64,000 nt of DNA from Salipiger abyssi (lineage in GTDB: Bacteria; Pseudomonadota; Alphaproteobacteria; Rhodobacterales; Rhodobacteraceae), in the NCBI RefSeq assembly GCF_001975705.1, contig NZ_CP015091.1, forward strand, positions 186,001 to 250,000. The letters run 5' to 3'. Below, piece after piece: positions 1 to 64,000 of this stretch (the stretch's first letter is position 1; each line of letters begins with the position of its first letter). A program made the position numbers and the translations under genes. The notes under the pieces were generated by a model, which was not told the DNA's origin, searched no databases, and saw nothing but the letters and a program-made list of their open reading frames with translations.

Positions 1-735
1 GTAATAGCCCCGCACCGAGCGCAGCAGCGCGGGCATCGCGGCGGTCTCGGCCGACCAGTCGCTTTGCAGCGGGTCCGCCACGCCGCGGCGGGCGTAGCGG
101 TCGAAATAGCGTTGCAGCGGCACCAGCGGCGGGTGGGGATGGGTGTAGGAGACGTGCCAGAAACCGGGCCGTGTGGGGTCGCGCCGCTTGATCTGCCGCG
201 CGGCGGTGCGCGTGGTCCAGTTGGTCACATGCAGGTCGTCGTCCAGATGCCAGGTGTTCCAGCCGTATTCGTTGTTGCTCATGCCGTGGGTGAACTGTTC
301 GCCCGGATGGCCTCGGTCGGCGAGGAACATCTCGTAATCGTCGGGTCCGCCGAGATGGCCGCGGCCTTCTTCGGCCAGCAGCGCGTCGTCAAAGCCGATG
401 CGGTCGCGCGGCGGGAAGACATGCAGCTTGCCGATGGCGCCGGTCTGATAGCCGGCGGCGGAAAAGGCCCCCGCCAGCGTCTGCGCCTTTGCGGGCATTC
501 GCAGCGCCGGCTGGAAATCGCGGTCGCCATGTCCGCGCGCAGTCAGGCCCGTCATCATCGAGCGGCGCGAGGGGATGCAGATCGGCGTTTCGGCATAGCA
601 GTTGCGGTAGAGCGTGCCGGAGCGCGCCAGCATGTCGAGCGTCGGGGTCTCGATGTCGGGATGGCCCATGCAGCCCAGCAGATGCGCGGGCCACTGGTCC
701 ACGGTGACAAAAAGCACATGCGGTTGATCGGACAT
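1..735 (-). CDS. Cys-type sulfatase, 3' end beyond window
   Basis: The first 245 codons of a sulfatase read off the left edge of the window. The N-terminus begins MSDQPHVLFVTVDQWP, which carries the metal-binding Asp of alkaline-phosphatase-fold sulfatases. The motif CIPSR, with Cys53, is the C-x-P-x-R site converted to formylglycine. No signal peptide is visible, so it should act in the cytoplasm. GAGGTGG just upstream favours this ATG over an ATG three bases earlier (738). It lies 72 bases after the TTT receptor gene on the same strand, so the two are probably one operon under the divergent LysR regulator. It resembles the sulfatase at 20865-22349 closely (shared runs HVFPPRDRIGFDD and HGMSNNEY). 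The substrate cannot be told from sequence. Confidence 0.9.
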   Translation of the reverse strand, partial: MSDQPHVLFVTVDQWPAHLLGCMGHPDIETPTLDMLARSGTLYRNCYAETPICIPSRRSMMTGLTARGHGDRDFQPALRMPAKAQTLAGAFSAAGYQTGAIGKLHVFPPRDRIGFDDALLAEEGRGHLGGPDDYEMFLADRGHPGEQFTHGMSNNEYGWNTWHLDDDLHVTNWTTRTAARQIKRRDPTRPGFWHVSYTHPHPPLVPLQRYFDRYARRGVADPLQSDWSAETAAMPALLRSVRGYY

Positions 736-807
736 CATCCACCTCGGGTTCGTCGGAAAATTCGTGGAAAAGCGGGCGCCGGGTGGGCCGGCGCCCGTGG
801 ATCGAGA

Positions 808-1785
808 TCAGTCGCGGCTGGCGCCCGACATCTCGACCAGCTTGCCGAGCGTGTCGGCCTGCTCGGTCACAAAGGCGGTGAACTCCTCGGGGCTGCCGCC
901 GACAAGGCCGATGTTCAGGGCGCCGAACCGCTCCTGGATCTCGGGCCGGGCGAGGATTTCGTCCAGCGCGCCATTCACCTTGCCGATGATTTCGGGATCG
1001 GTGCCCTTGGGCGCCATGATGCCGTGCCACGAGGTATAGACCATGTCGACACCCTGTTCCTTCATCGTCGGCACGTCGGGCAGGGCGGCGACCCGCTCTT
1101 CCGAGGTGACCGCCAGCGCACGCAGGGTGCCGTCCTTGATCATCGGCACCAGCGTGCCGTCGATCATCACGCCGACCTCGCCGCTCATCAGCGCGGTGCG
1201 CGCCGGGGCCGAGCCCTGATAAGGGATGTGCAGTGCCTCGATCCCGGCAATGGAGCGGAAGAGCTCAAAGGCCAGGTGCTGTGCGGTGCCGACACCGGCG
1301 GAGGCATAATCGAGATATTCGGGATCGTCCTTGGCCCGCGCGATCAGGTCGGGCAGGTCGGTGACCTCTTCGAGCCGGGGGCCGACGCCCATGACCAGCG
1401 GGATCGAGGTGATCTGGATCACCGGGTCGAAATCTTCCAGCGGTTCGTAAACGAGGTTGTCATAGACATGCGGGTTGATGCCCATGGTGGCGATGTCGCC
1501 CACGACCAGCGTGTAGCCGTCCGCCTCGGCGCGCGAGGCTTCGCCCACGCCCACGGTGCCACCGGCGCCGCCACGGTTCTCGATCACCACGGGCTGGCCC
1601 AGCAGTTCCGAGAGCGGTTCTGCCAGGGTGCGCGCGATGAGGTCGGTGTTGCCGCCCGGCGGGTAGGGCACGATGATGTTGATGGGGTTCTGCGGCCAGC
1701 CGTCCTGGGCCAGCGCGGGCGCTGCGGTCAGGCCGAGCGCGGCGGCGCCTGCCAGCATGAGGGCACGGCGGGTGATGGTGAACAT
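808..1785 (-). CDS. TTT-family solute receptor (TctC/Bug type)
   Basis: A 325-residue periplasmic binding protein of the tripartite tricarboxylate transporter family. A signal peptide with a twin-arginine-like start (TRRALMLAG) ends near APALAQ, and the mature protein has the family's INIIVPYPPGG segment near its N-terminus. AGGAGGA lies 11 bases before the chosen ATG; the frame stays open further upstream but has no ribosome site there. No TctA or TctB genes are beside it, so it either uses the membrane pair at 6400-8383 or partners outside the window. It is the first gene of an operon with the sulfatase that follows, and diverges from a LysR gene, which suggests that it imports the sulfatase substrate. 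Confidence 0.9.
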   Translation of the reverse strand: MFTITRRALMLAGAAALGLTAAPALAQDGWPQNPINIIVPYPPGGNTDLIARTLAEPLSELLGQPVVIENRGGAGGTVGVGEASRAEADGYTLVVGDIATMGINPHVYDNLVYEPLEDFDPVIQITSIPLVMGVGPRLEEVTDLPDLIARAKDDPEYLDYASAGVGTAQHLAFELFRSIAGIEALHIPYQGSAPARTALMSGEVGVMIDGTLVPMIKDGTLRALAVTSEERVAALPDVPTMKEQGVDMVYTSWHGIMAPKGTDPEIIGKVNGALDEILARPEIQERFGALNIGLVGGSPEEFTAFVTEQADTLGKLVEMSGASRD

Positions 1786-1877
1786 GTGTTGCAAGAGTTC
1801 CTCCTCCTTCTGTCGATGGATCCTGAGCGCGGCCCGGATCGGACTGATAAGTGTTGCCATAGGTGCATAATTAAGAA

Positions 1878-1892
1878 ATAAGTGATGCTTAT
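1878..1892. promoter_or_regulatory. LysR-type T-N11-A dyad
   Basis: ATAAG-N5-CTTAT is a perfect 5-base dyad whose inner bases also fit the LysR consensus T-N11-A. It lies in the divergent gap between the TTT receptor and the LysR gene, 17 bases before the LysR start. It is the natural autoregulatory site; binding is inferred. Confidence 0.5.
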
Positions 1893-1909
1893 CATTCTTC
1901 GGGGGCAAG

Positions 1910-2797
1910 ATGGACACGGGACAGATGCGGGCGATCGTCGTTCTCGCCGAAGAACTGCATTTTGCCCGCGCCGCGCGCAAGCTCGGCATCAGCCAGCCGG
2001 CGCTGTCGCAAAAGATCCAGAAGGTCGAAACCGAGATCGGCATGACGCTCTTCGACCGGGGCCAGCGGCATGTGGTGCTGACGCCTGCGGGCACCGCGCT
2101 GGTGGGCGATCTTCCCGAGCTGCTGACCCGCATCGACACTGTGCTGGCCCGCGCGGGCCGCATCGCGCGGGGCGACGAGGGATTTCTGCGCGTGGGCTTT
2201 GTCGAGAATGCGAGTTTTCACCTTGTCCCTCATGTGATTACCCGGCTGCGGCGGCGCTTTCCCAATGCGCAGATCGAGCTGGTCGAGATGATCTCCCCCG
2301 ACATTCCCGATGCGCTGGTGCGGGGGGATATCGACGTGGCGCTGACCCGGCCGTTGCCCACCGACACGCTGCGGGTGCATGAGGTGATGCGCGAACGCTA
2401 TTTCGTCGCGCTGTCCGATGGCGACCCGCTGGTACGGCAGGACACGGTGCCGGTGCGCGCGCTTGGCGGCATGACCTTTATCGCCGCCGCCGGGCGCAAG
2501 TCGAACTACCTGCGCGGCCAGTTCGCGGCGTTGTTCGAGCGGCACGGATTTCACCTCGGCATCGGGCAGGAGGTCAACCAGCTGCCGGCGATCATCGCGC
2601 TGGTGGCGGCGGGGGGCGGGTTCACGATTCTGCCGCGCTCGGCCACCGGCCTGTCGATTCCCGGTGTCTGCTACCGCCCGATTCGCGATGAAGACGCGCC
2701 GGAAGCGGTGCTGCACGCGTGCAGCCGCGAGCATGACACCAACGCGCTGGTGCAGGCTTTCTTCGCCTTCGCACTGGAGCTGCGCAACCGGGGTTAG
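1910..2797 (+). CDS. LysR-family transcriptional regulator
   Basis: A 295-residue LysR regulator. The N-terminal winged helix-turn-helix contains [20 protein letters not shown] (about residues 17-36), and the rest is the usual effector-binding domain. A G-rich stretch ends about five bases before the ATG. It is divergent from the TTT receptor/sulfatase operon, with a T-N11-A dyad between them, so it most likely controls uptake and desulfation of an unknown ligand. Its stop overlaps the stop of the convergent GntR gene by four bases. Confidence 0.92.
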
Positions 2798-3498
2798 GTC
2801 ACGCCCGCCCGCACCAGCGCGGCAATGGCGCTGTCGAAATGCTCGGTCATTACGTGTTCGGCCTGCACGCTGTCGCGGGCGGCGATGGCGGCGGCAAGGC
2901 GAGCATGGCAGTGAAGGTTCTCCAGCCGGTTTTCGCGAGAGGCACGCGCCTGCCAGCCGATCTCCCAGATACGCCGTGTGATGGCGCCGTAGCTTTCGAT
3001 GAGCAGCGCAAAGAGCGCATTGCCCGAGGCGGCGCCGATCTCGGTATGCAGGGCCACATCCAGCTCCCGGATCTCGTCCGGGTCGCCATCGATTCCGGCC
3101 AGCATGGCGTCGGCGATCTCGGTCATGCGCCGCGCCTGCGCCTCGCTCCGGCGCAACGCGGCGAGCGCCGCGGCGCGAATCTCAAGCGTGCGGCGCACAT
3201 CCATCATCTGTTGCAGCGTCAGTTCGCCGGTATAGGCGGCGTGATCCAGCAGTGTGGCCATGGCGGTGGGGCTGACCCCGGCGACGCGGGCGCGGCGGCC
3301 ATTGCCGACTTCGACCACGCCAAGCGCGGCGAGCGCCCGCATCGCCTCGCGCACCACGTTGCGCGACACGCCCAGCCCGGAGGCGATGGTCTGCTCGGCG
3401 GGCATCGCGTCGCCCACCTTCAGGCCTTCATCGCGGATCATCCGGCGCAGGTCTTGCATCACCTGATCGACCCGCCCGGGCTTTTTCTCATCGGTCAT
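2794..3498 (-). CDS. GntR-family (FadR subfamily) regulator
   Basis: A 234-residue regulator. The N-terminal GntR winged helix includes [20 protein letters not shown] (about residues 33-52), followed by an all-helical FCD ligand domain. It begins [13 protein letters not shown]. It diverges from the dehydratase/kinase operon at 3628, so it probably senses a sugar acid or its keto-deoxy product. The frame stays open for a long way upstream, but that part lies over the coding strand of the dehydratase and is not real. Confidence 0.88.
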
Positions 3499-3627
3499 CG
3501 GCAAACCTATCCTACAATTCCTTGCATTCTGATGGTCCAAAATGCCAATACTGCCGCAACAGAGTTTGCCCCGCGACCGGCCCGGCTGCAACCGCCGACC
3601 GGCGCCGCCCCTCAGGAGGTGCCTAAG

Positions 3628-5421
3628 ATGACCGCCAAGATCCGCCCGCAGGACCTGCGTTCCGCCAAATGGTTCAACAACCCCGACGATCCGGAGATGA
3701 CGGCGCTCTATCTGGAACGCTATCTCAATTACGGGCTGACGCGCGAAGAGCTTCAGGGCGGCAAGCCGATCATCGGCATTGCCCAGACCGGCAGCGATCT
3801 GTCGCCCTGCAACCGCCACCATATCGAGTTGGCCAAGCGGGTGCGCGACGGCATCATCGCCGCCGGCGGCATCCCGATGGAGATCCCGGTGCATCCGATT
3901 CAGGAGACCGGCAAGCGCCCCACGGCGAGCCTTGACCGCAACCTCGCCTATCTCGGGCTGGTCGAGGCGCTGCACGGCTATCCGATCGACGGGGTGGTGC
4001 TGACCATCGGCTGCGACAAGACCACGCCGGCACTGCTGATGGCGGCGGCGACGGTGAACATTCCCGCCATCGCCTTTTCCGTCGGGCCGATGCTGAACGG
4101 CTGGTTCAATGGCGAGCGCGCCGGATCGGGCAGCGTGATCTGGAAGGCGCGCGAACAGCACGCGGCGGGCGAAATCGACGATGACGGGTTCTTCGACCTC
4201 GTGGCCTCCTCGGCACCGTCGGTGGGCTATTGCAACACGATGGGCACCGCCTCGACGATGAACTCGCTGGCCGAGATCCTGGGGATGCAGCTGCCCGGCT
4301 CCGCCGCGATCCCGGCGCCCTATCGCGAGCGCGGGCAGATGGCGCGGGCCACCGGCGCGCGCATCGTCGAGATGGTGTGGGAGGATCTGCGCCCGCTCGA
4401 CATCCTCACACGTGCGGCCTTCGAGAACGCCATTGTCGGCTGTTCGGCGCTTGGCGGATCCACCAATGCGCCGATCCATATCAATGCGATTGCCGCCCAT
4501 GCGGGGGTGACGCTCGAGAATGACGACTGGCAGCGGCTGGGCCACAAGGTGCCGCTGCTGGCCAATATGCAGCCCGCCGGGATCTATCTGGGCGAGGATT
4601 TCCAGCGTGCGGGCGGCGTGCCCGCGATTCTGGGCGAGCTGATCGAGGCCGGTCTGCTGCCGCATCCGCAGGCGGGCACTGTCGCGGGCCAGCCGCTTTC
4701 GGCGGGGGCCATCCGCAGCCACGAGCCCGAGGTGGTGCGCCCGGTCGATGGCGCGCTGCTGGCGCATGCGGGGTTCATGAACCTCAAGGGCAATCTCTTT
4801 GACAGCGCGATCATGAAGACCTCGGTGATTTCCGAGGATTTCCGCGCCCGCTACCTGTCCAACCCCGACGACCCCGAGGCCTTCGAAGGCACGGTCTTCG
4901 TCTTCGACGGGCCGGAGCATTTCCACGCAACCATCGACGACCCGGCATTGGCGGTCGGGCCGGACGCGGTGCTGGTGATGCGCGGGGCGGGGCCGCTGGG
5001 CTATCCCGGCGCGGCGGAGGTGGTGAACATGCGCCCGCCCGCCTATCTGCTGAAACAGGGCGTGCAGGCGCTGCCTTGTATCGGCGACGGGCGGCAATCG
5101 GGCACCTCCGGGTCTGCTTCGATCCTCAATGCCTCGCCCGAGGCGGCGGCTGGCGGCAATCTGGCGCTTTTGCGCAATGGCGACCGCATCCGCGTGGATC
5201 TGCGCAAGGCGCGGGTCGATGTGAAGCTGACCGAGGCAGAGCTGGCCGAGCGTCGTGCGGCGCTGGAGGCGGAGGGCGGCTATGCCGTGCCGGAAAGCCA
5301 GACGCCGTGGCAGGCGATGTTCCGCGCCGGTGTGGCGCAGCTCTGCGACGGCATGGTGCTGAAGGGCGCGCCGGAGTTCCGCGATATCGCGCGCAAGCAT
5401 ATGCCGCGCAACAATCACTGA
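3628..5421 (+). CDS. IlvD/Edd-family sugar-acid dehydratase
   Basis: A 597-residue dehydratase of the IlvD/Edd family, which uses an Fe-S cluster and Mg to dehydrate dihydroxy or sugar acids to 2-keto-3-deoxy acids. Conserved cysteines occur at Cys61 ([11 protein letters not shown]), Cys129 ([10 protein letters not shown]) and Cys202 ([10 protein letters not shown]), the pattern expected for cluster binding. AGGAGG ten bases upstream fixes the ATG although the frame is open further back. A keto-deoxy-sugar kinase gene follows after 12 bases, so the likely role is conversion of an aldonic acid such as xylonate, arabinonate or gluconate to its 2-keto-3-deoxy form. The exact sugar is not determinable; biosynthetic IlvD is less likely in this context. 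Confidence 0.92.
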
Positions 5422-5433
5422 GGAGGCGACACA

Positions 5434-6342
5434 ATGCCAAGGCTGCTATCCGTGGGCGAGGCCCTTGTCGAACTGGCGCCCTCGGGCGAGCCGGGGCTGT
5501 TTCGCGCAGGCCATGCGGGCGACACGCTGAACACTGCCTGGTATGCCCGCGCCATGCTGCCGTCCGGCTGGCAGGTGGCCTATTACACCGGGGTCGGGGC
5601 GGACGAGCCTTCGGCGGGGCTGCGGGCGCTGCTGGAGGGGGCGGGGATCGAGGCCGATCGGCTCTTCACCCATCCCAAACGCACGCTGGGGCTTTATATG
5701 ATCGCCCTGAAGGATGGCGAGCGCAGCTTTACCTATTGGCGCGACAGTTCTGCCGCGCGCACATTGGCTGAGGATCCGGCGCGGCTGGCGGCGGCCTTGG
5801 AGGGCTGCGACGTGATCCACCTTTCGGGCATCACCGTCGCGATCCTGCCACAGGAGGATCGCGACCGGTTGCACGCGGCGCTTGCGGCGCTGCCCGATAC
5901 GGTGAAGGTGGTCTTCGACCCGAACCTGCGTCCGCGTCTCTGGGAAGACAGCGAGACCATGTGCCGCGAGGTGACGCGCTTTGCCGCGCTGGCGGGCATC
6001 GCATTGCCCAGTTTCGATGACGAGGCGGCGCATTTCGGCGATGCCGATCCGGAGGCGACGCTGGCCCGCTATACGGCGCTCGGCTGTGCCGAGGTGGTGG
6101 TGAAGAACGGCGCGGGGCCGGTGCATGTCGTGGCGGAGGGCGCGCGCTTCACCCGCACGCCCGAGGCGGTGGCACGCCCGATCGACACCACCGGTGCCGG
6201 GGACAGTTTCAACGGCGGCTATCTGGCGGCGCGGCTGACGGGGAGCGATGCGCAAGAGGCGGTAGCGCAGGCCCAGGCGCTGGCGCGGAAGGTCGTCGGC
6301 TGGCGCGGGGCGCTGATTCCGTTCGACCGGCTTGCCGGTTGA
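5434..6342 (+). CDS. PfkB-family kinase, probable 2-keto-3-deoxygluconate kinase
   Basis: A 302-residue ribokinase/PfkB-fold kinase. The C-terminal signature DTTGAGDSFNGGYL carries the catalytic Asp257 and the anion hole, and the N-terminus MPRLLSVGEALVELAP is typical of KdgK-like proteins. GAGGAGG precedes the ATG. The gene is the second in an operon with the sugar-acid dehydratase, and the pair gives a short pathway: sugar acid to 2-keto-3-deoxy acid to its phosphate, which an aldolase would then split. No aldolase gene is in the window. A terminator follows. Confidence 0.88.
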   Translation: MPRLLSVGEALVELAPSGEPGLFRAGHAGDTLNTAWYARAMLPSGWQVAYYTGVGADEPSAGLRALLEGAGIEADRLFTHPKRTLGLYMIALKDGERSFTYWRDSSAARTLAEDPARLAAALEGCDVIHLSGITVAILPQEDRDRLHAALAALPDTVKVVFDPNLRPRLWEDSETMCREVTRFAALAGIALPSFDDEAAHFGDADPEATLARYTALGCAEVVVKNGAGPVHVVAEGARFTRTPEAVARPIDTTGAGDSFNGGYLAARLTGSDAQEAVAQAQALARKVVGWRGALIPFDRLAG

Positions 6343-6353
6343 GGGATATGAAC

Positions 6354-6382
6354 GGGCCGGCGCGGATCTTCCGCCCCGGCCC
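6354..6382. terminator. Bidirectional hairpin between convergent genes
   Basis: GGGCCGG pairs with CCGGCCC and an inner GCGGA pairs with TCCGC. It lies between the kinase gene (plus strand) and tctA (minus strand). There is no long T run on either side. Confidence 0.5.
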
Positions 6383-6399
6383 TTGTCCATGCAGCCGCC

Positions 6400-7884
6400 T
6401 CAGCTCCGTTTGCGCGGGCGTACCGTGGTGATCGTCACATAGACCAACATCACCGCCGCGATGGCGAGGATCGTCGCGCTGATAGGGCGTTCGAGAAAGA
6501 TCATCGGCCCGTCGCGCGACAGCAGCAGCGCCCGGCGGAAATTGTTCTCCAGCACCGGCCCGAGGATCATGCCGATGATGATCGGCGCCAGCGGGTAATG
6601 CGCCTTGCGCAGCACATAGCCGATGCCGCCAAAGGCCAGCATCACCCAAAGATCGAAGACCGAGTTCTGCAACGCATAGGTGCCCATCGTCGAGAGCAGC
6701 AGCACCAGCGGCAGCAGCCAGGCCTTGGGCACTTTCAGCACCGTGCCAAAGAACGGCACCAGCACGATGCCCAGCACGATCAACACCACATTGCTGGCGA
6801 GATAGGCGAGAAAGATCCCGCCCGCCACATCGGCGTGGTACTGGAAGAGCTCGGGGCCGGGGAAGAAGCCCAGCAGGAACAGCGCCCCCAGCAGCACCGC
6901 GGTCGAGGCGTCGCCCGGAATGCCCAGCGACAGCGTCGGGATCAGAGCGCCGCCGCAGGTGCCATTGTTGGCCGCTTCGGTGGCGACGACCCCGCCCTCG
7001 GCGCCTTCGCCATAGGCTTCCTCTTCCGAGGCCAGGCGCCTGGCCACGGCGTAGGAGACAAAGGCGCTGACATCGCCGCCGGCGCCGGGAATGGCGCCAA
7101 GCCCGGTGCCCAGCAGCGCCGAGCGCACCACGTTCCAGCGGTGATTGACGATCAGGCGGAAAGCGCGGAACGAGATGCGCAGCTTCTGGATCTGCGGGCG
7201 GTCGCGGAAATTGCCGCCCTCGATCTGCACGAAAAGCTCCGACAGCGCGAAAAGCCCCACCACCACCGCCACGAGGTTCGGACCCGAGGTCAGGTTGATC
7301 GTGCCGAAGGTGTAGCGATAGGCTTGGGTGAACTCATCGGTGCCCACCGTCGCCACCGCCAGCCCGAGCCCGCCCGCCAGCATGCCCTTGATGGCCGAGC
7401 CTTCGGAGACCACGGCGATGGTCAGCAGACCGAGCAGCGCCATGGCGGCATATTCCGGCGGCGCGAAATTCAGCGCGAAATCGGCCAGAACCGGCGAGAA
7501 GAAAATCAGCACGATACCCGCGACCAGCCCGCCCAGCGAGGAGGCGGTGATCGAGAGGCCAATCGCGTCCTGGCTGCGGCCCTTCTGTGCCAGCGGGTAG
7601 CCGTCAAAGAGCGTCGCGGCGGCCAGCGGTGTGCCGGGAATGCGCAGCAGAATGGCCGAGATCGAGCCCCCGGCGGAGCCGCCGACATAGACCGCGATCA
7701 GCATCGCCATGGCGGGGATCGGCTCGAGATGGAACGCCACGGGCAGCAGCAGCACGATCCCCATCAGCGGCCCGAGCCCGGGCAGCACGCCGATGACGAG
7801 CCCGCCGATGATGCCCAGCACCGTCAGCAGCACCGAGGCGGGAGAGAAATAGAGGGGCGCGCCCTCAAGCAGCAGGTCGAACAC
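6400..7884 (-). CDS. tctA: TTT transporter large permease TctA
   Basis: A 494-residue, strongly hydrophobic protein with about a dozen membrane spans and the TctA glycine-rich motifs IGVLPGLGPLMGIVLLLP (about residues 33-50) and PGTPLAAATLFDGYPLA. The second half repeats the pattern with GAIPGAGGDVSAFVSY. It is the large membrane subunit that moves the solute with an ion gradient. It is last in a minus-strand operon: sulfatase, tctC, tctB, tctA. The gap to tctB is only 10 bases. Confidence 0.95.
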   Translation of the reverse strand: MFDLLLEGAPLYFSPASVLLTVLGIIGGLVIGVLPGLGPLMGIVLLLPVAFHLEPIPAMAMLIAVYVGGSAGGSISAILLRIPGTPLAAATLFDGYPLAQKGRSQDAIGLSITASSLGGLVAGIVLIFFSPVLADFALNFAPPEYAAMALLGLLTIAVVSEGSAIKGMLAGGLGLAVATVGTDEFTQAYRYTFGTINLTSGPNLVAVVVGLFALSELFVQIEGGNFRDRPQIQKLRISFRAFRLIVNHRWNVVRSALLGTGLGAIPGAGGDVSAFVSYAVARRLASEEEAYGEGAEGGVVATEAANNGTCGGALIPTLSLGIPGDASTAVLLGALFLLGFFPGPELFQYHADVAGGIFLAYLASNVVLIVLGIVLVPFFGTVLKVPKAWLLPLVLLLSTMGTYALQNSVFDLWVMLAFGGIGYVLRKAHYPLAPIIIGMILGPVLENNFRRALLLSRDGPMIFLERPISATILAIAAVMLVYVTITTVRPRKRS

Positions 7885-7894
7885 GGGACGCGGC

Positions 7895-8383
7895 CTATCC
7901 GAACAGGGTGAAGTTGAAGATGCCGAGCGGCAGGACCACGTTCAGCAGTCCTTCGAACACGGCGGCCACGATCAGCGTGGCGGCGACGGCGCCTGCCAGC
8001 GAAGCGATGGGGCCGAGGCCGAGCATCGCAAAGAGCAGCGTCAGCAGGACCGGCGTCGCGATGTAATAACCCAGCCAGCCGAGGCACAGCAGATAGGCCA
8101 CGAAAAGCACGGTCGCGATCAGGGCAAGCCGCGTGGTCGGCGTTGGGTCGAGCGGCGAGTGCTGCGAGATCCGCCCGGCGAGGATGCGCAGCGCGTTGAT
8201 CGCGGTCAGCCCAAGCAGGATCCAGGCGATGATCGCGGGATAGGCGGCAGCGTTGGACATCGGCCCGCCCGAGGCCACGCTCTGCTCGGTCAGGGAGGTC
8301 GCGTTCTGCCAGAAGATCAGCAGCGGCACCGCGCCGATCAGCAGCCAGGCAAGCCAGTCATAGGCATGTTCACGCAGTTTCAT
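7895..8383 (-). CDS. tctB: TTT transporter small permease TctB
   Basis: A 162-residue protein with four predicted membrane spans, the size and layout of TctB, the poorly conserved small subunit of TTT carriers. The start MKLREHAYDW is preceded by a modest GGAAGA site. It sits between tctC and tctA, which is what identifies it. Confidence 0.9.
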   Translation of the reverse strand: MKLREHAYDWLAWLLIGAVPLLIFWQNATSLTEQSVASGGPMSNAAAYPAIIAWILLGLTAINALRILAGRISQHSPLDPTPTTRLALIATVLFVAYLLCLGWLGYYIATPVLLTLLFAMLGLGPIASLAGAVAATLIVAAVFEGLLNVVLPLGIFNFTLFG

Positions 8384-8466
8384 GTTGGTTGGTCTTCCGG
8401 TTGCGGCGAAAGCAGGACGGGCGGCCGCTGTAGCGTGCCGCCCGAACGCCTGTGCAAAGCGTCGGG

Positions 8467-9456
8467 TCAGAGCCCGTTCAGCTTCTCGGTTTCCCACTCG
8501 ATGGCTTTCTGGCCGTGCTCCAGCTCGCCGGCGACGGCGCCGACGATTTCCTCGTACTGATCGGGCGAAAAGCCGGTCGGCACATAGCCCATATCCAGCA
8601 GACGCTGGCGCACGTCGTCGCGGTTCAGCGCCGCTTCCATGGCGTTGCGCAGGGTGGTCACGACATCCTCGGGCGTGTCCTTGCGCACGAGCCACCAGTT
8701 CCAGCCCGAGGGGCTGAGATTGGCCATGCCGATGTCGATGTCGAACGCGCCGACCAGCGGCGCGCCGCCATAGGTGGCCGAGGCATCCTCCATGTCGGAC
8801 AGCACCGCCAGCACCTTCATGTCGGCCTTGTTGACATTATAGACGCCGGGATTGGTGACCATGAAATCGAGGATGCCGCCGCGCATGTCGCGCACGGCCA
8901 CGTCGATTTCGGGGTAAGGGACCAGCTGCGCGACGGTGTCGGTGGCCATCAGCGTCGCGGCGCCGACCATATGCGGGATGCCGCCCGCCACGCCGGGAGA
9001 GTAGCGCAGATCGCCGGGGTTCTCTTTCATATAGGCAATGAGGTCAGAGAGATCGTCGAACCGATCATCATCGGCGCGCACGGCGATGGCAAAGCTGTTC
9101 GAGGTGGCCGACCAGAGCGGGGTGAAGTCCTGATAGGTCCAGTCGGCATTGCCCTTCATCGGCTGGATGACCAGCGGCGCGACATAGCCGTCGAAGAGCG
9201 TATAGCCGTCGGCATCGCGCGACAGCGCGGTCTCGAAGGCCTTCACGCCGCCCGCGCCGGGGGTCGAGACCACCGAGATGTTCACGCCCAGCTCGTCGCC
9301 CATGGCGTCGGCGATCACCTGGCTGGCTGCCATGGTGGCGCCGGGCGCCCAGGGGTAGATGCTTTCGATATTGCGCTCGGGGAAGTCTGCCAGCGCGGGG
9401 CCGGCCAGCGCGGCGAGCCCGAGGGCCGCCGCGACGAGGCGAGATGTCAGTGTCAT
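8467..9456 (-). CDS. tctC: TTT transporter solute receptor TctC
   Basis: A 329-residue receptor. A signal peptide starting MTLTSRLVAAALG ends at ALA before Asp-Phe, and the mature domain is of the Bug type (IESIYPWAPGA; RDADGYTLFDGYV). GGGAGGA lies close upstream of this ATG, which is why it is preferred over an ATG six codons earlier. It follows a sulfatase by 14 bases and precedes tctB and tctA, so a complete carrier is made together with a sulfatase. It shows only family-level likeness to the receptor at 808-1785, so the two probably bind different solutes. Confidence 0.93.
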   Translation of the reverse strand: MTLTSRLVAAALGLAALAGPALADFPERNIESIYPWAPGATMAASQVIADAMGDELGVNISVVSTPGAGGVKAFETALSRDADGYTLFDGYVAPLVIQPMKGNADWTYQDFTPLWSATSNSFAIAVRADDDRFDDLSDLIAYMKENPGDLRYSPGVAGGIPHMVGAATLMATDTVAQLVPYPEIDVAVRDMRGGILDFMVTNPGVYNVNKADMKVLAVLSDMEDASATYGGAPLVGAFDIDIGMANLSPSGWNWWLVRKDTPEDVVTTLRNAMEAALNRDDVRQRLLDMGYVPTGFSPDQYEEIVGAVAGELEHGQKAIEWETEKLNGL

Positions 9457-9470
9457 GATGTTCCTCCCAA

Positions 9471-11000
9471 TCATGCGGTTTCTTTCAGGGTCAGCCCGTA
9501 CCAGTCATAGGTTTCAGCGGGCGCGTCATGTGCGCGGAATTCGGCGGCGGCCTGCGCCACGAGGCGGGCCTGCACCGCGTGGTTTGTCACCGGCGCCTTC
9601 TGCGCCGGATCGGCGGCGAGGTCGTAGAGCCGGGTCTCGTCGTCGTCAAAGCCCAGCCCGTCATTCATCGGCACGCGCTTGGCGTCGGGCAGGGCGTCGA
9701 TGGCCATCAGCGGCACGCCCCTGGTAAAGTCGAAGCCCGGCACCATGGTGGCGGTCTTCAGCTCGGCGGCGGTGAAATGCCCGGTCATGTGCTGTGGCGC
9801 GAGGGTGTATTCCTTCAGCCCCGGGGCGCGCCAGTCCACAGGGTAGTGATAGAGGACATGCCGCCCGTCGGCGATGCCCACCGGTCCGCCGAAGATGCCG
9901 AACACCGCGCTGTCCCGGACCTTGCCGGACGTGCCCGCCAGCAGCGGCGCAAGGTCATGCGCGCGCACCTCCGGCGGCAGGTCCGCGTCGTGCAGCCCCA
10001 GCAGGGTCGGCATGATGTCCGGCGTCTGGGTGACCGCAGCGCAGCGGGTGCCGGCGGCCTGCGGGGTGCGCGGATCGTGGATCATCAGCGGGATGTGGCT
10101 GATTTCCTCGTAATAGGGCATCCGGCATTTGCCCCACCAGCCATGCTCCGACAGCAGGAAGCCGTGGTCGGTGGTGACCACGAGCGCGGTGTCCTTCCAC
10201 ATGTCATGCCGGTCGAAATAATCCAGCAGACGCCCCAGATACTCGTCGCACATCGCCACCAGCGCGGCGTAATTGGCGCGGATCTCGTCCATCTCGGCCT
10301 GGTTTTCGGTGACGCGGGCGTAATAGGGCCAGTCGAGCGCGCCGCCATTGTAACCGGTGGGGAAGGCCTCGCGGAACCGCTCGGGCGCGTGGAACGGCTC
10401 GTGCGGGTCGAAACATTCCAGCATCAGCAGCCAGTCGTCCGCGTCGCGGTTGCGGTCGAGGAAATCGAAACCCGCGGCAAAGCATTTCGGCCCGGGAAAA
10501 TCGGCCTCGTCCTGCATGACCTCGCGGTTCACCATATGCTGGAACCGCTTGCTGGAGCGGTCGAGCGGATAGTGCTTCTCCGAGAATTCGCGGCGGAATT
10601 TTTCCATCGGCGGCGCCACCATCGGCACCCAGGGGTCGTATTCCTGCCCGCGGATGAACTCCCAGCTGTCGAAGCGGGTGTGAAAGCCCGCGCCGCCATC
10701 CTCGAAGTAATGCACATGATCGGTGATGAGGTGCGAATAGACGCCCTTGTCGCGCAGGCAGTCGGCAAAGGAGTTGTCGAAGGCCTCGAGCGGCCCCCAG
10801 GAGCGGTGCATGAAGTTCAGCCGCCCGGTGTGCAGATCGCGCCGCGCGGGCATGCAGGGCAGCGAGCCGGTATAATGCTGGTCGAAGCTCATCGAACGCG
10901 CGGCGAGCCGGTCGAAATTCGGCGTGGCGATGGCATCGCCGCCATAGGCGCCGAGCGCCGAGCGATTCAGGCTGTCGAAAAGCAGGAAAACTGTGCGCAT
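9471..11000 (-). CDS. Cys-type sulfatase, cytosolic
   Basis: A 509-residue alkaline-phosphatase-fold sulfatase. CMPAR with Cys49 is the formylglycine site, VTTDHGFLLSEHG is the second metal-binding segment, and CFDPHEPFHAP adds further active-site residues. The N-terminus MRTVFLLFDSLNRS is the beta strand with the metal Asp, not an export signal, so the enzyme should stay in the cytoplasm. It heads the operon with tctC, tctB and tctA and faces a LysR gene. The natural reading is that the TTT carrier brings in a sulfate ester that this enzyme hydrolyses. Confidence 0.92.
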   Translation of the reverse strand: MRTVFLLFDSLNRSALGAYGGDAIATPNFDRLAARSMSFDQHYTGSLPCMPARRDLHTGRLNFMHRSWGPLEAFDNSFADCLRDKGVYSHLITDHVHYFEDGGAGFHTRFDSWEFIRGQEYDPWVPMVAPPMEKFRREFSEKHYPLDRSSKRFQHMVNREVMQDEADFPGPKCFAAGFDFLDRNRDADDWLLMLECFDPHEPFHAPERFREAFPTGYNGGALDWPYYARVTENQAEMDEIRANYAALVAMCDEYLGRLLDYFDRHDMWKDTALVVTTDHGFLLSEHGWWGKCRMPYYEEISHIPLMIHDPRTPQAAGTRCAAVTQTPDIMPTLLGLHDADLPPEVRAHDLAPLLAGTSGKVRDSAVFGIFGGPVGIADGRHVLYHYPVDWRAPGLKEYTLAPQHMTGHFTAAELKTATMVPGFDFTRGVPLMAIDALPDAKRVPMNDGLGFDDDETRLYDLAADPAQKAPVTNHAVQARLVAQAAAEFRAHDAPAETYDWYGLTLKETA

Positions 11001-11070
11001 GGCTCCTCCGGTCCGGACGGGACCATGGACGAAACATAACGATAGTGTAAAATAGAAATGGAGCAGTTAG

Positions 11071-11089
11071 TGATACAGAAAATTTATCA
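11071..11089. promoter_or_regulatory. LysR-type dyad abutting the LysR start codon
   Basis: TGATA-N9-TATCA is a perfect 5-base dyad containing T-N11-A. Its last base is directly before the ATG of the LysR gene at 11090. Bound regulator would block its own translation start region and lies 70 bases from the divergent sulfatase start, which fits autorepression with control of the sulfatase-TTT operon. Confidence 0.55.
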
Positions 11090-11995
11090 ATGTCCTCCTA
11101 CGATGCCTTCCTGAACCGCCGGCTGCTGCATTTCCTGGCCACCGCCGATGCGGGCAATATCCACCGCGCCGCCGAGACGCTGGGCCTGTCGCAACCGGCG
11201 CTGACAGTCAGCCTGCGCAATCTCGAACAGGACATCGACGCGACGCTTTTCGAGCGCTCGGTCAAGGGGGTTACGCTGACCCCGGCGGGAGAGCTGTTCT
11301 ACCGCCACGCGGGCGCGCTGCGCACCGCCTCGCGTCAGGCGCAGGAGGAACTGAAGGCGCTGCGCATCGGCGCGGGGGTGGCCTGGTCGGCGACGGTGCT
11401 GCCGCAGGTGCTGCGCGACATGCGGCGGGATTATCCCGACCTTGCCATCGACCTGCTGACCGGAGTGGGCGACCAACTCGCCATGCAGTTCGCCGAAGGG
11501 CGCATCGACCTGCTTCTGGTGGCGGGCGGGCTGGCCGGTCACGAGCTGAGCGACGCGCGGCGCGAACAGCTTGTGACCCTGCCGATGCGGCTGGTCGTGT
11601 CGCATGATCACCCGCTGGTGGGGCAGGGGCTGGTCGGTGTCCGGCAGCTCGCGGGCTATGACTGGGTGGGCTTTTACGACGACGACAGCTTTGTGCAGTT
11701 GGCGGCGCTGCTGACCGCGCGCCACGGGCTGGCGCCGCCGCGCATGGCGATGCGGGCGAATTCGGTCGCCGCGCTCAGCACCTTTGTGCGTGGCACGGAT
11801 GCGGTGATGGTGGTGATCTCTTCGCTGGCCTCGGCGATGCGCGACGACGACCTCGTGACGCTGCCGCTCGAAGAGCCGCTCTGGGACATGCCGGTCAGCC
11901 TGTGCTGCCGCGAGCTGGTGGCGGACCGCCCGGTGACACGGGACTTCACCGAGAGGCTGCGCCGCGCCATCCTGGCGGCGGTCGAGGGCGGTTAG
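11090..11995 (+). CDS. LysR-family transcriptional regulator
   Basis: A 301-residue LysR regulator with the helix-turn-helix NIHRAAETLGLSQPALTVSL at about residues 19-38 and a standard effector domain. No Shine-Dalgarno sequence precedes the ATG; the nearest GGAG is more than 20 bases away and a dyad ends right at the start codon, so a leaderless message is possible. The start itself fits the family, with LNRRLLHFL at residues 8-16. It is divergent from the sulfatase-tctCBA operon and overlaps the stop of the convergent FGE gene by four bases. Confidence 0.9.
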   Translation: MSSYDAFLNRRLLHFLATADAGNIHRAAETLGLSQPALTVSLRNLEQDIDATLFERSVKGVTLTPAGELFYRHAGALRTASRQAQEELKALRIGAGVAWSATVLPQVLRDMRRDYPDLAIDLLTGVGDQLAMQFAEGRIDLLLVAGGLAGHELSDARREQLVTLPMRLVVSHDHPLVGQGLVGVRQLAGYDWVGFYDDDSFVQLAALLTARHGLAPPRMAMRANSVAALSTFVRGTDAVMVVISSLASAMRDDDLVTLPLEEPLWDMPVSLCCRELVADRPVTRDFTERLRRAILAAVEGG

Positions 11996-12957
11996 CCCGC
12001 GTCACCGGCCACGCGGAACCCGCTGTTCGAGGTCGAGCTGTCGGGGTCGTTCTTCGTGCGGGAATGGACGTGGTAGCGGTCGCAATAACTGACATGGCAG
12101 AGGAACGATCCGCCGCGCTGCACCTTGCCCGTGCCGCTCTCGAGGCCCTTGGGGTTGCGCAGCGGGCCAGGGCCGGGCGCGCGCGGGCCAAACCAGTCGG
12201 CGACCCATTCCCAGACATTGCCGGTCATATTGTAGAGCCCGTAGCCGTTCGGCTCATAGGCGGTCACCGGGGCGGTGCCGACAAAGCCGTCCTCGGCGCT
12301 GTTCTCGTCGGGAAAGCGGCCCTGCCAGGTGTTCATGGCATAGGCGCCGCCGGGCACCAGCTCGTTGCCCCAGGGGAATTTCTTGTTGACCAGCCCGCCG
12401 CGTCCGGCGCGCTCCCATTCGGCTTCGCTCGGCAGGCGCAGCCCGGCCCAGCGGGTATAAGCCAGCGCGTCGTACCAGGTGATATGCGTCGCCGGGTGGT
12501 CTTCGCGGGTCGTCACATCGCTGCCGGGGCCTTCGGGCGCGGCCCAGTAGGCCCCGTCGACCTTGCGCCACCAGCGCAGGCCCGGCGGATGCTCCGGCCA
12601 GTCATCGGGGCGCGCCAGCAGCAGGTGAAAGACATAGCTCCAGCCCTCGTGCTCGGCGACCGTGCGGTATCCGCTGGCGGCCACGAAGCGGGCGAACTCT
12701 GCATTGCTGACGGCGGTCGCCGAGATGCGATACGGGTCGAGCCGCACCCGGCGGCGCGGGCTGTCGAGATCGGCGGCAAAGGTCGATTTGCGCGCCCCCA
12801 TCTCAAAGAAACCGCCGGGGATCGGGCGCAGCTCCGCAGCCAGCGCGGCCCGGGTGCTGTCATCGGCAGGGCCGATCACAAGCGCCCGGCGCAGATGCGC
12901 GTCGGTGATCTGCTCACCGCCGGCGGGGGCACAACAGGTCGGTTTTTCCTCGGACAT
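11992..12957 (-). CDS. Formylglycine-generating enzyme (sulfatase maturase)
   Basis: A 321-residue FGE/SUMF1-family protein. It converts the active-site Cys of sulfatases (C-x-P-x-R) to formylglycine using oxygen and copper. The diagnostic C-terminal segment GGSFLCHVSYCDRYHVHSR has both catalytic cysteines, Cys287 and Cys292, followed by DSSTSNSGFR. The substrate-binding core has LRLPSEAEWERAGRGG and NMTGNVWEWVADW. The N-terminus has a Cys-Cys pair (TCCAP), common in bacterial members. No signal peptide is present, matching the cytosolic sulfatases around it. It lies 107 bases after a LysR gene on the same strand and could share its transcript. Confidence 0.95.
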   Translation of the reverse strand: MSEEKPTCCAPAGGEQITDAHLRRALVIGPADDSTRAALAAELRPIPGGFFEMGARKSTFAADLDSPRRRVRLDPYRISATAVSNAEFARFVAASGYRTVAEHEGWSYVFHLLLARPDDWPEHPPGLRWWRKVDGAYWAAPEGPGSDVTTREDHPATHITWYDALAYTRWAGLRLPSEAEWERAGRGGLVNKKFPWGNELVPGGAYAMNTWQGRFPDENSAEDGFVGTAPVTAYEPNGYGLYNMTGNVWEWVADWFGPRAPGPGPLRNPKGLESGTGKVQRGGSFLCHVSYCDRYHVHSRTKNDPDSSTSNSGFRVAGDAG

Positions 12958-13029
12958 GGAAAGGCTTTCGTTCAGCAAGCAGGAGCGGTGGCTCTTATAG
13001 GAGCCCATGCGCGCCGGGCCAAGGCGGCA

Positions 13030-13046
13030 TATCCGCCCGCCGGATA
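13030..13046. promoter_or_regulatory. Dyad upstream of the FGE gene
   Basis: TATCCG-N5-CGGATA is a perfect 6-base inverted repeat in the short gap between the LysR stop and the FGE start. It may be an operator or part of a weak terminator; the sequence does not decide. Confidence 0.3.
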
Positions 13047-13064
13047 GGCGCGGCGGACCGGCCG

Positions 13065-13991
13065 TCAGGGCGTGGCTTCGGGCAGTGCGGCGCGCAGCTC
13101 GCCCACCGGTCCCCAGCGGCGCAGGCAGGAAGCGCGTGTCAGCGCCAGGAAGCGCCGCGTCACGGAGGACAGTTCGACCCGCGACAGGCAAAGAATGCCC
13201 GAAACGAAATTCGGGCTCTCGGGGTCTTCCATCAGCGGCACGAGATCGAAGCGTTGGAAGATCGGCGCCATGGTTTTGGCCGTCGAAAGCAACAGTTGCG
13301 AACCGCGCATGGTCTCCAGCGCATGCAGCATGGTGTTGCTGCGCCGCGCAAAGACCCTGCGTGTGCGCAGGGCAAGGCTGGGATCGAAGTCGTATTCGAA
13401 GCGGTGATTGATCCAATGATAATCGAGCAGATCGGCGCGCGCGATCTTCGGCCGGTCCAGCAACGGATGGGCCGCGTCGCAATAGATGTCGTAGGGTGCC
13501 TGAAGCAGCGGTTCGAAAACATAGCGCCCGGTCGCGAGGGTTTCAGGCGCGACGATACCGAACGCGAGATCGTAGTTCCGGGTTTCGATACCGCGCAGCC
13601 GCGCGTTGTGCTCCAGCAGATCCACCTGCACGGTGACCTCGGGGGCCTCGGCGGCGAAGGCGTTGACCACTTCAGGCAGCACGCCATAGCCCCAGCTGTC
13701 GCCGCAGCAGACCCGCAATGTCAGCCGCTGCTGTTCGACGAAATGGCCGATCTCCTCCTGCGCACTCTGCAAGGCCCGCACCGCTCGGCTGGCATAGAGA
13801 TAGAGCGTCCGCCCGGCTTCGGTCAGCTCCATGCCCGACCCGGTGCGGCGGAAAAGGCGCGTGCCGAAGGCGTCTTCGAGCTGCCGGATGGTGCGGGACA
13901 GCGCCGGCTGCGAGACGTTCAGCTCGTCCGCTGCGGAAGAGATGTTGCGGCGGTCCGCAACCGCAAGGAAGCGTTGGTAGTCGACGAGCAT
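13065..13991 (-). CDS. LysR-family transcriptional regulator
   Basis: A 308-residue LysR regulator. The helix-turn-helix is NISSAADELNVSQPALSRTI (about residues 16-35), and the effector domain runs to the end. It is divergent from the sugar ABC transporter operon starting at 14092, and a long T-N11-A dyad lies between them. The FGE gene lies downstream on the same strand. This makes it the likely sensor for the ABC transporter-sulfatase module. Confidence 0.92.
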   Translation of the reverse strand: MLVDYQRFLAVADRRNISSAADELNVSQPALSRTIRQLEDAFGTRLFRRTGSGMELTEAGRTLYLYASRAVRALQSAQEEIGHFVEQQRLTLRVCCGDSWGYGVLPEVVNAFAAEAPEVTVQVDLLEHNARLRGIETRNYDLAFGIVAPETLATGRYVFEPLLQAPYDIYCDAAHPLLDRPKIARADLLDYHWINHRFEYDFDPSLALRTRRVFARRSNTMLHALETMRGSQLLLSTAKTMAPIFQRFDLVPLMEDPESPNFVSGILCLSRVELSSVTRRFLALTRASCLRRWGPVGELRAALPEATP

Positions 13992-14004
13992 CGCGCGGCC
14001 TCAT

Positions 14005-14025
14005 GGTATGCGTTTTGTTGATACC
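14005..14025. promoter_or_regulatory. LysR-type operator GGTAT-N11-ATACC
   Basis: A perfect 5-base dyad with an 11-base spacer, which is exactly the T-N11-A layout of LysR boxes. It starts 14 bases from the LysR start codon and lies 67 bases before the first permease gene, in the divergent promoter region. Confidence 0.6.
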
Positions 14026-14091
14026 TTATTCGAATTTGATATTTGCGGGAAGGGGAACATTCTGCGACACCCTCCGCGAGGAGGAGGCAGT

Positions 14092-14979
14092 ATGCCCGGA
14101 AAAACCAATAGGGGTCTTTGGCCCCTTATCATGCCCACCTTTCTGGCACTGGTGGCGATCACTGTGCTACCGATCCTCGTGACGCTCGGTATCAGTTTAT
14201 TCTATGTCGATCTCACAATGCCCGGCATGACCCGCTTTGCCGGCCTCGAAAACTATTTCGAGCTTTTCCAGGATTCGCGCTTTCTCAATTCGCTGACTGT
14301 CACCGCCAAGCTGATCTTCATTCCCGTCGCGCTTCAGATCGTCATCGGGCTGCTGCTGGCGATGGTGCTCAAGGAAAAGCTGCCCGGCACCGGCTGGATG
14401 CGCATGGCTTTCCTGCTGCCAGCGGTGATCCCGCCGGCCGTCAGCGGCCTTGTCTGGAAGCTGTTCATCGTGCCAGGTGCGGGCGGTCTCAGCTATCTCG
14501 GCCATGTCATCGGCGTGGATCTGAGTCTCGATCTGCTCAGCATGCCCGGCAGCGCCCTGACACTCGTCATCGTTACCTCGGTCTGGGTCGGCACGCCCTT
14601 TGTCGCGCTTCTGATGCTCTCGGCGCTCGAAAGCCTCGGCGAAGAGCAATACGAGGCCGCCCGCATCGACGGCGCCTCGTGGTTCCAGGCGCATTGGCAC
14701 ATCTCGCTGCCCGAGATCCGCCCGGTAATCCTCACCGTCGCCGTGTTCCGCATTCTGGAGGCGCTGGCGATCTTTCCGATCATCTTCGTGCTGACCGGCG
14801 GCGGGCCTGCGGGCGCCACCGAGCCGATCAACTACTATGCCTATGTCAACGGGTTCGAATACCTGCGCGTCGACTATGCCGCCACGATCATCTTTTTCTT
14901 CTTCGTGGTGATGATGGGCATCTGCTCCCCCTTCCTGATCAATATCGCGCGCCGCGAAAGCCGCGAGGAGGCCCGCTGA
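14092..14979 (+). CDS. Sugar ABC transporter permease (MalF/UgpA type)
   Basis: A 295-residue inner-membrane permease of the CUT1 type with six predicted spans. The cytoplasmic EAA loop reads EEQYEAARIDGASWFQAHWH, the coupling site for the ATPase. GAGGAGG is just upstream of the chosen ATG; the frame is open 28 codons further back without a ribosome site. It is the first gene of an operon that continues with a second permease, a binding protein, a sulfatase, the ATPase and a dehydrogenase. The stop shares a base with the next start (TGATG). Confidence 0.93.
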   Translation: MPGKTNRGLWPLIMPTFLALVAITVLPILVTLGISLFYVDLTMPGMTRFAGLENYFELFQDSRFLNSLTVTAKLIFIPVALQIVIGLLLAMVLKEKLPGTGWMRMAFLLPAVIPPAVSGLVWKLFIVPGAGGLSYLGHVIGVDLSLDLLSMPGSALTLVIVTSVWVGTPFVALLMLSALESLGEEQYEAARIDGASWFQAHWHISLPEIRPVILTVAVFRILEALAIFPIIFVLTGGGPAGATEPINYYAYVNGFEYLRVDYAATIIFFFFVVMMGICSPFLINIARRESREEAR

Positions 14980-15797
14980 TGCTGCGCACCCGGGAAAAGA
15001 TCTTCTGCTATGTTGTCGCCTTCGCGTTCATCCTGTTCCTGCTGGCGCCGATTGTTTGGCTGCTGTCTACATCGTTCAAGGGGCAGCTCGACATCTTCGC
15101 CGACCCGCCGCGGCTGATCGCGACAGTCACACTCGACAATTATCGCGAGGTTCTGGGCGACCGGGATTTCATGCACTCGTTCCTGAACTCGATCCTGGTG
15201 TCGAGCGGCACGGTCATCCTGTCGATGATCCTGGCGCTGCCCGCCGCCTACGGGCTGTCGCGGCTCCGCTCGAAGACCAAGGTGGGGCTGCTGTCATGGG
15301 TGCTGCTGGTGCGCGCCGCGCCGGGGATGATCTATGTGATCCCTTATTTCATGGCCTTCAACGAGCTTGGGCTCATGGACACCAAGACCGGGCTTATCCT
15401 GATCAACACGGTGTTTACCGCGCCGCTGGCGATCTGGATCCTGATTTCCTTTTTCGACGGCGTGCCCGCCGAGATCGAGGAAGCCGCCTTTGTCGATGGC
15501 GCGACCCGCTGGCAGACCTTCACACGCGTGGCGCTGCCGATGGCGGCGCCGGGCATCGCCTCGGCCGCGATCCTCGTTTTCATCTTTTCGTGGAACGAGT
15601 TCCTATTCGCGCTGACCATGACCCGCTTCGAGAGCAAGACCGCCGCCGTCGCGATCCTGAACTACATGGGCTACGAGGGCACCGAATGGGGCAAGATCGC
15701 CGCCGCCGGCATCCTGATCCTGCTGCCCGTCGCCATCTTCGCAATCGGTATCCGCAAGTATTTCGTCCAGACCTCCGCCGGAGGGGTGAAGGGATGA
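14979..15797 (+). CDS. Sugar ABC transporter permease (MalG/UgpE type)
   Basis: A 272-residue permease with six predicted spans and the EAA loop EIEEAAFVDGATRWQTFTRV. It pairs with the preceding permease; the start codon overlaps the previous stop, so translation is probably coupled. GAGGAGG lies about eight bases upstream inside the previous gene. Confidence 0.93.
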   Translation: MLRTREKIFCYVVAFAFILFLLAPIVWLLSTSFKGQLDIFADPPRLIATVTLDNYREVLGDRDFMHSFLNSILVSSGTVILSMILALPAAYGLSRLRSKTKVGLLSWVLLVRAAPGMIYVIPYFMAFNELGLMDTKTGLILINTVFTAPLAIWILISFFDGVPAEIEEAAFVDGATRWQTFTRVALPMAAPGIASAAILVFIFSWNEFLFALTMTRFESKTAAVAILNYMGYEGTEWGKIAAAGILILLPVAIFAIGIRKYFVQTSAGGVKG

Positions 15798-15826
15798 CGA
15801 CGATGTTTCACCAAGGGAGGAAAACC

Positions 15827-17146
15827 ATGAAACGCTTTGTAAACAGGCTGGCGACAGGTGTCGCGCTCGCCGCGCTGACGGCAGGTGTCGCCAGTGCCCA
15901 GGACAAGCCCTATGAAGGCGTCACCCTGCGCGTGCTCAGCACCCAGCAGCCCTGGGACTCCGCCGTAGAGGCGATGATCAACGAATATGAAGAAGAGACC
16001 GGCGCGCGGGTGGTTTTCGACCTCTACGCCTTCGGGCAGGCGGTGCAGAAGGTGGGTGTCGAGCTGTCCACCGGCTCTGCGGCCTATGACGTCTTCTTCC
16101 TCGAAGCCTCGGACGTGCCGCGCTATGCCGCCGGCGGTCGCCTGGCGCCGCTGGGCGAGGCGATGGCGGCGGATGCCGCTTACGACGCGGAGGATCTGAT
16201 CGCCTCGACCCGCGAAGCCTTCACCTATGACGGTGAGATCTATGGCGTGCCCTATTTCGCCGCCACGCAGCTCTACTACTGGAACGCCGAGCAGCTTTCC
16301 GAGGCCGGTGTCGATGCGCCGCCCGCCACCTTCGAGGACATGCTCGCCATGTGCGAGACGCTGAAGGAAAAGGGCATCGCTCCCTGCACCGCGCTGCGCG
16401 GCAAACCCAACACCTCGGAGAACATCTGGTACTGGACGCAGATCATGCTGGGTGAAGGCGGCCACTGGGTCGCGGATTTCCCCAATGACATGACCCCGAC
16501 GGTCAACTCGCCCGAAGCGGTGCGTGCCGCCGAGATCTACGCCGAGCTGCTCACCGAACACGGCATTCCGGGCTCGGTTTCCGCAGGCTATGACGACGTG
16601 GTTGTCGCGATCCAGCAGGGCAACGTGCCGATGGTCGTCGAAGGCGCGCCGCTGGCGGGCCGCATTCTCGACCCCGAACTGTCCAAGGTCAGCGGCAAGC
16701 TGGGCTTTGCTCCGCCGCCGGGTGGCTCGGCCGGGCTGCAAGCGCCGTTCACCGCACAGGGCTGGGCCGTCGGCGCGGCGTCGCGCAACCTCGAAGCCGC
16801 GCAGGATTTCGTGCTCTGGGCGACCTCGAAGGAAACCGTGAAGGCGGTGACGCTGAATTCGCCCTTCGTGGCCGTGACCCGCGACTCGGTCTGGGAAGAT
16901 CCCGACTTCATCGAAGCGCATGGCTATGATTTCGGCAACGGCTCCTTCACCGAAGCCTATGCCGAGGCGCTCGCTGCCGGTGACCCGCTCTACCGCCTGC
17001 CGATCCCGGAATTCCGGTCGATGGGCGACCGCGTGGGCCTTGCCCTTCAGGAGATCGTAACCGGAGAAGCCTCTGCACAAGAGGCGCTCGACGAGGCGCA
17101 GGAGGACGTGACGCGCATCCTCAAGCGCGGCGGTTACCTCGACTGA
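15827..17146 (+). CDS. Sugar ABC transporter substrate-binding protein
   Basis: A 439-residue family-1 extracellular binding protein. The signal peptide begins MKRFVNRLATG and is cut after ASA. The mature part has the usual two-lobe pattern, with YDVFFLEASDVPRYA in the first lobe and the aromatic run QLYYWNAEQL. AGGGAGG precedes the ATG. It captures the ligand in the periplasm for the two upstream permeases. Since a sulfatase gene follows in the same operon, a sulfated sugar or a sugar moiety is the best guess for the ligand. Confidence 0.93.
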   Translation: MKRFVNRLATGVALAALTAGVASAQDKPYEGVTLRVLSTQQPWDSAVEAMINEYEEETGARVVFDLYAFGQAVQKVGVELSTGSAAYDVFFLEASDVPRYAAGGRLAPLGEAMAADAAYDAEDLIASTREAFTYDGEIYGVPYFAATQLYYWNAEQLSEAGVDAPPATFEDMLAMCETLKEKGIAPCTALRGKPNTSENIWYWTQIMLGEGGHWVADFPNDMTPTVNSPEAVRAAEIYAELLTEHGIPGSVSAGYDDVVVAIQQGNVPMVVEGAPLAGRILDPELSKVSGKLGFAPPPGGSAGLQAPFTAQGWAVGAASRNLEAAQDFVLWATSKETVKAVTLNSPFVAVTRDSVWEDPDFIEAHGYDFGNGSFTEAYAEALAAGDPLYRLPIPEFRSMGDRVGLALQEIVTGEASAQEALDEAQEDVTRILKRGGYLD

Positions 17147-17162
17147 GGCCCTGACGCGATGG

Positions 17163-17199
17163 CCGGCGGCGGCAGGTCTCTCCTCTCTGCCGCCGCCGG
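17163..17199 (+). terminator. Intercistronic hairpin after the binding-protein gene
   Basis: A 13-base perfect stem with an 11-base loop follows the binding-protein stop by 16 bases. No T run follows, so it is more likely to stabilise the upstream message or cause partial termination than to end the operon. Confidence 0.5.
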
Positions 17200-17262
17200 T
17201 CTGCTGCCGATCCGTATTCACGCCACCGCGCCAGCGGCGCGGCAACGCAAGAGCCTTGCCCG

Positions 17263-18720
17263 ATGACCCGACCCAACATTCTGTGGATCTGTACCGACCA
17301 GCAGCGCTGGGACACGATCCGGGCGCTCGGCGCCACGGCGGCGCAGACCCCGCATCTCGACCGGCTGACGGAGGAAGGCACTGCCTTTACCCGCGCCTAT
17401 TGCCAGAGCCCGATCTGCACCCCCAGCCGCAGCTCCTTCCTGACCGGCATGTACCCCGCCGCGCATCAGGTGCAGCGCAACGGCAACGCTTATTTCCCCG
17501 ACCACCTGACACTGGTGCCGCAGATCTTTCGCGATGCCGGCTACCGAACCGGGCTGATCGGCAAGCTGCATCTCTCGGCGGCGCAGAACCGGATCGAGAC
17601 GCGGCCCGAGCGCGACGGCTATGAAGAATTCTACTGGTCCCAGCACCCGGGCAACGACTGGCCCGAGGGGCACGATTATGCCGACTGGCTCGCCGAGCGC
17701 GGCCAAAGCGCGGCGGCCTTCGACGAAAGCCATGACCTCATCAGCCATCCGGTCGCCGCCGAGCATAGCCAAGTCGCCTGGGCGGCGGACCGCGCCCTGA
17801 GCTTTATCGACCGCGCCGACGGGCGGCCGTGGATGCTGACGATCAATGTCTACGATCCGCACCCGCCCTTCGATCCGCCCAAATCGTGGTATGACCGTTT
17901 CGATCCGGCGGATATGCCGCCCCCGGTCTTCGCCGAGAGCGATCTTGCGCATCACCACCGGCTGAAGGGCGTGGATCAGCAGACGCAGACGCCGGGCGAT
18001 CCGATGCGCCTGCCCGATCCGGGCGCACCGGAAGCAGCGACCCATGACAGCCCGCCCGAACGCTACGACGTGCTGGCGGTGCGCGCGGCCTATTACGCCA
18101 TGGTGGCGATGGTCGATGACATGGTCGGCCAGCTTCTCGACAGGCTCGACGCCAGCGGCCAGCGGCAGGACACGCTGATCCTCTTTATGAGCGATCACGG
18201 CGAGATGCTGGGCGATCACGGGCTGCTCTACAAGGGCTGCCGCTTCTACGAGGGGCTGGTGCATGTTCCGATGATCCTGTCGCAGCCGGGCCGGGTGCAG
18301 CAGGGCGTGAAGGCCACCGGCCTGGCCGAACTGGTCGACATTCCCGCCACGCTCTGCGACGCGGCGGGGCTCACGGTGCCCGCACAGAATCAGGGCCGCT
18401 CGCTCTGGCCGGTGCTGACCGGGCAAGCGCCCACAGACGAGATCAAGCCCTATGTGCTCTGCGAATATCACGATGCGCTGGCCTTTCCCGGCAGCACCGG
18501 CTCGCGCGGGTCGATGTATTTCGATGGGCGCCACAAGCTCGTTGTCTATCACGATCTCGAAACCGGCGAGCTTTTCGACCTTGCCGCCGATCCCGGCGAG
18601 TTGCACGACCTCTGGACCGACGAGGGCAGCGCCGGGCTGCGCGCCGAACTGGTTCTGAAACATTTCTCCGCCATGATGCGCGTCACCGGCGCGGGTCCTG
18701 AGCGCGTGGCGAATTTCTAG
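17263..18720 (+). CDS. Cys-type sulfatase, cytosolic
   Basis: A 485-residue sulfatase. CTPSR with Cys52 is the formylglycine motif, the N-terminus [17 protein letters not shown] carries the first metal ligands, and [13 protein letters not shown] is the second metal segment. There is no signal peptide. It lies inside the sugar ABC operon between the binding protein and the ATPase gene, which strongly suggests that the transporter's ligand is a sulfate ester hydrolysed after import. The length is normal for the family. Confidence 0.94.
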
Positions 18721-18751
18721 GTCCGCCCGGACCCGGATGGAAGGAAACCCG

Positions 18752-19750
18752 ATGGCAGACGTCACTCTCAACAAACTCACCAAGAGCTTCGGCCCGGTCG
18801 AGGTCATTCCCGAGCTGGACCTCACCATTCCCTCGGGTTCGTTCACCGTGCTGGTCGGCCCTTCGGGCTGCGGCAAGTCCACGCTGCTGCGGATGATCGC
18901 CGGGCTCGACGATCCCACCACCGGCGGGATGAAGATCGACGGCGACAACGTGCTGGGCAAGCAGCCCTCGGATCGTGGTATCGCCATGGTGTTCCAGAGC
19001 TATGCGCTCTATCCGCATATGAGCGTGCGCGAAAATATCAGTTTCGGGCTGCGCCTCGCCAAGACCGATCCCGCCGAGATCGATGCCCGCGTCGAGGAGG
19101 CCTCCAAGATTCTGCAACTCGACCCGCTGCTCGACCGCAAGCCCAAGCAGCTCTCCGGCGGCCAGCGTCAACGGGTCGCCATCGGGCGGGCCATTGTGCG
19201 CCACCCCAAGGTGTTTCTGTTCGACGAGCCGCTGTCCAATCTCGACGCGGCGCTGCGCGGGCAGATGCGGGTCGAGATCATGGAGCTGCACAAGCGGCTC
19301 AAGGCGACGATGATCTATGTCACCCATGACCAGGTCGAGGCGATGACGATGGCCGACCGCATCGTGGTGCTGAACAAGGGAAATATCGAGCAGGTTGGCG
19401 CACCGCTGGAGCTTTACGACACGCCGCAGACGCCGTTTGTGGCCGGCTTCATCGGGTCGCCCAAGATGAACATGATCGAGGGTGCCGAGGCAGAGGCCCA
19501 TGGGGGTGATCTGCTCGGCGTCCGGCCCGAGGACATCACCCTGTCGACCGAGGGCAGCGGCTGGTCCGGCCGGATCACCCTGATCGAGCAGCTTGGCAGC
19601 GACAGCTACGCCCATGTCAGCACCGAACACAGTGCGATGATCGTGCGGTGCGGGCGTGAGGCCTCGGACTGGCTCGACCGCGAGGTGGTGCTGACCCCGG
19701 CCTCCGACAAGCTGCATATCTTCCGCAACGGTCATCGCGTCAGCGCCTGA
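18752..19750 (+). CDS. ABC transporter ATP-binding protein (MalK/UgpC type)
   Basis: A 332-residue ATPase with Walker [10 protein letters not shown] (about residues 36-44), signature [14 protein letters not shown], Walker [14 protein letters not shown] and the H-loop YVTHDQ. A short C-terminal TOBE-like regulatory domain follows, as in CUT1 ATPases. GGAAGGA precedes the chosen ATG, so an in-frame ATG five codons earlier is not used. It energises the two permeases at the head of the operon. Confidence 0.94.
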
Positions 19751-19772
19751 CCACCCATCCAGGATCCAGAAA

Positions 19773-20816
19773 ATGACGGAACAGACAGCCCTCGTGCTCG
19801 AAGAGAAGGGCAAGCTTTCGATCCGCGACATCGACCTTGCTCAAAGCCTCGGCCCCGACGACGTGCAGATCGCCATCCACACCGTCGGGATCTGTGGCTC
19901 TGACGTGCATTACTACACGCATGGCCGCATCGGGCAATTCGTGGTCAACGAGCCGATGGTGCTGGGTCACGAGGCGGCGGGCACGGTGACGGCGGTGGGC
20001 GACAGGGTGAGCCATCTGGCCGTGGGCGACCGGGTGTGCATGGAGCCGGGGATTCCCGACATGACGTCGCGCGCCAGCAAGCTCGGCATCTACAACGTCG
20101 ATCCGGCGGTGACCTTCTGGGCCACGCCGCCGATCCACGGCTGCCTGACGCCCTCGGTCGTGCATCCGGCGGCCTTTACCTACAAGCTGCCGGACAACGT
20201 CAGCTTTGCCGAAGGCGCCATGGTCGAACCTTTCGCCATCGGCATGCAGGCCGCCGCCAAGGCAAATATTGTGCCCGGCGATGTGGGCCTCGTGATCGGC
20301 GCCGGCCCCATCGGCGTGATGACCGCACTGGCGGCGCTCGCGGGCGGCTGCGCGCGGGTGATGATCTATGACGTGGTGGCCGAGAAACTCCAGGTCGCGG
20401 GCCAGTACGACGGCGTGATCGCGCTCAACCCGGCGCAGCCGGTGGAGACGCAGGTGCTGGAGGCCACCGGCGGCTGGGGCGCGGATGTGGTGTTCGAATG
20501 CTCGGGGCATCCGTCAGCGTTCAAGACCCTCTTCGCAACGCCCCGCCCGGGCGGCTGCGTGGTCTTTGTCGGCATGCCCGTGGACGATTTCCGCTTCGAT
20601 CTCGTCGCGGCGCAGGCCAAGGAGCTGCGAATGGAGACGGTGTTCCGCTACGCCAATGTCTACGACCGCGCCATTGAACTGATCGCCTCGGGAAAGATCG
20701 ACCTCAAGCCGCTGATCTCGGGCACCTTTCCCTTCGAGCAGTCGGTCGAGGCCTTCGACCGCGCGGTCGAGGCGCGGCCCACGGACGTCAAGCTTCAGAT
20801 CACGCTGCCCGGCTGA
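19773..20816 (+). CDS. Zinc-dependent polyol dehydrogenase (sorbitol/xylitol type)
   Basis: A 347-residue medium-chain dehydrogenase. The catalytic zinc ligands are Cys41 ([10 protein letters not shown]) and His66-Glu67 (VLGHEAAG); the NAD-binding turn is VIGAGPIGV. The four-cysteine structural zinc cluster is missing, as in animal sorbitol dehydrogenases. Close family features are [14 protein letters not shown] and FWATPPIHG. It is the last gene of the ABC operon and would oxidise the sugar alcohol or sugar released after transport and desulfation. The exact polyol is unknown. Confidence 0.9.
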
Positions 20817-20822
20817 CCGGGC

Positions 20823-20856
20823 CGCCCCGGCCCGGAGCGGTCTCCCGGCCGGGGCG
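20823..20856. terminator. Bidirectional hairpin between convergent genes
   Basis: CGCCCCGGCC pairs perfectly with GGCCGGGGCG across a 14-base loop, between the dehydrogenase (plus) and a sulfatase (minus). Confidence 0.6.
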
Positions 20857-20864
20857 CGTTTGCG

Positions 20865-22349
20865 TCAGCCCGCCTTTGCACCCGGCTCGATCACCACGGA
20901 GGGATCAAGGGGTTTGACGGGGGGGAACTGAAGACCGCGCTGACCGGTCAGGCCGCGATTGTCCATGGCCGCGCGCTCGGGCGCGGGGCAGCCGACGAGT
21001 TGGCCGTTGCTGACCCAGGACAGGTCTTCGCCATAGAGCTCTCCGATCAGCCGCCGCTCCAGCGCGGCGCGGATCTCGGCGCTGGCGGGATCGGCAGAAA
21101 GATCGCGGGTCTCGTTCGGGTCGTTCGCGAGATCGAAGAGCTGCACCCGGTTGCCCGCCGGATACCAGATCAGCTTGTGCGTCGCGTCGGTGACCATGCG
21201 CATGGCGCCGGCGCCTTCCATCGCCTCGCAATAGAGATAATCGCGTTGCGCGGGCCCTGCGAGCGACTCGCCGCAGCAGCTTTCGGGGATCTCGATCCCC
21301 GCCATGTCGAGCAGGGTGGGCATGATGTCCTGCAACCCGGCGAGCCGGGTATCGACCGCCCCCGCCGCGAACCGGTCGCCATCCGGCCGGTCGAGCAGGA
21401 TCATCGGAATGCCGACCGAGCCTTCGAGCATGGCGCGCTTGGCATAGAGCCCGTGATCGCCCAGCATGTCGCCGTGATCGGCGATGAACCCGATCACGGT
21501 GTTTTCCAGCAGGTTCTCCTCGCGCAGCGTGCCGAGGATCAGGCGGATCTGGTGGTCGATATGGGTGCAGAGCGCGTAATAGGCACGCCGCGCCTCGGTC
21601 AGCCGTTCGGGCGTCAGCCGGTCCCAGTACGCGCGCATGTTGGCCAGCGCATAGGGCAGGTCCGCGTCGGCAGACCAGTCGCTTTCGACCGGCGGCAGCA
21701 CGTCGCGCATGCGGTAGCGGTCAAGATACTCCGCCAGAGGCGCCAGCGGCGGGTGCGGGTGGGTGTAGGAGACGTGCCAAAAGGCCGGGCGCGTGGGATC
21801 GCGACGCTTGATCGTCTTGCAGGCCTCGCGGGTGGTCCAGTTGGTGACGTGGTGGCGCTCATCCAGATGCCAGGGGCGCCAGGAATATTCGTTGTTGCTC
21901 ATGCCATGCATGAACTGCTCGCCCGCATGGCCCTGTTCGCCGAGATATTCATCGTAATCGTCGAACCCGTCGAGCCCCGAGCGGCCCTCTTCGGCGAGCT
22001 TCACATCGTCAAAGCCGATCCGGTCGCGGGGCGGGAAGACATGCAGCTTGCCGATGGCATTGGTCTGGTATCCGGCGGCGCGGAAACATCCCGCGAGCGT
22101 CGGCATGTCGGGCATGCGCAGATCGGGGCGGAAGCGGCGGTCGCCATGGGCGCGCGCATTGGTGCCGGTCATCAGCCCGCGCCGCGCCGGGCCGCAGATC
22201 GGGGTTTCGGAATAGGCGCGGGAAAACCGCGTGCCGCTGGCGCAGAGCCGGTTGAGTGTCGGCGTTTCGATGTCGCTGCGGCCTGCGGCCTCGATCAGAT
22301 GGCCGGGCCATTGGTCGACGCAGATCAGCAGGAAATTCGTGTCGTCCAT
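20865..22349 (-). CDS. Cys-type sulfatase, cytosolic
   Basis: A 494-residue sulfatase. CGPAR with Cys52 is the formylglycine motif, LLICVDQWPGH contains the first metal Asp, and FIADHGDMLGDHG is the second metal segment. No signal peptide is seen. It is related to the partial sulfatase at the left edge more closely than to the other two. AAAGGA precedes the start. It follows the RpiR gene by 18 bases on the same strand, so the two form an operon controlled from the region upstream of rpiR. Confidence 0.94.
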   Translation of the reverse strand: MDDTNFLLICVDQWPGHLIEAAGRSDIETPTLNRLCASGTRFSRAYSETPICGPARRGLMTGTNARAHGDRRFRPDLRMPDMPTLAGCFRAAGYQTNAIGKLHVFPPRDRIGFDDVKLAEEGRSGLDGFDDYDEYLGEQGHAGEQFMHGMSNNEYSWRPWHLDERHHVTNWTTREACKTIKRRDPTRPAFWHVSYTHPHPPLAPLAEYLDRYRMRDVLPPVESDWSADADLPYALANMRAYWDRLTPERLTEARRAYYALCTHIDHQIRLILGTLREENLLENTVIGFIADHGDMLGDHGLYAKRAMLEGSVGIPMILLDRPDGDRFAAGAVDTRLAGLQDIMPTLLDMAGIEIPESCCGESLAGPAQRDYLYCEAMEGAGAMRMVTDATHKLIWYPAGNRVQLFDLANDPNETRDLSADPASAEIRAALERRLIGELYGEDLSWVSNGQLVGCPAPERAAMDNRGLTGQRGLQFPPVKPLDPSVVIEPGAKAG

Positions 22350-22367
22350 CGGGGGGTCCTTTGTGGG

Positions 22368-23258
22368 TCAGTCGCCGATCGGATGCGGTTTGTCCGTCGG
22401 GTTGAGGGGCGCCAGCGCAGTGCGGATGCGGCGCAGCTTTTCGCGGGAGACATCCGGCGTTCTGGCCGCGGTGGCGGCGGCGAGCATGTCGATGACCGCC
22501 ATGAAGGCCACGCGCGAGGCGGTGGGTTTGAAGAGATCCGCCGCCTCGGGCGGGTCGAGGGTGATCGCGATATCGCAAAGCTCCGCCAGCGGCGTCGCCG
22601 GGCGGGTGACCGCGATGGTCTCGGCGCCGTATTGACGGGCGATCTGCACCGCGTCGGTAAGCTCGGCGGGCCGGCCGCTCTGCGAGAGCGCGACCAGCGC
22701 GTGGCCGGGCTCCAGCGTGGCGGCGAGCATGCGCGCCAGATAGCCGTCGGCATGGGCCTCGCTCGCCTTGCCGAGCCGGAAGAACCGGTTGGCGGCGTCA
22801 CGGGCGAGCACGGCGGAACCGCCGCCCACGCCGAGGAAAACGATCCGCTCCGAGCCCGCCAGCGCCTCCGCCGCCCGCTCCAGCGCGGCGGGGTCGAGTG
22901 TGCTGCGGGTCTGTTCCAGCGCGGCAGTCATGCCGTCGACGATCTGGCCGATCAGGTCGTCGGGCCGGGTGGGCACGGTGGCGGGATTGCCGAGATAGTG
23001 CATCGAGGCGGAGACGTTCATCGCCAGCCGGATGCGGAACTCCTTGAACCCGCTGCACCCGAGCGTCTGACAAAACCGGTTCACGGTGGCGACGGAAACA
23101 TCCGCACCGGCAGCGATTTCCCCGAGATTCTGGTGCACGGCGCGGTCGAGATTGTCGAGCACATAGGCCGCGACCCGGTTTTCCTGCCGCGACATCCCCT
23201 CCTGCCGCGCCCGCAGGCGCGAGATCAGGTCGATGGGGCTGGTGTCGGGATCTGCCAT
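22368..23258 (-). CDS. RpiR-family transcriptional regulator
   Basis: A 296-residue regulator. The N-terminal RpiR helix-turn-helix includes GEIAAGADVSVATVNRFCQ (about residues 46-64), and the C-terminal half is a SIS sugar-phosphate isomerase-like domain (FLGVGGGSAVLARDAANRF, ALSQSGRPAELTDAV). Such proteins sense phosphosugars. It is transcribed with the downstream sulfatase, and two sites resembling HexR/RpiR boxes lie upstream, so it is probably autoregulated. Confidence 0.92.
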   Translation of the reverse strand: MADPDTSPIDLISRLRARQEGMSRQENRVAAYVLDNLDRAVHQNLGEIAAGADVSVATVNRFCQTLGCSGFKEFRIRLAMNVSASMHYLGNPATVPTRPDDLIGQIVDGMTAALEQTRSTLDPAALERAAEALAGSERIVFLGVGGGSAVLARDAANRFFRLGKASEAHADGYLARMLAATLEPGHALVALSQSGRPAELTDAVQIARQYGAETIAVTRPATPLAELCDIAITLDPPEAADLFKPTASRVAFMAVIDMLAAATAARTPDVSREKLRRIRTALAPLNPTDKPHPIGD

Positions 23259-23286
23259 CGGATGCCTTCCCAGAGCGGAGTGAAAA

Positions 23287-23341
23287 TGTAATATTTTTAC
23301 GAGATCGGGTGATTCTGGCTCAATTATGAAAAAATATTACA
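23287..23341. promoter_or_regulatory. Pair of RpiR/HexR-like sites
   Basis: TGTAATATTTTTACG at 23287-23301 and, inverted, TGTAATATTTTTTCA at 23341-23327. The first 12 bases of the two copies are identical. Each resembles the HexR-type RpiR box TGTAAT-N3-ATTACA. They lie 29 bases upstream of rpiR, in the AT-rich promoter gap. Confidence 0.55.
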
Positions 23342-23406
23342 AATGGGCAAGTGGAAAGACGACCGCCGGTCGTCGCGACGGGCAGGGGCGCGCGAGCTGC
23401 GAGCTG

Positions 23407-24207
23407 TCAGCGGGCCGCGCTGTCCATGACGGGGCTGGCCGCCGGGGCAGGGGTGCCGAGCGCGCTTTCGATGTTTGTCGCGGCGCTGCGGACCGCCTGC
23501 GCAAGACGCGCCTCGTCGGCCTGCGCCTTCGATTCCGGGAGCACGATGGAAATGGTCGCCAGGCAATTGCCAGCGTGGTCGCAGACCGGCGAGGCGATGC
23601 AGGCGACCGCGTATTCCGAGGCGCTCATCTGGATGGCGATCCGCTCGCGGAACTCCCGGCCCGCGAGCTCGGAGAGCTCGGCAGGGTCGGTCGCGGCCTG
23701 TTTGGTGGCCGAGGGGCGGGCGCATTCGGCAAAGATCGCGCGCCGTTCCGCATCGGGCAGATGGCCCAGCAGCAGACGGCCGGAGGCGGTCCAGTTCAGC
23801 GGCACGCGGGTGCCGACATCGGAGGCGACGGCGAAATGTCCGGGGCCGCGCGCCATGTGCACGACGGTCATCATGCCACCGTCGCGGGCGCAGATCTGCA
23901 CCGTCTCGCCGACCTCGGCGCAGAGCCGGTCCATCTCGCGGCGGGCCTCGGTGAAGAGATCGACACTGGCGCGGTAGGCCAGGCCATAACGCAGCAGGCG
24001 CGGCCCGAGCCAGATGGCGTTTTCGCCTGCGCGGCTGAGCATGTCGCGGGCCAGCAGCTCGTCGACGATCTTGTAGATGGTCGACGCGGGGGCGCCGGTG
24101 GCGCGGGCCAGCTCATAGGCGCTCATCGGGCGGTTGGTCTCGGTCAGTACGTCCAGCACCTGCAGGGACCGGCTGATCGCCCCGACTCGTTTGCCTCTTT
24201 CACTCAT
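23407..24207 (-). CDS. IclR-family transcriptional regulator
   Basis: A 266-residue IclR regulator. The N-terminal winged helix (MSAYELARATGAPASTIYKI, about residues 28-47) is followed by the IclR effector domain, with the conserved C-terminal segment ASPVCDHAGNCLATISIV. It is divergent from the peptide-type ABC operon at 24430, with several dyads in the 222-base gap, and is the likely regulator of that operon. Confidence 0.92.
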   Translation of the reverse strand: MSERGKRVGAISRSLQVLDVLTETNRPMSAYELARATGAPASTIYKIVDELLARDMLSRAGENAIWLGPRLLRYGLAYRASVDLFTEARREMDRLCAEVGETVQICARDGGMMTVVHMARGPGHFAVASDVGTRVPLNWTASGRLLLGHLPDAERRAIFAECARPSATKQAATDPAELSELAGREFRERIAIQMSASEYAVACIASPVCDHAGNCLATISIVLPESKAQADEARLAQAVRSAATNIESALGTPAPAASPVMDSAAR

Positions 24208-24295
24208 TTCTCCACCCCTGTGATGTATATACCATAATTGTGGAAGTCTCTTCGGCAGGTCAAGCGGCCTGTTGCGTTCGTCTGTAAAGAGACGG

Positions 24296-24314
24296 TTAAT
24301 ATATTGTATATTAA
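24296..24314. promoter_or_regulatory. Perfect 8-base dyad TTAATATA-N3-TATATTAA
   Basis: A 19-base AT-only palindrome apart from the central G, in the middle of the divergent gap between iclR and the binding-protein gene. It could be an operator or an AT-rich promoter element. Confidence 0.45.
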
Positions 24315-24363
24315 AGAAATTTCCAAGCTATCCGAGCTTTTGTGACGACGCGACAAACCTGTC

Positions 24364-24393
24364 TTGACAGCTCATTTCGCCTCTGACTATCCT
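24364..24393 (+). promoter_or_regulatory. Sigma-70-type promoter for the peptide-type ABC operon
   Basis: A perfect -35 TTGACA (24364-24369), an 18-base spacer and TATCCT as -10 (24388-24393). Transcription would start near 24400, just before the second putative IclR site. Confidence 0.5.
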
Positions 24394-24429
24394 AATAAGA
24401 CAATAACATACACAATAGTGGAGGTCAAA

Positions 24430-25959
24430 ATGATGCTCGATACATTCGGCAAGGCCGGTCTGCTGGCCGCCCTGCTTGCCGGTACGTCCCTCGCCCTGCC
24501 CGCCTATGCCGAGGGCACGCTCGATATCGCGATGATCGGCGAGCCCGACACGCTCGATCCGATGATGTCGACCAAGGGCGTGGTGTCCATCGCCACCCAG
24601 CATTTCATCGAAACGCTCTATACTTTCGATTCCGCGTGGAACATCGCACCGCTCCTGGCCGTGGACATGCCCGAGATCAGCGAAGACGGGCTGAGCTACA
24701 GGATCGCCATCCGTGAGGGCATCACCTTCCATGACGGCTCGACCATGGACGCGCAGGACGTGGTCGCCTCGCTGGATCGCTGGCTGGAGGTCGCGACGCG
24801 TGGCAAGCTGGTGGCCGAAAAGGTCGCTTCGGTCGAGGCGACCGGCGATTACGAGGTGACGATCACCATGTCCGAGCCCTATTCGCCGCTGCTGTCGCTG
24901 CTCGCCTTCTCCAATTCCGCCGCCGCGATCTATCCCGAAGAGATCATCGGCGAGTCCATCGACGAGCCGATCGGCACCGGCCCCTATATGGTCGCCGAAC
25001 ATGTGCCCGACCGGTATCTGCGCGTGGTGCGCTTCGACGATTACGTCTCGCGCGACGAGCCCTCCGACGGTGCCTCCGGCGCACGCCAGCAGATCCCCGA
25101 CGAGATCCGTTTCGTGCCGGTGCCCGATGCCAATACCCGCGTCGAGGGGCTGCTCTCCGGGCAGTTCGACTTTGCCGATAGCCTCCCGGCGGAGAGCTAT
25201 GCGCGGCTCGAAGGCTCCGATACCGCCGAGCCGATCCTGCAAAAGCCCTTTGGCTGGCCGATCTTCGCGATCAATCACAAGGCCGGACTGCTGACCGATC
25301 TGCCGATCCGTCAGGCGGTGCAGGCGGCGCTGCCCATCGACGACATGCTGTTCGCGGCCTTCGGCGACGACACGTTCTTCCAGGTCGACGGGCCGATGTA
25401 TCCCGAGGGCTGGGCCTGGCGCAACGAGGCCGGGACCGAGTCCTTCAACCAGAACGACCAGGCGAAAGCCCGCGCGCTGCTGGAAGAGGCGGGCTATGAC
25501 GGCACGCCGCTGCGCATCCTGACCTCGCGGCAATACGAATTCCACTACAAGATGGCCGAGGTCGCGCGCATGGCGCTGGAGGCCGCCGGATTCGCCGTGC
25601 AGATGGATGTGGTCGACTGGGCGACGCTGGGCCAGCGCCGCAACGATCCCGCACTTTGGGACATCTACATCACCCACTCGCCCTTCCTGCCGGAGCCGTC
25701 CCTGACCAGCCTTTACGACGCGACCTCGCGCCTCGGCTGGACCAATCCGGAGAAGGAAGAGATCATGAAAGCCTTCACCACCGAGACCGATCCGGCCAAG
25801 CGGCAGGAGATCTTTGCCCAGCTTCAGGAGCAGGTCTTCACCGATGTGGGCTTCATCAAGATCGGCGCGTTCAATGCCCTGACCGGCCAGCGCCAGGGCC
25901 TGACCGGGGTGACCGACACCCCCTGGCCGTTCTTCTGGAACTCGGAAGTCTCGGAATAA
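24430..25959 (+). CDS. Oligopeptide-type ABC transporter substrate-binding protein
   Basis: A 509-residue family-5 (DppA/OppA/GsiB) binding protein. The signal peptide begins MMLDTFGKAGLLAALLAG and is cut after AYA. The mature part opens with LDIAMIGEPDTLDPM, the family pattern in which the ligand's amino end is recognised, and includes DGLSYRIAIREGITFHDG. GGAGG lies five bases from the ATG; the next codon is also ATG. It delivers its ligand to the permeases encoded downstream. Family members also bind nickel chelates, glutathione or sugar oligomers, so a peptide is not certain. Confidence 0.93.
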   Translation: MMLDTFGKAGLLAALLAGTSLALPAYAEGTLDIAMIGEPDTLDPMMSTKGVVSIATQHFIETLYTFDSAWNIAPLLAVDMPEISEDGLSYRIAIREGITFHDGSTMDAQDVVASLDRWLEVATRGKLVAEKVASVEATGDYEVTITMSEPYSPLLSLLAFSNSAAAIYPEEIIGESIDEPIGTGPYMVAEHVPDRYLRVVRFDDYVSRDEPSDGASGARQQIPDEIRFVPVPDANTRVEGLLSGQFDFADSLPAESYARLEGSDTAEPILQKPFGWPIFAINHKAGLLTDLPIRQAVQAALPIDDMLFAAFGDDTFFQVDGPMYPEGWAWRNEAGTESFNQNDQAKARALLEEAGYDGTPLRILTSRQYEFHYKMAEVARMALEAAGFAVQMDVVDWATLGQRRNDPALWDIYITHSPFLPEPSLTSLYDATSRLGWTNPEKEEIMKAFTTETDPAKRQEIFAQLQEQVFTDVGFIKIGAFNALTGQRQGLTGVTDTPWPFFWNSEVSE

Positions 25960-25972
25960 TACAGGATCCCGT

Positions 25973-26000
25973 GGCGGGGCTGCCGGTCCGGCACCCCGCC
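25973..26000 (+). terminator. Intercistronic hairpin after the binding-protein gene
   Basis: GGCGGGG pairs with CCCCGCC and, after a one-base bulge, TGCC pairs with GGCA. It lies between the binding-protein stop and the first permease and has no T run. A role in raising binding-protein message over permease message is inferred. Confidence 0.45.
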
Positions 26001-26026
26001 CGATCCATTCGTGTCCCGGAGGCCGC

Positions 26027-26968
26027 ATGGCACGCTATCTGATCAAACGCATCCTCGGGATGTGTGTCGTCATCTTTCTGGTCCTGACCATTGCCTTCAT
26101 CATCGTGCGCCTGGCGCCGGGCGACCCCGCCGCGCTGATGCTGGGGCCCGACGCCACGGCGGAGGATGCGGCGGCGCTGCGCAGCCAGCTTGGCCTCGAC
26201 CGGCCGATCACGGCGCAGTACCTCTCCTTTGTCAGGGGCGCGCTGCAAGGCGATCTCGGCACCTCGATCTATTTCAAACAGCCGGTGGTCTCGGTGCTGG
26301 CGGGGCGGGCGGAGCCGACGATCTTCCTGTCGCTCTTCTCGCTGGTGATCGCGCTGGTGATCGCGACACCCATCGGCATCTATGCCGCCTACCGGCGTGG
26401 CTCGCTGCTCGATCAGGGCGCGATTAGCACGGCCATGCTTGCCGCCTCGATCCCCAGTTTCTGGACCGGGCTGATGTTCCAGCGCTATCTCGCCACCGAT
26501 CTGGGTTGGTTCCCGGCCTCGGGCTATGGCGCGCCGGACGCGAGTTTCGTCGAGCGGATGGGATATCTCATCCTGCCCGCCATCGTGCTCGGCATCGTCA
26601 ATTCGGCGCTGATCCTGCGGTTCACCCGCGCCTCGATGCTCGACATCCTGGGCGAGGATTACGTGCGGACCGCGCGCTCCAAGGGCATGACCGAGCGCCG
26701 GGTGGTGCTGCGTCACGCGCTCAAGAACGCGGCGATTCCGATCATCACCGTGATCGGCCTGACCTTCGCGCTGCTGGTCTCGGGCGCCGTGGTGACGGAA
26801 CGGGTCTTCAACATCCCCGGCATGGGCAATCTCGTGGTCAGCGCGGTGCTGCGCCGGGATTACCCGGTCATCCAGGGCGCGCTGATCGTGGTCGCCTCGC
26901 TCTATGTGCTCATCAACCTGCTGACAGACCTGCTGTACCTGCTGGTCGACAAGCGTGTGAAATACTGA
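26027..26968 (+). CDS. Oligopeptide-type ABC permease (DppB type)
   Basis: A 313-residue permease beginning MARYLIKRILGM, a typical DppB start, with six predicted spans and the C-terminal loop DYVRTARSKGMTERRVVLRH that couples to the ATPases. GGAGG precedes the ATG. It is the second gene of the operon and is followed by its partner after 15 bases. Confidence 0.95.
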   Translation: MARYLIKRILGMCVVIFLVLTIAFIIVRLAPGDPAALMLGPDATAEDAAALRSQLGLDRPITAQYLSFVRGALQGDLGTSIYFKQPVVSVLAGRAEPTIFLSLFSLVIALVIATPIGIYAAYRRGSLLDQGAISTAMLAASIPSFWTGLMFQRYLATDLGWFPASGYGAPDASFVERMGYLILPAIVLGIVNSALILRFTRASMLDILGEDYVRTARSKGMTERRVVLRHALKNAAIPIITVIGLTFALLVSGAVVTERVFNIPGMGNLVVSAVLRRDYPVIQGALIVVASLYVLINLLTDLLYLLVDKRVKY

Positions 26969-26983
26969 AGCGGAGAACATTCG

Positions 26984-27844
26984 ATGGCCGCCCCATCCGC
27001 CGCCAGCCCCGACGCCAAGTTCCTGGCGCTGCTCTTTTCCCGCCGCGCGGTTCTGCTCGCGCTGATCGTCTTTACCGCGATCCTGCTGCTCTGCCTCTTC
27101 GCGCCGCTGGTGGCGCCCGCCGATCCGATGAAGATGTCGGTGCGTGCAAGGCTCAGCCCGCCGGGCGGAGACTTCCTGCTCGGCGCCGATGCCTTTGGCC
27201 GCGACGTGCTGTCCCGGCTGCTCTATGCCGGGCGCGTGTCGCTGATGATCGGGCTGGGCGTCGCCGTGCTCGCCTCGGTCGCGGGGATTGCCTTCGGGTT
27301 GCTGGCCGGGTTCTTCCGACGGCTCGACGGGCCGATCTCGCGGCTGGTCGATGCGATGATGGCCTTCCCCGACATCCTGCTCGCTATTGCGCTGGTGTCG
27401 ATCCTCGGCGGATCGGTGGTCAATGTGATCATCGCGCTTGCCATCGTCTACACGCCGCGCATCTCGCGCATCGTGCGCGCCTCGACGCTGGTGATCCGCG
27501 AGCTGCCCTATGTGGAGGCGGCGCGGGCGCTCGGCTCCTCCACGCGCACGATCATGTTCACCCATGTGCTGCGCAACATCCTCTCGCCCATCGTGGTGCA
27601 GGCCACCTTCATCTTCGCTTACGCCATGCTGGCCGAGGCGGGCCTTTCGTTCCTCGGGGTCGGCATCGACCCCAAGACCCCGTCCTGGGGCACGATGATC
27701 AACGAAGGGCGGCAATATCTCGACCAGGCGGCGTTTCTCATCGTCTTTCCCGGGCTGGTGATCTCGGTCTCCGTCCTGGCTCTGCAACTTATCGGCGACG
27801 GTTTCCGCGATGCGCTGGACCCGCGCCTGGCAAAGGATCTCTGA
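26984..27844 (+). CDS. Oligopeptide-type ABC permease (DppC type)
   Basis: A 286-residue permease with the DppC N-terminal region (HPLAP-like PLVAPADPMKMS, then LLGADAFGRDVLSRLLYAGR) and the coupling loop PYVEAARALGSSTRTIMFTH. It forms the membrane channel with the preceding DppB-type protein. The next gene starts two bases after its stop. Confidence 0.95.
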   Translation: MAAPSAASPDAKFLALLFSRRAVLLALIVFTAILLLCLFAPLVAPADPMKMSVRARLSPPGGDFLLGADAFGRDVLSRLLYAGRVSLMIGLGVAVLASVAGIAFGLLAGFFRRLDGPISRLVDAMMAFPDILLAIALVSILGGSVVNVIIALAIVYTPRISRIVRASTLVIRELPYVEAARALGSSTRTIMFTHVLRNILSPIVVQATFIFAYAMLAEAGLSFLGVGIDPKTPSWGTMINEGRQYLDQAAFLIVFPGLVISVSVLALQLIGDGFRDALDPRLAKDL

Positions 27845-27845
27845 C

Positions 27846-28964
27846 ATGGCGTTCAAACTCGTGAACTTCCGGCCCGTTGGCTTCGACACGGCCCCCAGCG
27901 AAATCCATGTGGACGATGCGGGCCGCGTCGCCGCCGGGGCCATCGACGGCGCCGAGGTCATCGACGGCAAGGGCGCGTTTCTCAGCCCCGGCTGGTGCGA
28001 CCTGCATGTGCATGTCTGGCATGGCGGCACCGATATTTCCGTGCGCCCCGAAGAGGCGGGCCGCGCCACCGGCGTCACCGCCATGGCCGATGCCGGCTCG
28101 GCGGGCGAGGCGGCGTTTCACGGGCTGCGGGAATATGTGATCGAGCCGGGTCAGGAGACGATCAAGGCCTTCCTCAATATCGGCTCCATCGGGCTCGTGG
28201 CCTGCAACCGCGTGTCCGAGCTGCTCGACCCGCGCGTCTCGGTCGATGTGGACCGCACCCTTGCCGTCGCCGAGGCCAATCGCGACGTGATCTGCGGCAT
28301 CAAGGTGCGCGCCAGCGGCGTGATCGCCGGCGGCTGGGGGCTGACGCCCGCCAAGATCGCCAAGCGGGTCGCCGAAATCCTCGACCTGCCGCTGATGGTG
28401 CATGTGGGCGAACCCGCCCCGCTCATTGATGAGGTCTTCGATATCCTGACCCCGGGCGACATCGTCACCCATTGCTTCAACGGCAAGCGCGCGGGCTCCA
28501 TCGGCGACACGCCGCAGCTCTTCGCGCAGGCCAAGCGCCTGGCGGAGGAGGGCGTGCGCATGGATATCGGCCACGGGCAGGCCTCGTTCAGCTTCGAAAC
28601 CGCGCGGCGGGCGCTGGCGGACGGGCTGCGCCCGTTCTCGATCTCGACCGACCTTCACCTGCGTAACATCAAGGGGCCGGTGCATGACATGTCGACCACC
28701 CTGGCCAAGCTTCTGGCAGTGGGCCTGCCCTTCGACGAGGTCATCGCCGCCGTGACCGAGCGCCCGCGCGGGATGCTGGGCCTCTCGGGCCGCGACGGGC
28801 TGACCCCGGGCATGAAGGCCGATTTCACGCTCTTCGATCTGGAACCCTATGGCAAGACGGCCACCGACAGCCTCGGTGCCGATCTCGAAATCGCCGAGAT
28901 GTTCGAGCCGCGCATGACGGTGATCGGCGCCTCGGTGCAATCCGCGAAACGGAGGGCTGCATGA
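27846..28964 (+). CDS. cog3964 amidohydrolase, probable N- or O-deacylase
   Basis: A 372-residue binuclear metal hydrolase of the amidohydrolase superfamily. Metal ligands are visible: His54-x-His56 (GWCDLHVHVWHGG), a bridging Lys153 (GIKVRASG), His186 (MVHVGEP), His209 (VTHCFNG) and Asp269 (SISTDLH). The pattern matches cog3964 proteins, once mislabelled dihydroorotases. Published work on this group (for example Atu3266) showed removal of acyl groups from small acids such as acetyl-(R)-mandelate. It lies between the permease and ATPase genes and overlaps the next start by four bases, so it should process the imported compound in the cytoplasm. The acyl substrate is unknown. Confidence 0.88.
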   Translation: MAFKLVNFRPVGFDTAPSEIHVDDAGRVAAGAIDGAEVIDGKGAFLSPGWCDLHVHVWHGGTDISVRPEEAGRATGVTAMADAGSAGEAAFHGLREYVIEPGQETIKAFLNIGSIGLVACNRVSELLDPRVSVDVDRTLAVAEANRDVICGIKVRASGVIAGGWGLTPAKIAKRVAEILDLPLMVHVGEPAPLIDEVFDILTPGDIVTHCFNGKRAGSIGDTPQLFAQAKRLAEEGVRMDIGHGQASFSFETARRALADGLRPFSISTDLHLRNIKGPVHDMSTTLAKLLAVGLPFDEVIAAVTERPRGMLGLSGRDGLTPGMKADFTLFDLEPYGKTATDSLGADLEIAEMFEPRMTVIGASVQSAKRRAA

Positions 28965-29962
28965 CGGAAAGCCCAATCCTCGACGTGCGCAACCTGCGGG
29001 TCGGCTTCCGGTCGCGCCGCAGCCAGGTGACGGCGCTGCGCGACGTAAGCTTCACCCTCTATCCGGGCAAGACGCTGGCGCTGGTGGGCGAGAGCGGCTC
29101 GGGCAAATCGGTGTCCTCGCTGGCCATCATGGGGCTGCTGCCGCGCAATGGCGCGGTCACCGGCGGCTCGATCCGCTATCGCCGCCGCGACGGCGGCGAG
29201 ATGGATCTGGCGCAGGCGGACGAGGCGACCCTGCGCGGCATGCGCGGCGCCGAGATCGCGATGATCTTTCAGGAGCCGATGTCTTCGCTCAACCCGCTCT
29301 TCAGCATCGGCGACCAGATCGGCGAGATGCTGCTTTTGCACAGCGATCTCGACGCGGCGGCCCGGCGCAAGCGGGTGATCGAGATGCTGGAGCTGGTCGA
29401 GATCCCGGGCGCCGCGCGCCGCGTCGACCAGTTTCCGCACGAGATGTCGGGCGGCATGCGCCAGCGGGTGATGATCGCGCTGGCCATGGTCTGCAACCCG
29501 GCGCTGCTGATTGCCGACGAGCCGACCACGGCGCTCGATGTCACCATTCAGGCGCAGATCCTCGACCTGATGCGCCGCTTGCAGCGCGATCTGGGCATGT
29601 CGATCCTGTTCATCACCCATGATATGGGCGTGGTGGCCGAAATGGCCGACGACGTGGCGGTGATGTATGCCGGCGCCATTGTCGAACAGGCCGGCGCCGA
29701 GGCGCTTTTCGAGACGCCGAGCCATCCCTATACGCAGGGGCTGTTGCATTCCATCCCGGTGCCGGGCCGGCCCGAGGGCGAGCGGCTGGTGCCGATCCCC
29801 GGCGCGGTGCCGGCGCTGCACGCCATGCCGCCGGGCTGCGCCTTTGCGCCGCGCTGTGGTCTGGCGCAGGACGTGTGCAAAAAGCCGGTGGCGCTGCGCG
29901 ATATCGGCGGCGGGCACAATGTCGCCTGCGCGCTTGCCGGACGGGAGCAGGCCCATGTCTGA
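28961..29962 (+). CDS. Oligopeptide-type ABC ATPase (DppD type)
   Basis: A 333-residue ATPase with Walker A GESGSGKS, signature MSGGMRQRVMIALAM, Walker B LLIADEPTTALD and the oligopeptide-ATPase C-terminal tail with PPGCAFAPRC. The start overlaps the amidohydrolase stop (ATGA). It works with the next ATPase as a heterodimer. Confidence 0.95.
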   Translation: MTESPILDVRNLRVGFRSRRSQVTALRDVSFTLYPGKTLALVGESGSGKSVSSLAIMGLLPRNGAVTGGSIRYRRRDGGEMDLAQADEATLRGMRGAEIAMIFQEPMSSLNPLFSIGDQIGEMLLLHSDLDAAARRKRVIEMLELVEIPGAARRVDQFPHEMSGGMRQRVMIALAMVCNPALLIADEPTTALDVTIQAQILDLMRRLQRDLGMSILFITHDMGVVAEMADDVAVMYAGAIVEQAGAEALFETPSHPYTQGLLHSIPVPGRPEGERLVPIPGAVPALHAMPPGCAFAPRCGLAQDVCKKPVALRDIGGGHNVACALAGREQAHV

Positions 29963-30920
29963 GCCCTTGCTGAAAATCCGCAATCTCACCAAGACCTTCA
30001 ACGCGCCGAGCGGTGCCGTTCAGGCGGTCAGCGACGTCAGTTTCGACATTCCGCGCGGCTCGATCACCGGGCTCGTGGGCGAAAGCGGCTCGGGCAAGAC
30101 GACGCTCGGGCGCGCGCTGCTGCGGCTGATCGAGCCGACCTCCGGCGAGACGGTGTTTGACGGGCAGGATCTCAACACGCTTTCGGTCGCCGAGATGCGC
30201 GAGGCGCGCAAGCGGATGCAGATCATCTTTCAGGATCCGGTCTCCTCGCTCAACCCGCGCCTGCGCGTGGGCGACATCATCGCCGAGGGGCTGAAGGCGC
30301 ATAAGATCGGCACCGCGCGCAGCCGCCGCGACACGGTGGCATCGCTGCTCGAAGAGGTCGGGCTCAGCGCCGATCACATGGGCCGGTTTCCGCATGAATT
30401 CTCGGGCGGGCAGCGGCAGCGTATCGGCATCGCGCGGGCGCTGGCGCTGGAGCCGGAATTCATCGTGGCCGACGAAAGCGTCTCGGCGCTCGACGTGTCG
30501 ATCCAGGCGCAGGTGCTCAACCTGCTGCTCGACCTGCGGGAGCGGCGCAACCTGACCATGCTGTTCATCGCGCATGATCTTTCCGTGGTGGAATATCTCT
30601 GCGACCAGATCGCGGTGATGTATCTCGGCAAGATCGCCGAGATCGGCCCGTCACGCCCGCTCTACGAGGCGCCTGCGCATCCCTATACCGAGGCGCTGCT
30701 CTCGGCGATCCCGCTGCCCGATCCCAAGCGGAACCGCAGCCGGACGATCCTCAGGGGCGACATTCCCAGCCCGCTCGCGCCGCCCTCGGGCTGCGTGTTC
30801 CGCACCCGCTGCCCGCATGCGGAGGATGCCTGTGCGCAGGGCGATACCGCCGCCATCACCGTGGGTGCCGCCCACCAAAGTTACTGCAAAAGAACTGAAG
30901 AGCTATATGTCCGTGCTTGA
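29955..30920 (+). CDS. Oligopeptide-type ABC ATPase (DppF type)
   Basis: A 321-residue ATPase with Walker A GESGSGKTT, signature FSGGQRQRIGIARA and Walker B FIVADESVSALD, in which Ser replaces the usual Pro after DE. The C-terminal SGCVFRTRCPHAEDAC is the family's cysteine-containing tail. The start overlaps the DppD-type gene by eight bases and the end overlaps the RidA-like gene by 14, so all three are translationally coupled. Confidence 0.94.
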   Translation: MSEPLLKIRNLTKTFNAPSGAVQAVSDVSFDIPRGSITGLVGESGSGKTTLGRALLRLIEPTSGETVFDGQDLNTLSVAEMREARKRMQIIFQDPVSSLNPRLRVGDIIAEGLKAHKIGTARSRRDTVASLLEEVGLSADHMGRFPHEFSGGQRQRIGIARALALEPEFIVADESVSALDVSIQAQVLNLLLDLRERRNLTMLFIAHDLSVVEYLCDQIAVMYLGKIAEIGPSRPLYEAPAHPYTEALLSAIPLPDPKRNRSRTILRGDIPSPLAPPSGCVFRTRCPHAEDACAQGDTAAITVGAAHQSYCKRTEELYVRA

Positions 30921-31404
30921 ACGCAAATCCGAAACCGCCATTGCCGACCGTCTTGCCGAGCTGGGGGTCGAGCTGCCCGCCGCCGCGCCCGATCCCATCG
31001 GGGCGTTCTGCAATGTCCGGCAGACCGGCAATCTGGTCTATGTCTCCGGTCAGGGCCCTGTCCTTGCCGACGGCACGCTGCTGCGCGGCAAGGTCGGGCG
31101 CGAGATCGGCGTTGACGAGGCCCGCGACCGCGCCCGGCTGGTGGCGGTCAACATCCTCGGCGCGCTGCGCGATCATCTCGGCGGGCTCGAACGGGTGACC
31201 GGCGTCATCAAGCTTCTGGGGCTGGTCAATGCCAGCCCGGATTTCGAGCGGCACCCGGCGGTGATCGACGGCGCCTCGACCCTGCTTGCCGATGTGTTCG
31301 GCCAGACCGGGGTGCATGCCCGCTCGGCCTTTGGCGTGGCCTCGCTGCCCAACGACATCAGTGTCGAGATCGAGGCGATTTTCGAGATCGGAGACGCGGC
31401 ATGA
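30907..31404 (+). CDS. RidA/YjgF-family protein
   Basis: A 165-residue Rid-family protein. RidA hydrolyses reactive enamine/imine intermediates made by PLP-dependent dehydratases to the keto acid and ammonia. The core GNLVYVSGQGPVLADG (about residues 41-56) and the active-site Arg139 in HARSAFGVASLPND are present, with Glu154/Glu156 in VEIEAI, so it keeps the catalytic arginine of the active subgroups. The N-terminal 30 residues are longer than in RidA itself. It overlaps the ATPase gene upstream and the PLP enzyme gene downstream by four bases, a close pairing with a likely enamine producer. Confidence 0.9.
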   Translation: MSVLERKSETAIADRLAELGVELPAAAPDPIGAFCNVRQTGNLVYVSGQGPVLADGTLLRGKVGREIGVDEARDRARLVAVNILGALRDHLGGLERVTGVIKLLGLVNASPDFERHPAVIDGASTLLADVFGQTGVHARSAFGVASLPNDISVEIEAIFEIGDAA

Positions 31405-32597
31405 CCGGCATGTGGGACTGGCACGATGCGCAGGGGTTGAGCCGGGTCATCAACGTCTCCGGCACGATGACCGGGCTCGGCGCTTCGGTCACCGCCGCGC
31501 CGGTGCAGCAGGCGGTGGCGGCGGCGATGGGGCGCTTCGTCAAGATGCACGAGCTTCAGGCCAGCGCCAGCGAGGTGATCGCGCGGCTTACCGGGGCAGA
31601 GGCCGGCTTCATGACCGCCTCCGCCTCGGCGGGGGTGAGCCTGTCGCTTGCCGGCTGCATGACGGGGCTCAATCCGGGCGCCGCCGAGGCGCTGCCCCGC
31701 GATCCGGGGCAGACACCGAATGTGGTGGTGCAGATGGGCCATCTCTGCGGATACGGCGCGCCGATTTCGCAGGCGGTCGAGCTGACGGGGGGCGCGGTGC
31801 GCTCTATCGGGCAGTCGACGCTCTGCACCGACTACGCGCTCGAGGCAGCGCTCGACGAGACCGTCGCCGCGGCGCTTTATGTCGTGTCGCACCATGTGGT
31901 GCATTACGGCCAGATTCCGCTGCGCCGCTTTGCCGAGATCTGCCATGCGCGCGGTGTGCCGGTCGTGGTGGATGCGGCCTCGGAATACGATCTGCGCGGC
32001 TTCCTCGCCGCCGGAGCCGATATCGTCATCTATTCCGGCCACAAGTTCCTCGGCGGTCCGACATCGGGCATCGTCGCGGGGCGGCGCGATCTGGTGCGGG
32101 CGGGCTATCTCCAGAATATCGGCATCGGCCGGGGCATGAAGATCGGCAAGGAGAGCATTGCCGGGGCGATCGCCGCGCTGGAGGCCTGGGAAACCCGCGA
32201 TCACGACGGCATCCGCGCCCGCGAACGCGCGGCGCTCGACCTCTGGACCGGGGCGCTGGCCGGGATCGACGGCGTTGCCGCCCGGATCGTTCCCGACCCG
32301 ACCGGCAACCCGCTCGACCGGCTGGAGGTGCATGTGGATGCGGCACGGCTGGGCGCCGGGGCAGGATCGGTCGCCGGGCTGCTCGCGTCGCGCGATCCGG
32401 CGATCATCGTGCGCGATCACGAGGTCGAGCTTGGCTATTTCCAGCTCGATCCCTGCAACCTTCTACCGGGTCAGGCCGAGATCGTGGCCGAGGCGCTGGT
32501 CACGGCACTGAGCGACAAAGCCGGACTGGCACAGGCGGCGCCGGTCGATGCGCGCAATGGCGGCGTCGCGGGCTACCTGAACTGGGGCGCGGTCTGA
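31401..32597 (+). CDS. SelA-like PLP-dependent enzyme (probable ammonia-lyase/dehydratase)
   Basis: A 398-residue fold-type I PLP protein of the selenocysteine synthase-like group. The cofactor lysine is Lys215 in YSGHKFLGGPTSGIV, and Asp191 in VVVDAASEYD would contact the pyridine nitrogen. It is shorter than true SelA, and no selenocysteine genes are nearby. Relatives include DgaE, the D-glucosaminate-6-phosphate ammonia-lyase, and the partners of cog3964 amidohydrolases. With RidA directly upstream, removal of water or ammonia from an amino acid or amino sugar acid through an enamine is the best guess. The substrate is not known. Confidence 0.85.
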   Translation: MTGMWDWHDAQGLSRVINVSGTMTGLGASVTAAPVQQAVAAAMGRFVKMHELQASASEVIARLTGAEAGFMTASASAGVSLSLAGCMTGLNPGAAEALPRDPGQTPNVVVQMGHLCGYGAPISQAVELTGGAVRSIGQSTLCTDYALEAALDETVAAALYVVSHHVVHYGQIPLRRFAEICHARGVPVVVDAASEYDLRGFLAAGADIVIYSGHKFLGGPTSGIVAGRRDLVRAGYLQNIGIGRGMKIGKESIAGAIAALEAWETRDHDGIRARERAALDLWTGALAGIDGVAARIVPDPTGNPLDRLEVHVDAARLGAGAGSVAGLLASRDPAIIVRDHEVELGYFQLDPCNLLPGQAEIVAEALVTALSDKAGLAQAAPVDARNGGVAGYLNWGAV

Positions 32598-32841
32598 CAG
32601 GCGAAAAGACCGCCCCGCACGGGTGGTCGGCCAGACGCGAAGCGAGCGACCAGGCTGCGTTTGGGCAGCCTCCCGCCCTCGGCCACCGGCTCCCCGGGGC
32701 GGAGTTTTTGCCGATGGCCATGGCGATGCTTGCCATCGGGGGCAGGGGCCGCTTTCCCCGCGTGTTGCCCGGTGTTCGTGTCGTTCCAATGGCGATCATG
32801 CCGCTCATGTTGTCCAGCCACCGCGTGAACTGGCGGCCTGA

Positions 32842-32988
32842 GCGGTCGGAACGAAGGCAAGCTTCTTCCGGGCCGACACGAGCAACGAGCCGGAAGAGCG
32901 GTTCAGCGACGAGGCGGCGGTGGAGGCGATGCAGAGATTCATCGATATCGGTCTATCGGGGCTGCGGGACGCCCTCGAAGCACCATAA
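32842..32988 (+). pseudogene. C-terminal remnant, probably of a TetR-family regulator
   Basis: Between a TGA at 32839 and a TAA at 32986 the plus strand encodes 48 residues that include ASFFRADTSNEPEERF and QRFIDIGLSGLRDALEAP. The amphipathic helix and the ending are those of a TetR-family C-terminus. No upstream part or helix-turn-helix remains, so this is a truncated gene. The family assignment rests on pattern only. Confidence 0.4.
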
Positions 32989-33048
32989 AAGGCACCCGTC
33001 TGCCCGCGGGGCCGCTCATGACTCGCAGGTCATGCGCCCGTGGTCTCA

Positions 33049-33088
33049 ATGATGGCAGGCGCGCGACCTGTCGCGCGCCTGCCATCAT
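33049..33088. repeat. 40-base perfect palindrome (19-base stems, 2-base centre)
   Basis: The left arm ATGATGGCAGGCGCGCGAC is followed by CT and the exact reverse complement. It ends 32 bases before the left inverted repeat of the IS30 element. It could be a terminator-like hairpin of the old locus, a repetitive palindromic element, or a target preferred by IS30-type elements. Confidence 0.7.
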
Positions 33089-33157
33089 GTGTCGCAACTC
33101 AGTTTAGAATGTGCCCTGTGTGAACTCACGCCAAAGCGCAAATTCTGATTTCTTATT

Positions 33158-34168
33158 CTACGTCAGTCGGTTCTGGATATCCACGAGCTTGGCCTCGAAC
33201 ACCTCGGCGGGCGTTCGGTAGCCCAGGCATTTGCGGGGCGTCGCGTTGAGGCGCTGGCAAATCGACCTCAAATATCGATTTGTCAGCGCCGTCGGTTCGG
33301 TCGAGCGGGGCAGGAACTTGCGAAGACGGTTGTTGGTGTTCTCGACCGTACCTTTCTGCCAGGGCGCCCGCGGGTCGCAGAACCAGCTGTCCGCGCCGAT
33401 CCCATCCTTGAGCCGTTGCCATGCCGAGAACTCGGACCCGCGGTCGAATGTGATGGATTGGCGTGCGTCGGCGGGCAGGGCGGAGAGCCCATGGATGAGG
33501 GCTTCCATGATCGGCTTCGATCGCCGGTCCTCGTTGCGTTGCACGACGGTGTAGCGGCTGACGCGCTCCACCAGGGAGGTCACGTTGATCTTGCCGTGCT
33601 CCTTGCGGAACATCACCAGGTCACATTCCCAGTGCCCGAACTCAACGCGCTCGGCGACGCGATCCGGTCTGTTTGAAAGGTTCTGCGCATCCGAGATGTG
33701 GCTGCGCTGGTACCGGCGGTATCCACGAGGTCTGCGGCGTCTGCGATGCTCGGGCAGGTGCCGGTAGAACTGCTCGGCGCGACCTTCCTTCGAGTAGGCG
33801 TAGCGATAGATCGTTTCGTGGCTCACGCGGATACCATGCTGCTCGAGACGCATCCGGCCGGCGATCTGCTCCGGTGACCAGCCAGCCTTGAGACCATGCT
33901 CGACGGCAGCTTTGAGCTGAGGGTGCTGAACCATCTTGCGGTGAAGGGCGCGGCGCTTCTCGCTCATGGTCTGAGCGTTCAGCGCGTAGTATCCTGCGAG
34001 CTCTGGCAGTCCGCCGCCGTCGAAGTGGTTGCGCTTCAGATCACGATAGATCGTCGAGGGGGCGCGGCTCAGGCGATCCGCGATCTCGGGTATCGGCATC
34101 TTGGCTTCACGCCACTTGGCAATCTTGATCCGTTCCTCGAAACTCAGCTGAAGGTAGCAACGACCCAT
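33158..34168 (-). CDS. IS30-family transposase
   Basis: A 336-residue transposase. The N-terminal helix-turn-helix is in PIPEIADRLSRAPSTIYRDL, and the DDE catalytic core shows HWECDLVMF (Asp), ITFDRGSEF (Asp) and GTVENTNNRLRKFLPR (Glu), the last being the IS30 hallmark. GGAGG lies six bases before this ATG; an upstream in-frame ATG would include the inverted-repeat side and is rejected. The gene appears intact, so the element may still move. Confidence 0.95.
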   Translation of the reverse strand: MGRCYLQLSFEERIKIAKWREAKMPIPEIADRLSRAPSTIYRDLKRNHFDGGGLPELAGYYALNAQTMSEKRRALHRKMVQHPQLKAAVEHGLKAGWSPEQIAGRMRLEQHGIRVSHETIYRYAYSKEGRAEQFYRHLPEHRRRRRPRGYRRYQRSHISDAQNLSNRPDRVAERVEFGHWECDLVMFRKEHGKINVTSLVERVSRYTVVQRNEDRRSKPIMEALIHGLSALPADARQSITFDRGSEFSAWQRLKDGIGADSWFCDPRAPWQKGTVENTNNRLRKFLPRSTEPTALTNRYLRSICQRLNATPRKCLGYRTPAEVFEAKLVDIQNRLT

Positions 34169-34188
34169 CCCACGTCCTCCATGCAAAC

Positions 34189-34206
34189 TTCTGTTTTGAT
34201 ACAGAA
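34189..34206. repeat. Dyad inside the IS30 right end
   Basis: TTCTGT-N6-ACAGAA, a perfect 6-base dyad between the transposase start and the right terminal repeat, overlapping the inner end of that repeat. It may be the transposase promoter or an autoregulatory site. Confidence 0.4.
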
Positions 34207-34313
34207 TTTGCACTTCGTTTGTGAATCCACCGCTACAGACGCACGATGCCTATAAGGTATGTTATGTAAAATACATTCTCGGGCGCATACCCTGTTTCCC
34301 AAACCGAGAGCCG

Positions 34314-35309
34314 CTAGATCCTCACCAGAACCTTGCCGACCACCCCGCGCCCGTTCAGCGCCTCGATGGCAGAGCCTGCCTCTGCGAGATCATAGGTCGC
34401 GTGTATTCTGGGAGAAATACGCCCGTCACCACAGAGCGAGAAAAGCCGGGCCATGGCATGCCGGTTCGCCTCCGGATCGCGCTCGATCGCAGCGCCCCAG
34501 AAGACGCCGCGAATGTCGCAGGATTTCAGCAGCGGCAGATTGGCGGGGATCTTCGCGATCCCGGCGGGAAAGCCGACGATGAGAAACCGCCCGTCCCAAC
34601 CGGTGCAACGCAGCGCGGGCTCGGTGTAATCGCCGCCGACCGTATCCACCACGATATCGGCCCCCTCGGTGCCGAGCGTCTCGCGAAAACGGGTGCTCAG
34701 CGCCTTCTGCCCGTCGCGGTCGAGCGGCCCGCGCGGATAGAGCACGCCGGTATCCGCTCCTCGCTCCCGCGCCGCCGCCAGCTTGTCCGCGTCGCTTGCG
34801 GCGGCAATCACGCGCGCGCCGAGCGAGCTGGCAAGCTCGACAGCGGCGAGGCCGACCCCGCCGCCGGCGCCGAGCACGAGAACGCTCTCGCCCTCGCGCA
34901 GCGCCCCGCGCTCTTCCAGCGCATAAAGCGCGGTGCCATAGGTCATTTGCAGCGCCGCCGCCTCGGCATCGCCGACCATATCGGGAATCCGGTGGCAGCT
35001 CTCTGCCGGCAGACAGATCTGCTCTGCCAGCGCCCCCCACATGGGCAGCGCGGCGACGCGGTCGCCAACCGCAAGATCCTGCACATCCGGACCCAGCGCC
35101 TCCACGACACCCGCCAGCTCGGCACCGGGGGCGAAGGGGCGCTCGGGGCGGTATTGATAAAGATCGCGGATGATCAGCGTGTCTGGGTAGTTGATCCCCA
35201 CATAGCGCACCGCGATCCGCACCTCGCCGGGGCCGGGCTCGGGTGTCGGGCGCTCTTGCAGGCGCAGTGTCTCTGGGCCGCCGGGCGCGTCGCTCAGCAG
35301 AATTTTCAT
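34314..35309 (-). CDS. Zinc-free quinone oxidoreductase-like MDR protein
   Basis: A 331-residue medium-chain reductase of the NADPH:quinone oxidoreductase group. It lacks the catalytic zinc ligands and has the nucleotide-binding turn LVLGAGGGVGLAAVELA. The start MKILLSDAPGG is preceded by AGGGAG; an ATG six codons upstream is less likely. It is the last gene of the operon GntR, phosphotransferase-like, acyl-CoA dehydrogenase, reductase, so it may reduce an enoyl or quinone product of acyl-CoA oxidation. Confidence 0.88.
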   Translation of the reverse strand: MKILLSDAPGGPETLRLQERPTPEPGPGEVRIAVRYVGINYPDTLIIRDLYQYRPERPFAPGAELAGVVEALGPDVQDLAVGDRVAALPMWGALAEQICLPAESCHRIPDMVGDAEAAALQMTYGTALYALEERGALREGESVLVLGAGGGVGLAAVELASSLGARVIAAASDADKLAAARERGADTGVLYPRGPLDRDGQKALSTRFRETLGTEGADIVVDTVGGDYTEPALRCTGWDGRFLIVGFPAGIAKIPANLPLLKSCDIRGVFWGAAIERDPEANRHAMARLFSLCGDGRISPRIHATYDLAEAGSAIEALNGRGVVGKVLVRI

Positions 35310-35348
35310 ATCAGTGTCTCCCTGCAACCGAGGCGGCGCAAGCGCGCC

Positions 35349-36599
35349 TCATTGCGGCGGCACGAAATGCCAGAGGTTCGCGCCCGCCGCGCCTTTCGCC
35401 TTTTTCAGCTCGTTGCGGGCAATGACCCGCATATGCACCTCGTCCGGCCCGTCGAGAAAGCGCATTGCCCGGCCCCAGGTCCAGAGGAAGCTGAGCGGCG
35501 TGTCCGGCGTCAGCCCCGCGGCGCCAAAGACCTGAATTGCGCGGTCCAGCACCTGCGTCTGCAAGCGCGCGGCGGTGACCTTGATGGCCGAGACATCCAC
35601 CCGCGCCGCCCTGGCGCCATCCCGGTCCATCCGAAAGGCGGTTTGCAGCATCAGCAGCCGCGCGGCGTCGATCTCCATCCGCGAGGTGGCGATCCAGTCC
35701 TGGATATTTGCGTTGTCCGCCAGCGCCTTGCCGAAGGTCCGGCGTTCGAGCGCCCGCGAGCACATCAGCTCCAGCGCGAGCTCGCACTGGCCGATGGTGC
35801 GCATGCAGTGGTGAATCCGCCCCGGCCCCAGCCGCGCCTGCGCCAGCATGAAGCCGTCACCCGGCTGGCCGAGCATCGCATCGGCGGGCACGCGCACATT
35901 GCGGAACAGCACCTCGCAATGCCCCTCGGGCGCGTGGTGATGCATGATCGGGACATCGCGCACCACCTCGACCCCCGGCGCATCCATCGGCACCAGAATG
36001 AAGGAATGCTTGCGATGCGGGTCGGCGTCTTCGTCGGTGTCGGATATACCGAACACGATGGCGAGCTTCGCATTCGGGTGCTTGGCCCCGGTCGAGAACC
36101 ATTTCCGCCCGTTGACGATGTAGTGGTCCCCATCCGGCAGGATCGTGGTCGCCAGATTGGTTAGGTCGGACGAGGCGGTGTCGGGTTCGGTCAGCCCGAC
36201 GATGGAGCGGATCTCGCCGGTCATCAACGGATCGAGCCAGCGCGCCTTTTGCTCGGGCGTCGCAAAGCGCTTGAGGATCTCCATATTGCCGGTGTCGGGC
36301 GCCGAGCAGTTGAACACCTCCGAACTCCACGGCACGCGCCCCATGATCTCGGCCAGCGGCGCATATTCGAGATTGGAGAGCCGCGTGCCCGGGTCGCTCT
36401 CTTCCAGCTCGGGCATGAACAAGTTCCAGAGCCCCTGCGCATGGGCCCGCGCCTTCAGCGGCTCGATCACGTCGAGCGGATAGATCCCCTGCCCCGCCAG
36501 AGCGTGATAGCGGTGGTTTGCGGGCAGCACATGCGCCTCCATGAAATCGCTCAACTGCCGCCGGTAGGTTTCGGTCCGTTCCGAATAGTCGAAATCCAC
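35349..36599 (-). CDS. Acyl-CoA dehydrogenase (ACAD10/11-like)
   Basis: A 416-residue FAD flavoprotein that would introduce a 2,3-double bond into an acyl-CoA. Family segments include GLTEPDTASSDLTNLATTI, IVNGRKWFSTGAKH and MRFLDGPDEVHMRVIARNEL near the C-terminus. The start is GTG at 36599, chosen because GAGGAGGAG lies six bases upstream and the first residues VDFDYSERTETYR match the family's usual beginning. Longer open frame upstream overlaps the next gene and is not used. The pairing with an APH-like kinase gene mirrors animal ACAD10/ACAD11, in which both domains are fused. Confidence 0.93.
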   Translation of the reverse strand: MDFDYSERTETYRRQLSDFMEAHVLPANHRYHALAGQGIYPLDVIEPLKARAHAQGLWNLFMPELEESDPGTRLSNLEYAPLAEIMGRVPWSSEVFNCSAPDTGNMEILKRFATPEQKARWLDPLMTGEIRSIVGLTEPDTASSDLTNLATTILPDGDHYIVNGRKWFSTGAKHPNAKLAIVFGISDTDEDADPHRKHSFILVPMDAPGVEVVRDVPIMHHHAPEGHCEVLFRNVRVPADAMLGQPGDGFMLAQARLGPGRIHHCMRTIGQCELALELMCSRALERRTFGKALADNANIQDWIATSRMEIDAARLLMLQTAFRMDRDGARAARVDVSAIKVTAARLQTQVLDRAIQVFGAAGLTPDTPLSFLWTWGRAMRFLDGPDEVHMRVIARNELKKAKGAAGANLWHFVPPQ

Positions 36600-36622
36600 G
36601 TCGTTCTCCTCCTCAGCTCGGG

Positions 36623-37630
36623 TCAGAAGCCGTTTGCGTCTTTGGACAGGATCTCTGCCGCGAGCCGCGCGCAGACCGGGGCGAGCGCGCCCACCTCCAG
36701 CGCGTCGGCGCCCGATGCCTGCCCGGATTTCGCCCGTGCGGTGATGCCTTCGAAGATCACCGCCATGCGGTAGAAGGCAAAGGCGCGGTGAAACGGGGTG
36801 AAATCGCCCTGCGACCCACCCTCGGCGCGGTAGCGGTCGAGGAATTCCGACGGGCCGGGAATGCCGAGCGCGTCGAGATCCAGCCCGGCCAGGCCGCCGA
36901 GCTGATCGGGCGCGAGCCGGTAGAACATCATCCAATGCGCCAGATCCGCCATCGGGTCGCCCAGCGTCGAGAGCTCCCAGTCCAGCACCCCGGCGATCCG
37001 GCCTGCCCCGGTCTCGTAGATCAGATTGCCGATGCGGTAATCGCCATGCACCACCGCTGCCGGGCTTTCCTCCGGCACATTGCCGGCAAACCATGTGGCA
37101 AGTTCCTCGATCAGCCGGTCGCTCTGCACACGCGTGGCCTCCCATTGACGGCCCCAGCGCACGACCTGCCGGGCATAATAGCCTTCGGTCTTGCCGAACC
37201 CCTCCAGCCCCGCCGCGCGCCAGTCGAGCCGGTGCAGCCTGGCCAGCACCCGCGCCGCATCGTGGTAAAGCGCGCGGCGCCTGTCGGGCGCGAGGTCGGG
37301 CAGCGCGCTGCTCTCGGAGACGCTGCCGCTCAGTCGCTCCATGAGATAGAAGGGCGTGCCGAGAACCGCCGGATCCTCCTCGAAGAGCACCATCTCCGGC
37401 ACCGGCACGCCGCTGCCGGCCAGTGCCTTCATCACGCGGTATTCGCGGTCCACCGCATGGGCGCTCGACAGGGTCGCGCCACCGGGCTTCTTGCGCAACA
37501 CCAGCTCGCGCGCGCCCTGCGTCACGAACCAGGTCGGGTTGGACTGGCCGCCGGCGACAGGGCACAGTTCCACCGGCCCGCCCAGCACCTGTTCGAGCGC
37601 GGCAGGATCGAAATCCGGATCTACGGGCAT
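36623..37630 (-). CDS. Aminoglycoside-phosphotransferase-fold kinase, ACAD-associated
   Basis: A 335-residue protein of the APH/choline kinase fold. The catalytic loop is VVHGDYRIGNLI and the metal-binding segment is VLDWELSTLGDPMADLAHW. In ACAD10/11 proteins such a domain is joined to the dehydrogenase, where it is reported to phosphorylate 4-hydroxyacyl-CoAs so that they can enter beta-oxidation. Here the two are separate neighbours. It is therefore more likely to be a hydroxyacyl-CoA kinase than an antibiotic resistance gene. It starts one base before the GntR stop. Confidence 0.88.
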   Translation of the reverse strand: MPVDPDFDPAALEQVLGGPVELCPVAGGQSNPTWFVTQGARELVLRKKPGGATLSSAHAVDREYRVMKALAGSGVPVPEMVLFEEDPAVLGTPFYLMERLSGSVSESSALPDLAPDRRRALYHDAARVLARLHRLDWRAAGLEGFGKTEGYYARQVVRWGRQWEATRVQSDRLIEELATWFAGNVPEESPAAVVHGDYRIGNLIYETGAGRIAGVLDWELSTLGDPMADLAHWMMFYRLAPDQLGGLAGLDLDALGIPGPSEFLDRYRAEGGSQGDFTPFHRAFAFYRMAVIFEGITARAKSGQASGADALEVGALAPVCARLAAEILSKDANGF

Positions 37631-38371
37631 CTACATGGCCTTTGCGTTCGTCATTGGAGTCTCGTCTTCGAGCCCGGCGATCTGGATGCCGCGCCAGAAA
37701 TCCTCGATATGACGCCGCGCCCAGAAACGGGCGGTTTCCTGATCGCGGTTTCGGATGGCGGCAAGCACATGCGCATGCGCCTCGATCTGCCGCCCGAAGG
37801 CCTGCGGCACCTTGGGTGCGACCTGAGTAAAGCCCCGATAGAGCAGCAGCGCGATCGGCTCGCGCGCAAGGATCAGCACCCGGTTCTGGCCCATCTCGGC
37901 GATCAGTGAGTGGAACTCGGTATCGATCCGGATCGTCTCCTGCTCGTCCTCTTCCGCCTCGATCAGGCGCACATGCAGGTCTTCGAGCTGCGCCACGGTG
38001 TCCGGCGTCGCGTGTTCGGCTGCCAGCGCGGCGGCAAGCGGTTCGGTCTCGAGCGCGACCTGCCAGAGCTCGCGGAACGTGACCTTCATCAGCACCATCG
38101 CCCGCCCCGCCCGCGTCGCGAGCTGGTCGATCTGCGGCATTGCCACTTCGAGCCGGCGCGGCGACGGACGGTGCACCAGCCCGTCGCTTTCCAGCTGCCG
38201 CAGCCCCTCACGAACGGTGCTGCGCGTGACGCCGAACATCTCCGCAAGCGCGACCTCGCCCGGCAGCCGCTCGCCGGGCGGCAGCGACCCGTCGAGGATC
38301 TGCGCCTGGATCGCGTCGGCAATCTGGCGATAGGCGTAATTCACCTTGAGCGGCTGACCGCGCAGGCTCAT
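37631..38371 (-). CDS. GntR-family (FadR subfamily) regulator
   Basis: A 246-residue regulator. The GntR helix-turn-helix is LPGEVALAEMFGVTRSTVRE (about residues 36-55), followed by a helical FCD effector domain. GGAGGAGG precedes the start. It is first in the operon with the phosphotransferase, dehydrogenase and reductase genes, so it is probably a self-repressing regulator sensing an acyl compound. Dyads at 38441-38456 and 38477-38485 lie upstream. Confidence 0.9.
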   Translation of the reverse strand: MSLRGQPLKVNYAYRQIADAIQAQILDGSLPPGERLPGEVALAEMFGVTRSTVREGLRQLESDGLVHRPSPRRLEVAMPQIDQLATRAGRAMVLMKVTFRELWQVALETEPLAAALAAEHATPDTVAQLEDLHVRLIEAEEDEQETIRIDTEFHSLIAEMGQNRVLILAREPIALLLYRGFTQVAPKVPQAFGRQIEAHAHVLAAIRNRDQETARFWARRHIEDFWRGIQIAGLEDETPMTNAKAM

Positions 38372-38440
38372 CGGCTCCTCCTCCAAAATCGCCGGACAAA
38401 GCCGCCCAAACGGACGCACACCCGGCTCTCCCTGAAGAAA

Positions 38441-38456
38441 TCTTAGGTCGCTAAGA
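38441..38456. promoter_or_regulatory. Perfect dyad TCTTAG-N4-CTAAGA
   Basis: A 16-base perfect inverted repeat 70 bases upstream of the gntR start and downstream of the padR stop. It is a candidate GntR operator. Confidence 0.4.
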
Positions 38457-38476
38457 AAATCTCGTCAATGCCTGAT

Positions 38477-38485
38477 TGTCGGACA
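38477..38485. promoter_or_regulatory. TGTC-G-GACA dyad
   Basis: A perfect short dyad with the general shape of FadR-subfamily GntR sites, about 105 bases upstream of gntR and just past the end of padR. Confidence 0.3.
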
Positions 38486-38497
38486 CTAATGGCGCCC

Positions 38498-39061
38498 CTA
38501 TCCACTCCGTTCCTCCGCCACGTCGGACCAGAAGTCGACATAGGTTCGCGCCAGCCGCAGCCCCAGATCCAGCGGCAGCATGCGGTTCTGCCCGGCGAAT
38601 TCCCCGGTATTCCCGGCAATCTCTTCAAGCGTGGCGATCCGTTGCCGGTGAAAGCGCACCTGCCCCTCGGCCAGATCGCGCAGCTGGTCGGGACGCAGGT
38701 CGGCAGAGAAAAACAGCTGCATGAGCGCCATGTCCCGCAGCTCGAACACCTGCTCGGTGCCGCTGCCAAGCCAACGGTCCAGCGCGTCTTTTCCCGCCTC
38801 CGTCAGCGCATAGAGCCTGCGCCGCCGGCCCTCCGCCTCCTGCTCGCAGGACAGCAGCCCGGCCTCTGCCAGCCGGTTCGGTTCGACATAGAGCTGCGAA
38901 TGCGGGAAGGGCCAGAAATACTGGATCGACCGCCCCACCGCGCGCTTGAGATCGTAGGAGGTGGACGGCCCGCGCAGCCGGATCACCCCAAGCACCACAT
39001 AGGAAACGGGGCTCAGACGGAGCGGTTCGGCGGTGGAAGAGGTGGCATTCGGTTTTGACAT
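38498..39061 (-). CDS. PadR-family transcriptional regulator
   Basis: A 187-residue PadR regulator: a winged helix at the N-terminus (SYVVLGVIRLRGPSTSYDLK, then a recognition wing including SQLYVEPNRLAEAGLL) and a C-terminal dimerisation helix region typical of PadR/Vir proteins. Two starts are possible: this ATG (MSKPNA) or one four codons upstream at 39073. Neither has a clear ribosome site. The shorter is preferred because a dyad, likely its own operator, covers the longer start. It diverges from the SDR gene. Confidence 0.87.
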   Translation of the reverse strand: MSKPNATSSTAEPLRLSPVSYVVLGVIRLRGPSTSYDLKRAVGRSIQYFWPFPHSQLYVEPNRLAEAGLLSCEQEAEGRRRRLYALTEAGKDALDRWLGSGTEQVFELRDMALMQLFFSADLRPDQLRDLAEGQVRFHRQRIATLEEIAGNTGEFAGQNRMLPLDLGLRLARTYVDFWSDVAEERSG

Positions 39062-39083
39062 AGTCTGATTCATACCATATGAA
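39055..39083 (+). promoter_or_regulatory. Sigma-70-type promoter for the SDR gene, overlapped by a dyad
   Basis: TTGACA (39055-39060), a 17-base spacer and TATGAA (39078-39083). The perfect dyad TCATA-CCA-TATGA (39070-39082) covers the spacer end and the -10 element, which is where a PadR repressor would act. Confidence 0.6.
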
Positions 39084-39141
39084 GAAAACGGTTCAAGGCC
39101 GATACGCGCCGGGCACAACGACAGACAAAGGGGGGAAACAC

Positions 39142-39960
39142 ATGGCGGCATCTCTGAACGGCAAGACGATCCTCATCACCGGCGCGAGCCGTGGCATCGG
39201 GCTCGAGATCGCGCTGCGAGCGGCGCACGATGGCGCCAATATCGTGGTCGCCGCCAAGACCGCCGAGCCCAATCCCAAGCTCGAAGGCACGATCCATTCC
39301 GCCGCCGAAGAGATCCGCAAGGCCGGCGGTCAGGCGCTGCCGCTGGTGCTCGACGTGCGCGATGACGACGCCATCGCCGCAACCGTGGCAGAGGCCGCCG
39401 AGACCTTTGGCGGCATCGACGTGCTGATCAACAATGCCAGCGCGATCAACCTCTCGAAAACGCCCGACCTGCCGATGAAGCGCTTCGATCTGATGCATCA
39501 GATCAACGTGCGCGGCACCTTTGCGATGACCCAGGCCTGTTACCCGCACCTCGCCCGGGCGGAGAACCCGCATGTCCTCGTATTGTCGCCGCCGCTCAAC
39601 ATGGTGCCGCAATGGTTCGGCGATCACTGCGGGTACACCATGTCGAAATTCGGCATGAGCATGTGCGTGCTGGGCATGGCCGAGGAGTTTCGCGGCGCGG
39701 GCATCGGCATCAACGCGCTCTGGCCGGCGACGCTGATCTACACGGCGGCGATGAACCTCGTGGGCGCCGATCCCTCGACCTGCCGGTCCCCACGGATCGT
39801 GGCCGACGCGGCCTATGAAATCCTGACGCGCGATGCCGCCGATTGCACCGGCAACTTCTTTCTCGACGAAGAGGTTCTGGGCGCCGCCGGCATCAGCGAT
39901 TTCAGCGACTACGCCATGACCCCGGGGGCGGCGCTGCAAAAGGATCTCTTCGTCCTCTGA
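39142..39960 (+). CDS. HSDL2-like short-chain dehydrogenase
   Basis: A 272-residue SDR. TGASRGIG is the cofactor turn (residues 13-20), NNASAINL the central strand, and YTMSKFGMSM the catalytic Tyr-x3-Lys. The pattern ANIVVAAKTAEPNPKLEGTI and the ending GNFFLDEEVL are those of animal HSDL2 and bacterial relatives, linked to lipid metabolism. AAGGGGGG precedes the ATG. It is a single-gene transcript with a strong promoter under the divergent PadR gene and ends at a terminator. Confidence 0.92.
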   Translation: MAASLNGKTILITGASRGIGLEIALRAAHDGANIVVAAKTAEPNPKLEGTIHSAAEEIRKAGGQALPLVLDVRDDDAIAATVAEAAETFGGIDVLINNASAINLSKTPDLPMKRFDLMHQINVRGTFAMTQACYPHLARAENPHVLVLSPPLNMVPQWFGDHCGYTMSKFGMSMCVLGMAEEFRGAGIGINALWPATLIYTAAMNLVGADPSTCRSPRIVADAAYEILTRDAADCTGNFFLDEEVLGAAGISDFSDYAMTPGAALQKDLFVL

Positions 39961-39986
39961 GCAGGCCCCCGGTAAGAGCCACGAAA

Positions 39987-40019
39987 AGAGCCGGAGCGGT
40001 CCGCCACCGCTCCGGCTCT
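39987..40019. terminator. Rho-independent terminator between convergent genes
   Basis: A 13-base perfect stem with a 7-base loop. On the minus strand it is followed by TTTT, so it is best suited to ending the ligase transcript; it can also end the SDR transcript. Confidence 0.75.
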
Positions 40020-40039
40020 CGTCGTTTCGGGACGGAAAG

Positions 40040-41638
40040 TCAGCCCTCGAAGATCTCCGCGAACTCCATCCGCAGCTCGCGCTTGAGGATCTTGCCGCTG
40101 GCATTCTTCGGCAGGGCCTCGCGGATCGCTACATGTTTGGGCGATTTGAAATGGCTGAGATGCTCGTAGCAATAGGCATTGATCTCCTCTGCCGTCAGCG
40201 CGCCGCCGCCCTTGGGCACGATCACCGCGACCACCGCCTCGATCCATTTCGGATGCGGCACGCCGAAGACGGCGACCTCCGCCACCTGCGGATGATGAAA
40301 GATCGCCTCTTCCACCTCGCGGCTGGCGACGTTTTCGCCGCCGGTCTTGATCATGTCCTTCTTGCGGTCGACCACATAGAGATAGCCGTCCTCGTCGAAA
40401 CGCCCCAGATCGCCGCTGTGAAACCAGCCGCCCTTGAAGGACTCGGCGGTCTTTTCCGGGTCGTTGTAATAGCCCAGGATCAGATGCGGGCTGCGATGCA
40501 CGATCTCGCCCACCTCGCCCACCGGCAGGTCGTTGCCCTCGTCATCGACCACGCGGGTCTCGACATTCAGCCCGGGCCGTCCGGCCGAGCCCAGCTTGGT
40601 AAGCTGGTCCTCCGGTTGCAGGATGGTGGCGCAGGGCGCCATTTCGGTCTGACCGTAGAAATTGTAGAGCCGCATGTTGGGCAGGCGCTCCGACAGCTCC
40701 TTGATGACCGCCGTCGGCATGATCGAGGCGCCGTAATAGCCCTGCCGCAGGCTGCTGAGGTCATATTTCCCGAAATCGGGATGGCGCAGCAGCAGGATCC
40801 ACACCGTCGGCGGGCAGAACAGCTTGGTCACCTTCTCGGTCTGGATCGCCTCGAACATCGCGACCGGATCGGCGCCGTCATGCAGGATGCTGGTGGCCCC
40901 GAGATAAAGATCCGGCGTGATGAAACAGTCGAGCTGGGCGCAGTGAAAGAGCGGCATGCAATGCAGCTCCACCGCATCGGCACGCATTTCGCCGTCGGAA
41001 ATGACCGTCACATACTGGGCATAGAGCGCGCCGGAACTGAGCATGGCGCCCTTGGGCCGGGATTCCGTGCCGCTGGTATACATCATCTGGATCGGGTCGT
41101 CCGGCTCCACCGCCACCCAGGGCTCGCGCGTATCGGGATGCTTGAAAAGCGCCTCCGCCGGGCGCCAGCGGTCCGACACCTCTGTGCCCGCATGGGCGAT
41201 GGAGAGCAGGATATCGGGGCCGCCGGAGAGCATGCCGAGCGCCTCCTCCGCAAGGGCGCACATCGAATCCTGACAGATCAGCCCGCGCGCGCCGGAATGT
41301 TGCAGGATATAGGCGACATCCTCGGCGTTCAGCATGAAGTTCACCGGCGAGGCCACCGCGCCGATACGCGCGAGCGCAAAGCGCAGGATGACAAAGGCCC
41401 GGCTGTTGCGCGCAAGAATGGCGATCCTCTCGCCCTTGCCGATGCCGAGCTCTGCCAGCGCATTGGCTGCGCGGTTCACCACCTCGTCGAGCTCGCGGAA
41501 CGTGTCGCGCCGGTCGCGGAAGGCCAGCGCCAGCTTGTCGGGATAGCGCGCCGCGCTGCGCCGCAAGAGATCGCCAAGCTGCTGGTTGCGCGCGCGCTTG
41601 ATATCGGTGATCGCACTGTCGTTTACGTCTTGTTTCAT
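40040..41638 (-). CDS. Acyl-CoA synthetase (AMP-forming)
   Basis: A 532-residue adenylate-forming ligase that activates a carboxylic acid to acyl-AMP and then acyl-CoA. Motifs: YTSGTESRPKGAML (phosphate loop), YNFYGQTEMAPCA (A5), GWFHSGDLGRFDEDGYLYVV (A7/A8) and the catalytic lysine near the C-terminus in NASGKILKREL. GGAAACG precedes the ATG; longer in-frame extensions are rejected. It would feed the acyl-CoA dehydrogenase, hydratase and thiolase genes in this region. The acid is unknown. Confidence 0.93.
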   Translation of the reverse strand: MKQDVNDSAITDIKRARNQQLGDLLRRSAARYPDKLALAFRDRRDTFRELDEVVNRAANALAELGIGKGERIAILARNSRAFVILRFALARIGAVASPVNFMLNAEDVAYILQHSGARGLICQDSMCALAEEALGMLSGGPDILLSIAHAGTEVSDRWRPAEALFKHPDTREPWVAVEPDDPIQMMYTSGTESRPKGAMLSSGALYAQYVTVISDGEMRADAVELHCMPLFHCAQLDCFITPDLYLGATSILHDGADPVAMFEAIQTEKVTKLFCPPTVWILLLRHPDFGKYDLSSLRQGYYGASIMPTAVIKELSERLPNMRLYNFYGQTEMAPCATILQPEDQLTKLGSAGRPGLNVETRVVDDEGNDLPVGEVGEIVHRSPHLILGYYNDPEKTAESFKGGWFHSGDLGRFDEDGYLYVVDRKKDMIKTGGENVASREVEEAIFHHPQVAEVAVFGVPHPKWIEAVVAVIVPKGGGALTAEEINAYCYEHLSHFKSPKHVAIREALPKNASGKILKRELRMEFAEIFEG

Positions 41639-41706
41639 CGCGTTTCCAATCTGATGTGTCGTCTGTGCCGGGGTCTGCCGCCCGGGATGCCGGGGGGACG
41701 GCGATG

Positions 41707-41796
41707 CTAGACTGGCCTCGGCGCGCCCCCTGCCCCGGGGGCTGGTGCTGCGCGGGACGCGACACATGCGATGGAACTGGCTGCGTATTTCCTCAT
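41707..41796 (-). CDS. Possible 29-residue leader or small protein
   Basis: GGGAGGAAAACG lies directly before an ATG that opens MRKYAASSIACVASRAAPAP and ends after 29 codons, 68 bases upstream of the ligase gene. The ribosome site is stronger than that of the ligase. No known family is recognised. A similar site and mini-ORF precede the monooxygenase gene and the quinone reductase gene. It may be a leader peptide, a small protein or a remnant start. Confidence 0.3.
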   Translation of the reverse strand: MRKYAASSIACVASRAAPAPGAGGAPRPV

Positions 41797-41852
41797 CGTT
41801 TTCCTCCCAATGGAAACAGCGATTGGCCTTCTCGGTAGGTCTTCGGAGTTTG

Positions 41853-41878
41853 CGCCCTTGCCTCCTCAAACAAGGGCG
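41853..41878 (-). terminator. Hairpin downstream of the monooxygenase gene
   Basis: CGCCCTTG pairs with CAAGGGCG across a 10-base loop, 18 bases after the monooxygenase stop on the minus strand. There is no T run, so it is weak evidence for termination. Confidence 0.4.
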
Positions 41879-41895
41879 TCTGTCCGGATCGGACG

Positions 41896-43392
41896 TCAGG
41901 CGGGCGCGCGGTCGGCCTTTGCCGCCTCGCGGTAGGTCAGCCCGCTCAGCGCTTCGTCGCGCACGCGGTTGCGGAACGCCTCGATCGTGTCGGGCCAGTG
42001 GGTGAACACCTTGCCCGAGCCACCGACCCGATAATAGGAAACACAATTGCCTCTGACCATCACGCTGGCATCGGCGCGCGCCTGAATATCGGCGTTGAAG
42101 CGCTCATAGGCGGCCTTCTCCACATCCACGATATCGCAATCGCGCGCCCCGACCTCTGCCATCGCGTCGAGAATGAATCCGGTTTGCGCCTCGACCATAT
42201 CGGTCACCGAGGCACCGCCGCCATTCGGACCGCAGATGAGGAAGAAATTCGGGAAGCCCTCGACCATCGTACCGAAATAGGCATGCGGCACCTCCTGCCA
42301 CTCATTCGAGAGCAGCCGTCCATTACGGCCCCTGATCGCCAGGTTCCCCATCATGTCGGTCGGCGCAAAGCCGGTGGCCCAGATCACCGTATCGACCGGA
42401 TAGGCCTCGCCCTCGACATCGACGATGGAGTCACCCGAGAGCCCCGCCACGCCGCGCCCGATCAACTCGACATTCTCGCGCTCGATGGCCGGGTAATAAT
42501 CGGTGCTGAACAGCGGGCGCTTGCAGCCGAACCTGTAGTTCGGGGTCAGCACCTCGCGATTGTGTTCGTCCTTCACCTGCTTGTCGAAAAGCTCCTGCCA
42601 GACCGCTTCCTGCTCGGCGATGGCCTCGCCGTTCATCGGAAAGCGCGACCTGGCGATCAGCTCGAACCGGTCGAACCATTCCTTGCGCCGGGCCTGCTGC
42701 TGCTCGGCGAAGTGCGGGCTGTTGCGGTCCTCGTCGCTGAACGAGATATCCGGCCTCGGCATCACATAGGACGGCGTGCGCACAAAGACATAGAGCTTTT
42801 CGGCACGTTCGGCAGCATAGGGCACCACCTGGATAGAGGTCGCGCCGCCGCCGACCACCGCGACCCGTTTGCCGTCGAGGTCGATATCGTCGTTCCAGAA
42901 CGAGGTATGGATCGACTCGCCTTCAAAGCTCTCCAGCCCCTCGATGCGGGGGATGGTCGGCTGCGAAAACAGCCCGCCGGACCAGATCAGATACCGCGCC
43001 GACCAGCGCCTGCCATCCTCGCTTTGCGCGTGCCAGCAGGCCTCTTCCTCGTCCCAGACCGATTCCACGACGCGGGTGTTGAAGGTGATGCGCGGCGTCA
43101 CGTCGTAGCGGTCCGACAGCTCCTTGAGATAGGCGTGGATCTCGTCGCCCGGCGCGAAATTGGTCGACCATTTGTTGCCCGGGAAAAAGCTGTAGGCGTA
43201 AAGGTCGATGGGGGTGTCGCAGGCGACATTGGGATAGCGGTGCTGGCGCCAGACGCCGCCGACCTCCTCCGCCGCCTCCACCACGGCGATGTTGCCGCAG
43301 CCGCCCCCGATGAGTTTCGCCGCCGCGCCCAGGCCGCCGAGGCCGGCGCCGATGATGAGCACGTCAAGCATGGTTTCGGCGGTTTTGCTCAT
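41896..43392 (-). CDS. Baeyer-Villiger-type flavin monooxygenase
   Basis: A 498-residue class B flavin monooxygenase. Two Rossmann turns are present: GAGLGGLGAAAKL for FAD (about residues 15-27) and VVGGGATSIQ for NADPH. Between them the Baeyer-Villiger fingerprint F-x-G-x3-H-x3-W appears as FEGESIHTSFWND. Such enzymes insert oxygen next to a ketone to give an ester or lactone. Length and motif order are normal. The start codon overlaps the stop of a 22-codon leader, so translation may be coupled. The ketone substrate is unknown. Confidence 0.92.
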   Translation of the reverse strand: MSKTAETMLDVLIIGAGLGGLGAAAKLIGGGCGNIAVVEAAEEVGGVWRQHRYPNVACDTPIDLYAYSFFPGNKWSTNFAPGDEIHAYLKELSDRYDVTPRITFNTRVVESVWDEEEACWHAQSEDGRRWSARYLIWSGGLFSQPTIPRIEGLESFEGESIHTSFWNDDIDLDGKRVAVVGGGATSIQVVPYAAERAEKLYVFVRTPSYVMPRPDISFSDEDRNSPHFAEQQQARRKEWFDRFELIARSRFPMNGEAIAEQEAVWQELFDKQVKDEHNREVLTPNYRFGCKRPLFSTDYYPAIERENVELIGRGVAGLSGDSIVDVEGEAYPVDTVIWATGFAPTDMMGNLAIRGRNGRLLSNEWQEVPHAYFGTMVEGFPNFFLICGPNGGGASVTDMVEAQTGFILDAMAEVGARDCDIVDVEKAAYERFNADIQARADASVMVRGNCVSYYRVGGSGKVFTHWPDTIEAFRNRVRDEALSGLTYREAAKADRAPA

Positions 43393-43457
43393 TGCCGGCC
43401 CCCCGTCGCATTGCGGTGAACCGCCTCCGCCCTCCGGCGTTCAATCGTTTTCGCCAT
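43389..43457 (-). CDS. Possible 22-residue leader overlapping the monooxygenase start
   Basis: GGGAGGAAGACC precedes an ATG encoding MAKTIERRRAEAVHRNATGG and two more residues; the stop TGA overlaps the monooxygenase ATG as ATGA. This layout is typical of translational coupling. No homologue is recognised. Confidence 0.4.
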   Translation of the reverse strand: MAKTIERRRAEAVHRNATGGRQ

Positions 43458-43595
43458 GGTCTTCCTCCCGGCCATGCACTGGCCCTTTTGCACAAAATCC
43501 CGGTCCGTCCTCGGATGTACCTTTCCGATCTGCGGACCCTCCTCCTCTTCGGGTCCGCGCCCCGGGCCAGACGGCCCGAAGCACGGCAGTCGCGT

Positions 43596-44099
43596 CTATC
43601 GGCCGTAACGGGCCGTGAATGTCGTCGACGCGATCCTGTTCTGATGGATCATGAAGCCGACCATTGCCGCCGAGGCCTGATCGTCGAGCGGCAGCGCCTC
43701 CACCCCGAGCGCGTGCAGCGTGAACACGTAGCAATGCGGCGCGTCGCCCGGCGGCGGCACCGGGCCGCCATAGCCCGGCGCGCCCCAGTCGGTACGCCCG
43801 GCGATGGCCGGCGCCGGCAAGCCGCCGCTATTGGCCACGTCCTCGGGAATGCCGGTCGCGTCGGCGGGAATATTGAAGATGACCCAGTGCCAGAATCCGC
43901 TGCCCGTGGGCGCGTCGGGGTCGTAGAGGGTCAGCGCAAAACTCTTGGTGCCCTCGGGCGCCCCGCGCCACTCCAGCCCGGGCGAGATGTTGTCGCCGGT
44001 GCAGCCCCAGTCGTTGAAGACGTATTTTTCCGGTATCGTCCCGTTTTCGGGAATGCCGGTCACGGTCAGCTTGAATGTATCGTCCGGCTGTCCAGACAT
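43596..44099 (-). CDS. YbhB/YbcL-family (PEBP, Raf kinase inhibitor-like) protein
   Basis: A 167-residue phosphatidylethanolamine-binding-protein-fold protein. The bacterial PEBP core is visible: LTLYDPDAPTGSGFWHWVIF and the later GPVPPPGDAPHCYVFTLHAL. The role of bacterial members is poorly defined. GGAG lies six bases before the chosen ATG. An alternative start at 44144 overlaps the quinone reductase stop as ATGA and would add 15 acidic residues. It forms an operon with that reductase. Confidence 0.88.
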   Translation of the reverse strand: MSGQPDDTFKLTVTGIPENGTIPEKYVFNDWGCTGDNISPGLEWRGAPEGTKSFALTLYDPDAPTGSGFWHWVIFNIPADATGIPEDVANSGGLPAPAIAGRTDWGAPGYGGPVPPPGDAPHCYVFTLHALGVEALPLDDQASAAMVGFMIHQNRIASTTFTARYGR

Positions 44100-44140
44100 G
44101 GATATCTCCATTTCTTCTTCGATTGGATCGGGAGGCGCGC

Positions 44141-45103
44141 TCATGGGATGAGAACGACCTTCCCGAAGGGGCGGCTCTGCTCCATGTAACGGTGCGCCGC
44201 CGCCGCCTCTTTCAGCGCGAATTGCCTTTCGATGGGCATCGCGAATGTGCCCGCCGCGACATCGGCGATCAGCCCCGAGATGCGCGCGCGGATCTCGGGC
44301 AGATGCATGCGCTTGCCGAACATCAGCCCGGTGACGCAAAGGCCCCCCTGACGGATCGCCGCCGGGTCGAGCACCGGCTGCTCGCCGCTGGCAAAGCCGA
44401 TCAGCACGAGCCGCCCGCGCGGACGCAGCGCGGCGACGAGTTCCGGGAATTTCGGCCCGCCGACGAGATCGAGCGCCAGATCCGCGCCCGCCCCGCCGGT
44501 GACGGTCATGACCGCCCCGCGAATATCGCTTTCCCGGCCATTAAACCCGTGATCGAGCCCCAGTGCGGCGAGCCGGCGGATCTTGTCCTCCGACGAGGCC
44601 GTTCCGATGACCGTTGCCCCGGCCTGTTTCGCAAGCTGGACGAGCGCGATGCCGACCCCGCCAGTCGCGCCATGGATGAGCACGGTTTCCCCTGCGCCCA
44701 GCCCGCCGAATTCGAACAGCGCGTCATGCGCGGTGCCGAAAGCCACCGGCACGGTCGCGGCGGTGGCCAGGTCGAGCCCGTCGGGCACCGGATAGGCAAA
44801 ATGCTCCGGCACCACGAAGCGCTCCGCATGCGACCCCGACCAGTTGAACCCGACAACCCGGTCGCCCACCTTCACAGAGCGCACCTCCGCGCCGACTTCG
44901 GACACGATCCCCGCGGCCTGATAGCCGGGGACATGAAGCGCGCCCGCGACCGGGGTGATCCGGCGATGCAGCAGGTCTCCGCCCTCGATGCTGATGGCGC
45001 GGACGTCGATTGCGATCTCCGTTGCGCCGCAGGCCGGGTCATCGACCTCACCGTAATTCAGAACCTCCGGCCCGCCGTTTTCCGAGTAGAATGCTGCTTT
45101 CAT
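44141..45103 (-). CDS. Zinc-free quinone oxidoreductase/enoyl reductase-like MDR protein
   Basis: A 320-residue medium-chain reductase beginning MKAAFYSENGGPEVL, with the NADPH turn LIHGATGGVGIALVQLA and no zinc ligands. It is only distantly like the reductase at 34314. It probably reduces a quinone, enone or enoyl compound with NADPH. It is followed with a four-base overlap option by the PEBP gene. Confidence 0.9.
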   Translation of the reverse strand: MKAAFYSENGGPEVLNYGEVDDPACGATEIAIDVRAISIEGGDLLHRRITPVAGALHVPGYQAAGIVSEVGAEVRSVKVGDRVVGFNWSGSHAERFVVPEHFAYPVPDGLDLATAATVPVAFGTAHDALFEFGGLGAGETVLIHGATGGVGIALVQLAKQAGATVIGTASSEDKIRRLAALGLDHGFNGRESDIRGAVMTVTGGAGADLALDLVGGPKFPELVAALRPRGRLVLIGFASGEQPVLDPAAIRQGGLCVTGLMFGKRMHLPEIRARISGLIADVAAGTFAMPIERQFALKEAAAAHRYMEQSRPFGKVVLIP

Positions 45104-45600
45104 CTCATGCCCAATTCCGGGAGATACAGGTCAGCCCTTTCGCCGCGACCGTGTACAGACGGCCGGCGCAAGGCCGGTTTCGGCGCGCGGTGACGCCCGC
45201 GCGCTAATTTCCGATAACGCCAGTCAGCCGGGCTTTGGCCATGTGCCGCCAAGCACCCGGCAGATCCGCCGTCGCATGGGAACCTCTGTCGCCTGCGCGC
45301 AGGCGCGGCCCGCCGGGCGGCGCGGTTCCATCGTCTGATTTTGGACCATCCGATTTCCTCCTCCCGAATGCAGGCTGGCACCATCGCCGGGACCGCCCTT
45401 CCCGGGCGCAAACACCGAAACCGGCCAGCCTGAGGACAGGGTAACGGCGAAGCCTTCTGTTTCTCAAATTGATTTATCGGGCGTCGAAAATCATGCTGGT
45501 GAATAATAAGGGGCTGCGCGCGATCCGCGGGCGCCGCCCTCACGACACTTCGCGCAGAACAAGCATCCGAAATATAAGAAAATGCCTAGGATTTCCCGCC
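45104..45600. other. Intergenic region upstream of the reductase gene
   Basis: About 500 bases without a recognised gene apart from a possible 41-codon frame at 45224-45349. It must contain the promoter of the reductase/PEBP operon and lies downstream of the LysR gene. I see no strong dyad. Confidence 0.5.
45224..45349 (-). CDS. Possible 41-residue small protein
   Basis: GGAGGAAATCGG precedes an ATG encoding MVQNQTMEPRRPAGRAC and ending RRICRVLGGTWPKPG. It is Arg/Pro rich with no known domain. It is one of three small frames with a GGGAGGA-type ribosome site placed before genes of this cluster. It may be a leader or chance. Confidence 0.25.
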   Translation of the reverse strand: MVQNQTMEPRRPAGRACAQATEVPMRRRICRVLGGTWPKPG

Positions 45601-46557
45601 CTAGCCGGCGTCCTGCGCATCCCTGACGTTCCAGAACGCCGCCGGACGCGCGAGAATCTGTTCGCGCATCCAGCAATGACCTTTGTCCAGTTGCTGTCGC
45701 TTGTGCCAGAACAGCAGGATTTTCAGCGTCTCCGTCTCGAATGGCAGGCGGGCATGAACGAGACCCGCCTTTTCCCGGTTGGGCGGTATGGCGGCGTCCG
45801 GGGCCGTGGCGACAAGGGTCGTCCCCGGGAGGATCTCCGACAGCACCGAGGCATGCGGCAGCGTCAGCGCGATTCGCCGTCTGGCGTCACGCTGCGTCAG
45901 CGCCGCATCGACCGGGTGACGGTGCGCCGGGGTGGCCCGCGTCAGCACATTGACGTGGCGCTGTGCGATATAGAGATCATAGGGAATGGTATCGCCATCG
46001 CGGATCCCCAGCATCTCGGCATGGCGCGCGCAGAGCAGAACCGAATATCGGCAACTGGCGATGTGCTCCCGGATGAACCGCTCGGAGATATCGAGCCGTC
46101 CGATGGCAAAATCCGCATGACCGAATTCGAGCAGGTTCTCGTATTCCTCCAGCGGCGCTTCGAACACGTTGACGGTGATATTCGGGGCCTCTTTCTCGAG
46201 CACCTTCATCAGCGGGCCGATATAGGTTTCCTCCCCGAGATCGGTGGCGAGAATGGTGAAGGACCGAAGGGATTCGGCCGGATCGAAAGCCGATCCATGG
46301 GCAATCGAGGTCTGGATCCGTTGCAGCCCGAGCTGCACCGGCCCGGCAATCAGCTGCGCAAGCTCGGTCGGCTCCATCCCGTTGCGGGTGCGCACGAAGA
46401 TCTGGTCGCCCAGGGTCTGCCGCAGCCGGTTCAGCGCGTTCGACACGGCGGGCTGCGACATATTGAGATGCTCGGCGGCCAGGGAAACGCTGCGCGCCCG
46501 ATGGATCGCATCGAACACTTTCAGAAGGTTGAGGTCCAGGTTGTTCAGCCCCTGCAT
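45601..46557 (-). CDS. LysR-family regulator (NodD/LinR-like group)
   Basis: A 318-residue LysR regulator starting MQGLNNLDLNLLKVFDAI, the pattern of the NodD/NahR/LinR group, which often senses aromatic or lipophilic ligands. The helix-turn-helix is SVSLAAEHLNMSQPAVSNAL. GGAGG precedes this ATG; an upstream in-frame ATG lacks one. It sits between the reductase operon and the MaoC-thiolase operon on the same strand and might control either. Confidence 0.92.
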   Translation of the reverse strand: MQGLNNLDLNLLKVFDAIHRARSVSLAAEHLNMSQPAVSNALNRLRQTLGDQIFVRTRNGMEPTELAQLIAGPVQLGLQRIQTSIAHGSAFDPAESLRSFTILATDLGEETYIGPLMKVLEKEAPNITVNVFEAPLEEYENLLEFGHADFAIGRLDISERFIREHIASCRYSVLLCARHAEMLGIRDGDTIPYDLYIAQRHVNVLTRATPAHRHPVDAALTQRDARRRIALTLPHASVLSEILPGTTLVATAPDAAIPPNREKAGLVHARLPFETETLKILLFWHKRQQLDKGHCWMREQILARPAAFWNVRDAQDAG

Positions 46558-46583
46558 GACGCCTCCGGTATTCACGCTGGGAA

Positions 46584-46599
46584 TATTGCATCCCCAATA
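46584..46599. promoter_or_regulatory. Dyad TATTG-N6-CAATA upstream of LysR
   Basis: A perfect 5-base dyad 27 bases before the LysR start. It does not have the exact T-N11-A centring, so assignment to the regulator is weak. Confidence 0.3.
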
Positions 46600-46677
46600 A
46601 ATCAATCTGCATGGATTTGGAGTCCAGGCAAGATCGGACCGGGCAGCGCGGCTCCCGGTAGGGACCGCGACGGCGGA

Positions 46678-47526
46678 TCAGTCGCCGGCGCAGTTCCCGG
46701 TATCGGCAAATCGGATCTCGCCATTGTCCATCGCGACCCGGCCCCTGCAATGCGCCCGAAACGCGACACCCTCCGGCCTCTCCCAGATCTCCAGCAACAG
46801 GGTGTCGCCCGGATAGACCGGCGCGGTGAAGCGGGCGTCCATCATCCGGATAGACCGCTCGGGCCAGATCCGCATGAGCGTCCGGCAGACATGGCCATAG
46901 CTCGACAGCCCGTGCAGGATGGGCCGGTCGAACCCGGCCTGCCGGGCGAAGTCAGGGTCTATGTGCAGCGGGTTGTCGTCGCCCATCAGCCGGTAGATCG
47001 CCGCCGCATTCGGCGCGGTCGGCACGGGCAACACCCTGTCCGCCGGCCTCTCCGGCAGCGGCGCTGCTGCGGGCGGCGGCGCGCCCGGCCCACCGATGCC
47101 GCCATCGGCGCGGCAAAGCGCCCGCTGCGTCACCTTTGCGATGAGCGCTCCGCTCACAGCGTCGCGGATCTCGCGCGCGCTGATCACCAGCGCGCCGCGC
47201 CCCTCGCCCTTGTCGTGGATCGCCACGATGCGCGGCACCGCCGTGACATGGCCCGCCACCGGCAGCGGGCCAAAGAGTTCGATCCGCTCCGATCCGTGCA
47301 CCACATGCCGGGCGTCGAGATCGACCTCGGACCGGGCATACCAGTTGCCCGGATAGGCCAGCACCGTCGCCAGCGAAGGGATCGCCCGGAGCGACGGCTC
47401 ATAGACCAGATCCAGCTCCTCCGCGCCCGCACCGACCCCCAGCGCGTAGAGGATCGTGTCGCGGCTGTCATAGCGCTGCTCTATGACCTCAAACGACCGG
47501 GCCAGAAGACGGTCGTAACGGCTCAC
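46678..47526 (-). CDS. Two-domain MaoC-like enoyl-CoA hydratase
   Basis: A 282-residue protein with an N-terminal MaoC-like half (SRYDRLLARSFEVIEQ, RDTILYALGVGAGA) and a C-terminal hydratase-2 half carrying the catalytic motif MGDDNPLHIDPDFARQAGF, with the Asp and His of R-specific hydratases, then PILHGLSSYG. This layout is that of peroxisomal hydratase 2 and steroid side-chain hydratases. No ATG fits; GTG at 47526 gives the family start and overlaps a short ATG-initiated frame that begins at the previous stop. It is last in the beta-oxidation operon. Confidence 0.87.
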   Translation of the reverse strand: MSRYDRLLARSFEVIEQRYDSRDTILYALGVGAGAEELDLVYEPSLRAIPSLATVLAYPGNWYARSEVDLDARHVVHGSERIELFGPLPVAGHVTAVPRIVAIHDKGEGRGALVISAREIRDAVSGALIAKVTQRALCRADGGIGGPGAPPPAAAPLPERPADRVLPVPTAPNAAAIYRLMGDDNPLHIDPDFARQAGFDRPILHGLSSYGHVCRTLMRIWPERSIRMMDARFTAPVYPGDTLLLEIWERPEGVAFRAHCRGRVAMDNGEIRFADTGNCAGD

Positions 47527-47551
47527 GACAGGCTCTGCGGCATCGCCGCGC

Positions 47552-48322
47552 TCATGTCCCCGTCCAGGCCGGCGCCCGCTTCTCCGTAAAGGCCCGCGCG
47601 CCTTCCAGCGCGTCCTGCGAGGCAAAGATCTCCTCGAACAGCGCGTCGTTGACCGGCCAGGCGCGCGCTTCCGCCTCCAGCTCGAGATAGCGCGACAGCT
47701 CCAGTCCGGTGGCCACCGACCGGGGCGCGCTGGCGACGATCTCGGCGGCCAGCGCCATGGCGGCATCAAACGCCCCGCCCTCCTCGACCACGCGGTTCAG
47801 CAGACCGTAGCGCTCCGCCTCCTCGGCACCGAACAGGCCGCCGGTCAGCACCAGCTCCCGCGCCTTGACCGGCGGGATGCGCTGCGCCAGGCGGAACACC
47901 CCGCCCGCCGCCGCCAGCAGACCCAGCCGTGCCTCGGGCAGGCCGAATTTCGTGCCGCGCTCGGCAATCGCCATGTCGCAGGCCAGCATCACCTCGAGCC
48001 CGCCGGCCAGCGCCGCCCCCTGCACCGCCGCGATCACCGGCTTGGTTCTCGGCAGGCGCACGAAGCCGGCAAACCCGCCCTCACCGTCGAGAATTCCCGA
48101 GACATCGCGCGCCGCAAAGGCCTTGAGATCCATGCCCGCGCAGAACACCCGGCCCGCACCGCGCAGCACCGTGACCCGCAGCGCGTCATCGGCCTCGACC
48201 TGCTTCACCGCGTCGCGCAGCGCGGCAGAGACCGCCCCGTTCACGCAGTTGCGCTGCTCGGGCCGGTTCAGCGTGATGACCGCAACCGCGCCCTGCCGCT
48301 CCAGCGTCACGACATCTCCCAT
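47552..48322 (-). CDS. Enoyl-CoA hydratase/isomerase (crotonase family)
   Basis: A 256-residue crotonase-fold enzyme. Both catalytic glutamates of true hydratases are present, in AALAGGLEVMLACD and KFGLPEARLGLLAAAGG, and the oxyanion-hole segment is GAGRVFCAGMDLKAF. It would hydrate a trans-2-enoyl-CoA. The start chosen has GAGAGGA upstream; another ATG five codons earlier is possible. It follows the thiolase gene by 16 bases. Confidence 0.92.
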   Translation of the reverse strand: MGDVVTLERQGAVAVITLNRPEQRNCVNGAVSAALRDAVKQVEADDALRVTVLRGAGRVFCAGMDLKAFAARDVSGILDGEGGFAGFVRLPRTKPVIAAVQGAALAGGLEVMLACDMAIAERGTKFGLPEARLGLLAAAGGVFRLAQRIPPVKARELVLTGGLFGAEEAERYGLLNRVVEEGGAFDAAMALAAEIVASAPRSVATGLELSRYLELEAEARAWPVNDALFEEIFASQDALEGARAFTEKRAPAWTGT

Positions 48323-48338
48323 GGCATCCTCTCCCATC

Positions 48339-49499
48339 TTACAGTGCCTCGACAATCGTCACGTTCGCGGTGCCGCCGCCCTCGCACATGGTCTGCAACC
48401 CGTAGCGCTCGCCGCGTTTCCGCAGCGCATACACCAGCGTCGAGAGCAGCCGCGTGCCGCTGGCGCCCAGCGGATGACCGAGCGCGATGGCGCCGCCATG
48501 CGCATTGGTCCGCGCCGGATCGGCGTCGAGCTGCGCCATCCATGCAAGCGGGATCGGCGCGAAGGCCTCGTTCACCTCATAGAGCGCGATCTCCTCCAGC
48601 GTCAGGCCGGAGCGTTGCAGGGCGCGCTGCGTGGCGGTGATCGGCTCTTCCAGCATGATCACCGGATCGCCGGCGGTCACGCACATCTCCACCACCCGCG
48701 CGATCGGGGTCAGCCCATGCGCCTTGAGCGCCCGCTCGCTGACGATCAGCGCACCCGAGGCGCCGTCGCAGATCTGGCTGGCATTGGCGGCGCTCAGCAC
48801 GCCGCCCTCGGCCAGAAGATCGACGCCGCCGATGCTCTCGGCGGTGGCGTCAAAACGGATGCCCTCGTCATGGCGATGCGTGCCCTCGGCGATCTCCAGC
48901 GGCAGGATCTCGCGCTCGAAGGCGCCCGAGCGCGTGGCTTCCGCCGCGCGGCGATGGCTTTCGAGCGCGTAGGCATCGAGATCGTCGCGGCTCAGACCGT
49001 GCTTCTGCGCGATCATCTCGGCGCCCCTGAACTGGCTGAACTCGGTCACGCCATAGCGCTCGCGGATGCGCGGGCTCACCGGCCCCTCGCCGATGCCGGC
49101 CTTGGCCAGCACGGTCATGTCGGCAAACATCGGCACCCGGGTCATGCTCTCGACCCCTGCCGCGATGACGATGTCCTGCGCGCCGGATTTCACCGCCTGC
49201 GCGGCGAAATGCAGCGCCTGTTGCGAGCTGCCGCATTGCCGGTCGACGGTCACAGCCGGCACCGTATCGGGCAGGCGCGAGGCGAGCACCGCGTTGCGCC
49301 CGATATTGAACCCCTGCTCGCCTGCCTTGGTCACGCATCCCATGATCACGTCGTCGATGGCGGCAGGGTCGATCCCGGTGCGCTCGACCAGCGCGTTCAG
49401 TACCTCCCCGGCCATGTCGGCGGGATGCCAGCCAGAGAGCGCACCCTTTCGGCGCCCGCCGGGGGTGCGGAGGGTTTCAACGATATAGGCGTCCGACAT
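48339..49499 (-). CDS. Thiolase (acetyl-CoA acyltransferase)
   Basis: A 386-residue thiolase that splits 3-ketoacyl-CoA with CoA. The nucleophile Cys89 is in VDRQCGSSQQAL, the catalytic His in NAHGGAIALGHPLGASG and the second Cys in CEGGGTANVTIVE. It lies between two crotonase-family genes and, with the dehydrogenase upstream, completes a beta-oxidation spiral. Confidence 0.95.
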   Translation of the reverse strand: MSDAYIVETLRTPGGRRKGALSGWHPADMAGEVLNALVERTGIDPAAIDDVIMGCVTKAGEQGFNIGRNAVLASRLPDTVPAVTVDRQCGSSQQALHFAAQAVKSGAQDIVIAAGVESMTRVPMFADMTVLAKAGIGEGPVSPRIRERYGVTEFSQFRGAEMIAQKHGLSRDDLDAYALESHRRAAEATRSGAFEREILPLEIAEGTHRHDEGIRFDATAESIGGVDLLAEGGVLSAANASQICDGASGALIVSERALKAHGLTPIARVVEMCVTAGDPVIMLEEPITATQRALQRSGLTLEEIALYEVNEAFAPIPLAWMAQLDADPARTNAHGGAIALGHPLGASGTRLLSTLVYALRKRGERYGLQTMCEGGGTANVTIVEAL

Positions 49500-49541
49500 G
49501 CCGGGGCCCCTTTCTCGAATTCTGGGAATGTGCCCGGGCCC

Positions 49542-50303
49542 TCACGACCCGGACAGGAATGTCTCGATAGCCGCGCGACCCGCGGGGCGGGCGGCGGCGA
49601 GGCCGATATGCTCGGCCTCGTCCTCCAGATGGGCGCGCAGGCTTGCGCTGCGCCCGGCGCGCACCAGCCGCCGGGTCTGCGCCATCGCCCAAGGGTCGCC
49701 GCCGGCCAGCGCGGCAGCAACGCGGGCTGTCTCGTCTTCCAGCGCCTCACCCGCCATGACACGGGTCACCAGCCCGGCCTCCGCCGCCTCATGCGCCGTC
49801 AGTTTCTGCCCGGTTAGCAGCAGCTCCATCGCCCGCCGCTCGCCCATCAGCCGGGGCAGCAGCCAGCTCGACCCGCCATCCGGAGTCAGGTTCATCGCCG
49901 CATAGGCCGGCACGAATTTCGCCCGCTCGGCGGCAAGCACGATGTCGCCCGAGACGGCCAGCACCAGCCCCGCTCCCGCTGCCGTGCCCTGCACCGAGGT
50001 GACCAGCGGCTTCTCCATCTCGTCGATCAGGACCATGCTGCGGTGAAGCTCCCGCGCGATGGCGCCGACCCGGTCGCGCATCTCCTCGGGCTCGGTCCCG
50101 AAATCCGAAAGATCCCCGCCGCCGCAAAAGAGCTTGCCCGCGGCGCCAAGCACGATGACACGCACAGCCTCGTCTTCGCTTGCCGCGCTCAGCGCCGCGA
50201 AAAGCCCCTCGGCCAGCGCCATGTCGATGGCATTGCCCGCCTCCGGGCGGTTCAGCGTCAGCCAGGCGACGCCCTCGGCGATGCGCGTCTCGACCGCGCT
50301 CAT
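49542..50303 (-). CDS. Crotonase-family protein lacking hydratase glutamates (isomerase-like)
   Basis: A 253-residue crotonase-fold protein. The first hydratase Glu is replaced (GTAAGAGLVLAVSGD) and the second region reads AYAAMNLTPDGGSSWLLPRL, with Asp in the position used by PaaG-like isomerases. It is therefore more likely to shift or rearrange a double bond than to add water. Its start overlaps the HSD10-like gene stop (ATGA). Confidence 0.88.
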   Translation of the reverse strand: MSAVETRIAEGVAWLTLNRPEAGNAIDMALAEGLFAALSAASEDEAVRVIVLGAAGKLFCGGGDLSDFGTEPEEMRDRVGAIARELHRSMVLIDEMEKPLVTSVQGTAAGAGLVLAVSGDIVLAAERAKFVPAYAAMNLTPDGGSSWLLPRLMGERRAMELLLTGQKLTAHEAAEAGLVTRVMAGEALEDETARVAAALAGGDPWAMAQTRRLVRAGRSASLRAHLEDEAEHIGLAAARPAGRAAIETFLSGS

Positions 50304-51061
50304 TTCGGCCCCATCCGGATCGCCCCGTCGAGCCGGATCACTTCGCCGTTCAGCATCGGGTTGGCGATGATCGCCGCCGCCAGATCGGCGAATTCCGAGG
50401 GCTTGCCCAGACGCGACGGGAAGGGCACCTGCGCGCCCAGCGAGTCCTGCGCCTCCTGCGGCAGCGATTCCAGCATCGGCGTCAGGAAGATCCCCGGCGC
50501 GATGGTGTTCACCCGGATGCCGTAGCGCGCGAACTCGCGGGCAATCGGCAGCGCCATCGACGCCACGCCGCCCTTGGAGGCGGCATAGGCCGCCTGCCCG
50601 ATCTGGCCCTCGAAGGCAGCGACCGAGGCGGTGTTGACCACGACCCCGCGCTCTTCGCCGAGCGGGTCGGCTTTGTGCAGCCTTGCCGCGAATTGCGACA
50701 GCACGTTGAACGTGCCGATCAGGTTTACCTGAATGATCTTGGAAAAGGACGAGAGCGGCAGCGGTGCGCCCTCACGGTCGATCACCTTGGCCGGCGGGGC
50801 GATGCCGGCGCAGTTGACCAGCACGCGGGCGGTGCCAAAGGCCGCCTCCGCCGCATCCAGCGCCGCCGCGACCGAGGCCTCGTCGGTCACGTCCACCTTC
50901 TGGAAGCCACCGCCCAGCTCTGCCGCGACGGCCTCGCCCGCTTCGGCGTTCATGTCGAAGATGATCACCTTCGCGCCATCTGCCGTCAGCCGGCGCGCCA
51001 CCGCCGCGCCCAGCCCGGATGCGGCGCCCGTCACGATGGCGGTTATTCCCTTGGTCTCCAT
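50300..51061 (-). CDS. HSD10-like 3-hydroxyacyl-CoA dehydrogenase (SDR)
   Basis: A 253-residue SDR similar to human HSD17B10. NAD turn [11 protein letters not shown], the central [11 protein letters not shown], catalytic region [20 protein letters not shown] followed by Lys, and the ending [13 protein letters not shown]. It would oxidise an L-3-hydroxyacyl-CoA to the ketone. GGAGG precedes the ATG. It is the first gene of the operon that continues through isomerase, thiolase, hydratase and MaoC, and it faces the TetR gene. Confidence 0.93.
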
Positions 51062-51200
51062 GCGTCCTCCTTCGCGATGCCCCGGCCTGCGGCGGGGGAA
51101 ACATCCGCGCCATGTGTCTGTGAATTCGCGTCGCGCAGGCACCGCTCCTCACGGCAAAGGCTCCCGTCGCCGGCCTGCGCGTCCTCCTCTCGACAAACTG

Positions 51201-51216
51201 GTTACCCACGGGTAAC
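51201..51216. promoter_or_regulatory. TetR-type operator GTTACCC-N2-GGGTAAC
   Basis: A perfect 7-base dyad in the divergent gap between the HSD10-like gene and the TetR gene. A further half-site GGGTAA lies at 51229. It is the obvious candidate operator for the adjacent regulator. Confidence 0.7.
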
Positions 51217-51347
51217 ATCTTTAGTCAAGGGTAAAGAAATGCGCACAACCCGCGCTTCGGACATGGTTTCCGCATGTCGGTTGACCGCAAATGAGCCCTG
51301 TCGCTATGAAGGTGCCGAATGGATCGCATGCAGCCGGAACATCAGCC

Positions 51348-51971
51348 ATGACACGCCCGGCAGAGGTGAAATCGCCCTGGCTCTCGACGGCAGAGCGGGC
51401 GGCGGAACGTGAAACCAAACGCGAGGCCGTGCTGCGCACCGCCGTGCATTTCTTCAACACACGCGGCTTTCACTCCACCTCGCTCAACGATGTCGCCGCC
51501 GCGCTGGAGGTGACCAAGCCCACGATCTACCATTACTTTTCCAGCAAGGACGAGATCCTCTTCGAATGCGTCCGGCTTGGGTTAGAGGCGATCCGCGACG
51601 CGGGCGATCAGGCGCGGGAACGCGGGGGCAGCGGGCGCGACCAGCTCGAAGCGCTGATGCTGGAATACGCGCTGGTGATGACGCGGGATTTCGGCATCTG
51701 CGTCTCGCGCACCTCCGACGACCAGCTCGCGCCAGCCAGCCGCGACCGGTTCCGCGCGCTGAAGCGCGAGATCAACGACAGTCTTCAGGCGACCATCCAG
51801 GCCGGGATGGACGATGCCTCGCTGCGCCCGGGCGATGCCCGCATCGCCGCCTTCACCGTGGCCGGGGCGCTGAACTGGATTGCCCGCTGGTACAGGCCCG
51901 ACGGCGGCATGAGCGCCGAAGAGGTCACGCGCGGCGTGGTCCATACCCTGCTTTCAGGGCTGACCCCCTAG
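51348..51971 (+). CDS. TetR-family transcriptional regulator
   Basis: A 207-residue TetR regulator. The DNA-binding part contains STSLNDVAAALEVTKPTIYH followed by YFSSKDEILFECV, and the C-terminal helical domain would bind a ligand, probably an acyl-CoA given its neighbours. The start MTRPAEVKS is chosen by family fit; two in-frame ATGs upstream have no better ribosome site. It is divergent from the beta-oxidation operon and convergent with the D-glutamate cyclase-like gene. Confidence 0.9.
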   Translation: MTRPAEVKSPWLSTAERAAERETKREAVLRTAVHFFNTRGFHSTSLNDVAAALEVTKPTIYHYFSSKDEILFECVRLGLEAIRDAGDQARERGGSGRDQLEALMLEYALVMTRDFGICVSRTSDDQLAPASRDRFRALKREINDSLQATIQAGMDDASLRPGDARIAAFTVAGALNWIARWYRPDGGMSAEEVTRGVVHTLLSGLTP

Positions 51972-52107
51972 CCCGTGCTACGCCCATCACAGGGCCGGTT
52001 CGGGATAGCCTTGTCGCGGCGCTCCGACACACGCCGGTCGAAAAAAGACGCTGCGCCCCGTCAGCAAAGACAGCGGGCGCAGGCCAGAGGCGATCTGCCG
52101 GTCTGGA

Positions 52108-53256
52108 TCAGTCAGACAGGCCAGCGAAATACGCGGCCTCCTTGCGGGCGAGGTGATCGGCCCAGAGCGCGACGGTGGTGTTGGGATCGTGCCGCTCCGC
52201 CCATTTCTTCGGGATCTGGAGCGGGTTCTGCGGGTTCATGCGCCCGAGCCGCAGCAGGACCATCTGCCGGAGCAGCTCCAGAATCGCTTCCGAGCAGACC
52301 GGCGGGGTGCCGTCGGTCCAGCCATTGGCGAGCCCCGTCGCCGGGTCGATGAAGCCCAGCGAGGCGGCGGTGCCGGTCAGGCGGCGCTCCTCCTCCAGGC
52401 TGTGGATCGCCTCGGGCATGTGCAGCGCCGCCGCGATGGTCGCGCCGATGGCATAGGCGCCCCAGTTGGCGATGGCGGCAACCACCAGAAGATCGGTCTC
52501 GACCGGCGTGCCGATCACGTCGCCGGTGGGCACCACCCGCAGGATGTCGTCGAGGATGGCGCCCATCCCCACCTCATTGCCGCCGTCGCCGATGCCGATG
52601 GTCAGGATGCCGCGCGAGCGGGCCTCGGCAAAGACATGGTCCACCTTGCCCACGGTGTCGGTGACGTCGAGCCCCTTGCCGGTGTGATACCGCCCGCGCG
52701 GACAGGGGGCGGGCTTTTCGATCGCGATCATCGCCGCAGGCGCACACTCGGCGCACAGGCGCTCGGCCTCGGCCTTTGCTCGCTCGTGGTCGATGGGCAG
52801 CGGCATGACCGCCGCCTTGAACGGGGTGGTGCGCGCCAGCTCGTAATCCAGCACCTCGAGCCCGAGCGACGCGGCAAGCCCCGCCATGCGCTCCATATTG
52901 GCCACTTCGGTCAGAAAGACCGGCGTGATGTCGAGCGTCACGCAGAGCATCCGCGCCAGCGCCACGCATCCCAGTGGGCCGTCCATCTCGTCGATCATCG
53001 AGGGCGGATCGAAGAAGCCGGTGCAGAACACCACCGTGTCGCGTGGCTTGATGCGGTCGAGCAGCTCCTTCGCGGCGCTGTAGATCAGCGGCTCGGCCCG
53101 GCCGGCGCGGGCGGCGTCATAGAGCTCACGGGTGATGTTGGCGCCGGTCAGCTCGGCGCTGCCGCCGGACATGAAGACCTGCACGGAAACCAGCCGGTCG
53201 GCGGAATCCGCCACGGCATAAGCAAGGTCGAGATCCGGGGTGAAGGTATCGGTCAT
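52108..53256 (-). CDS. D-glutamate cyclase-like (DUF4392) protein
   Basis: A 382-residue protein with the hallmark GIGDGGNEVGMGAILDD and, before it, PCPRGRYHTGKGLDVTD, the pattern of the DUF4392/glutamate cyclase domain found in mammalian DGLUCY, which converts D-glutamate to 5-oxo-D-proline. There is no mitochondrial-type extra domain here. The start overlaps the stop of the racemase-like gene (ATGA). It ends the operon that begins with the TRAP genes. Function on D-glutamate is inferred from the family only; a related cyclic or open acid is possible. Confidence 0.75.
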   Translation of the reverse strand: MTDTFTPDLDLAYAVADSADRLVSVQVFMSGGSAELTGANITRELYDAARAGRAEPLIYSAAKELLDRIKPRDTVVFCTGFFDPPSMIDEMDGPLGCVALARMLCVTLDITPVFLTEVANMERMAGLAASLGLEVLDYELARTTPFKAAVMPLPIDHERAKAEAERLCAECAPAAMIAIEKPAPCPRGRYHTGKGLDVTDTVGKVDHVFAEARSRGILTIGIGDGGNEVGMGAILDDILRVVPTGDVIGTPVETDLLVVAAIANWGAYAIGATIAAALHMPEAIHSLEEERRLTGTAASLGFIDPATGLANGWTDGTPPVCSEAILELLRQMVLLRLGRMNPQNPLQIPKKWAERHDPNTTVALWADHLARKEAAYFAGLSD

Positions 53257-53993
53257 TTGAGAAACAGGCTCCCGTAACGGTCGTGGGTGTCGTGGATGCC
53301 GCTGCTGCGCAGCGCATGCCAGTAAAGCGCGGTGTTGATGGCGATGACGGGCTTGCCCAGCCGCGCCTCGGCGCGGGGCGCGTGAGCGGCCATGCACAGG
53401 TTGGTGCCGCATTGCAGGATCGCATCGACATCGAGTGCACCGAGCTCGTCGAGGGCTGCATCCATCTCGGCAATGGTGGTGGCGGCGATGTCGGTGGGGC
53501 TCGACCGCTTGAGGCCGATGATCTGCGCCACGTCGTAGCCGAGATCGGTGAAGAAGCGGTGCACATTGGCATCGCCCACCGGCAGGTAGGGCGTCAGGAT
53601 ACCGAGCCGCCGCGCGCCATAGGCCCTGAGCGCCGCGTCGGCGGCATCCGAGCCCATGGTCGCCGGCAGATCAGTCCATTCGGCAAGCTGCGCGGCAAGA
53701 ACCCGGCTGCCGGCCAGCCCGCCCCAGAAGGTCTCGGACGACATGCCGATGATCACGTGATCGGGCGCGCAGGATAGCGCCGCGTCGAGCGCCGCCCTGG
53801 TGCCGTCCTCGATCAGCCCCATGAACCGCTCCATATCGGCATCGGTCTTCAGCGTGGCATTGGGCACCGCGACGCGGGAGATGTGGTTGGTCACCCCCTC
53901 CACGCGCATGTCGTCGAATTCGGGCTGCACGATGGTGTTCGTAGAGGGGATCAGCACGGCAAATTTGCGCCGCCACCCCAGGAGGTCTGTCAT
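53253..53993 (-). CDS. Asp/Glu racemase-superfamily protein with a single catalytic Cys
   Basis: A 246-residue protein similar to maleate cis-trans isomerase and arylmalonate decarboxylase. The N-terminus has the substrate-binding VLIPSTNTIVQPEF. The first catalytic position reads GMSSETFWGG (Ser85/Ser86), so the usual Cys is missing. The second Cys is present at Cys195 in LQCGTNLCM. Enzymes with only the second Cys, such as arylmalonate decarboxylase, cannot do two-base racemisation. It is encoded 14 bases after dctM and overlaps the cyclase-like gene. Confidence 0.85.
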   Translation of the reverse strand: MTDLLGWRRKFAVLIPSTNTIVQPEFDDMRVEGVTNHISRVAVPNATLKTDADMERFMGLIEDGTRAALDAALSCAPDHVIIGMSSETFWGGLAGSRVLAAQLAEWTDLPATMGSDAADAALRAYGARRLGILTPYLPVGDANVHRFFTDLGYDVAQIIGLKRSSPTDIAATTIAEMDAALDELGALDVDAILQCGTNLCMAAHAPRAEARLGKPVIAINTALYWHALRSSGIHDTHDRYGSLFLK

Positions 53994-54007
53994 ATCGGAT
54001 GCCTTTC

Positions 54008-55279
54008 TTATTCAGACAGGAGAGCGATTTGCGGGAACGCGAGCAAAAGCGCGATCATCAGCGTCATCGCGATCACGAAGGGCGCGCTGCCGGTCATAAC
54101 GTCGCCGATCGACCCGGTCTTGCGCACGCCCTGCACGATGTAGAGATTCATCCCCACCGGTGGCGTGATCAGCGCCATCTCGATGACGATCATCAGGACG
54201 ATGCCGAACCAGATCGGATCGTAACCGAGGCCGAAGACGATGGGCGCAAAGATCGGCGTCGTGGCGATCATCAGCGAGAGCGATTCCATCACGCAGCCCA
54301 GGACGACGTAGAACAGGATGATCAGCACCATGGTCCAGAACGGCGTCAGGCTGACCGCATCCAGCGCCTGCGTGACCGCGCCCACCAGCCCGATGCCCGA
54401 GAGCACGAAGTTCAGGAAGGCGGCGGCGATGACGATCAGCATGATCATCGCCGTGGTCTCCATCGTGCTCAGCAGCACCTGGCGGCAGATCTGCCAGCTG
54501 AGCTTGCCGCGCCAGAGGCAGATCATCGCAGCGGCGGCAACCCCGAGGGCGGCCGCCTCTGTGGGCGTGGCGAGCCCGGCATAGATCGAGCCGAGAATGG
54601 CGAAGAACACCAGCAGCGGCGGCAGCAGCATCGGCAGGCCACGCAGCGCATTGCGCAGGTCGAACCGCTCGCGGCGCCCGTCCACCCCCGGTCGCAGCAG
54701 GCAGATGGCGACCAGCAGCGCCGAGAACAGCGCCGCCAGCAGCAGCCCCGGCACCACGGCGGAGATATAGAGCCGCGTCACCGAGGTTTCGGTGATCACC
54801 GCATAGAGGATCAGGTTGATCGAGGGCGGGATCAGGATGCCCAGCGTGCCGCCGGCGGCGAGCGTGCCGCAGAACAGCTTTTCATTGTAGCCGTTGGCGC
54901 GTGCCTCGGGCAGCGCGATGGAGGTGATCGTCGCCGCCGTGGCGACGCTCGACCCCGAGGTCGCCGCGAACAGCGAGGAAGAGCCGATATTGGCATGCAT
55001 CAGACCGCCGGGCAGCCAGCCGAGCCAGGCCCGCATGGCGCGGTACATGTCGCCGGCCATGTCGGAATGCAGCATGAGCTGGCCGAGCAGCACGAAAAGC
55101 GGGATCGCGACCATCGAGGGCGAGGCGCTGGTCGACCAGGCAATCTCGCCGATGGCGTTGGTCAGCGGAAAGAACGCATAGAGCTTGTCGAGCGCGATCG
55201 CCAGAATGCCGAGGGCGGCGGCGACGGGGATGCTGAGCGCCATGAGCCCCAGCAGCAACAGCAGGGTGACAAGGATCAT
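54008..55279 (-). CDS. dctM: TRAP transporter large permease (DctM)
   Basis: A 423-residue membrane protein with 11-12 predicted spans and the DctM family patterns TLGILIPPSINLILYAVIT and VGMNLYIVQGV. It is the ion-coupled channel subunit. Its start overlaps the dctQ stop by four bases. Confidence 0.95.
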   Translation of the reverse strand: MILVTLLLLLGLMALSIPVAAALGILAIALDKLYAFFPLTNAIGEIAWSTSASPSMVAIPLFVLLGQLMLHSDMAGDMYRAMRAWLGWLPGGLMHANIGSSSLFAATSGSSVATAATITSIALPEARANGYNEKLFCGTLAAGGTLGILIPPSINLILYAVITETSVTRLYISAVVPGLLLAALFSALLVAICLLRPGVDGRRERFDLRNALRGLPMLLPPLLVFFAILGSIYAGLATPTEAAALGVAAAAMICLWRGKLSWQICRQVLLSTMETTAMIMLIVIAAAFLNFVLSGIGLVGAVTQALDAVSLTPFWTMVLIILFYVVLGCVMESLSLMIATTPIFAPIVFGLGYDPIWFGIVLMIVIEMALITPPVGMNLYIVQGVRKTGSIGDVMTGSAPFVIAMTLMIALLLAFPQIALLSE

Positions 55280-55893
55280 TGCCCGCCCCCTGCCCCGTGT
55301 TTCGGCAGATCACGGGTCTCCTCTGCCACCACCTCGTCGACATTGGGCGGCGACAGGTGGCGGACGATCCAGCCGGGGTTGCGGCGCAGCAGCGCCAGCC
55401 CGGCGGCGGTGCAGTAATAGAGCAGGACCGCGAGGAAGATCGCGATCCCCGCCAGCCACACGCCCTGCGGCAGCACCAGCGGCACGCCCAGCGTCGAGGC
55501 GGAACGCGAGCCCGAGCTCCACGAGATCGCAAAGACCTGCCAGCCCCGCGCCAGCAGGATCGCGGCAAACCCCGTCAGCGACAGCAGCGAGAGGATATCG
55601 AGGACGATGCGCAGCGCGCCCGGCAACCGCGCATAGAGAATGTCGATGCGAATATGCGCGCGGTTTTCCAGCACCCAGGCAAGCGAAAGCGCGATGCCGG
55701 CGGCAAAGAGATAGCTCGACAGCTCGTCGACCGGGCCCAGCGAGCGCCCGGTCACGCGGCGCGAGATCACCTCCGCCACCGTCATGACCACAATGGCGAG
55801 AATGCACAGCCCTCCCGCCAGCGCCAGCCCGCGCGCGGTCGCGGACACGATCCTCTGGATCGTGCCCGGGGTTTCGGTATCCGAAGCGGTCAA
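55276..55893 (-). CDS. dctQ: TRAP transporter small permease (DctQ)
   Basis: A 205-residue protein with four predicted spans; the second helical region contains SLAWVLENRAHIRIDIL, the DctQ signature. No ATG fits the N-terminus. TTG at 55893, giving LTASDTETPG, has GGAG seven bases upstream and begins four bases after the dctP stop, so a TTG start is proposed; a GTG 14 codons later is the alternative. Confidence 0.88.
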   Translation of the reverse strand: MTASDTETPGTIQRIVSATARGLALAGGLCILAIVVMTVAEVISRRVTGRSLGPVDELSSYLFAAGIALSLAWVLENRAHIRIDILYARLPGALRIVLDILSLLSLTGFAAILLARGWQVFAISWSSGSRSASTLGVPLVLPQGVWLAGIAIFLAVLLYYCTAAGLALLRRNPGWIVRHLSPPNVDEVVAEETRDLPKHGAGGGQ

Positions 55894-55897
55894 GGGA

Positions 55898-56950
55898 TCA
55901 CTCCGCCCGGACGCCGACGATTTCGGCCATCGCGCCGTTCCAGGCCTCCGCACAGCCCTCGCCGCAGCGCTCGGCCCAGGCCGAGACGACGGTTTCGCCC
56001 AGCTTCTCCTGCAACAGCGCGCGATCCGCATCGCTCGCCGCGACCAGCGTCATCCCGGCGGCCTCGCCCAGCGGGCATTCGGCGCGACCGGTCAGGCAGT
56101 CGAAGCCGACCTCCGTCTGCTCATCGACCTCGTCCCAGACCTCTTCGGCAAACGCGGCATATTGCGTCTCGATAAAGCTGCGGTTGGCTTCCGGCATCGC
56201 CTCCCACGAGCGCAGGCTGACGATGGTGGCGAGCTGGCTCCAGCCGAGGCCGAGATCGGAGACGTAATCGACCACCTCGTACCAGCCCTGATTGTAGGCG
56301 GTGAGCGAGCCGGTGATGGCGCAATCGACCACGCCGCGTTCAAGCGAGGGCACGACATCGCCGATGGGCATGGTCACGCTGCTGGCGCCGAGGGATTCCA
56401 TCAGTTCGGCCAGCGACCGGTTGCCGGTGCGTACCTTGCGGCCTTCGAGATCGGCGAGGCTGTCGAACCCGTCCTTGCAGAGCAGCACCTGCGACGGATA
56501 GGCGAGAATGCCCAGCACGCGGGCGTCGTTCTTGTCGCGGAAATGCGCGTCGAGCACCGGCTCCCAGGCATCGGAGACCGCCCGCGCCGTCGCCACATCC
56601 GGAGCGATCCCGGCAAGGTCCACCGCTTCGCTCATGGCGTCGTCGGCGGCGAGATAGCCCAGGATCGGCGTCGCCGCGTCGGCCACGCCCTGCTGGATCA
56701 GGCGCAGAAGCTCGGTACCGGTCAGCCCCGCCTCGTTGAAGGGGCGCACTTCCGCGGTGATCTTGCCCTCCGATGCGGCGCCGAGCGTTTGGGTCCAGAA
56801 CGGATATTCCCGTTCGGAATAGAGCGGCATGAAGCTGGCCGATCCGATGACATTCAACTGCGCCTCCGCCAGATCCTGTGCCTGTGCGGCGGGGATCGTG
56901 AGCGATGTGACTGCGGTCCCCAGCAGGGCCGATAAGGCAAAACGGTTCAT
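55898..56950 (-). CDS. dctP: TRAP transporter solute-binding protein (DctP)
   Basis: A 350-residue periplasmic receptor. The signal peptide MNRFALSALLGTAVTS ends at AQA. The family Arg region is LEGRKVRTGNRSLAELMESL, where the Arg binds the ligand carboxylate, and later VPSLERGVVDCAITGSLT. Four cysteines in the C-terminal part (one pair around FDCLTGRAEC) are unusual and may form disulfides. AGGAAGG precedes the ATG. It is first in the dctPQM-racemase-cyclase operon and divergent from an IclR gene. Confidence 0.93.
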   Translation of the reverse strand: MNRFALSALLGTAVTSLTIPAAQAQDLAEAQLNVIGSASFMPLYSEREYPFWTQTLGAASEGKITAEVRPFNEAGLTGTELLRLIQQGVADAATPILGYLAADDAMSEAVDLAGIAPDVATARAVSDAWEPVLDAHFRDKNDARVLGILAYPSQVLLCKDGFDSLADLEGRKVRTGNRSLAELMESLGASSVTMPIGDVVPSLERGVVDCAITGSLTAYNQGWYEVVDYVSDLGLGWSQLATIVSLRSWEAMPEANRSFIETQYAAFAEEVWDEVDEQTEVGFDCLTGRAECPLGEAAGMTLVAASDADRALLQEKLGETVVSAWAERCGEGCAEAWNGAMAEIVGVRAE

Positions 56951-56969
56951 GTTGACACCTTCCTGTTCC

Positions 56970-57005
56970 ATATTATAGAATATTTATGTTGTAATTTAGA
57001 ATTAC
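56970..57005. promoter_or_regulatory. Two perfect AT-rich dyads in the dctP/iclR gap
   Basis: ATATT-N4-AATAT (56970-56983) and GTAATT-TAG-AATTAC (56991-57005) lie side by side between divergent dctP and iclR. Both contain TAGAAT. They are likely IclR sites or overlap the divergent promoters. Confidence 0.5.
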
Positions 57006-57043
57006 TGCGCCAAAATGAGTCGGTCAAGAAAGATGAGATCTCC

Positions 57044-57871
57044 ATGAATCAAAGCGACGGGCCAGCGCCCAAAAAGCAGGCGCAAACCGACAAGGCCTTT
57101 GTGAAGGGGCTCACGCTGCTGCAATACATGACCGAATGCGACGCCCCGGTCGGTGTCAGCGATCTGGCGGCGACGCTGGAGCTGACCAAAAGCAATGTGC
57201 ACCGCCTGCTTCAGACGCTGATGGCCTTCGGCTTCGTCGAGAAGGACGCGAAATCGCGCTACAGCCCCACCCTGCGCTACTGGGAGCTGGGCTATGAGGT
57301 CTGGCTGAAATCGCGCGCCGGGCAGGCTGCGCTCAACGATGCCGACGGGCTGGCGGCAAAGACCGGATGCCTCGTGCATGTCACGCTCGCCGACGCCAGC
57401 GGCGAGGAACTGGTGCTATATGAGCGGATCGGCGTGCCCATCGCGCACCCGATGCGGCGGCTCTGGCCCACCGGTACACGGGTGCCGGTCTGGCGGCTGA
57501 TCCGGGGCTGGTCGGATTTCGTCGCCTTTCAGGTCGCCTATATCGCCGCCCTGCCCGAGGCCGAGCTTGCCACGCGCGAGGACGAGATCCGCGCGCATCT
57601 GGCCGAGTCCGATGTCAGCTACGACACGCTTGTGGAGCGGGTCGGGTTTGCCCGCGAGAATGGCTATGCCAAGAATCTCGGCGGCGGGCTGGAACACATA
57701 CAGGGCACCGCCAGCGCCTTTCTGGACGAGACCGGCCGCCCGGTCGGCGTGCTGAGCACCATCTTCGACCGCCCCGGCGACCCCGACGAACGGCTCGAGG
57801 GCACGGGCAAGCTCAACCGCCTTTATGCGCATTCGATCTCCCACTCGCTGGGCTATCGCGACAACAGCTGA
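57044..57871 (+). CDS. IclR-family transcriptional regulator
   Basis: A 275-residue IclR regulator. Helix-turn-helix VGVSDLAATLELTKSNVHRL (about residues 36-55), then the effector domain ending with SAFLDETGRPVGVLSTIF. It is divergent from the dctPQM operon and followed after 13 bases by an amidohydrolase gene, tying that enzyme to the same regulon. Confidence 0.92.
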   Translation: MNQSDGPAPKKQAQTDKAFVKGLTLLQYMTECDAPVGVSDLAATLELTKSNVHRLLQTLMAFGFVEKDAKSRYSPTLRYWELGYEVWLKSRAGQAALNDADGLAAKTGCLVHVTLADASGEELVLYERIGVPIAHPMRRLWPTGTRVPVWRLIRGWSDFVAFQVAYIAALPEAELATREDEIRAHLAESDVSYDTLVERVGFARENGYAKNLGGGLEHIQGTASAFLDETGRPVGVLSTIFDRPGDPDERLEGTGKLNRLYAHSISHSLGYRDNS

Positions 57872-57884
57872 ACGGAGATCCGGA

Positions 57885-58499
57885 ATGAACGACACAGAGT
57901 TTTTCGCCCAACGCGGCTTTGGCCTGACCATGGGCTTCGGGCAGAAAGCGGCGCTGATCGTGATCGACCTGATCCGCGGCTTCACCGATCCCGCCCGTCC
58001 GCTCGGCGCCGAGCTCGCGCCGCAGATCGACGCGACCAACCGGCTGATCGGGGATGCCGAGCGCCGCGGCGAGCCGGTCTTCTTCACGACGGTCCGCTAT
58101 GACGAACCGGACCTTTCGGATGCCGGCATCTGGCCGCTGAAACAGTCGGGGCTCGTGACCCTTGCAAGCGACACAGACGGTGCAGAGCTCGACCCGAGAC
58201 TGCGGCGCGCCAAGGGCGACCAGCTCATCGTCAAGAAATACGCCTCGTCCTTTTTCGGCACGGATCTGTCGAGCCGGCTGGTCGCCGCCGGGGTCGACAC
58301 GCTGATCGTCACCGGCTGCACCACCTCCGGCTGCGTGCGCGCGACCGCCGTCGATGCATTGCAGAACGGCTTTCGCCCCATCGTCGTGCGCGAGGCGGTG
58401 GGCGACCGTTCGCAGGCCGCGCATGACCAGAGCCTCTTCGATCTTCAGGCGAAATATGCCGATGTGAAAACGCTCGACGAGGTGCTGCGCCGCAACTGA
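57885..58499 (+). CDS. Isochorismatase-family cysteine hydrolase (carbamoylsarcosine amidase-like)
   Basis: A 204-residue cysteine hydrolase. The catalytic triad is visible: Asp28 in ALIVIDLIRGFTDP, a Lys at 117/118 in VKKYASSFFGTDL, and Cys150 in TGCTTSGCVRATAVDAL. The last motif is that of N-carbamoylsarcosine amidohydrolases and maleamate amidases. It probably hydrolyses a carbamoyl or amide nitrogen from a small acid. It is transcribed with the IclR gene that faces the TRAP-racemase-cyclase operon. Confidence 0.88.
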   Translation: MNDTEFFAQRGFGLTMGFGQKAALIVIDLIRGFTDPARPLGAELAPQIDATNRLIGDAERRGEPVFFTTVRYDEPDLSDAGIWPLKQSGLVTLASDTDGAELDPRLRRAKGDQLIVKKYASSFFGTDLSSRLVAAGVDTLIVTGCTTSGCVRATAVDALQNGFRPIVVREAVGDRSQAAHDQSLFDLQAKYADVKTLDEVLRRN

Positions 58500-58516
58500 C
58501 GGCGCCCCGAAACGGA

Positions 58517-58544
58517 ACGGCGGCGGGAAAGATCCCGCCGCCGT
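58517..58544. terminator. Bidirectional hairpin terminator
   Basis: A 12-base perfect stem with an AAGA loop between the convergent hydrolase and cupin genes. It has no T run. Confidence 0.6.
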
Positions 58545-58572
58545 AGGCATCGCTGTGGATTGGGCAATCCGG

Positions 58573-59172
58573 TCAGCTGTCCAGTTCGTAGGGGATCTGA
58601 ACCGGCCCCTTCGTCTTGTTGATCTTGCCGGTATCGGCATCGTAGTAATTCTGAAGGAAGCCGCCGACGCGCTGGTCGCGGAAGATCACGCCCACGACCG
58701 GCTCCTCGCCGGTATGCTCCACATGGATGTCGTAGGGCCGCACAAAGTCGATATAGCCCGGCGTCACCTCATGCTCCGAGATCTTCTTGAGATCGGCGTA
58801 TTCGTCATCGGAATCCTTCGCTTCGGGCGTGTCGGTCCGCTCGAACCGGATGACCTTCTCGGTGCCGCGCAGCACGCCGTAGAGCGTCCAGGTATGGGCG
58901 TGGTCGTGCACCGGTGTGCTTTCATGCGGCTTCTTCAGCAGCGAATTCAGCACGAATTTGTGGTCGGGGTCTTCGTAGAAAAGCAGGTTTTCGATATAGC
59001 CCTTCTCCGGCTCGTTGCGGAAGGGCCAGGCCTTCGACGCCTCCATCAGCTCTTTGTCCTTGAGCAGATCCTGAAGCAGCGGCCTGATCTCTGCAAACCG
59101 CTCCTCCATGTCGTCGACGCGCCCGTATATCTCGCGCACTTTCTGGATGAAATCCTCGACAGCCGTCAGCAT
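58573..59172 (-). CDS. Cupin-fold protein, cysteine-dioxygenase-like
   Basis: A 199-residue beta-barrel protein. HESTPVHDHAHTWTLYGVL holds the His-x-His metal ligands of the first cupin motif, and the second His is in VRPYDIHVEHT. The spacing is like that of thiol dioxygenases and related mononuclear iron cupins. The N-terminal 60 residues are helical (VEDFIQKVREIYGRVDDM). AAGGAATGG precedes this ATG. The substrate is unknown; oxidation of a thiol or of a ring compound is possible. Confidence 0.8.
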   Translation of the reverse strand: MLTAVEDFIQKVREIYGRVDDMEERFAEIRPLLQDLLKDKELMEASKAWPFRNEPEKGYIENLLFYEDPDHKFVLNSLLKKPHESTPVHDHAHTWTLYGVLRGTEKVIRFERTDTPEAKDSDDEYADLKKISEHEVTPGYIDFVRPYDIHVEHTGEEPVVGVIFRDQRVGGFLQNYYDADTGKINKTKGPVQIPYELDS

Positions 59173-59416
59173 GACACCATTCCTTTTCTGAATTTGACAA
59201 TTCGGTTCATTGCCCGCGTTGGCAGCCGCCGGCGTGCAACATGTCTTCCGGGGTATTGAACGCCCCGTCACCTGACAAGCGCGCGCCACGGAACCCGGCG
59301 AGTTTGCATGAATGTAAAAAATTCAACCGCGATCTTGGCCATATCCGGCAGCGCCCCACGGAAAAATCCCGCGTGCCCTCGCCGGGGTTGCATGGCAGGG
59401 GGCTGTTGGGGTCGCG

Positions 59417-59436
59417 AAATAACGTACCCGTTATTT
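59417..59436. promoter_or_regulatory. Dyad AAATAACG-N4-CGTTATTT
   Basis: A perfect 8-base dyad extended by CG on both sides with one extra T. It lies 245 bases before the cupin gene start. It is AT-rich against GC-rich surroundings; possible operator. Confidence 0.35.
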
Positions 59437-59727
59437 TCGAAATCCGGATACGGGAACGAATTGAAATCCCGTTTGCAGGAATATGCACCGGGGCGACCGG
59501 ACATGGTATTGCCTCAGTCACACGGCCCGGGCCTGACGTTCATATCGGACCAGGCCCCGACCATCGGCCGCTCGACCCCATGGTCGATGCCCTGCGTTCG
59601 CGTCCCCGGGCAGCGTCTGACCCGTCACTGCCGCAGGCGCGGCGACGGCCTTTGCCACGGCCCTGTGGCGCCGGCAGGCAGGCCCTGCTCTGCGCCGTCA
59701 ACGGTCTGCGATCCGGGTTTGGAATTT

Positions 59728-59743
59728 TTACACATATGTGTAA
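59728..59743. promoter_or_regulatory. 16-base perfect palindrome, IclR operator candidate
   Basis: TTACACATATGTGTAA is fully symmetric. It lies 71 bases before the IclR start, and nearly the same sequence occurs at 60721 upstream of the TRAP genes. Confidence 0.7.
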
Positions 59744-59814
59744 TGTGACAACTTTCCTTTGCACCGGCGGCCCCGCCGCTTAGGCTGGAGGCTCGCTGGG
59801 GGGAGGATCCGGTG

Positions 59815-60615
59815 ATGACCAAAAAATCTGTGAAATCCGCCGAGCGGGTGTTCCAGATTCTCGAACATTTCGCCCGCACGCGCGAGCCTGCGCGGCTGAG
59901 CGAGGTCGCGAACAGCCTGGAGCATCCGGTCTCCAGCGTGAGCGCTCTGCTCAAATGCATGGTCGATCAGGGCTATATGACATTCGATGACCGCACGCGC
60001 CGCTACATGCCGGCGGCCCGTATCGCGCATCTGGGCTCCTGGCTGAACTTCGACGATTACGAGCAGACGGCGGTTCTCGAGGCGATGTACCGGCTGCGCG
60101 AAACCGCCAATGAATCCATCGTCCTGGCCACGCCGAACGATATCTATCTCGAATATATCGACACGCTGCATGGCTGGGAGGGGATCAATATCCGGCGTGG
60201 AACCCGCCGGTTGCTGGTGCAAAACGGCACCGGATGGCTATTTCTCGCGCGGTGCGACTTGTCGGAGGCGCTGTCGATCTATCGCCGCACCATCGAGGCG
60301 GGCGAGCTGCGGCGCGAGGAGTTCAGCGAGACCGATTTCCTCAAGAAGCTGGTCGAGCACCGCGAGAAGGAGATTTCCTTTGTACATGCGCGCGAGCTGC
60401 TGCGCCCAACGGCGCATTGGGGCGCGGCGATGATCTCGACGATCATCCCCACCCCGCCCGGGCATCGCGGGCTGGCCATGGGCGTTCACGGGCTTGCCGA
60501 ACGGCTCGAAACAAAACGCGCGCATATCTACCAGATGCTCCGTTCGATCACCGCGACACTGGAGGAAAAGCTCGCCGAACAGATGCCGGCGGAGGCGGCG
60601 CCGACCGTCGAGTGA
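59815..60615 (+). CDS. IclR-family transcriptional regulator
   Basis: A 266-residue IclR regulator. Helix-turn-helix LSEVANSLEHPVSSVSALL (about residues 29-47), then the effector domain. GGAGG lies eight bases before this ATG; a GTG immediately before it is a second option. Palindromes lie upstream of this gene and of the next one, so it probably controls itself and the TRAP genes that follow. Confidence 0.92.
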   Translation: MTKKSVKSAERVFQILEHFARTREPARLSEVANSLEHPVSSVSALLKCMVDQGYMTFDDRTRRYMPAARIAHLGSWLNFDDYEQTAVLEAMYRLRETANESIVLATPNDIYLEYIDTLHGWEGINIRRGTRRLLVQNGTGWLFLARCDLSEALSIYRRTIEAGELRREEFSETDFLKKLVEHREKEISFVHARELLRPTAHWGAAMISTIIPTPPGHRGLAMGVHGLAERLETKRAHIYQMLRSITATLEEKLAEQMPAEAAPTVE

Positions 60616-60720
60616 CAGCGCCCGCTCATCAATCGCCCCGCCTTTCGGCTGCTGCGGAAGGCAGACGAAATCGGGCTTGCGCAATTGGCACGGAAAGCTC
60701 GCGAAAAGCGACGCAAAAGA

Positions 60721-60736
60721 TTACACATATGTGCAA
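60721..60736. promoter_or_regulatory. Second copy of the IclR-type palindrome
   Basis: TTACACATATGTGCAA matches the palindrome at 59728 in 15 of 16 bases. It is about 190 bases before dctP. Confidence 0.65.
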
Positions 60737-60838
60737 AAACCCGGTGACACAGGCTTCGAGTTGACTTGAAAGGGGGCGAAGGAAACCCTTTGGGAGCGAA
60801 CGAACGGTCGGGAGCGCTGCGCAAAAAGATGAGTTTCC

Positions 60839-60872
60839 TTGATATCTAAACTATATAATCTTTGATATCTAA
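60839..60872 (+). promoter_or_regulatory. dctP promoter: TATAAT flanked by direct repeats
   Basis: TTGATATCTAA occurs at 60839-60849 and again at 60862-60872, with a consensus -10 TATAAT (60854-60859) between. No good -35 is seen, which would suit activator dependence. The repeat spacing, 23 bases, is about two helical turns. Confidence 0.5.
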
Positions 60873-60926
60873 GGCAGGCTCCGAACGGCCATAATGTTCG
60901 GTGACGACCCAAGGGAGGAGAAAAAA

Positions 60927-61901
60927 GTGAAAACGATTTTGAACACGGTCGCGGCCGGAGCTCTGGCGCTGACATTTGTCGCGGGTCAGGCCCAGGCAGA
61001 GACCATGCGCGTGCTGGCGAGCTGGGACCAGAGTTTCCCGTCGGTTGGCAAGGTGCTCAACGCCTATACCGACTATCTCGAAGAAAACATCAAAGGCCTG
61101 AACATGCCGATTTCGGGCCCCGAAACCATCCCGCCTTTCGAGCAGTTCGAGCCGGTATCCCGGGGGCTGTTCGATGTGCTATTTACCAGCGGATCCTATC
61201 ATTACACGACGCTCAGCATGGGCATGGCGCTCGACACGCTCAAGGGCGGCCTGGACGACTGGGAAAAGGCCGGCATCATGGCCTATGTCGATGAGGAATA
61301 TCAAAAGCTGGGCATGAAAGTGCTGGGCGTTCTGGTCGATCCGGGCGGCTATCAGGTGGTGCTGAAGGAGCCGCTCACCGGCGACGCGCTGACCGGGCGC
61401 AAGATCCGCGGCACCCCCAGCTATCACGCCGCACTCAACAAGCTCGGCGCGGCACCGGTGGTGCTCTCGGGCTCCGAGATCTACCCGGCGCTGGAGCGCG
61501 GCACCATCGACGGGGCGGCCTGGCCGATCCTCGGCACGGTATCGTTCCGCTGGTACGAGGTGGCGGACTATCTGATGCGCCCCTCCTTCGGCCAGACCGC
61601 CTATTTGCTGCTGGTCAATCTCGACACCTGGAACGGGCTCGACGACGCCACCCGCGAGCAGATCGAGGCGGCGACGCAGGAATTCGAGCCCATGGCCTCC
61701 GACCTCTTCCGCGAGATCGTCGGCGAAGAGGTCGCGACGCTGGAGGAGAACGGCATGCAGGTGACCGAGCTGACCGACGAGCAGGCCAGCGCATTGCAGC
61801 AGGGCTGGTTCGTCGGCCAGATGGATCTCGCCGCGACCACCAGCCCCGATCAAATCGCGAAAATGCGCGGCCTCGCGAGCGACGCGCATCTCAGCTACTG
61901 A
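60927..61901 (+). CDS. dctP: TRAP transporter solute-binding protein (DctP)
   Basis: A 324-residue receptor. The start is GTG at 60927, with GGGAGGAG six bases upstream; the signal peptide KTILNTVAAGALALTF ends at AQA. Family segments are LTGRKIRGTPSYHAAL and YPALERGTIDGAAWPILG. It binds an organic acid for the permease genes that follow. It shows only family-level likeness to the dctP product at 55898. Confidence 0.92.
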   Translation: MKTILNTVAAGALALTFVAGQAQAETMRVLASWDQSFPSVGKVLNAYTDYLEENIKGLNMPISGPETIPPFEQFEPVSRGLFDVLFTSGSYHYTTLSMGMALDTLKGGLDDWEKAGIMAYVDEEYQKLGMKVLGVLVDPGGYQVVLKEPLTGDALTGRKIRGTPSYHAALNKLGAAPVVLSGSEIYPALERGTIDGAAWPILGTVSFRWYEVADYLMRPSFGQTAYLLLVNLDTWNGLDDATREQIEAATQEFEPMASDLFREIVGEEVATLEENGMQVTELTDEQASALQQGWFVGQMDLAATTSPDQIAKMRGLASDAHLSY

Positions 61902-61924
61902 CCCCCGCGGCCAGTGAAACAGAT

Positions 61925-61954
61925 CGAGGCGCCCGGACCGGGCGCCTCGTTTTT
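61925..61954 (+). terminator. Terminator-like hairpin between dctP and dctQ
   Basis: A 12-base perfect GC-rich stem centred on one base, followed by TTTTT. It has the full form of an intrinsic terminator, yet lies inside the operon. Partial readthrough would give more DctP than DctQM. Confidence 0.75.
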
Positions 61955-61977
61955 GACCCCGCGAACCGGAGGAGTGG

Positions 61978-62508
61978 ATGGGGACGTCTCTACAAAAATC
62001 GGGCTTTTACCTGCTGAAACTGCATGACGCGCTGTCGAAAGCCGCCTTCATGCTCGGCTCGGGCGCGCTCGCGGTCATCGTGGCGAGCTTCGCCTATGAG
62101 GTCGTGATGCGGTATTTCTTCAACGCCCCCACGCGATGGGCCAGCGATCTGGTCTCGTTCCTGCTGCTGAGCTCGGTGTTCCTGGCGGCGCCCTGGCTGA
62201 CACGCGAGGGCGGCCATGTCTCGATCACCCTGCTGCCCGACCTGCTGCCGGCGAAATGGTCGCGCCGCGTCGTCAGCGCGGGCTTTCTCGTCGCGACGGT
62301 CGTCTGTCTCTGGGCCGGCTGGATCATCGCCGGCGAGGTCCGGATCCTGTTCCAGCGGGGCACCATGACGCTGAGCGCCGTGCCCGCGCCGAAATGGTGG
62401 TTCACCGCGCTGATCCTGTTCGGCTTCGTCAACAGCCCCTTCTATTTCCTGCGGCTGGCCTTCGGCATCCAGCCCGACACGACAACGGAAGAGGCCGGCA
62501 ATGCCTGA
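61978..62508 (+). CDS. dctQ: TRAP transporter small permease (DctQ)
   Basis: A 176-residue protein with four predicted spans. The DctQ pattern appears in EVVMRYFFNAPTRWASDLVS and APWLTREGGHVSITLL. GGAGGAG precedes the ATG. It overlaps dctM by eight bases. Confidence 0.93.
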   Translation: MGTSLQKSGFYLLKLHDALSKAAFMLGSGALAVIVASFAYEVVMRYFFNAPTRWASDLVSFLLLSSVFLAAPWLTREGGHVSITLLPDLLPAKWSRRVVSAGFLVATVVCLWAGWIIAGEVRILFQRGTMTLSAVPAPKWWFTALILFGFVNSPFYFLRLAFGIQPDTTTEEAGNA

Positions 62509-63811
62509 AGGAATTCCCGCCATTTTCATCGGCGTCAGCCTGCTGCTCCTGCTCATGGCGACGGGCATGCCGGTCTTTATCGCCTTCCTGCTGATCAACC
62601 TGATCGCGGTGGGGCTGTTCATCGGCCCTGCCGGCTACAGCATGTTCACCAACAGCCTGTTCGAAACCACGACGAGCCAGGCGCTGGTGACCATCCCGCT
62701 CTTTATCCTGATGGGCGAGATCCTGTTCCGAAGCAGCGCCGTCGAGGTGCTGTTCCGCGCCATCGACACGCTGGTGGGCCGCGTCCGGGGGCGTCAATAC
62801 GTGCTGGCCATCGTGCTGGCGACGGTGTTCAGCACGCTTTCGGGGGCCGCCATGGGCGTGGCCGCGATGCTGGGCCGCTCGCTGCTGCCGGGGATGATCG
62901 AGCGCGGTTACGACCCGCGACTCTCCGCCGGCACCATTCTGGCCGGCGCCAGCCTCGCGCCGCTCATCCCGCCAAGCGTGCTGGTCATCATCATCGGCAC
63001 GCTGGCCGGTGTGTCCATTGCCGGGCTGCTGGTCGCGGGCATCGTGCCGGGGCTGATGTTCGCCGCGCTGTTCCTCGGCTATATCTTCTTCCGGATCTGG
63101 CGAAACCCCGATCTGGCGCCAAAGAACAGTGACGTGGTGCAGGACGTGAGCGCCATGGACGCGCTGCGCGCCGGGCTGAGCCTCATCCCCTTCACCATCA
63201 TCATCGCCATGGTGATGGGGCTGATCCTCGCAGGAATCGCGACGCCGACGGAATCCGCCGCGATGGGGGTGATCGGATCGCTGGCCACCGCCGCGATCTA
63301 CCGCAGCCTCAGCGTCCGCATGGTCTTTCAGTCGCTGGGCGCGGCGATGAAGGTCTCGGCGATGATCCTGATCATCATGGCCAGCTCCAAGCTGTTCAGC
63401 CAGCTCCTCGCCTTTTCGGGCGGCGCCTCGGCGCTGACGGAATGGGTGGTCAACACCGAGATGCCGGTCTGGCTGCTGCTGGCGCTGATGATGATCCTGC
63501 CGTTCTTCCTGTGCATGTTCGTCGACCAGATCGCGCTGATGCTGATCATGATCCCGATCTACCTGCCCATCGTGGCCGCGAACGGGTTCGATCCGATCTG
63601 GTTCTGGCTGCTGTTCCTGGTGAACATCACGATCGGCGGGCTCACCCCACCCTTCGGCTACGTGCTCTTCGCGCTCAAGAGCACCTGGAGCAAGGGCACG
63701 CTGAACGATGTCTACGCCGCGGCCTGGCCCTTTGTGATGCTGTTCATCCTGGGCATCGCGATCCTCGCGGTCTTCCCGGGCCTCGCCACCTACCTGCCCT
63801 CGCTCATCTGA
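62501..63811 (+). CDS. dctM: TRAP transporter large permease (DctM)
   Basis: A 436-residue membrane protein with about 12 spans and DctM motifs: LFILMGEILFRSSAVEVLF, LAPLIPPSVLVIIIGTLAG and the C-terminal GLTPPFGYVLFALKS. It completes the second TRAP carrier. A strong hairpin follows. Confidence 0.95.
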   Translation: MPEGIPAIFIGVSLLLLLMATGMPVFIAFLLINLIAVGLFIGPAGYSMFTNSLFETTTSQALVTIPLFILMGEILFRSSAVEVLFRAIDTLVGRVRGRQYVLAIVLATVFSTLSGAAMGVAAMLGRSLLPGMIERGYDPRLSAGTILAGASLAPLIPPSVLVIIIGTLAGVSIAGLLVAGIVPGLMFAALFLGYIFFRIWRNPDLAPKNSDVVQDVSAMDALRAGLSLIPFTIIIAMVMGLILAGIATPTESAAMGVIGSLATAAIYRSLSVRMVFQSLGAAMKVSAMILIIMASSKLFSQLLAFSGGASALTEWVVNTEMPVWLLLALMMILPFFLCMFVDQIALMLIMIPIYLPIVAANGFDPIWFWLLFLVNITIGGLTPPFGYVLFALKSTWSKGTLNDVYAAAWPFVMLFILGIAILAVFPGLATYLPSLI

Positions 63812-63833
63812 GCCGGGCCCCTCGCCGATGAAA

Positions 63834-63870
63834 GAATGGCCCCCGGGAGCACTCCCCGGGGGCCATTCTT
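63834..63870 (+). terminator. Hairpin terminator after the second TRAP operon
   Basis: A 14-base perfect stem (63834-63847 with 63855-63868) and a 7-base loop, followed by only two T residues. The remaining 130 bases of the window show no gene I can support. Confidence 0.75.
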
Positions 63871-64000
63871 CTGGTTCCGTCATTCGTGCGGAGAGTTCAT
63901 TTCGCTGCGGCACAATCGGTCTGCACCCATCCGCCGAGGAGGCATCTCTCCGGGCGGAGTGATCGCGGCGGCCGCGGCGAGGCGCACACCACCCGGCACC

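Follow-up and report, generated by a model that had tools for sequence, protein, structure and literature searches.

In the 64,000-nucleotide stretch of the Salipiger abyssi genome analysed here (the window), the open reading frames reveal an operon of eight tightly packed genes on the plus strand (24433-32597), where a preliminary description of this DNA had counted seven genes with overlapping or near-touching ends. The close packing itself stands: in gene order the junctions are gaps of 67, 15 and 1 bp followed by overlaps of 4, 8, 14 and 4 bp, lengths that depend on the chosen ORF starts (the binding-protein ORF has an alternative ATG at 24430). The operon, its divergent regulator and a separately encoded kinase are as follows:

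5434-6342, plus strand: KdgK-like sugar kinase, in a separate operon (NF052444, 235.8 bits, cut-off 400)
23407-24207, minus strand: IclR-family regulator, divergent from the operon (IclR_C, 101 bits; HTH_IclR, 35.9 bits)
24433-25959, plus strand: family-5 (Opp/Dpp-type) substrate-binding protein (NikA/GsiB-type models, 112-116 bits, far under cut-off)
26027-26968, plus strand: ABC permease 1 (Opp2B, 311 bits, cut-off 350)
26984-27844, plus strand: ABC permease 2 (Opp4C, 262 bits, cut-off 350)
27846-28964, plus strand: cog3964-type amidohydrolase, predicted deacylase (PRK09237, 364 bits; 2ogj, 423 bits)
28961-29962, plus strand: ABC ATPase 1, OppD-like (OppD-type model, 350 bits, cut-off 575)
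29955-30920, plus strand: ABC ATPase 2, OppF-like (OppF-type model, 365 bits, cut-off 540)
30907-31404, plus strand: RidA-family protein, operon-linked form (PF14588, 60.9 bits; PF01042, 49.0 bits)
31401-32597, plus strand: DgaE/SelA-like PLP enzyme, predicted ammonia-lyase (TIGR01437, 296.8 bits; 7lc0, 242 bits)

The families named earlier (ABC importer of the Opp type, cog3964 amidohydrolase, RidA protein and SelA-like PLP enzyme) are borne out by these profile matches. The importer parts match Opp/Dpp/Nik-type models, none of them reaching its curated cut-off among the matches cited, and the best solved relatives of the binding protein (8vdx at 137 bits and AgaA, 6hlx, at 113 bits) give no pointer to its ligand. 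In 56 of 80 loci the PLP gene has a relative of the IclR regulator (at least 48% identity) no more than 7.5 kb away; a search for a shared IclR operator in 50 intergenic stretches yielded nothing usable, the best dyad occurring in 3 of them against a shuffled maximum of 2.

The amidohydrolase scores 364.3 bits against PRK09237, just under the curated cut-off of 371, and 263 bits against the EF_0837 model (cut-off 432); such cog3964 models are the best among the families listed for it, which include no D-aminoacylase model. It carries H54, H56, K153, H186, H209 and D269, the full HxH, Lys, His, His, Asp set that it has in common with 2OGJ, and these positions are kept in every relative covering them. 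We take these residues to be the metal ligands of the family, in agreement with the earlier claim that all of them are present. 2OGJ, presumably Atu3266, is a cog3964 enzyme with a solved structure that was deposited as ‘dihydroorotase’; it is 54% identical to the amidohydrolase of the window and 97.3% identical to the one inside the Agrobacterium operon (loci L104 and L111). Enzymes of this type have reportedly been assayed as esterase/deacylase, the family being a good esterase, and hydrolysis of N-acetyl-D-serine by the 2OGJ enzyme is said to be very weak. To our knowledge it has no known physiological substrate and no earlier connection with the eight-gene operon, and a literature search for Atu3266/Oant2987 returned no match.

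For the PLP enzyme the top-scoring model is TIGR01437, the broad DgaE-family model, at 296.8 bits (under its cut-off of 385.3), followed by 280.7 bits for the DgaE equivalog, which misses its cut-off of 600, 47.7 bits for PF03841 (SelA), above its cut-off of 22.8, and 45 bits for the SelA equivalog. The DgaE/SelA models matched here are presumably of fold-type I. K215, the lysine noted earlier, is present together with H164 and H165 in all 83 RidA-linked rows, and the three residues align with the Lys and both active-site His of DgaE. Among characterised PLP enzymes the latter is the closest relative; it converts a hexose acid in a system with PTS import and a phosphorylated substrate (PMC9529869, which writes Lys-217, the chain having Lys at 213). 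Its catalytic Lys, His-162/163, Arg-301 and Arg-332 positions are as in the operon enzyme, whereas the operon enzyme has Cys for Arg-346 and Asn for Thr-347 and is linked to a RidA protein and an amidohydrolase. Of the three Arg at the docked phosphate site of DgaE, two have counterparts here, R307 and R338, and C352 replaces Arg-346 in 83/83 RidA-linked rows; Cys occupies this position also in 10 of the 15 rows lacking RidA and amidohydrolase. The position of DgaE Arg-226, docked near the substrate carboxylate, is not conserved. The presence of C352 in place of Arg-346 suggests that the substrate of the PLP enzyme is probably not phosphorylated.

Retention of DgaE's Lys and of its two active-site His fits a beta-elimination that would give an enamine/imine, which supports the earlier argument for an enamine-forming step; why RidA should be required is less evident, because the proton-donor His of DgaE is retained. 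It appears very improbable that the PLP enzyme works as an aminotransferase, an aldolase or a selenium transferase with no enamine product, RidA being incidental: database records name it ‘aminotransferase class V-fold’ and it has the SelA Pfam match, but the DgaE-type model outscores the SelA equivalog by 297 to 45 bits, the proton-donor His pair is retained, and the close form of RidA is limited to genomes with the PLP enzyme (35 tested).

The RidA protein passes the cut-offs of both PF14588 (60.9 bits against 35) and PF01042 (49.0 against 27.3) and reaches 38.5 bits with the Rid subfamily model TIGR00004, under its cut-off of 106.25, which by profile score places it outside the classic RidA subfamily. 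R139, the predicted active-site Arg, and E154 are present in all 84 aligned relatives, at positions that we take to be active-site residues of the RidA family. The RidA-family proteins 3d01 and PA0814 (9bk9) have the same Arg and Glu positions in their presumed active site, whereas G50 and N108, found in 84/84 operon-linked rows, are L and A in these two. The close RidA form occurs in 13 of 15 tested genomes with the PLP enzyme and in none of 20 tested without it. The notion of a dedicated RidA is strengthened by this distribution and weakened by the 8 of 80 PLP loci with no RidA nearby, one of which (L049) is counted only by the distance limit, its RidA lying at 7 kb. RidA was likewise not found in the stretches read around 5 class-sample PLP genes (at least 55% identity) from genomes without a close amidohydrolase, the flanks being just 1.5 kb for two of them.

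The operon is common to many soil and marine alphaproteobacteria and is conserved as a unit in both Rhodobacterales and Hyphomicrobiales. All four components (importer, amidohydrolase, RidA, PLP enzyme) occur together, in varying gene order, in 46 of the 60 relatives with full flanks (at least 9 kb either side of the PLP gene), giving the co-occurrence of four families that the preliminary description had asked to be checked; the genes are a conserved unit beyond this strain, and the objection that their neighbourhood might lack conservation outside it therefore fails. In a sample of 390 genomes of the order, 9 have the amidohydrolase, each of them together with the PLP enzyme; the same is true of all 6 with an amidohydrolase at least 55% identical among 387 genomes, and this co-occurrence persists where the genes are on separate contigs (G721, G194). 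Relatives of the PLP gene occur widely on plasmids of rhizobia, Rhizobium making up 136 of 187 plasmid records. Across loci the amidohydrolase goes along with the Opp importer (47 with both, 8 with neither, 3 and 2 with one alone). An amino-acid-type ABC importer replaces the Opp importer in some relatives, 9 of 11 such loci being without the amidohydrolase, and three Rhizobium loci have the Opp importer, RidA and the PLP enzyme without it. A scan of 80 of the 115 listed flanking proteins found no conserved accessory enzyme, the commonest Pfam family occurring in 4. GH1 as a general accessory was rejected, being found inside the operon in four Martelella loci of a single clade, as were FAD-binding neighbours, confined to 3 loci, and ureidoglycine-aminohydrolase neighbours, confined to a small group in Rhizobium.

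A rather unlikely alternative holds that the amidohydrolase opens or cuts a compound that is not an acyl amino acid (an ester, lactam, opine-like conjugate or small peptide), and that the amino acid so released loses a different leaving group through the PLP enzyme. The peptide/opine type of the importer, with AgaA among the distant solved kin, the reported esterase activity of the 2OGJ family and the Martelella GH1 glycosidase gene are in its favour, but the DgaE Lys and His pair is invariant in the 83 RidA-linked rows and cog3964/DgaE pairs elsewhere adjoin KDGP aldolase or PTS genes.

We consider it somewhat more probable than not that the operon serves to scavenge acylated D-2-amino-3-hydroxy acids, by a pathway whose reactions and order we infer as follows. 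The Opp-type ABC importer would bring in the acylated compound and the cog3964 amidohydrolase would take the acyl group off in the cytoplasm, after which the DgaE-like PLP enzyme would dehydrate the freed amino acid across C2-C3 to an enamine/imine; the operon RidA would then accelerate hydrolysis of this intermediate, which would yield ammonia and a 2-keto-3-deoxy acid. The keto acid would then enter common metabolism, in the case of 2-keto-3-deoxygluconate via a KdgK and a KDPG aldolase whose genes lie outside the operon. Where a relative has an amino-acid-type ABC or TRAP importer, the free amino acid would be imported and the amidohydrolase would be unneeded.

The product had earlier been suggested to enter a keto-deoxy kinase route at 5434. 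The kinase is real: no other protein of the genome matches KdgK well, two further ones reaching 54 and 34 bits, and its gene, which is 18 kb away from the operon, adjoins one for an IlvD/Edd-type dehydratase (within 2839-5421). The link to the operon is not borne out, only 3 of 80 loci, on separate branches, having a KdgK-like gene beside the PLP gene, and KdgK occurring in 13 of 14 genomes with the operon versus 17 of 20 without it. KdgK and KDPG aldolase were also tried as markers of a KDG product and did not discriminate; KdgK is about equally common with and without the operon. No kinase, aldolase or dehydrogenase was consistently linked to the operon among the 80 flanking proteins scanned, and the KdgK-like kinase is a possible downstream step outside the operon unit.

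Within the scavenging scheme we tentatively favour an unphosphorylated 2-acylamino-2-deoxy-aldonate, e.g. N-acetyl-D-glucosaminate, as substrate. A narrower variant, which overlaps the scheme and competes solely with the aldonate substrate, has a small N-acyl-D-amino acid (N-acyl-D-serine or -threonine) as natural substrate, with pyruvate or 2-oxobutyrate feeding metabolism directly. The inconsistent linkage of kinase, aldolase and dehydrogenase (top Pfam family in 4 of 80 flanking proteins) and the swap of the Opp importer for amino-acid-type importers in some loci speak for this variant, but N-acetyl-D-serine is reportedly hydrolysed very weakly by the 2OGJ enzyme. D-serine and D-threonine are also deaminated by OngC, the PLP enzyme of the ong cluster (PMC9537276); against this, DgaE works on a hexose acid (PMC9529869) and the KdgK-like gene does lie beside the PLP gene on those separate branches, and we regard the small amino acids as unlikely.

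The proposed pathway would resemble the ong pathway in logic while drawing on other enzyme families. The ong cluster serves the C1-oxidised chitin monomer GlcNAc1A (PMC9537276; OngB in PMC12017989) by amidohydrolase deacylation without prior phosphorylation, a PLP deaminase and a RidA protein encoded in the cluster, as proposed here. Deacetylation there relies on the D-aminoacylase-like OngB, a mononuclear enzyme, and deamination on OngC, whose PLP fold is of type III, whereas the operon has cog3964 and DgaE/SelA types; the ong importer is a sodium symporter rather than an Opp-type ABC system, and KDG kinase (KdgK), which figures in both schemes, is linked to the ong cluster and not to the operon. 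The genome gave no match for LPMO_10 or GH20. The same two families as here adjoin each other in the Enterococcus and Bartonella pairs that we take to be of the EF0837/EF0838 type, about 34% identical to the operon proteins in both; these have PTS genes, MupG or KDGP aldolase alongside (KDGP aldolase in Bartonella) and are without RidA. Literature searches found no match for D-glucosaminate with deacetylase and 2-keto-3-deoxygluconate or for glucosaminate in Alphaproteobacteria, the passages of PMC9007349 make no mention of glucosaminate, and no description of the operon gene set was found, the published parallel being the ong pathway (PMC9537276).

It is conceivable, if doubtful, that alphaproteobacteria degrade N-acetyl-aldonates, GlcNAc1A among them, by a phosphorylation-free route that is the second of its kind, built from cog3964 and DgaE-type enzymes and equipped with a RidA that is specialised for its enamine/imine. 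OngD, the RidA of the ong pathway, is needed in vivo, the role of such RidA proteins having been left open (PMC9537276); the operon would offer a natural example of RidA linked with a single reaction, and that role is therefore directly testable. An amidohydrolase family with a solved structure gains genomic context and a short substrate list, and a PLP enzyme clade is named that is predicted to have switched from a phosphorylated to a free substrate. If the N-acetyl-aldonate route is true, 2OGJ-type enzymes would gain a physiological role in it, and many carriers of the operon would live by cross-feeding on oxidised products formed by other microbes.

The operon occupies 24433-32597 on the plus strand (window ORFs). 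It consists of eight genes, one more than the seven counted in the preliminary description, whose family assignments were otherwise confirmed by family model searches. From 5' to 3' its junctions are gaps of 67, 15 and 1 bp followed by overlaps of 4, 8, 14 and 4 bp.

Operon and adjoining genes, 5' to 3'
23407-24207, divergent from the operon: IclR gene
Operon gene 1, plus strand: family-5 substrate-binding protein
Operon genes 2 and 3, plus strand: two permeases
Operon gene 4, plus strand: amidohydrolase
Operon genes 5 and 6, plus strand: two ATPases
Operon gene 7, plus strand: RidA-family protein
Operon gene 8, plus strand: DgaE/SelA-like PLP enzyme
33158-34213, minus strand, 3' of the operon: IS30-like transposase gene (HTH_38 and rve domains, candidate inverted repeats)

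The DNA shared with another S. abyssi strain (L039) is 96.7% identical from 21378 and stops exactly where the PLP gene ends (32597). To assess conservation, neighbours were counted within fixed distance and identity limits at the best 80 (L039-L118) of at least 499 confirmed PLP-gene relatives, from at least 594 matching stretches; this choice favours close relatives and includes some short contigs. RidA and the PLP gene form the most constant pair (72/80; in L049 a RidA gene is present as well, 7 kb off and thus outside the distance limit), followed by the Opp-type importer (58/80), the amidohydrolase (57/80) and the IclR gene (56/80). Conservation of the neighbourhood beyond the source strain, which the preliminary description had proposed to check, was indeed found: importer, amidohydrolase and RidA all accompany the PLP gene in 46 of the 60 loci with at least 9 kb on both sides, 43 of these 46 also having the IclR gene. 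Gene order is variable, with the ATPases 5' of RidA or 3' of the PLP gene, an ATPase of double length in some loci, the IclR gene at either side, and the whole block inverted in L049. The flanks are unrelated between loci; the commonest Pfam family occurs in 4 of 80 scanned flanking proteins (115 listed). Beyond the IclR gene of the window (20865-23258) lie an arylsulfatase-like gene and an RpiR/HexR-like regulator, close relatives of which both adjoin the operon only in L039 among the best 80 loci. A second, diverged RidA-PLP pair (46% and 47% identity to that of the window) is located about 8 kb 3' of a full operon at L043:17900-20700.

The two enzymes also co-occur in sampled genomes, in counts that ignore kinship. 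In the order sample (n=390, E<=1e-60 for both), the PLP enzyme was found in 10 genomes and the amidohydrolase in 9, all among these 10; eight of the nine, the window included, have both in one operon. In the ninth (G721) the genes are divided between two contigs: one carries importer, amidohydrolase and RidA but no PLP gene, and the other combines the PLP gene with a second RidA, an IclR gene and an amino-acid-type importer. The tenth PLP genome (G614) has only a 50% PLP relative. In the class sample (n=387, amidohydrolase at E<=1e-60) the amidohydrolase occurs in seven genomes, and all six with at least 55% identity also contain a PLP enzyme of at least 55%; the seventh (39%) has no PLP enzyme at E<=1e-20. 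The genes lie on different contigs in G194 and about 29 kb apart in G366, where the amidohydrolase has its own IclR gene. Five further class-sample genomes have a PLP enzyme of at least 55% without a close amidohydrolase, one of them (G168) with a 36% amidohydrolase relative adjoining the PLP gene. Both genes are absent from four sampled Salipiger genomes, and PLP relatives at E<=1e-40 occur in 187 plasmid records, in 179 of them at less than 60% identity; the operon is thus patchily distributed and resides partly on plasmids.

The closest solved relative of the PLP enzyme is DgaE (7lc0, 242 bits), and the nearest protein listed, 98% identical, bears the name S. abyssi. According to the DgaE study (PMC9529869), the C3 hydroxyl is eliminated and C3 is protonated by His-163; when this His is missing, DgaE releases a species with absorbance at 293 nm that was interpreted as the enamine, and RidA is named there as the kind of enzyme clearing such species. 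In the docked model of the same study, the phosphate lies near three Arg (301, 332 and 346), with the carboxylate close to Arg-226. We aligned 100 related rows, in which at least three contigs are present twice. All 83 RidA-linked rows retain the Lys, the two His and Arg-301, and 82 retain Arg-332; in all 83, Cys replaces Arg-346 and Asn replaces Thr-347. This replacement of Arg-346 is not exclusive to RidA-linked genes, since Cys also occurs in 10/15 rows without nearby RidA and amidohydrolase. Arg at this position is found in four DgaE-type proteins of PTS/aldolase contexts (7lc0, Bartonella, Lacticaseibacillus, Enterococcus) and likewise in a Streptomyces relative with no PTS/aldolase genes in view; the Arg-226 position is not conserved in the 100 rows. 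From these residues we infer that the substrate would be unphosphorylated and have a polar tail; import by an ABC carrier and the lack of a linked kinase in most loci agree with this. A distant relative (44%) at L139:6754-12354, between a malonyl-CoA decarboxylase gene and a pyruvate-dehydrogenase-E1/transketolase-like gene, points to other roles in the wider family. On a Streptomyces plasmid (L155:4883-11477) a DgaE-type gene lies among NDP-hexose 2,3-dehydratase and clavaminate-synthase-like genes, perhaps a biosynthetic cluster.

The S. abyssi genome holds nine RidA-family genes. The operon form (at least 149 bits and 53% identity) was present in 13 of 15 chosen PLP-enzyme genomes, comprising the full ten from the order sample plus five other class-sample ones also having the amidohydrolase, versus 0 of 20 order-sample genomes without the PLP enzyme; lesser relatives (at most 128 bits) occurred in all 35. 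G194 and G614 are the two PLP genomes lacking it. For the five class-sample genomes that have a PLP enzyme but no close amidohydrolase, which stood outside this comparison, no RidA was found in the sequence inspected next to their PLP genes, with flanks of only 1.5 kb for two. R139 and E154 are present in 84/84 aligned operon-linked members, as are residues G50 and N108, which differ in 3d01 and PA0814. Because the catalytic His of the PLP enzyme is kept, the target of RidA is probably imine after its release or a fraction present as enamine. On an archaeal (Haloprofundus) plasmid, a SelA/DgaE-like gene adjoins a differently named Rid-family gene (L154:5989-7620), possibly an independent pairing.

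The best solved match of the window amidohydrolase is 2OGJ (423 bits, 54% identity), itself 97.3% identical to the operon-borne amidohydrolase of two Agrobacterium loci (L104, L111). In a 2013 study, the 2OGJ enzyme and an Ochrobactrum relative reportedly turned over acetyl-(R)-mandelate well and N-acetyl-D-serine only weakly; given the operon context, the latter compound resembles a truncated version of a larger N-acyl 2-amino-3-hydroxy acid. Genes of the two enzyme families found here, cog3964 and DgaE, also lie next to each other on a Bartonella plasmid, together with a KDGP aldolase, and in Enterococcus, together with PTS, MupG and sugar kinase genes. On an Enterococcus faecalis plasmid, the stretch 3' of the DgaE-family gene (L153:7107-7863) has no listed gene and is readable piecewise in two frames, perhaps a broken aldolase gene.

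Opp importer and amidohydrolase are associated in the 60 full-flank loci (47 both, 8 neither, 3 importer alone, 2 amidohydrolase alone; Fisher p 2.6e-6, ignoring kinship), and amidohydrolase presence switches at least eight times on a quick tree. An amino-acid-type ABC importer, assigned by Pfam in L089 and elsewhere by similarity to L089, adjoins the PLP gene in 11 of the best 80 loci. The amidohydrolase is absent from nine of these, and two Bosea loci have it together with both importer types. RidA is also absent from three of the 11 (L077, L088, L091), which form one clade with L134 and L135; in a further locus (L084), which lacks the amidohydrolase, the importer is of the TRAP type. Most simply, the PLP enzyme would act on a free amino acid, the amidohydrolase being required where the acylated form is imported. 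The three importer-only loci are Rhizobium, and their retention of the importer without a linked amidohydrolase is outside what the proposed scheme of import, deacylation, elimination and RidA-aided hydrolysis accounts for, although G366, with its amidohydrolase 29 kb from the PLP gene, belongs to the same tree branch. In four Martelella loci of one clade (L081, L083, L094, L102), a GH1 beta-glucosidase-type gene lies between binding protein and permease (e.g. L083:4129-5457), a hint that glycosides can be among the imported compounds.

In ong, the pathway for the oxidised chitin monomer GlcNAc1A (PMC9537276, PMC12017989), OngB deacetylates GlcNAc1A, OngC deaminates the product to KDG and KdgK phosphorylates KDG; the RidA protein OngD is needed in vivo, for a reason called unknown by the authors (PMC9537276). 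By comparison, the operon would work alike (deacylation, PLP deamination, RidA) but differs in amidohydrolase group, PLP enzyme family and importer, and has no linked kinase; it is not a member of the ong pathway. Oxidised chitin, if the source, would come from other organisms, because LPMO_10 and GH20 had no match in the S. abyssi genome. Entry of the product into the kinase route at 5434 had been suggested, and a good KdgK-like gene does exist there, the only one in the genome, next to an IlvD/Edd-type (sugar) acid dehydratase gene in a separate sugar-acid operon (2839-6342); one KDPG aldolase is present too. KdgK does not track the operon, however (13/14 tested genomes with it versus 17/20 without), and KDPG aldolase occurs in 34/34, so that the KDG link is a hint only. 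A KdgK-like gene adjoins the PLP gene in 3/80 loci on separate branches (L057 and L058, also by profile; L069, by BLAST alone, 45%).

The operon is real, conserved and catabolic, with a clear reaction logic and a predicted substrate and reactions. Its enzyme families are already known; searches of open-licence papers yielded none that describes together the gene combination, the residue switch of the PLP enzyme and a RidA form tied to the operon.
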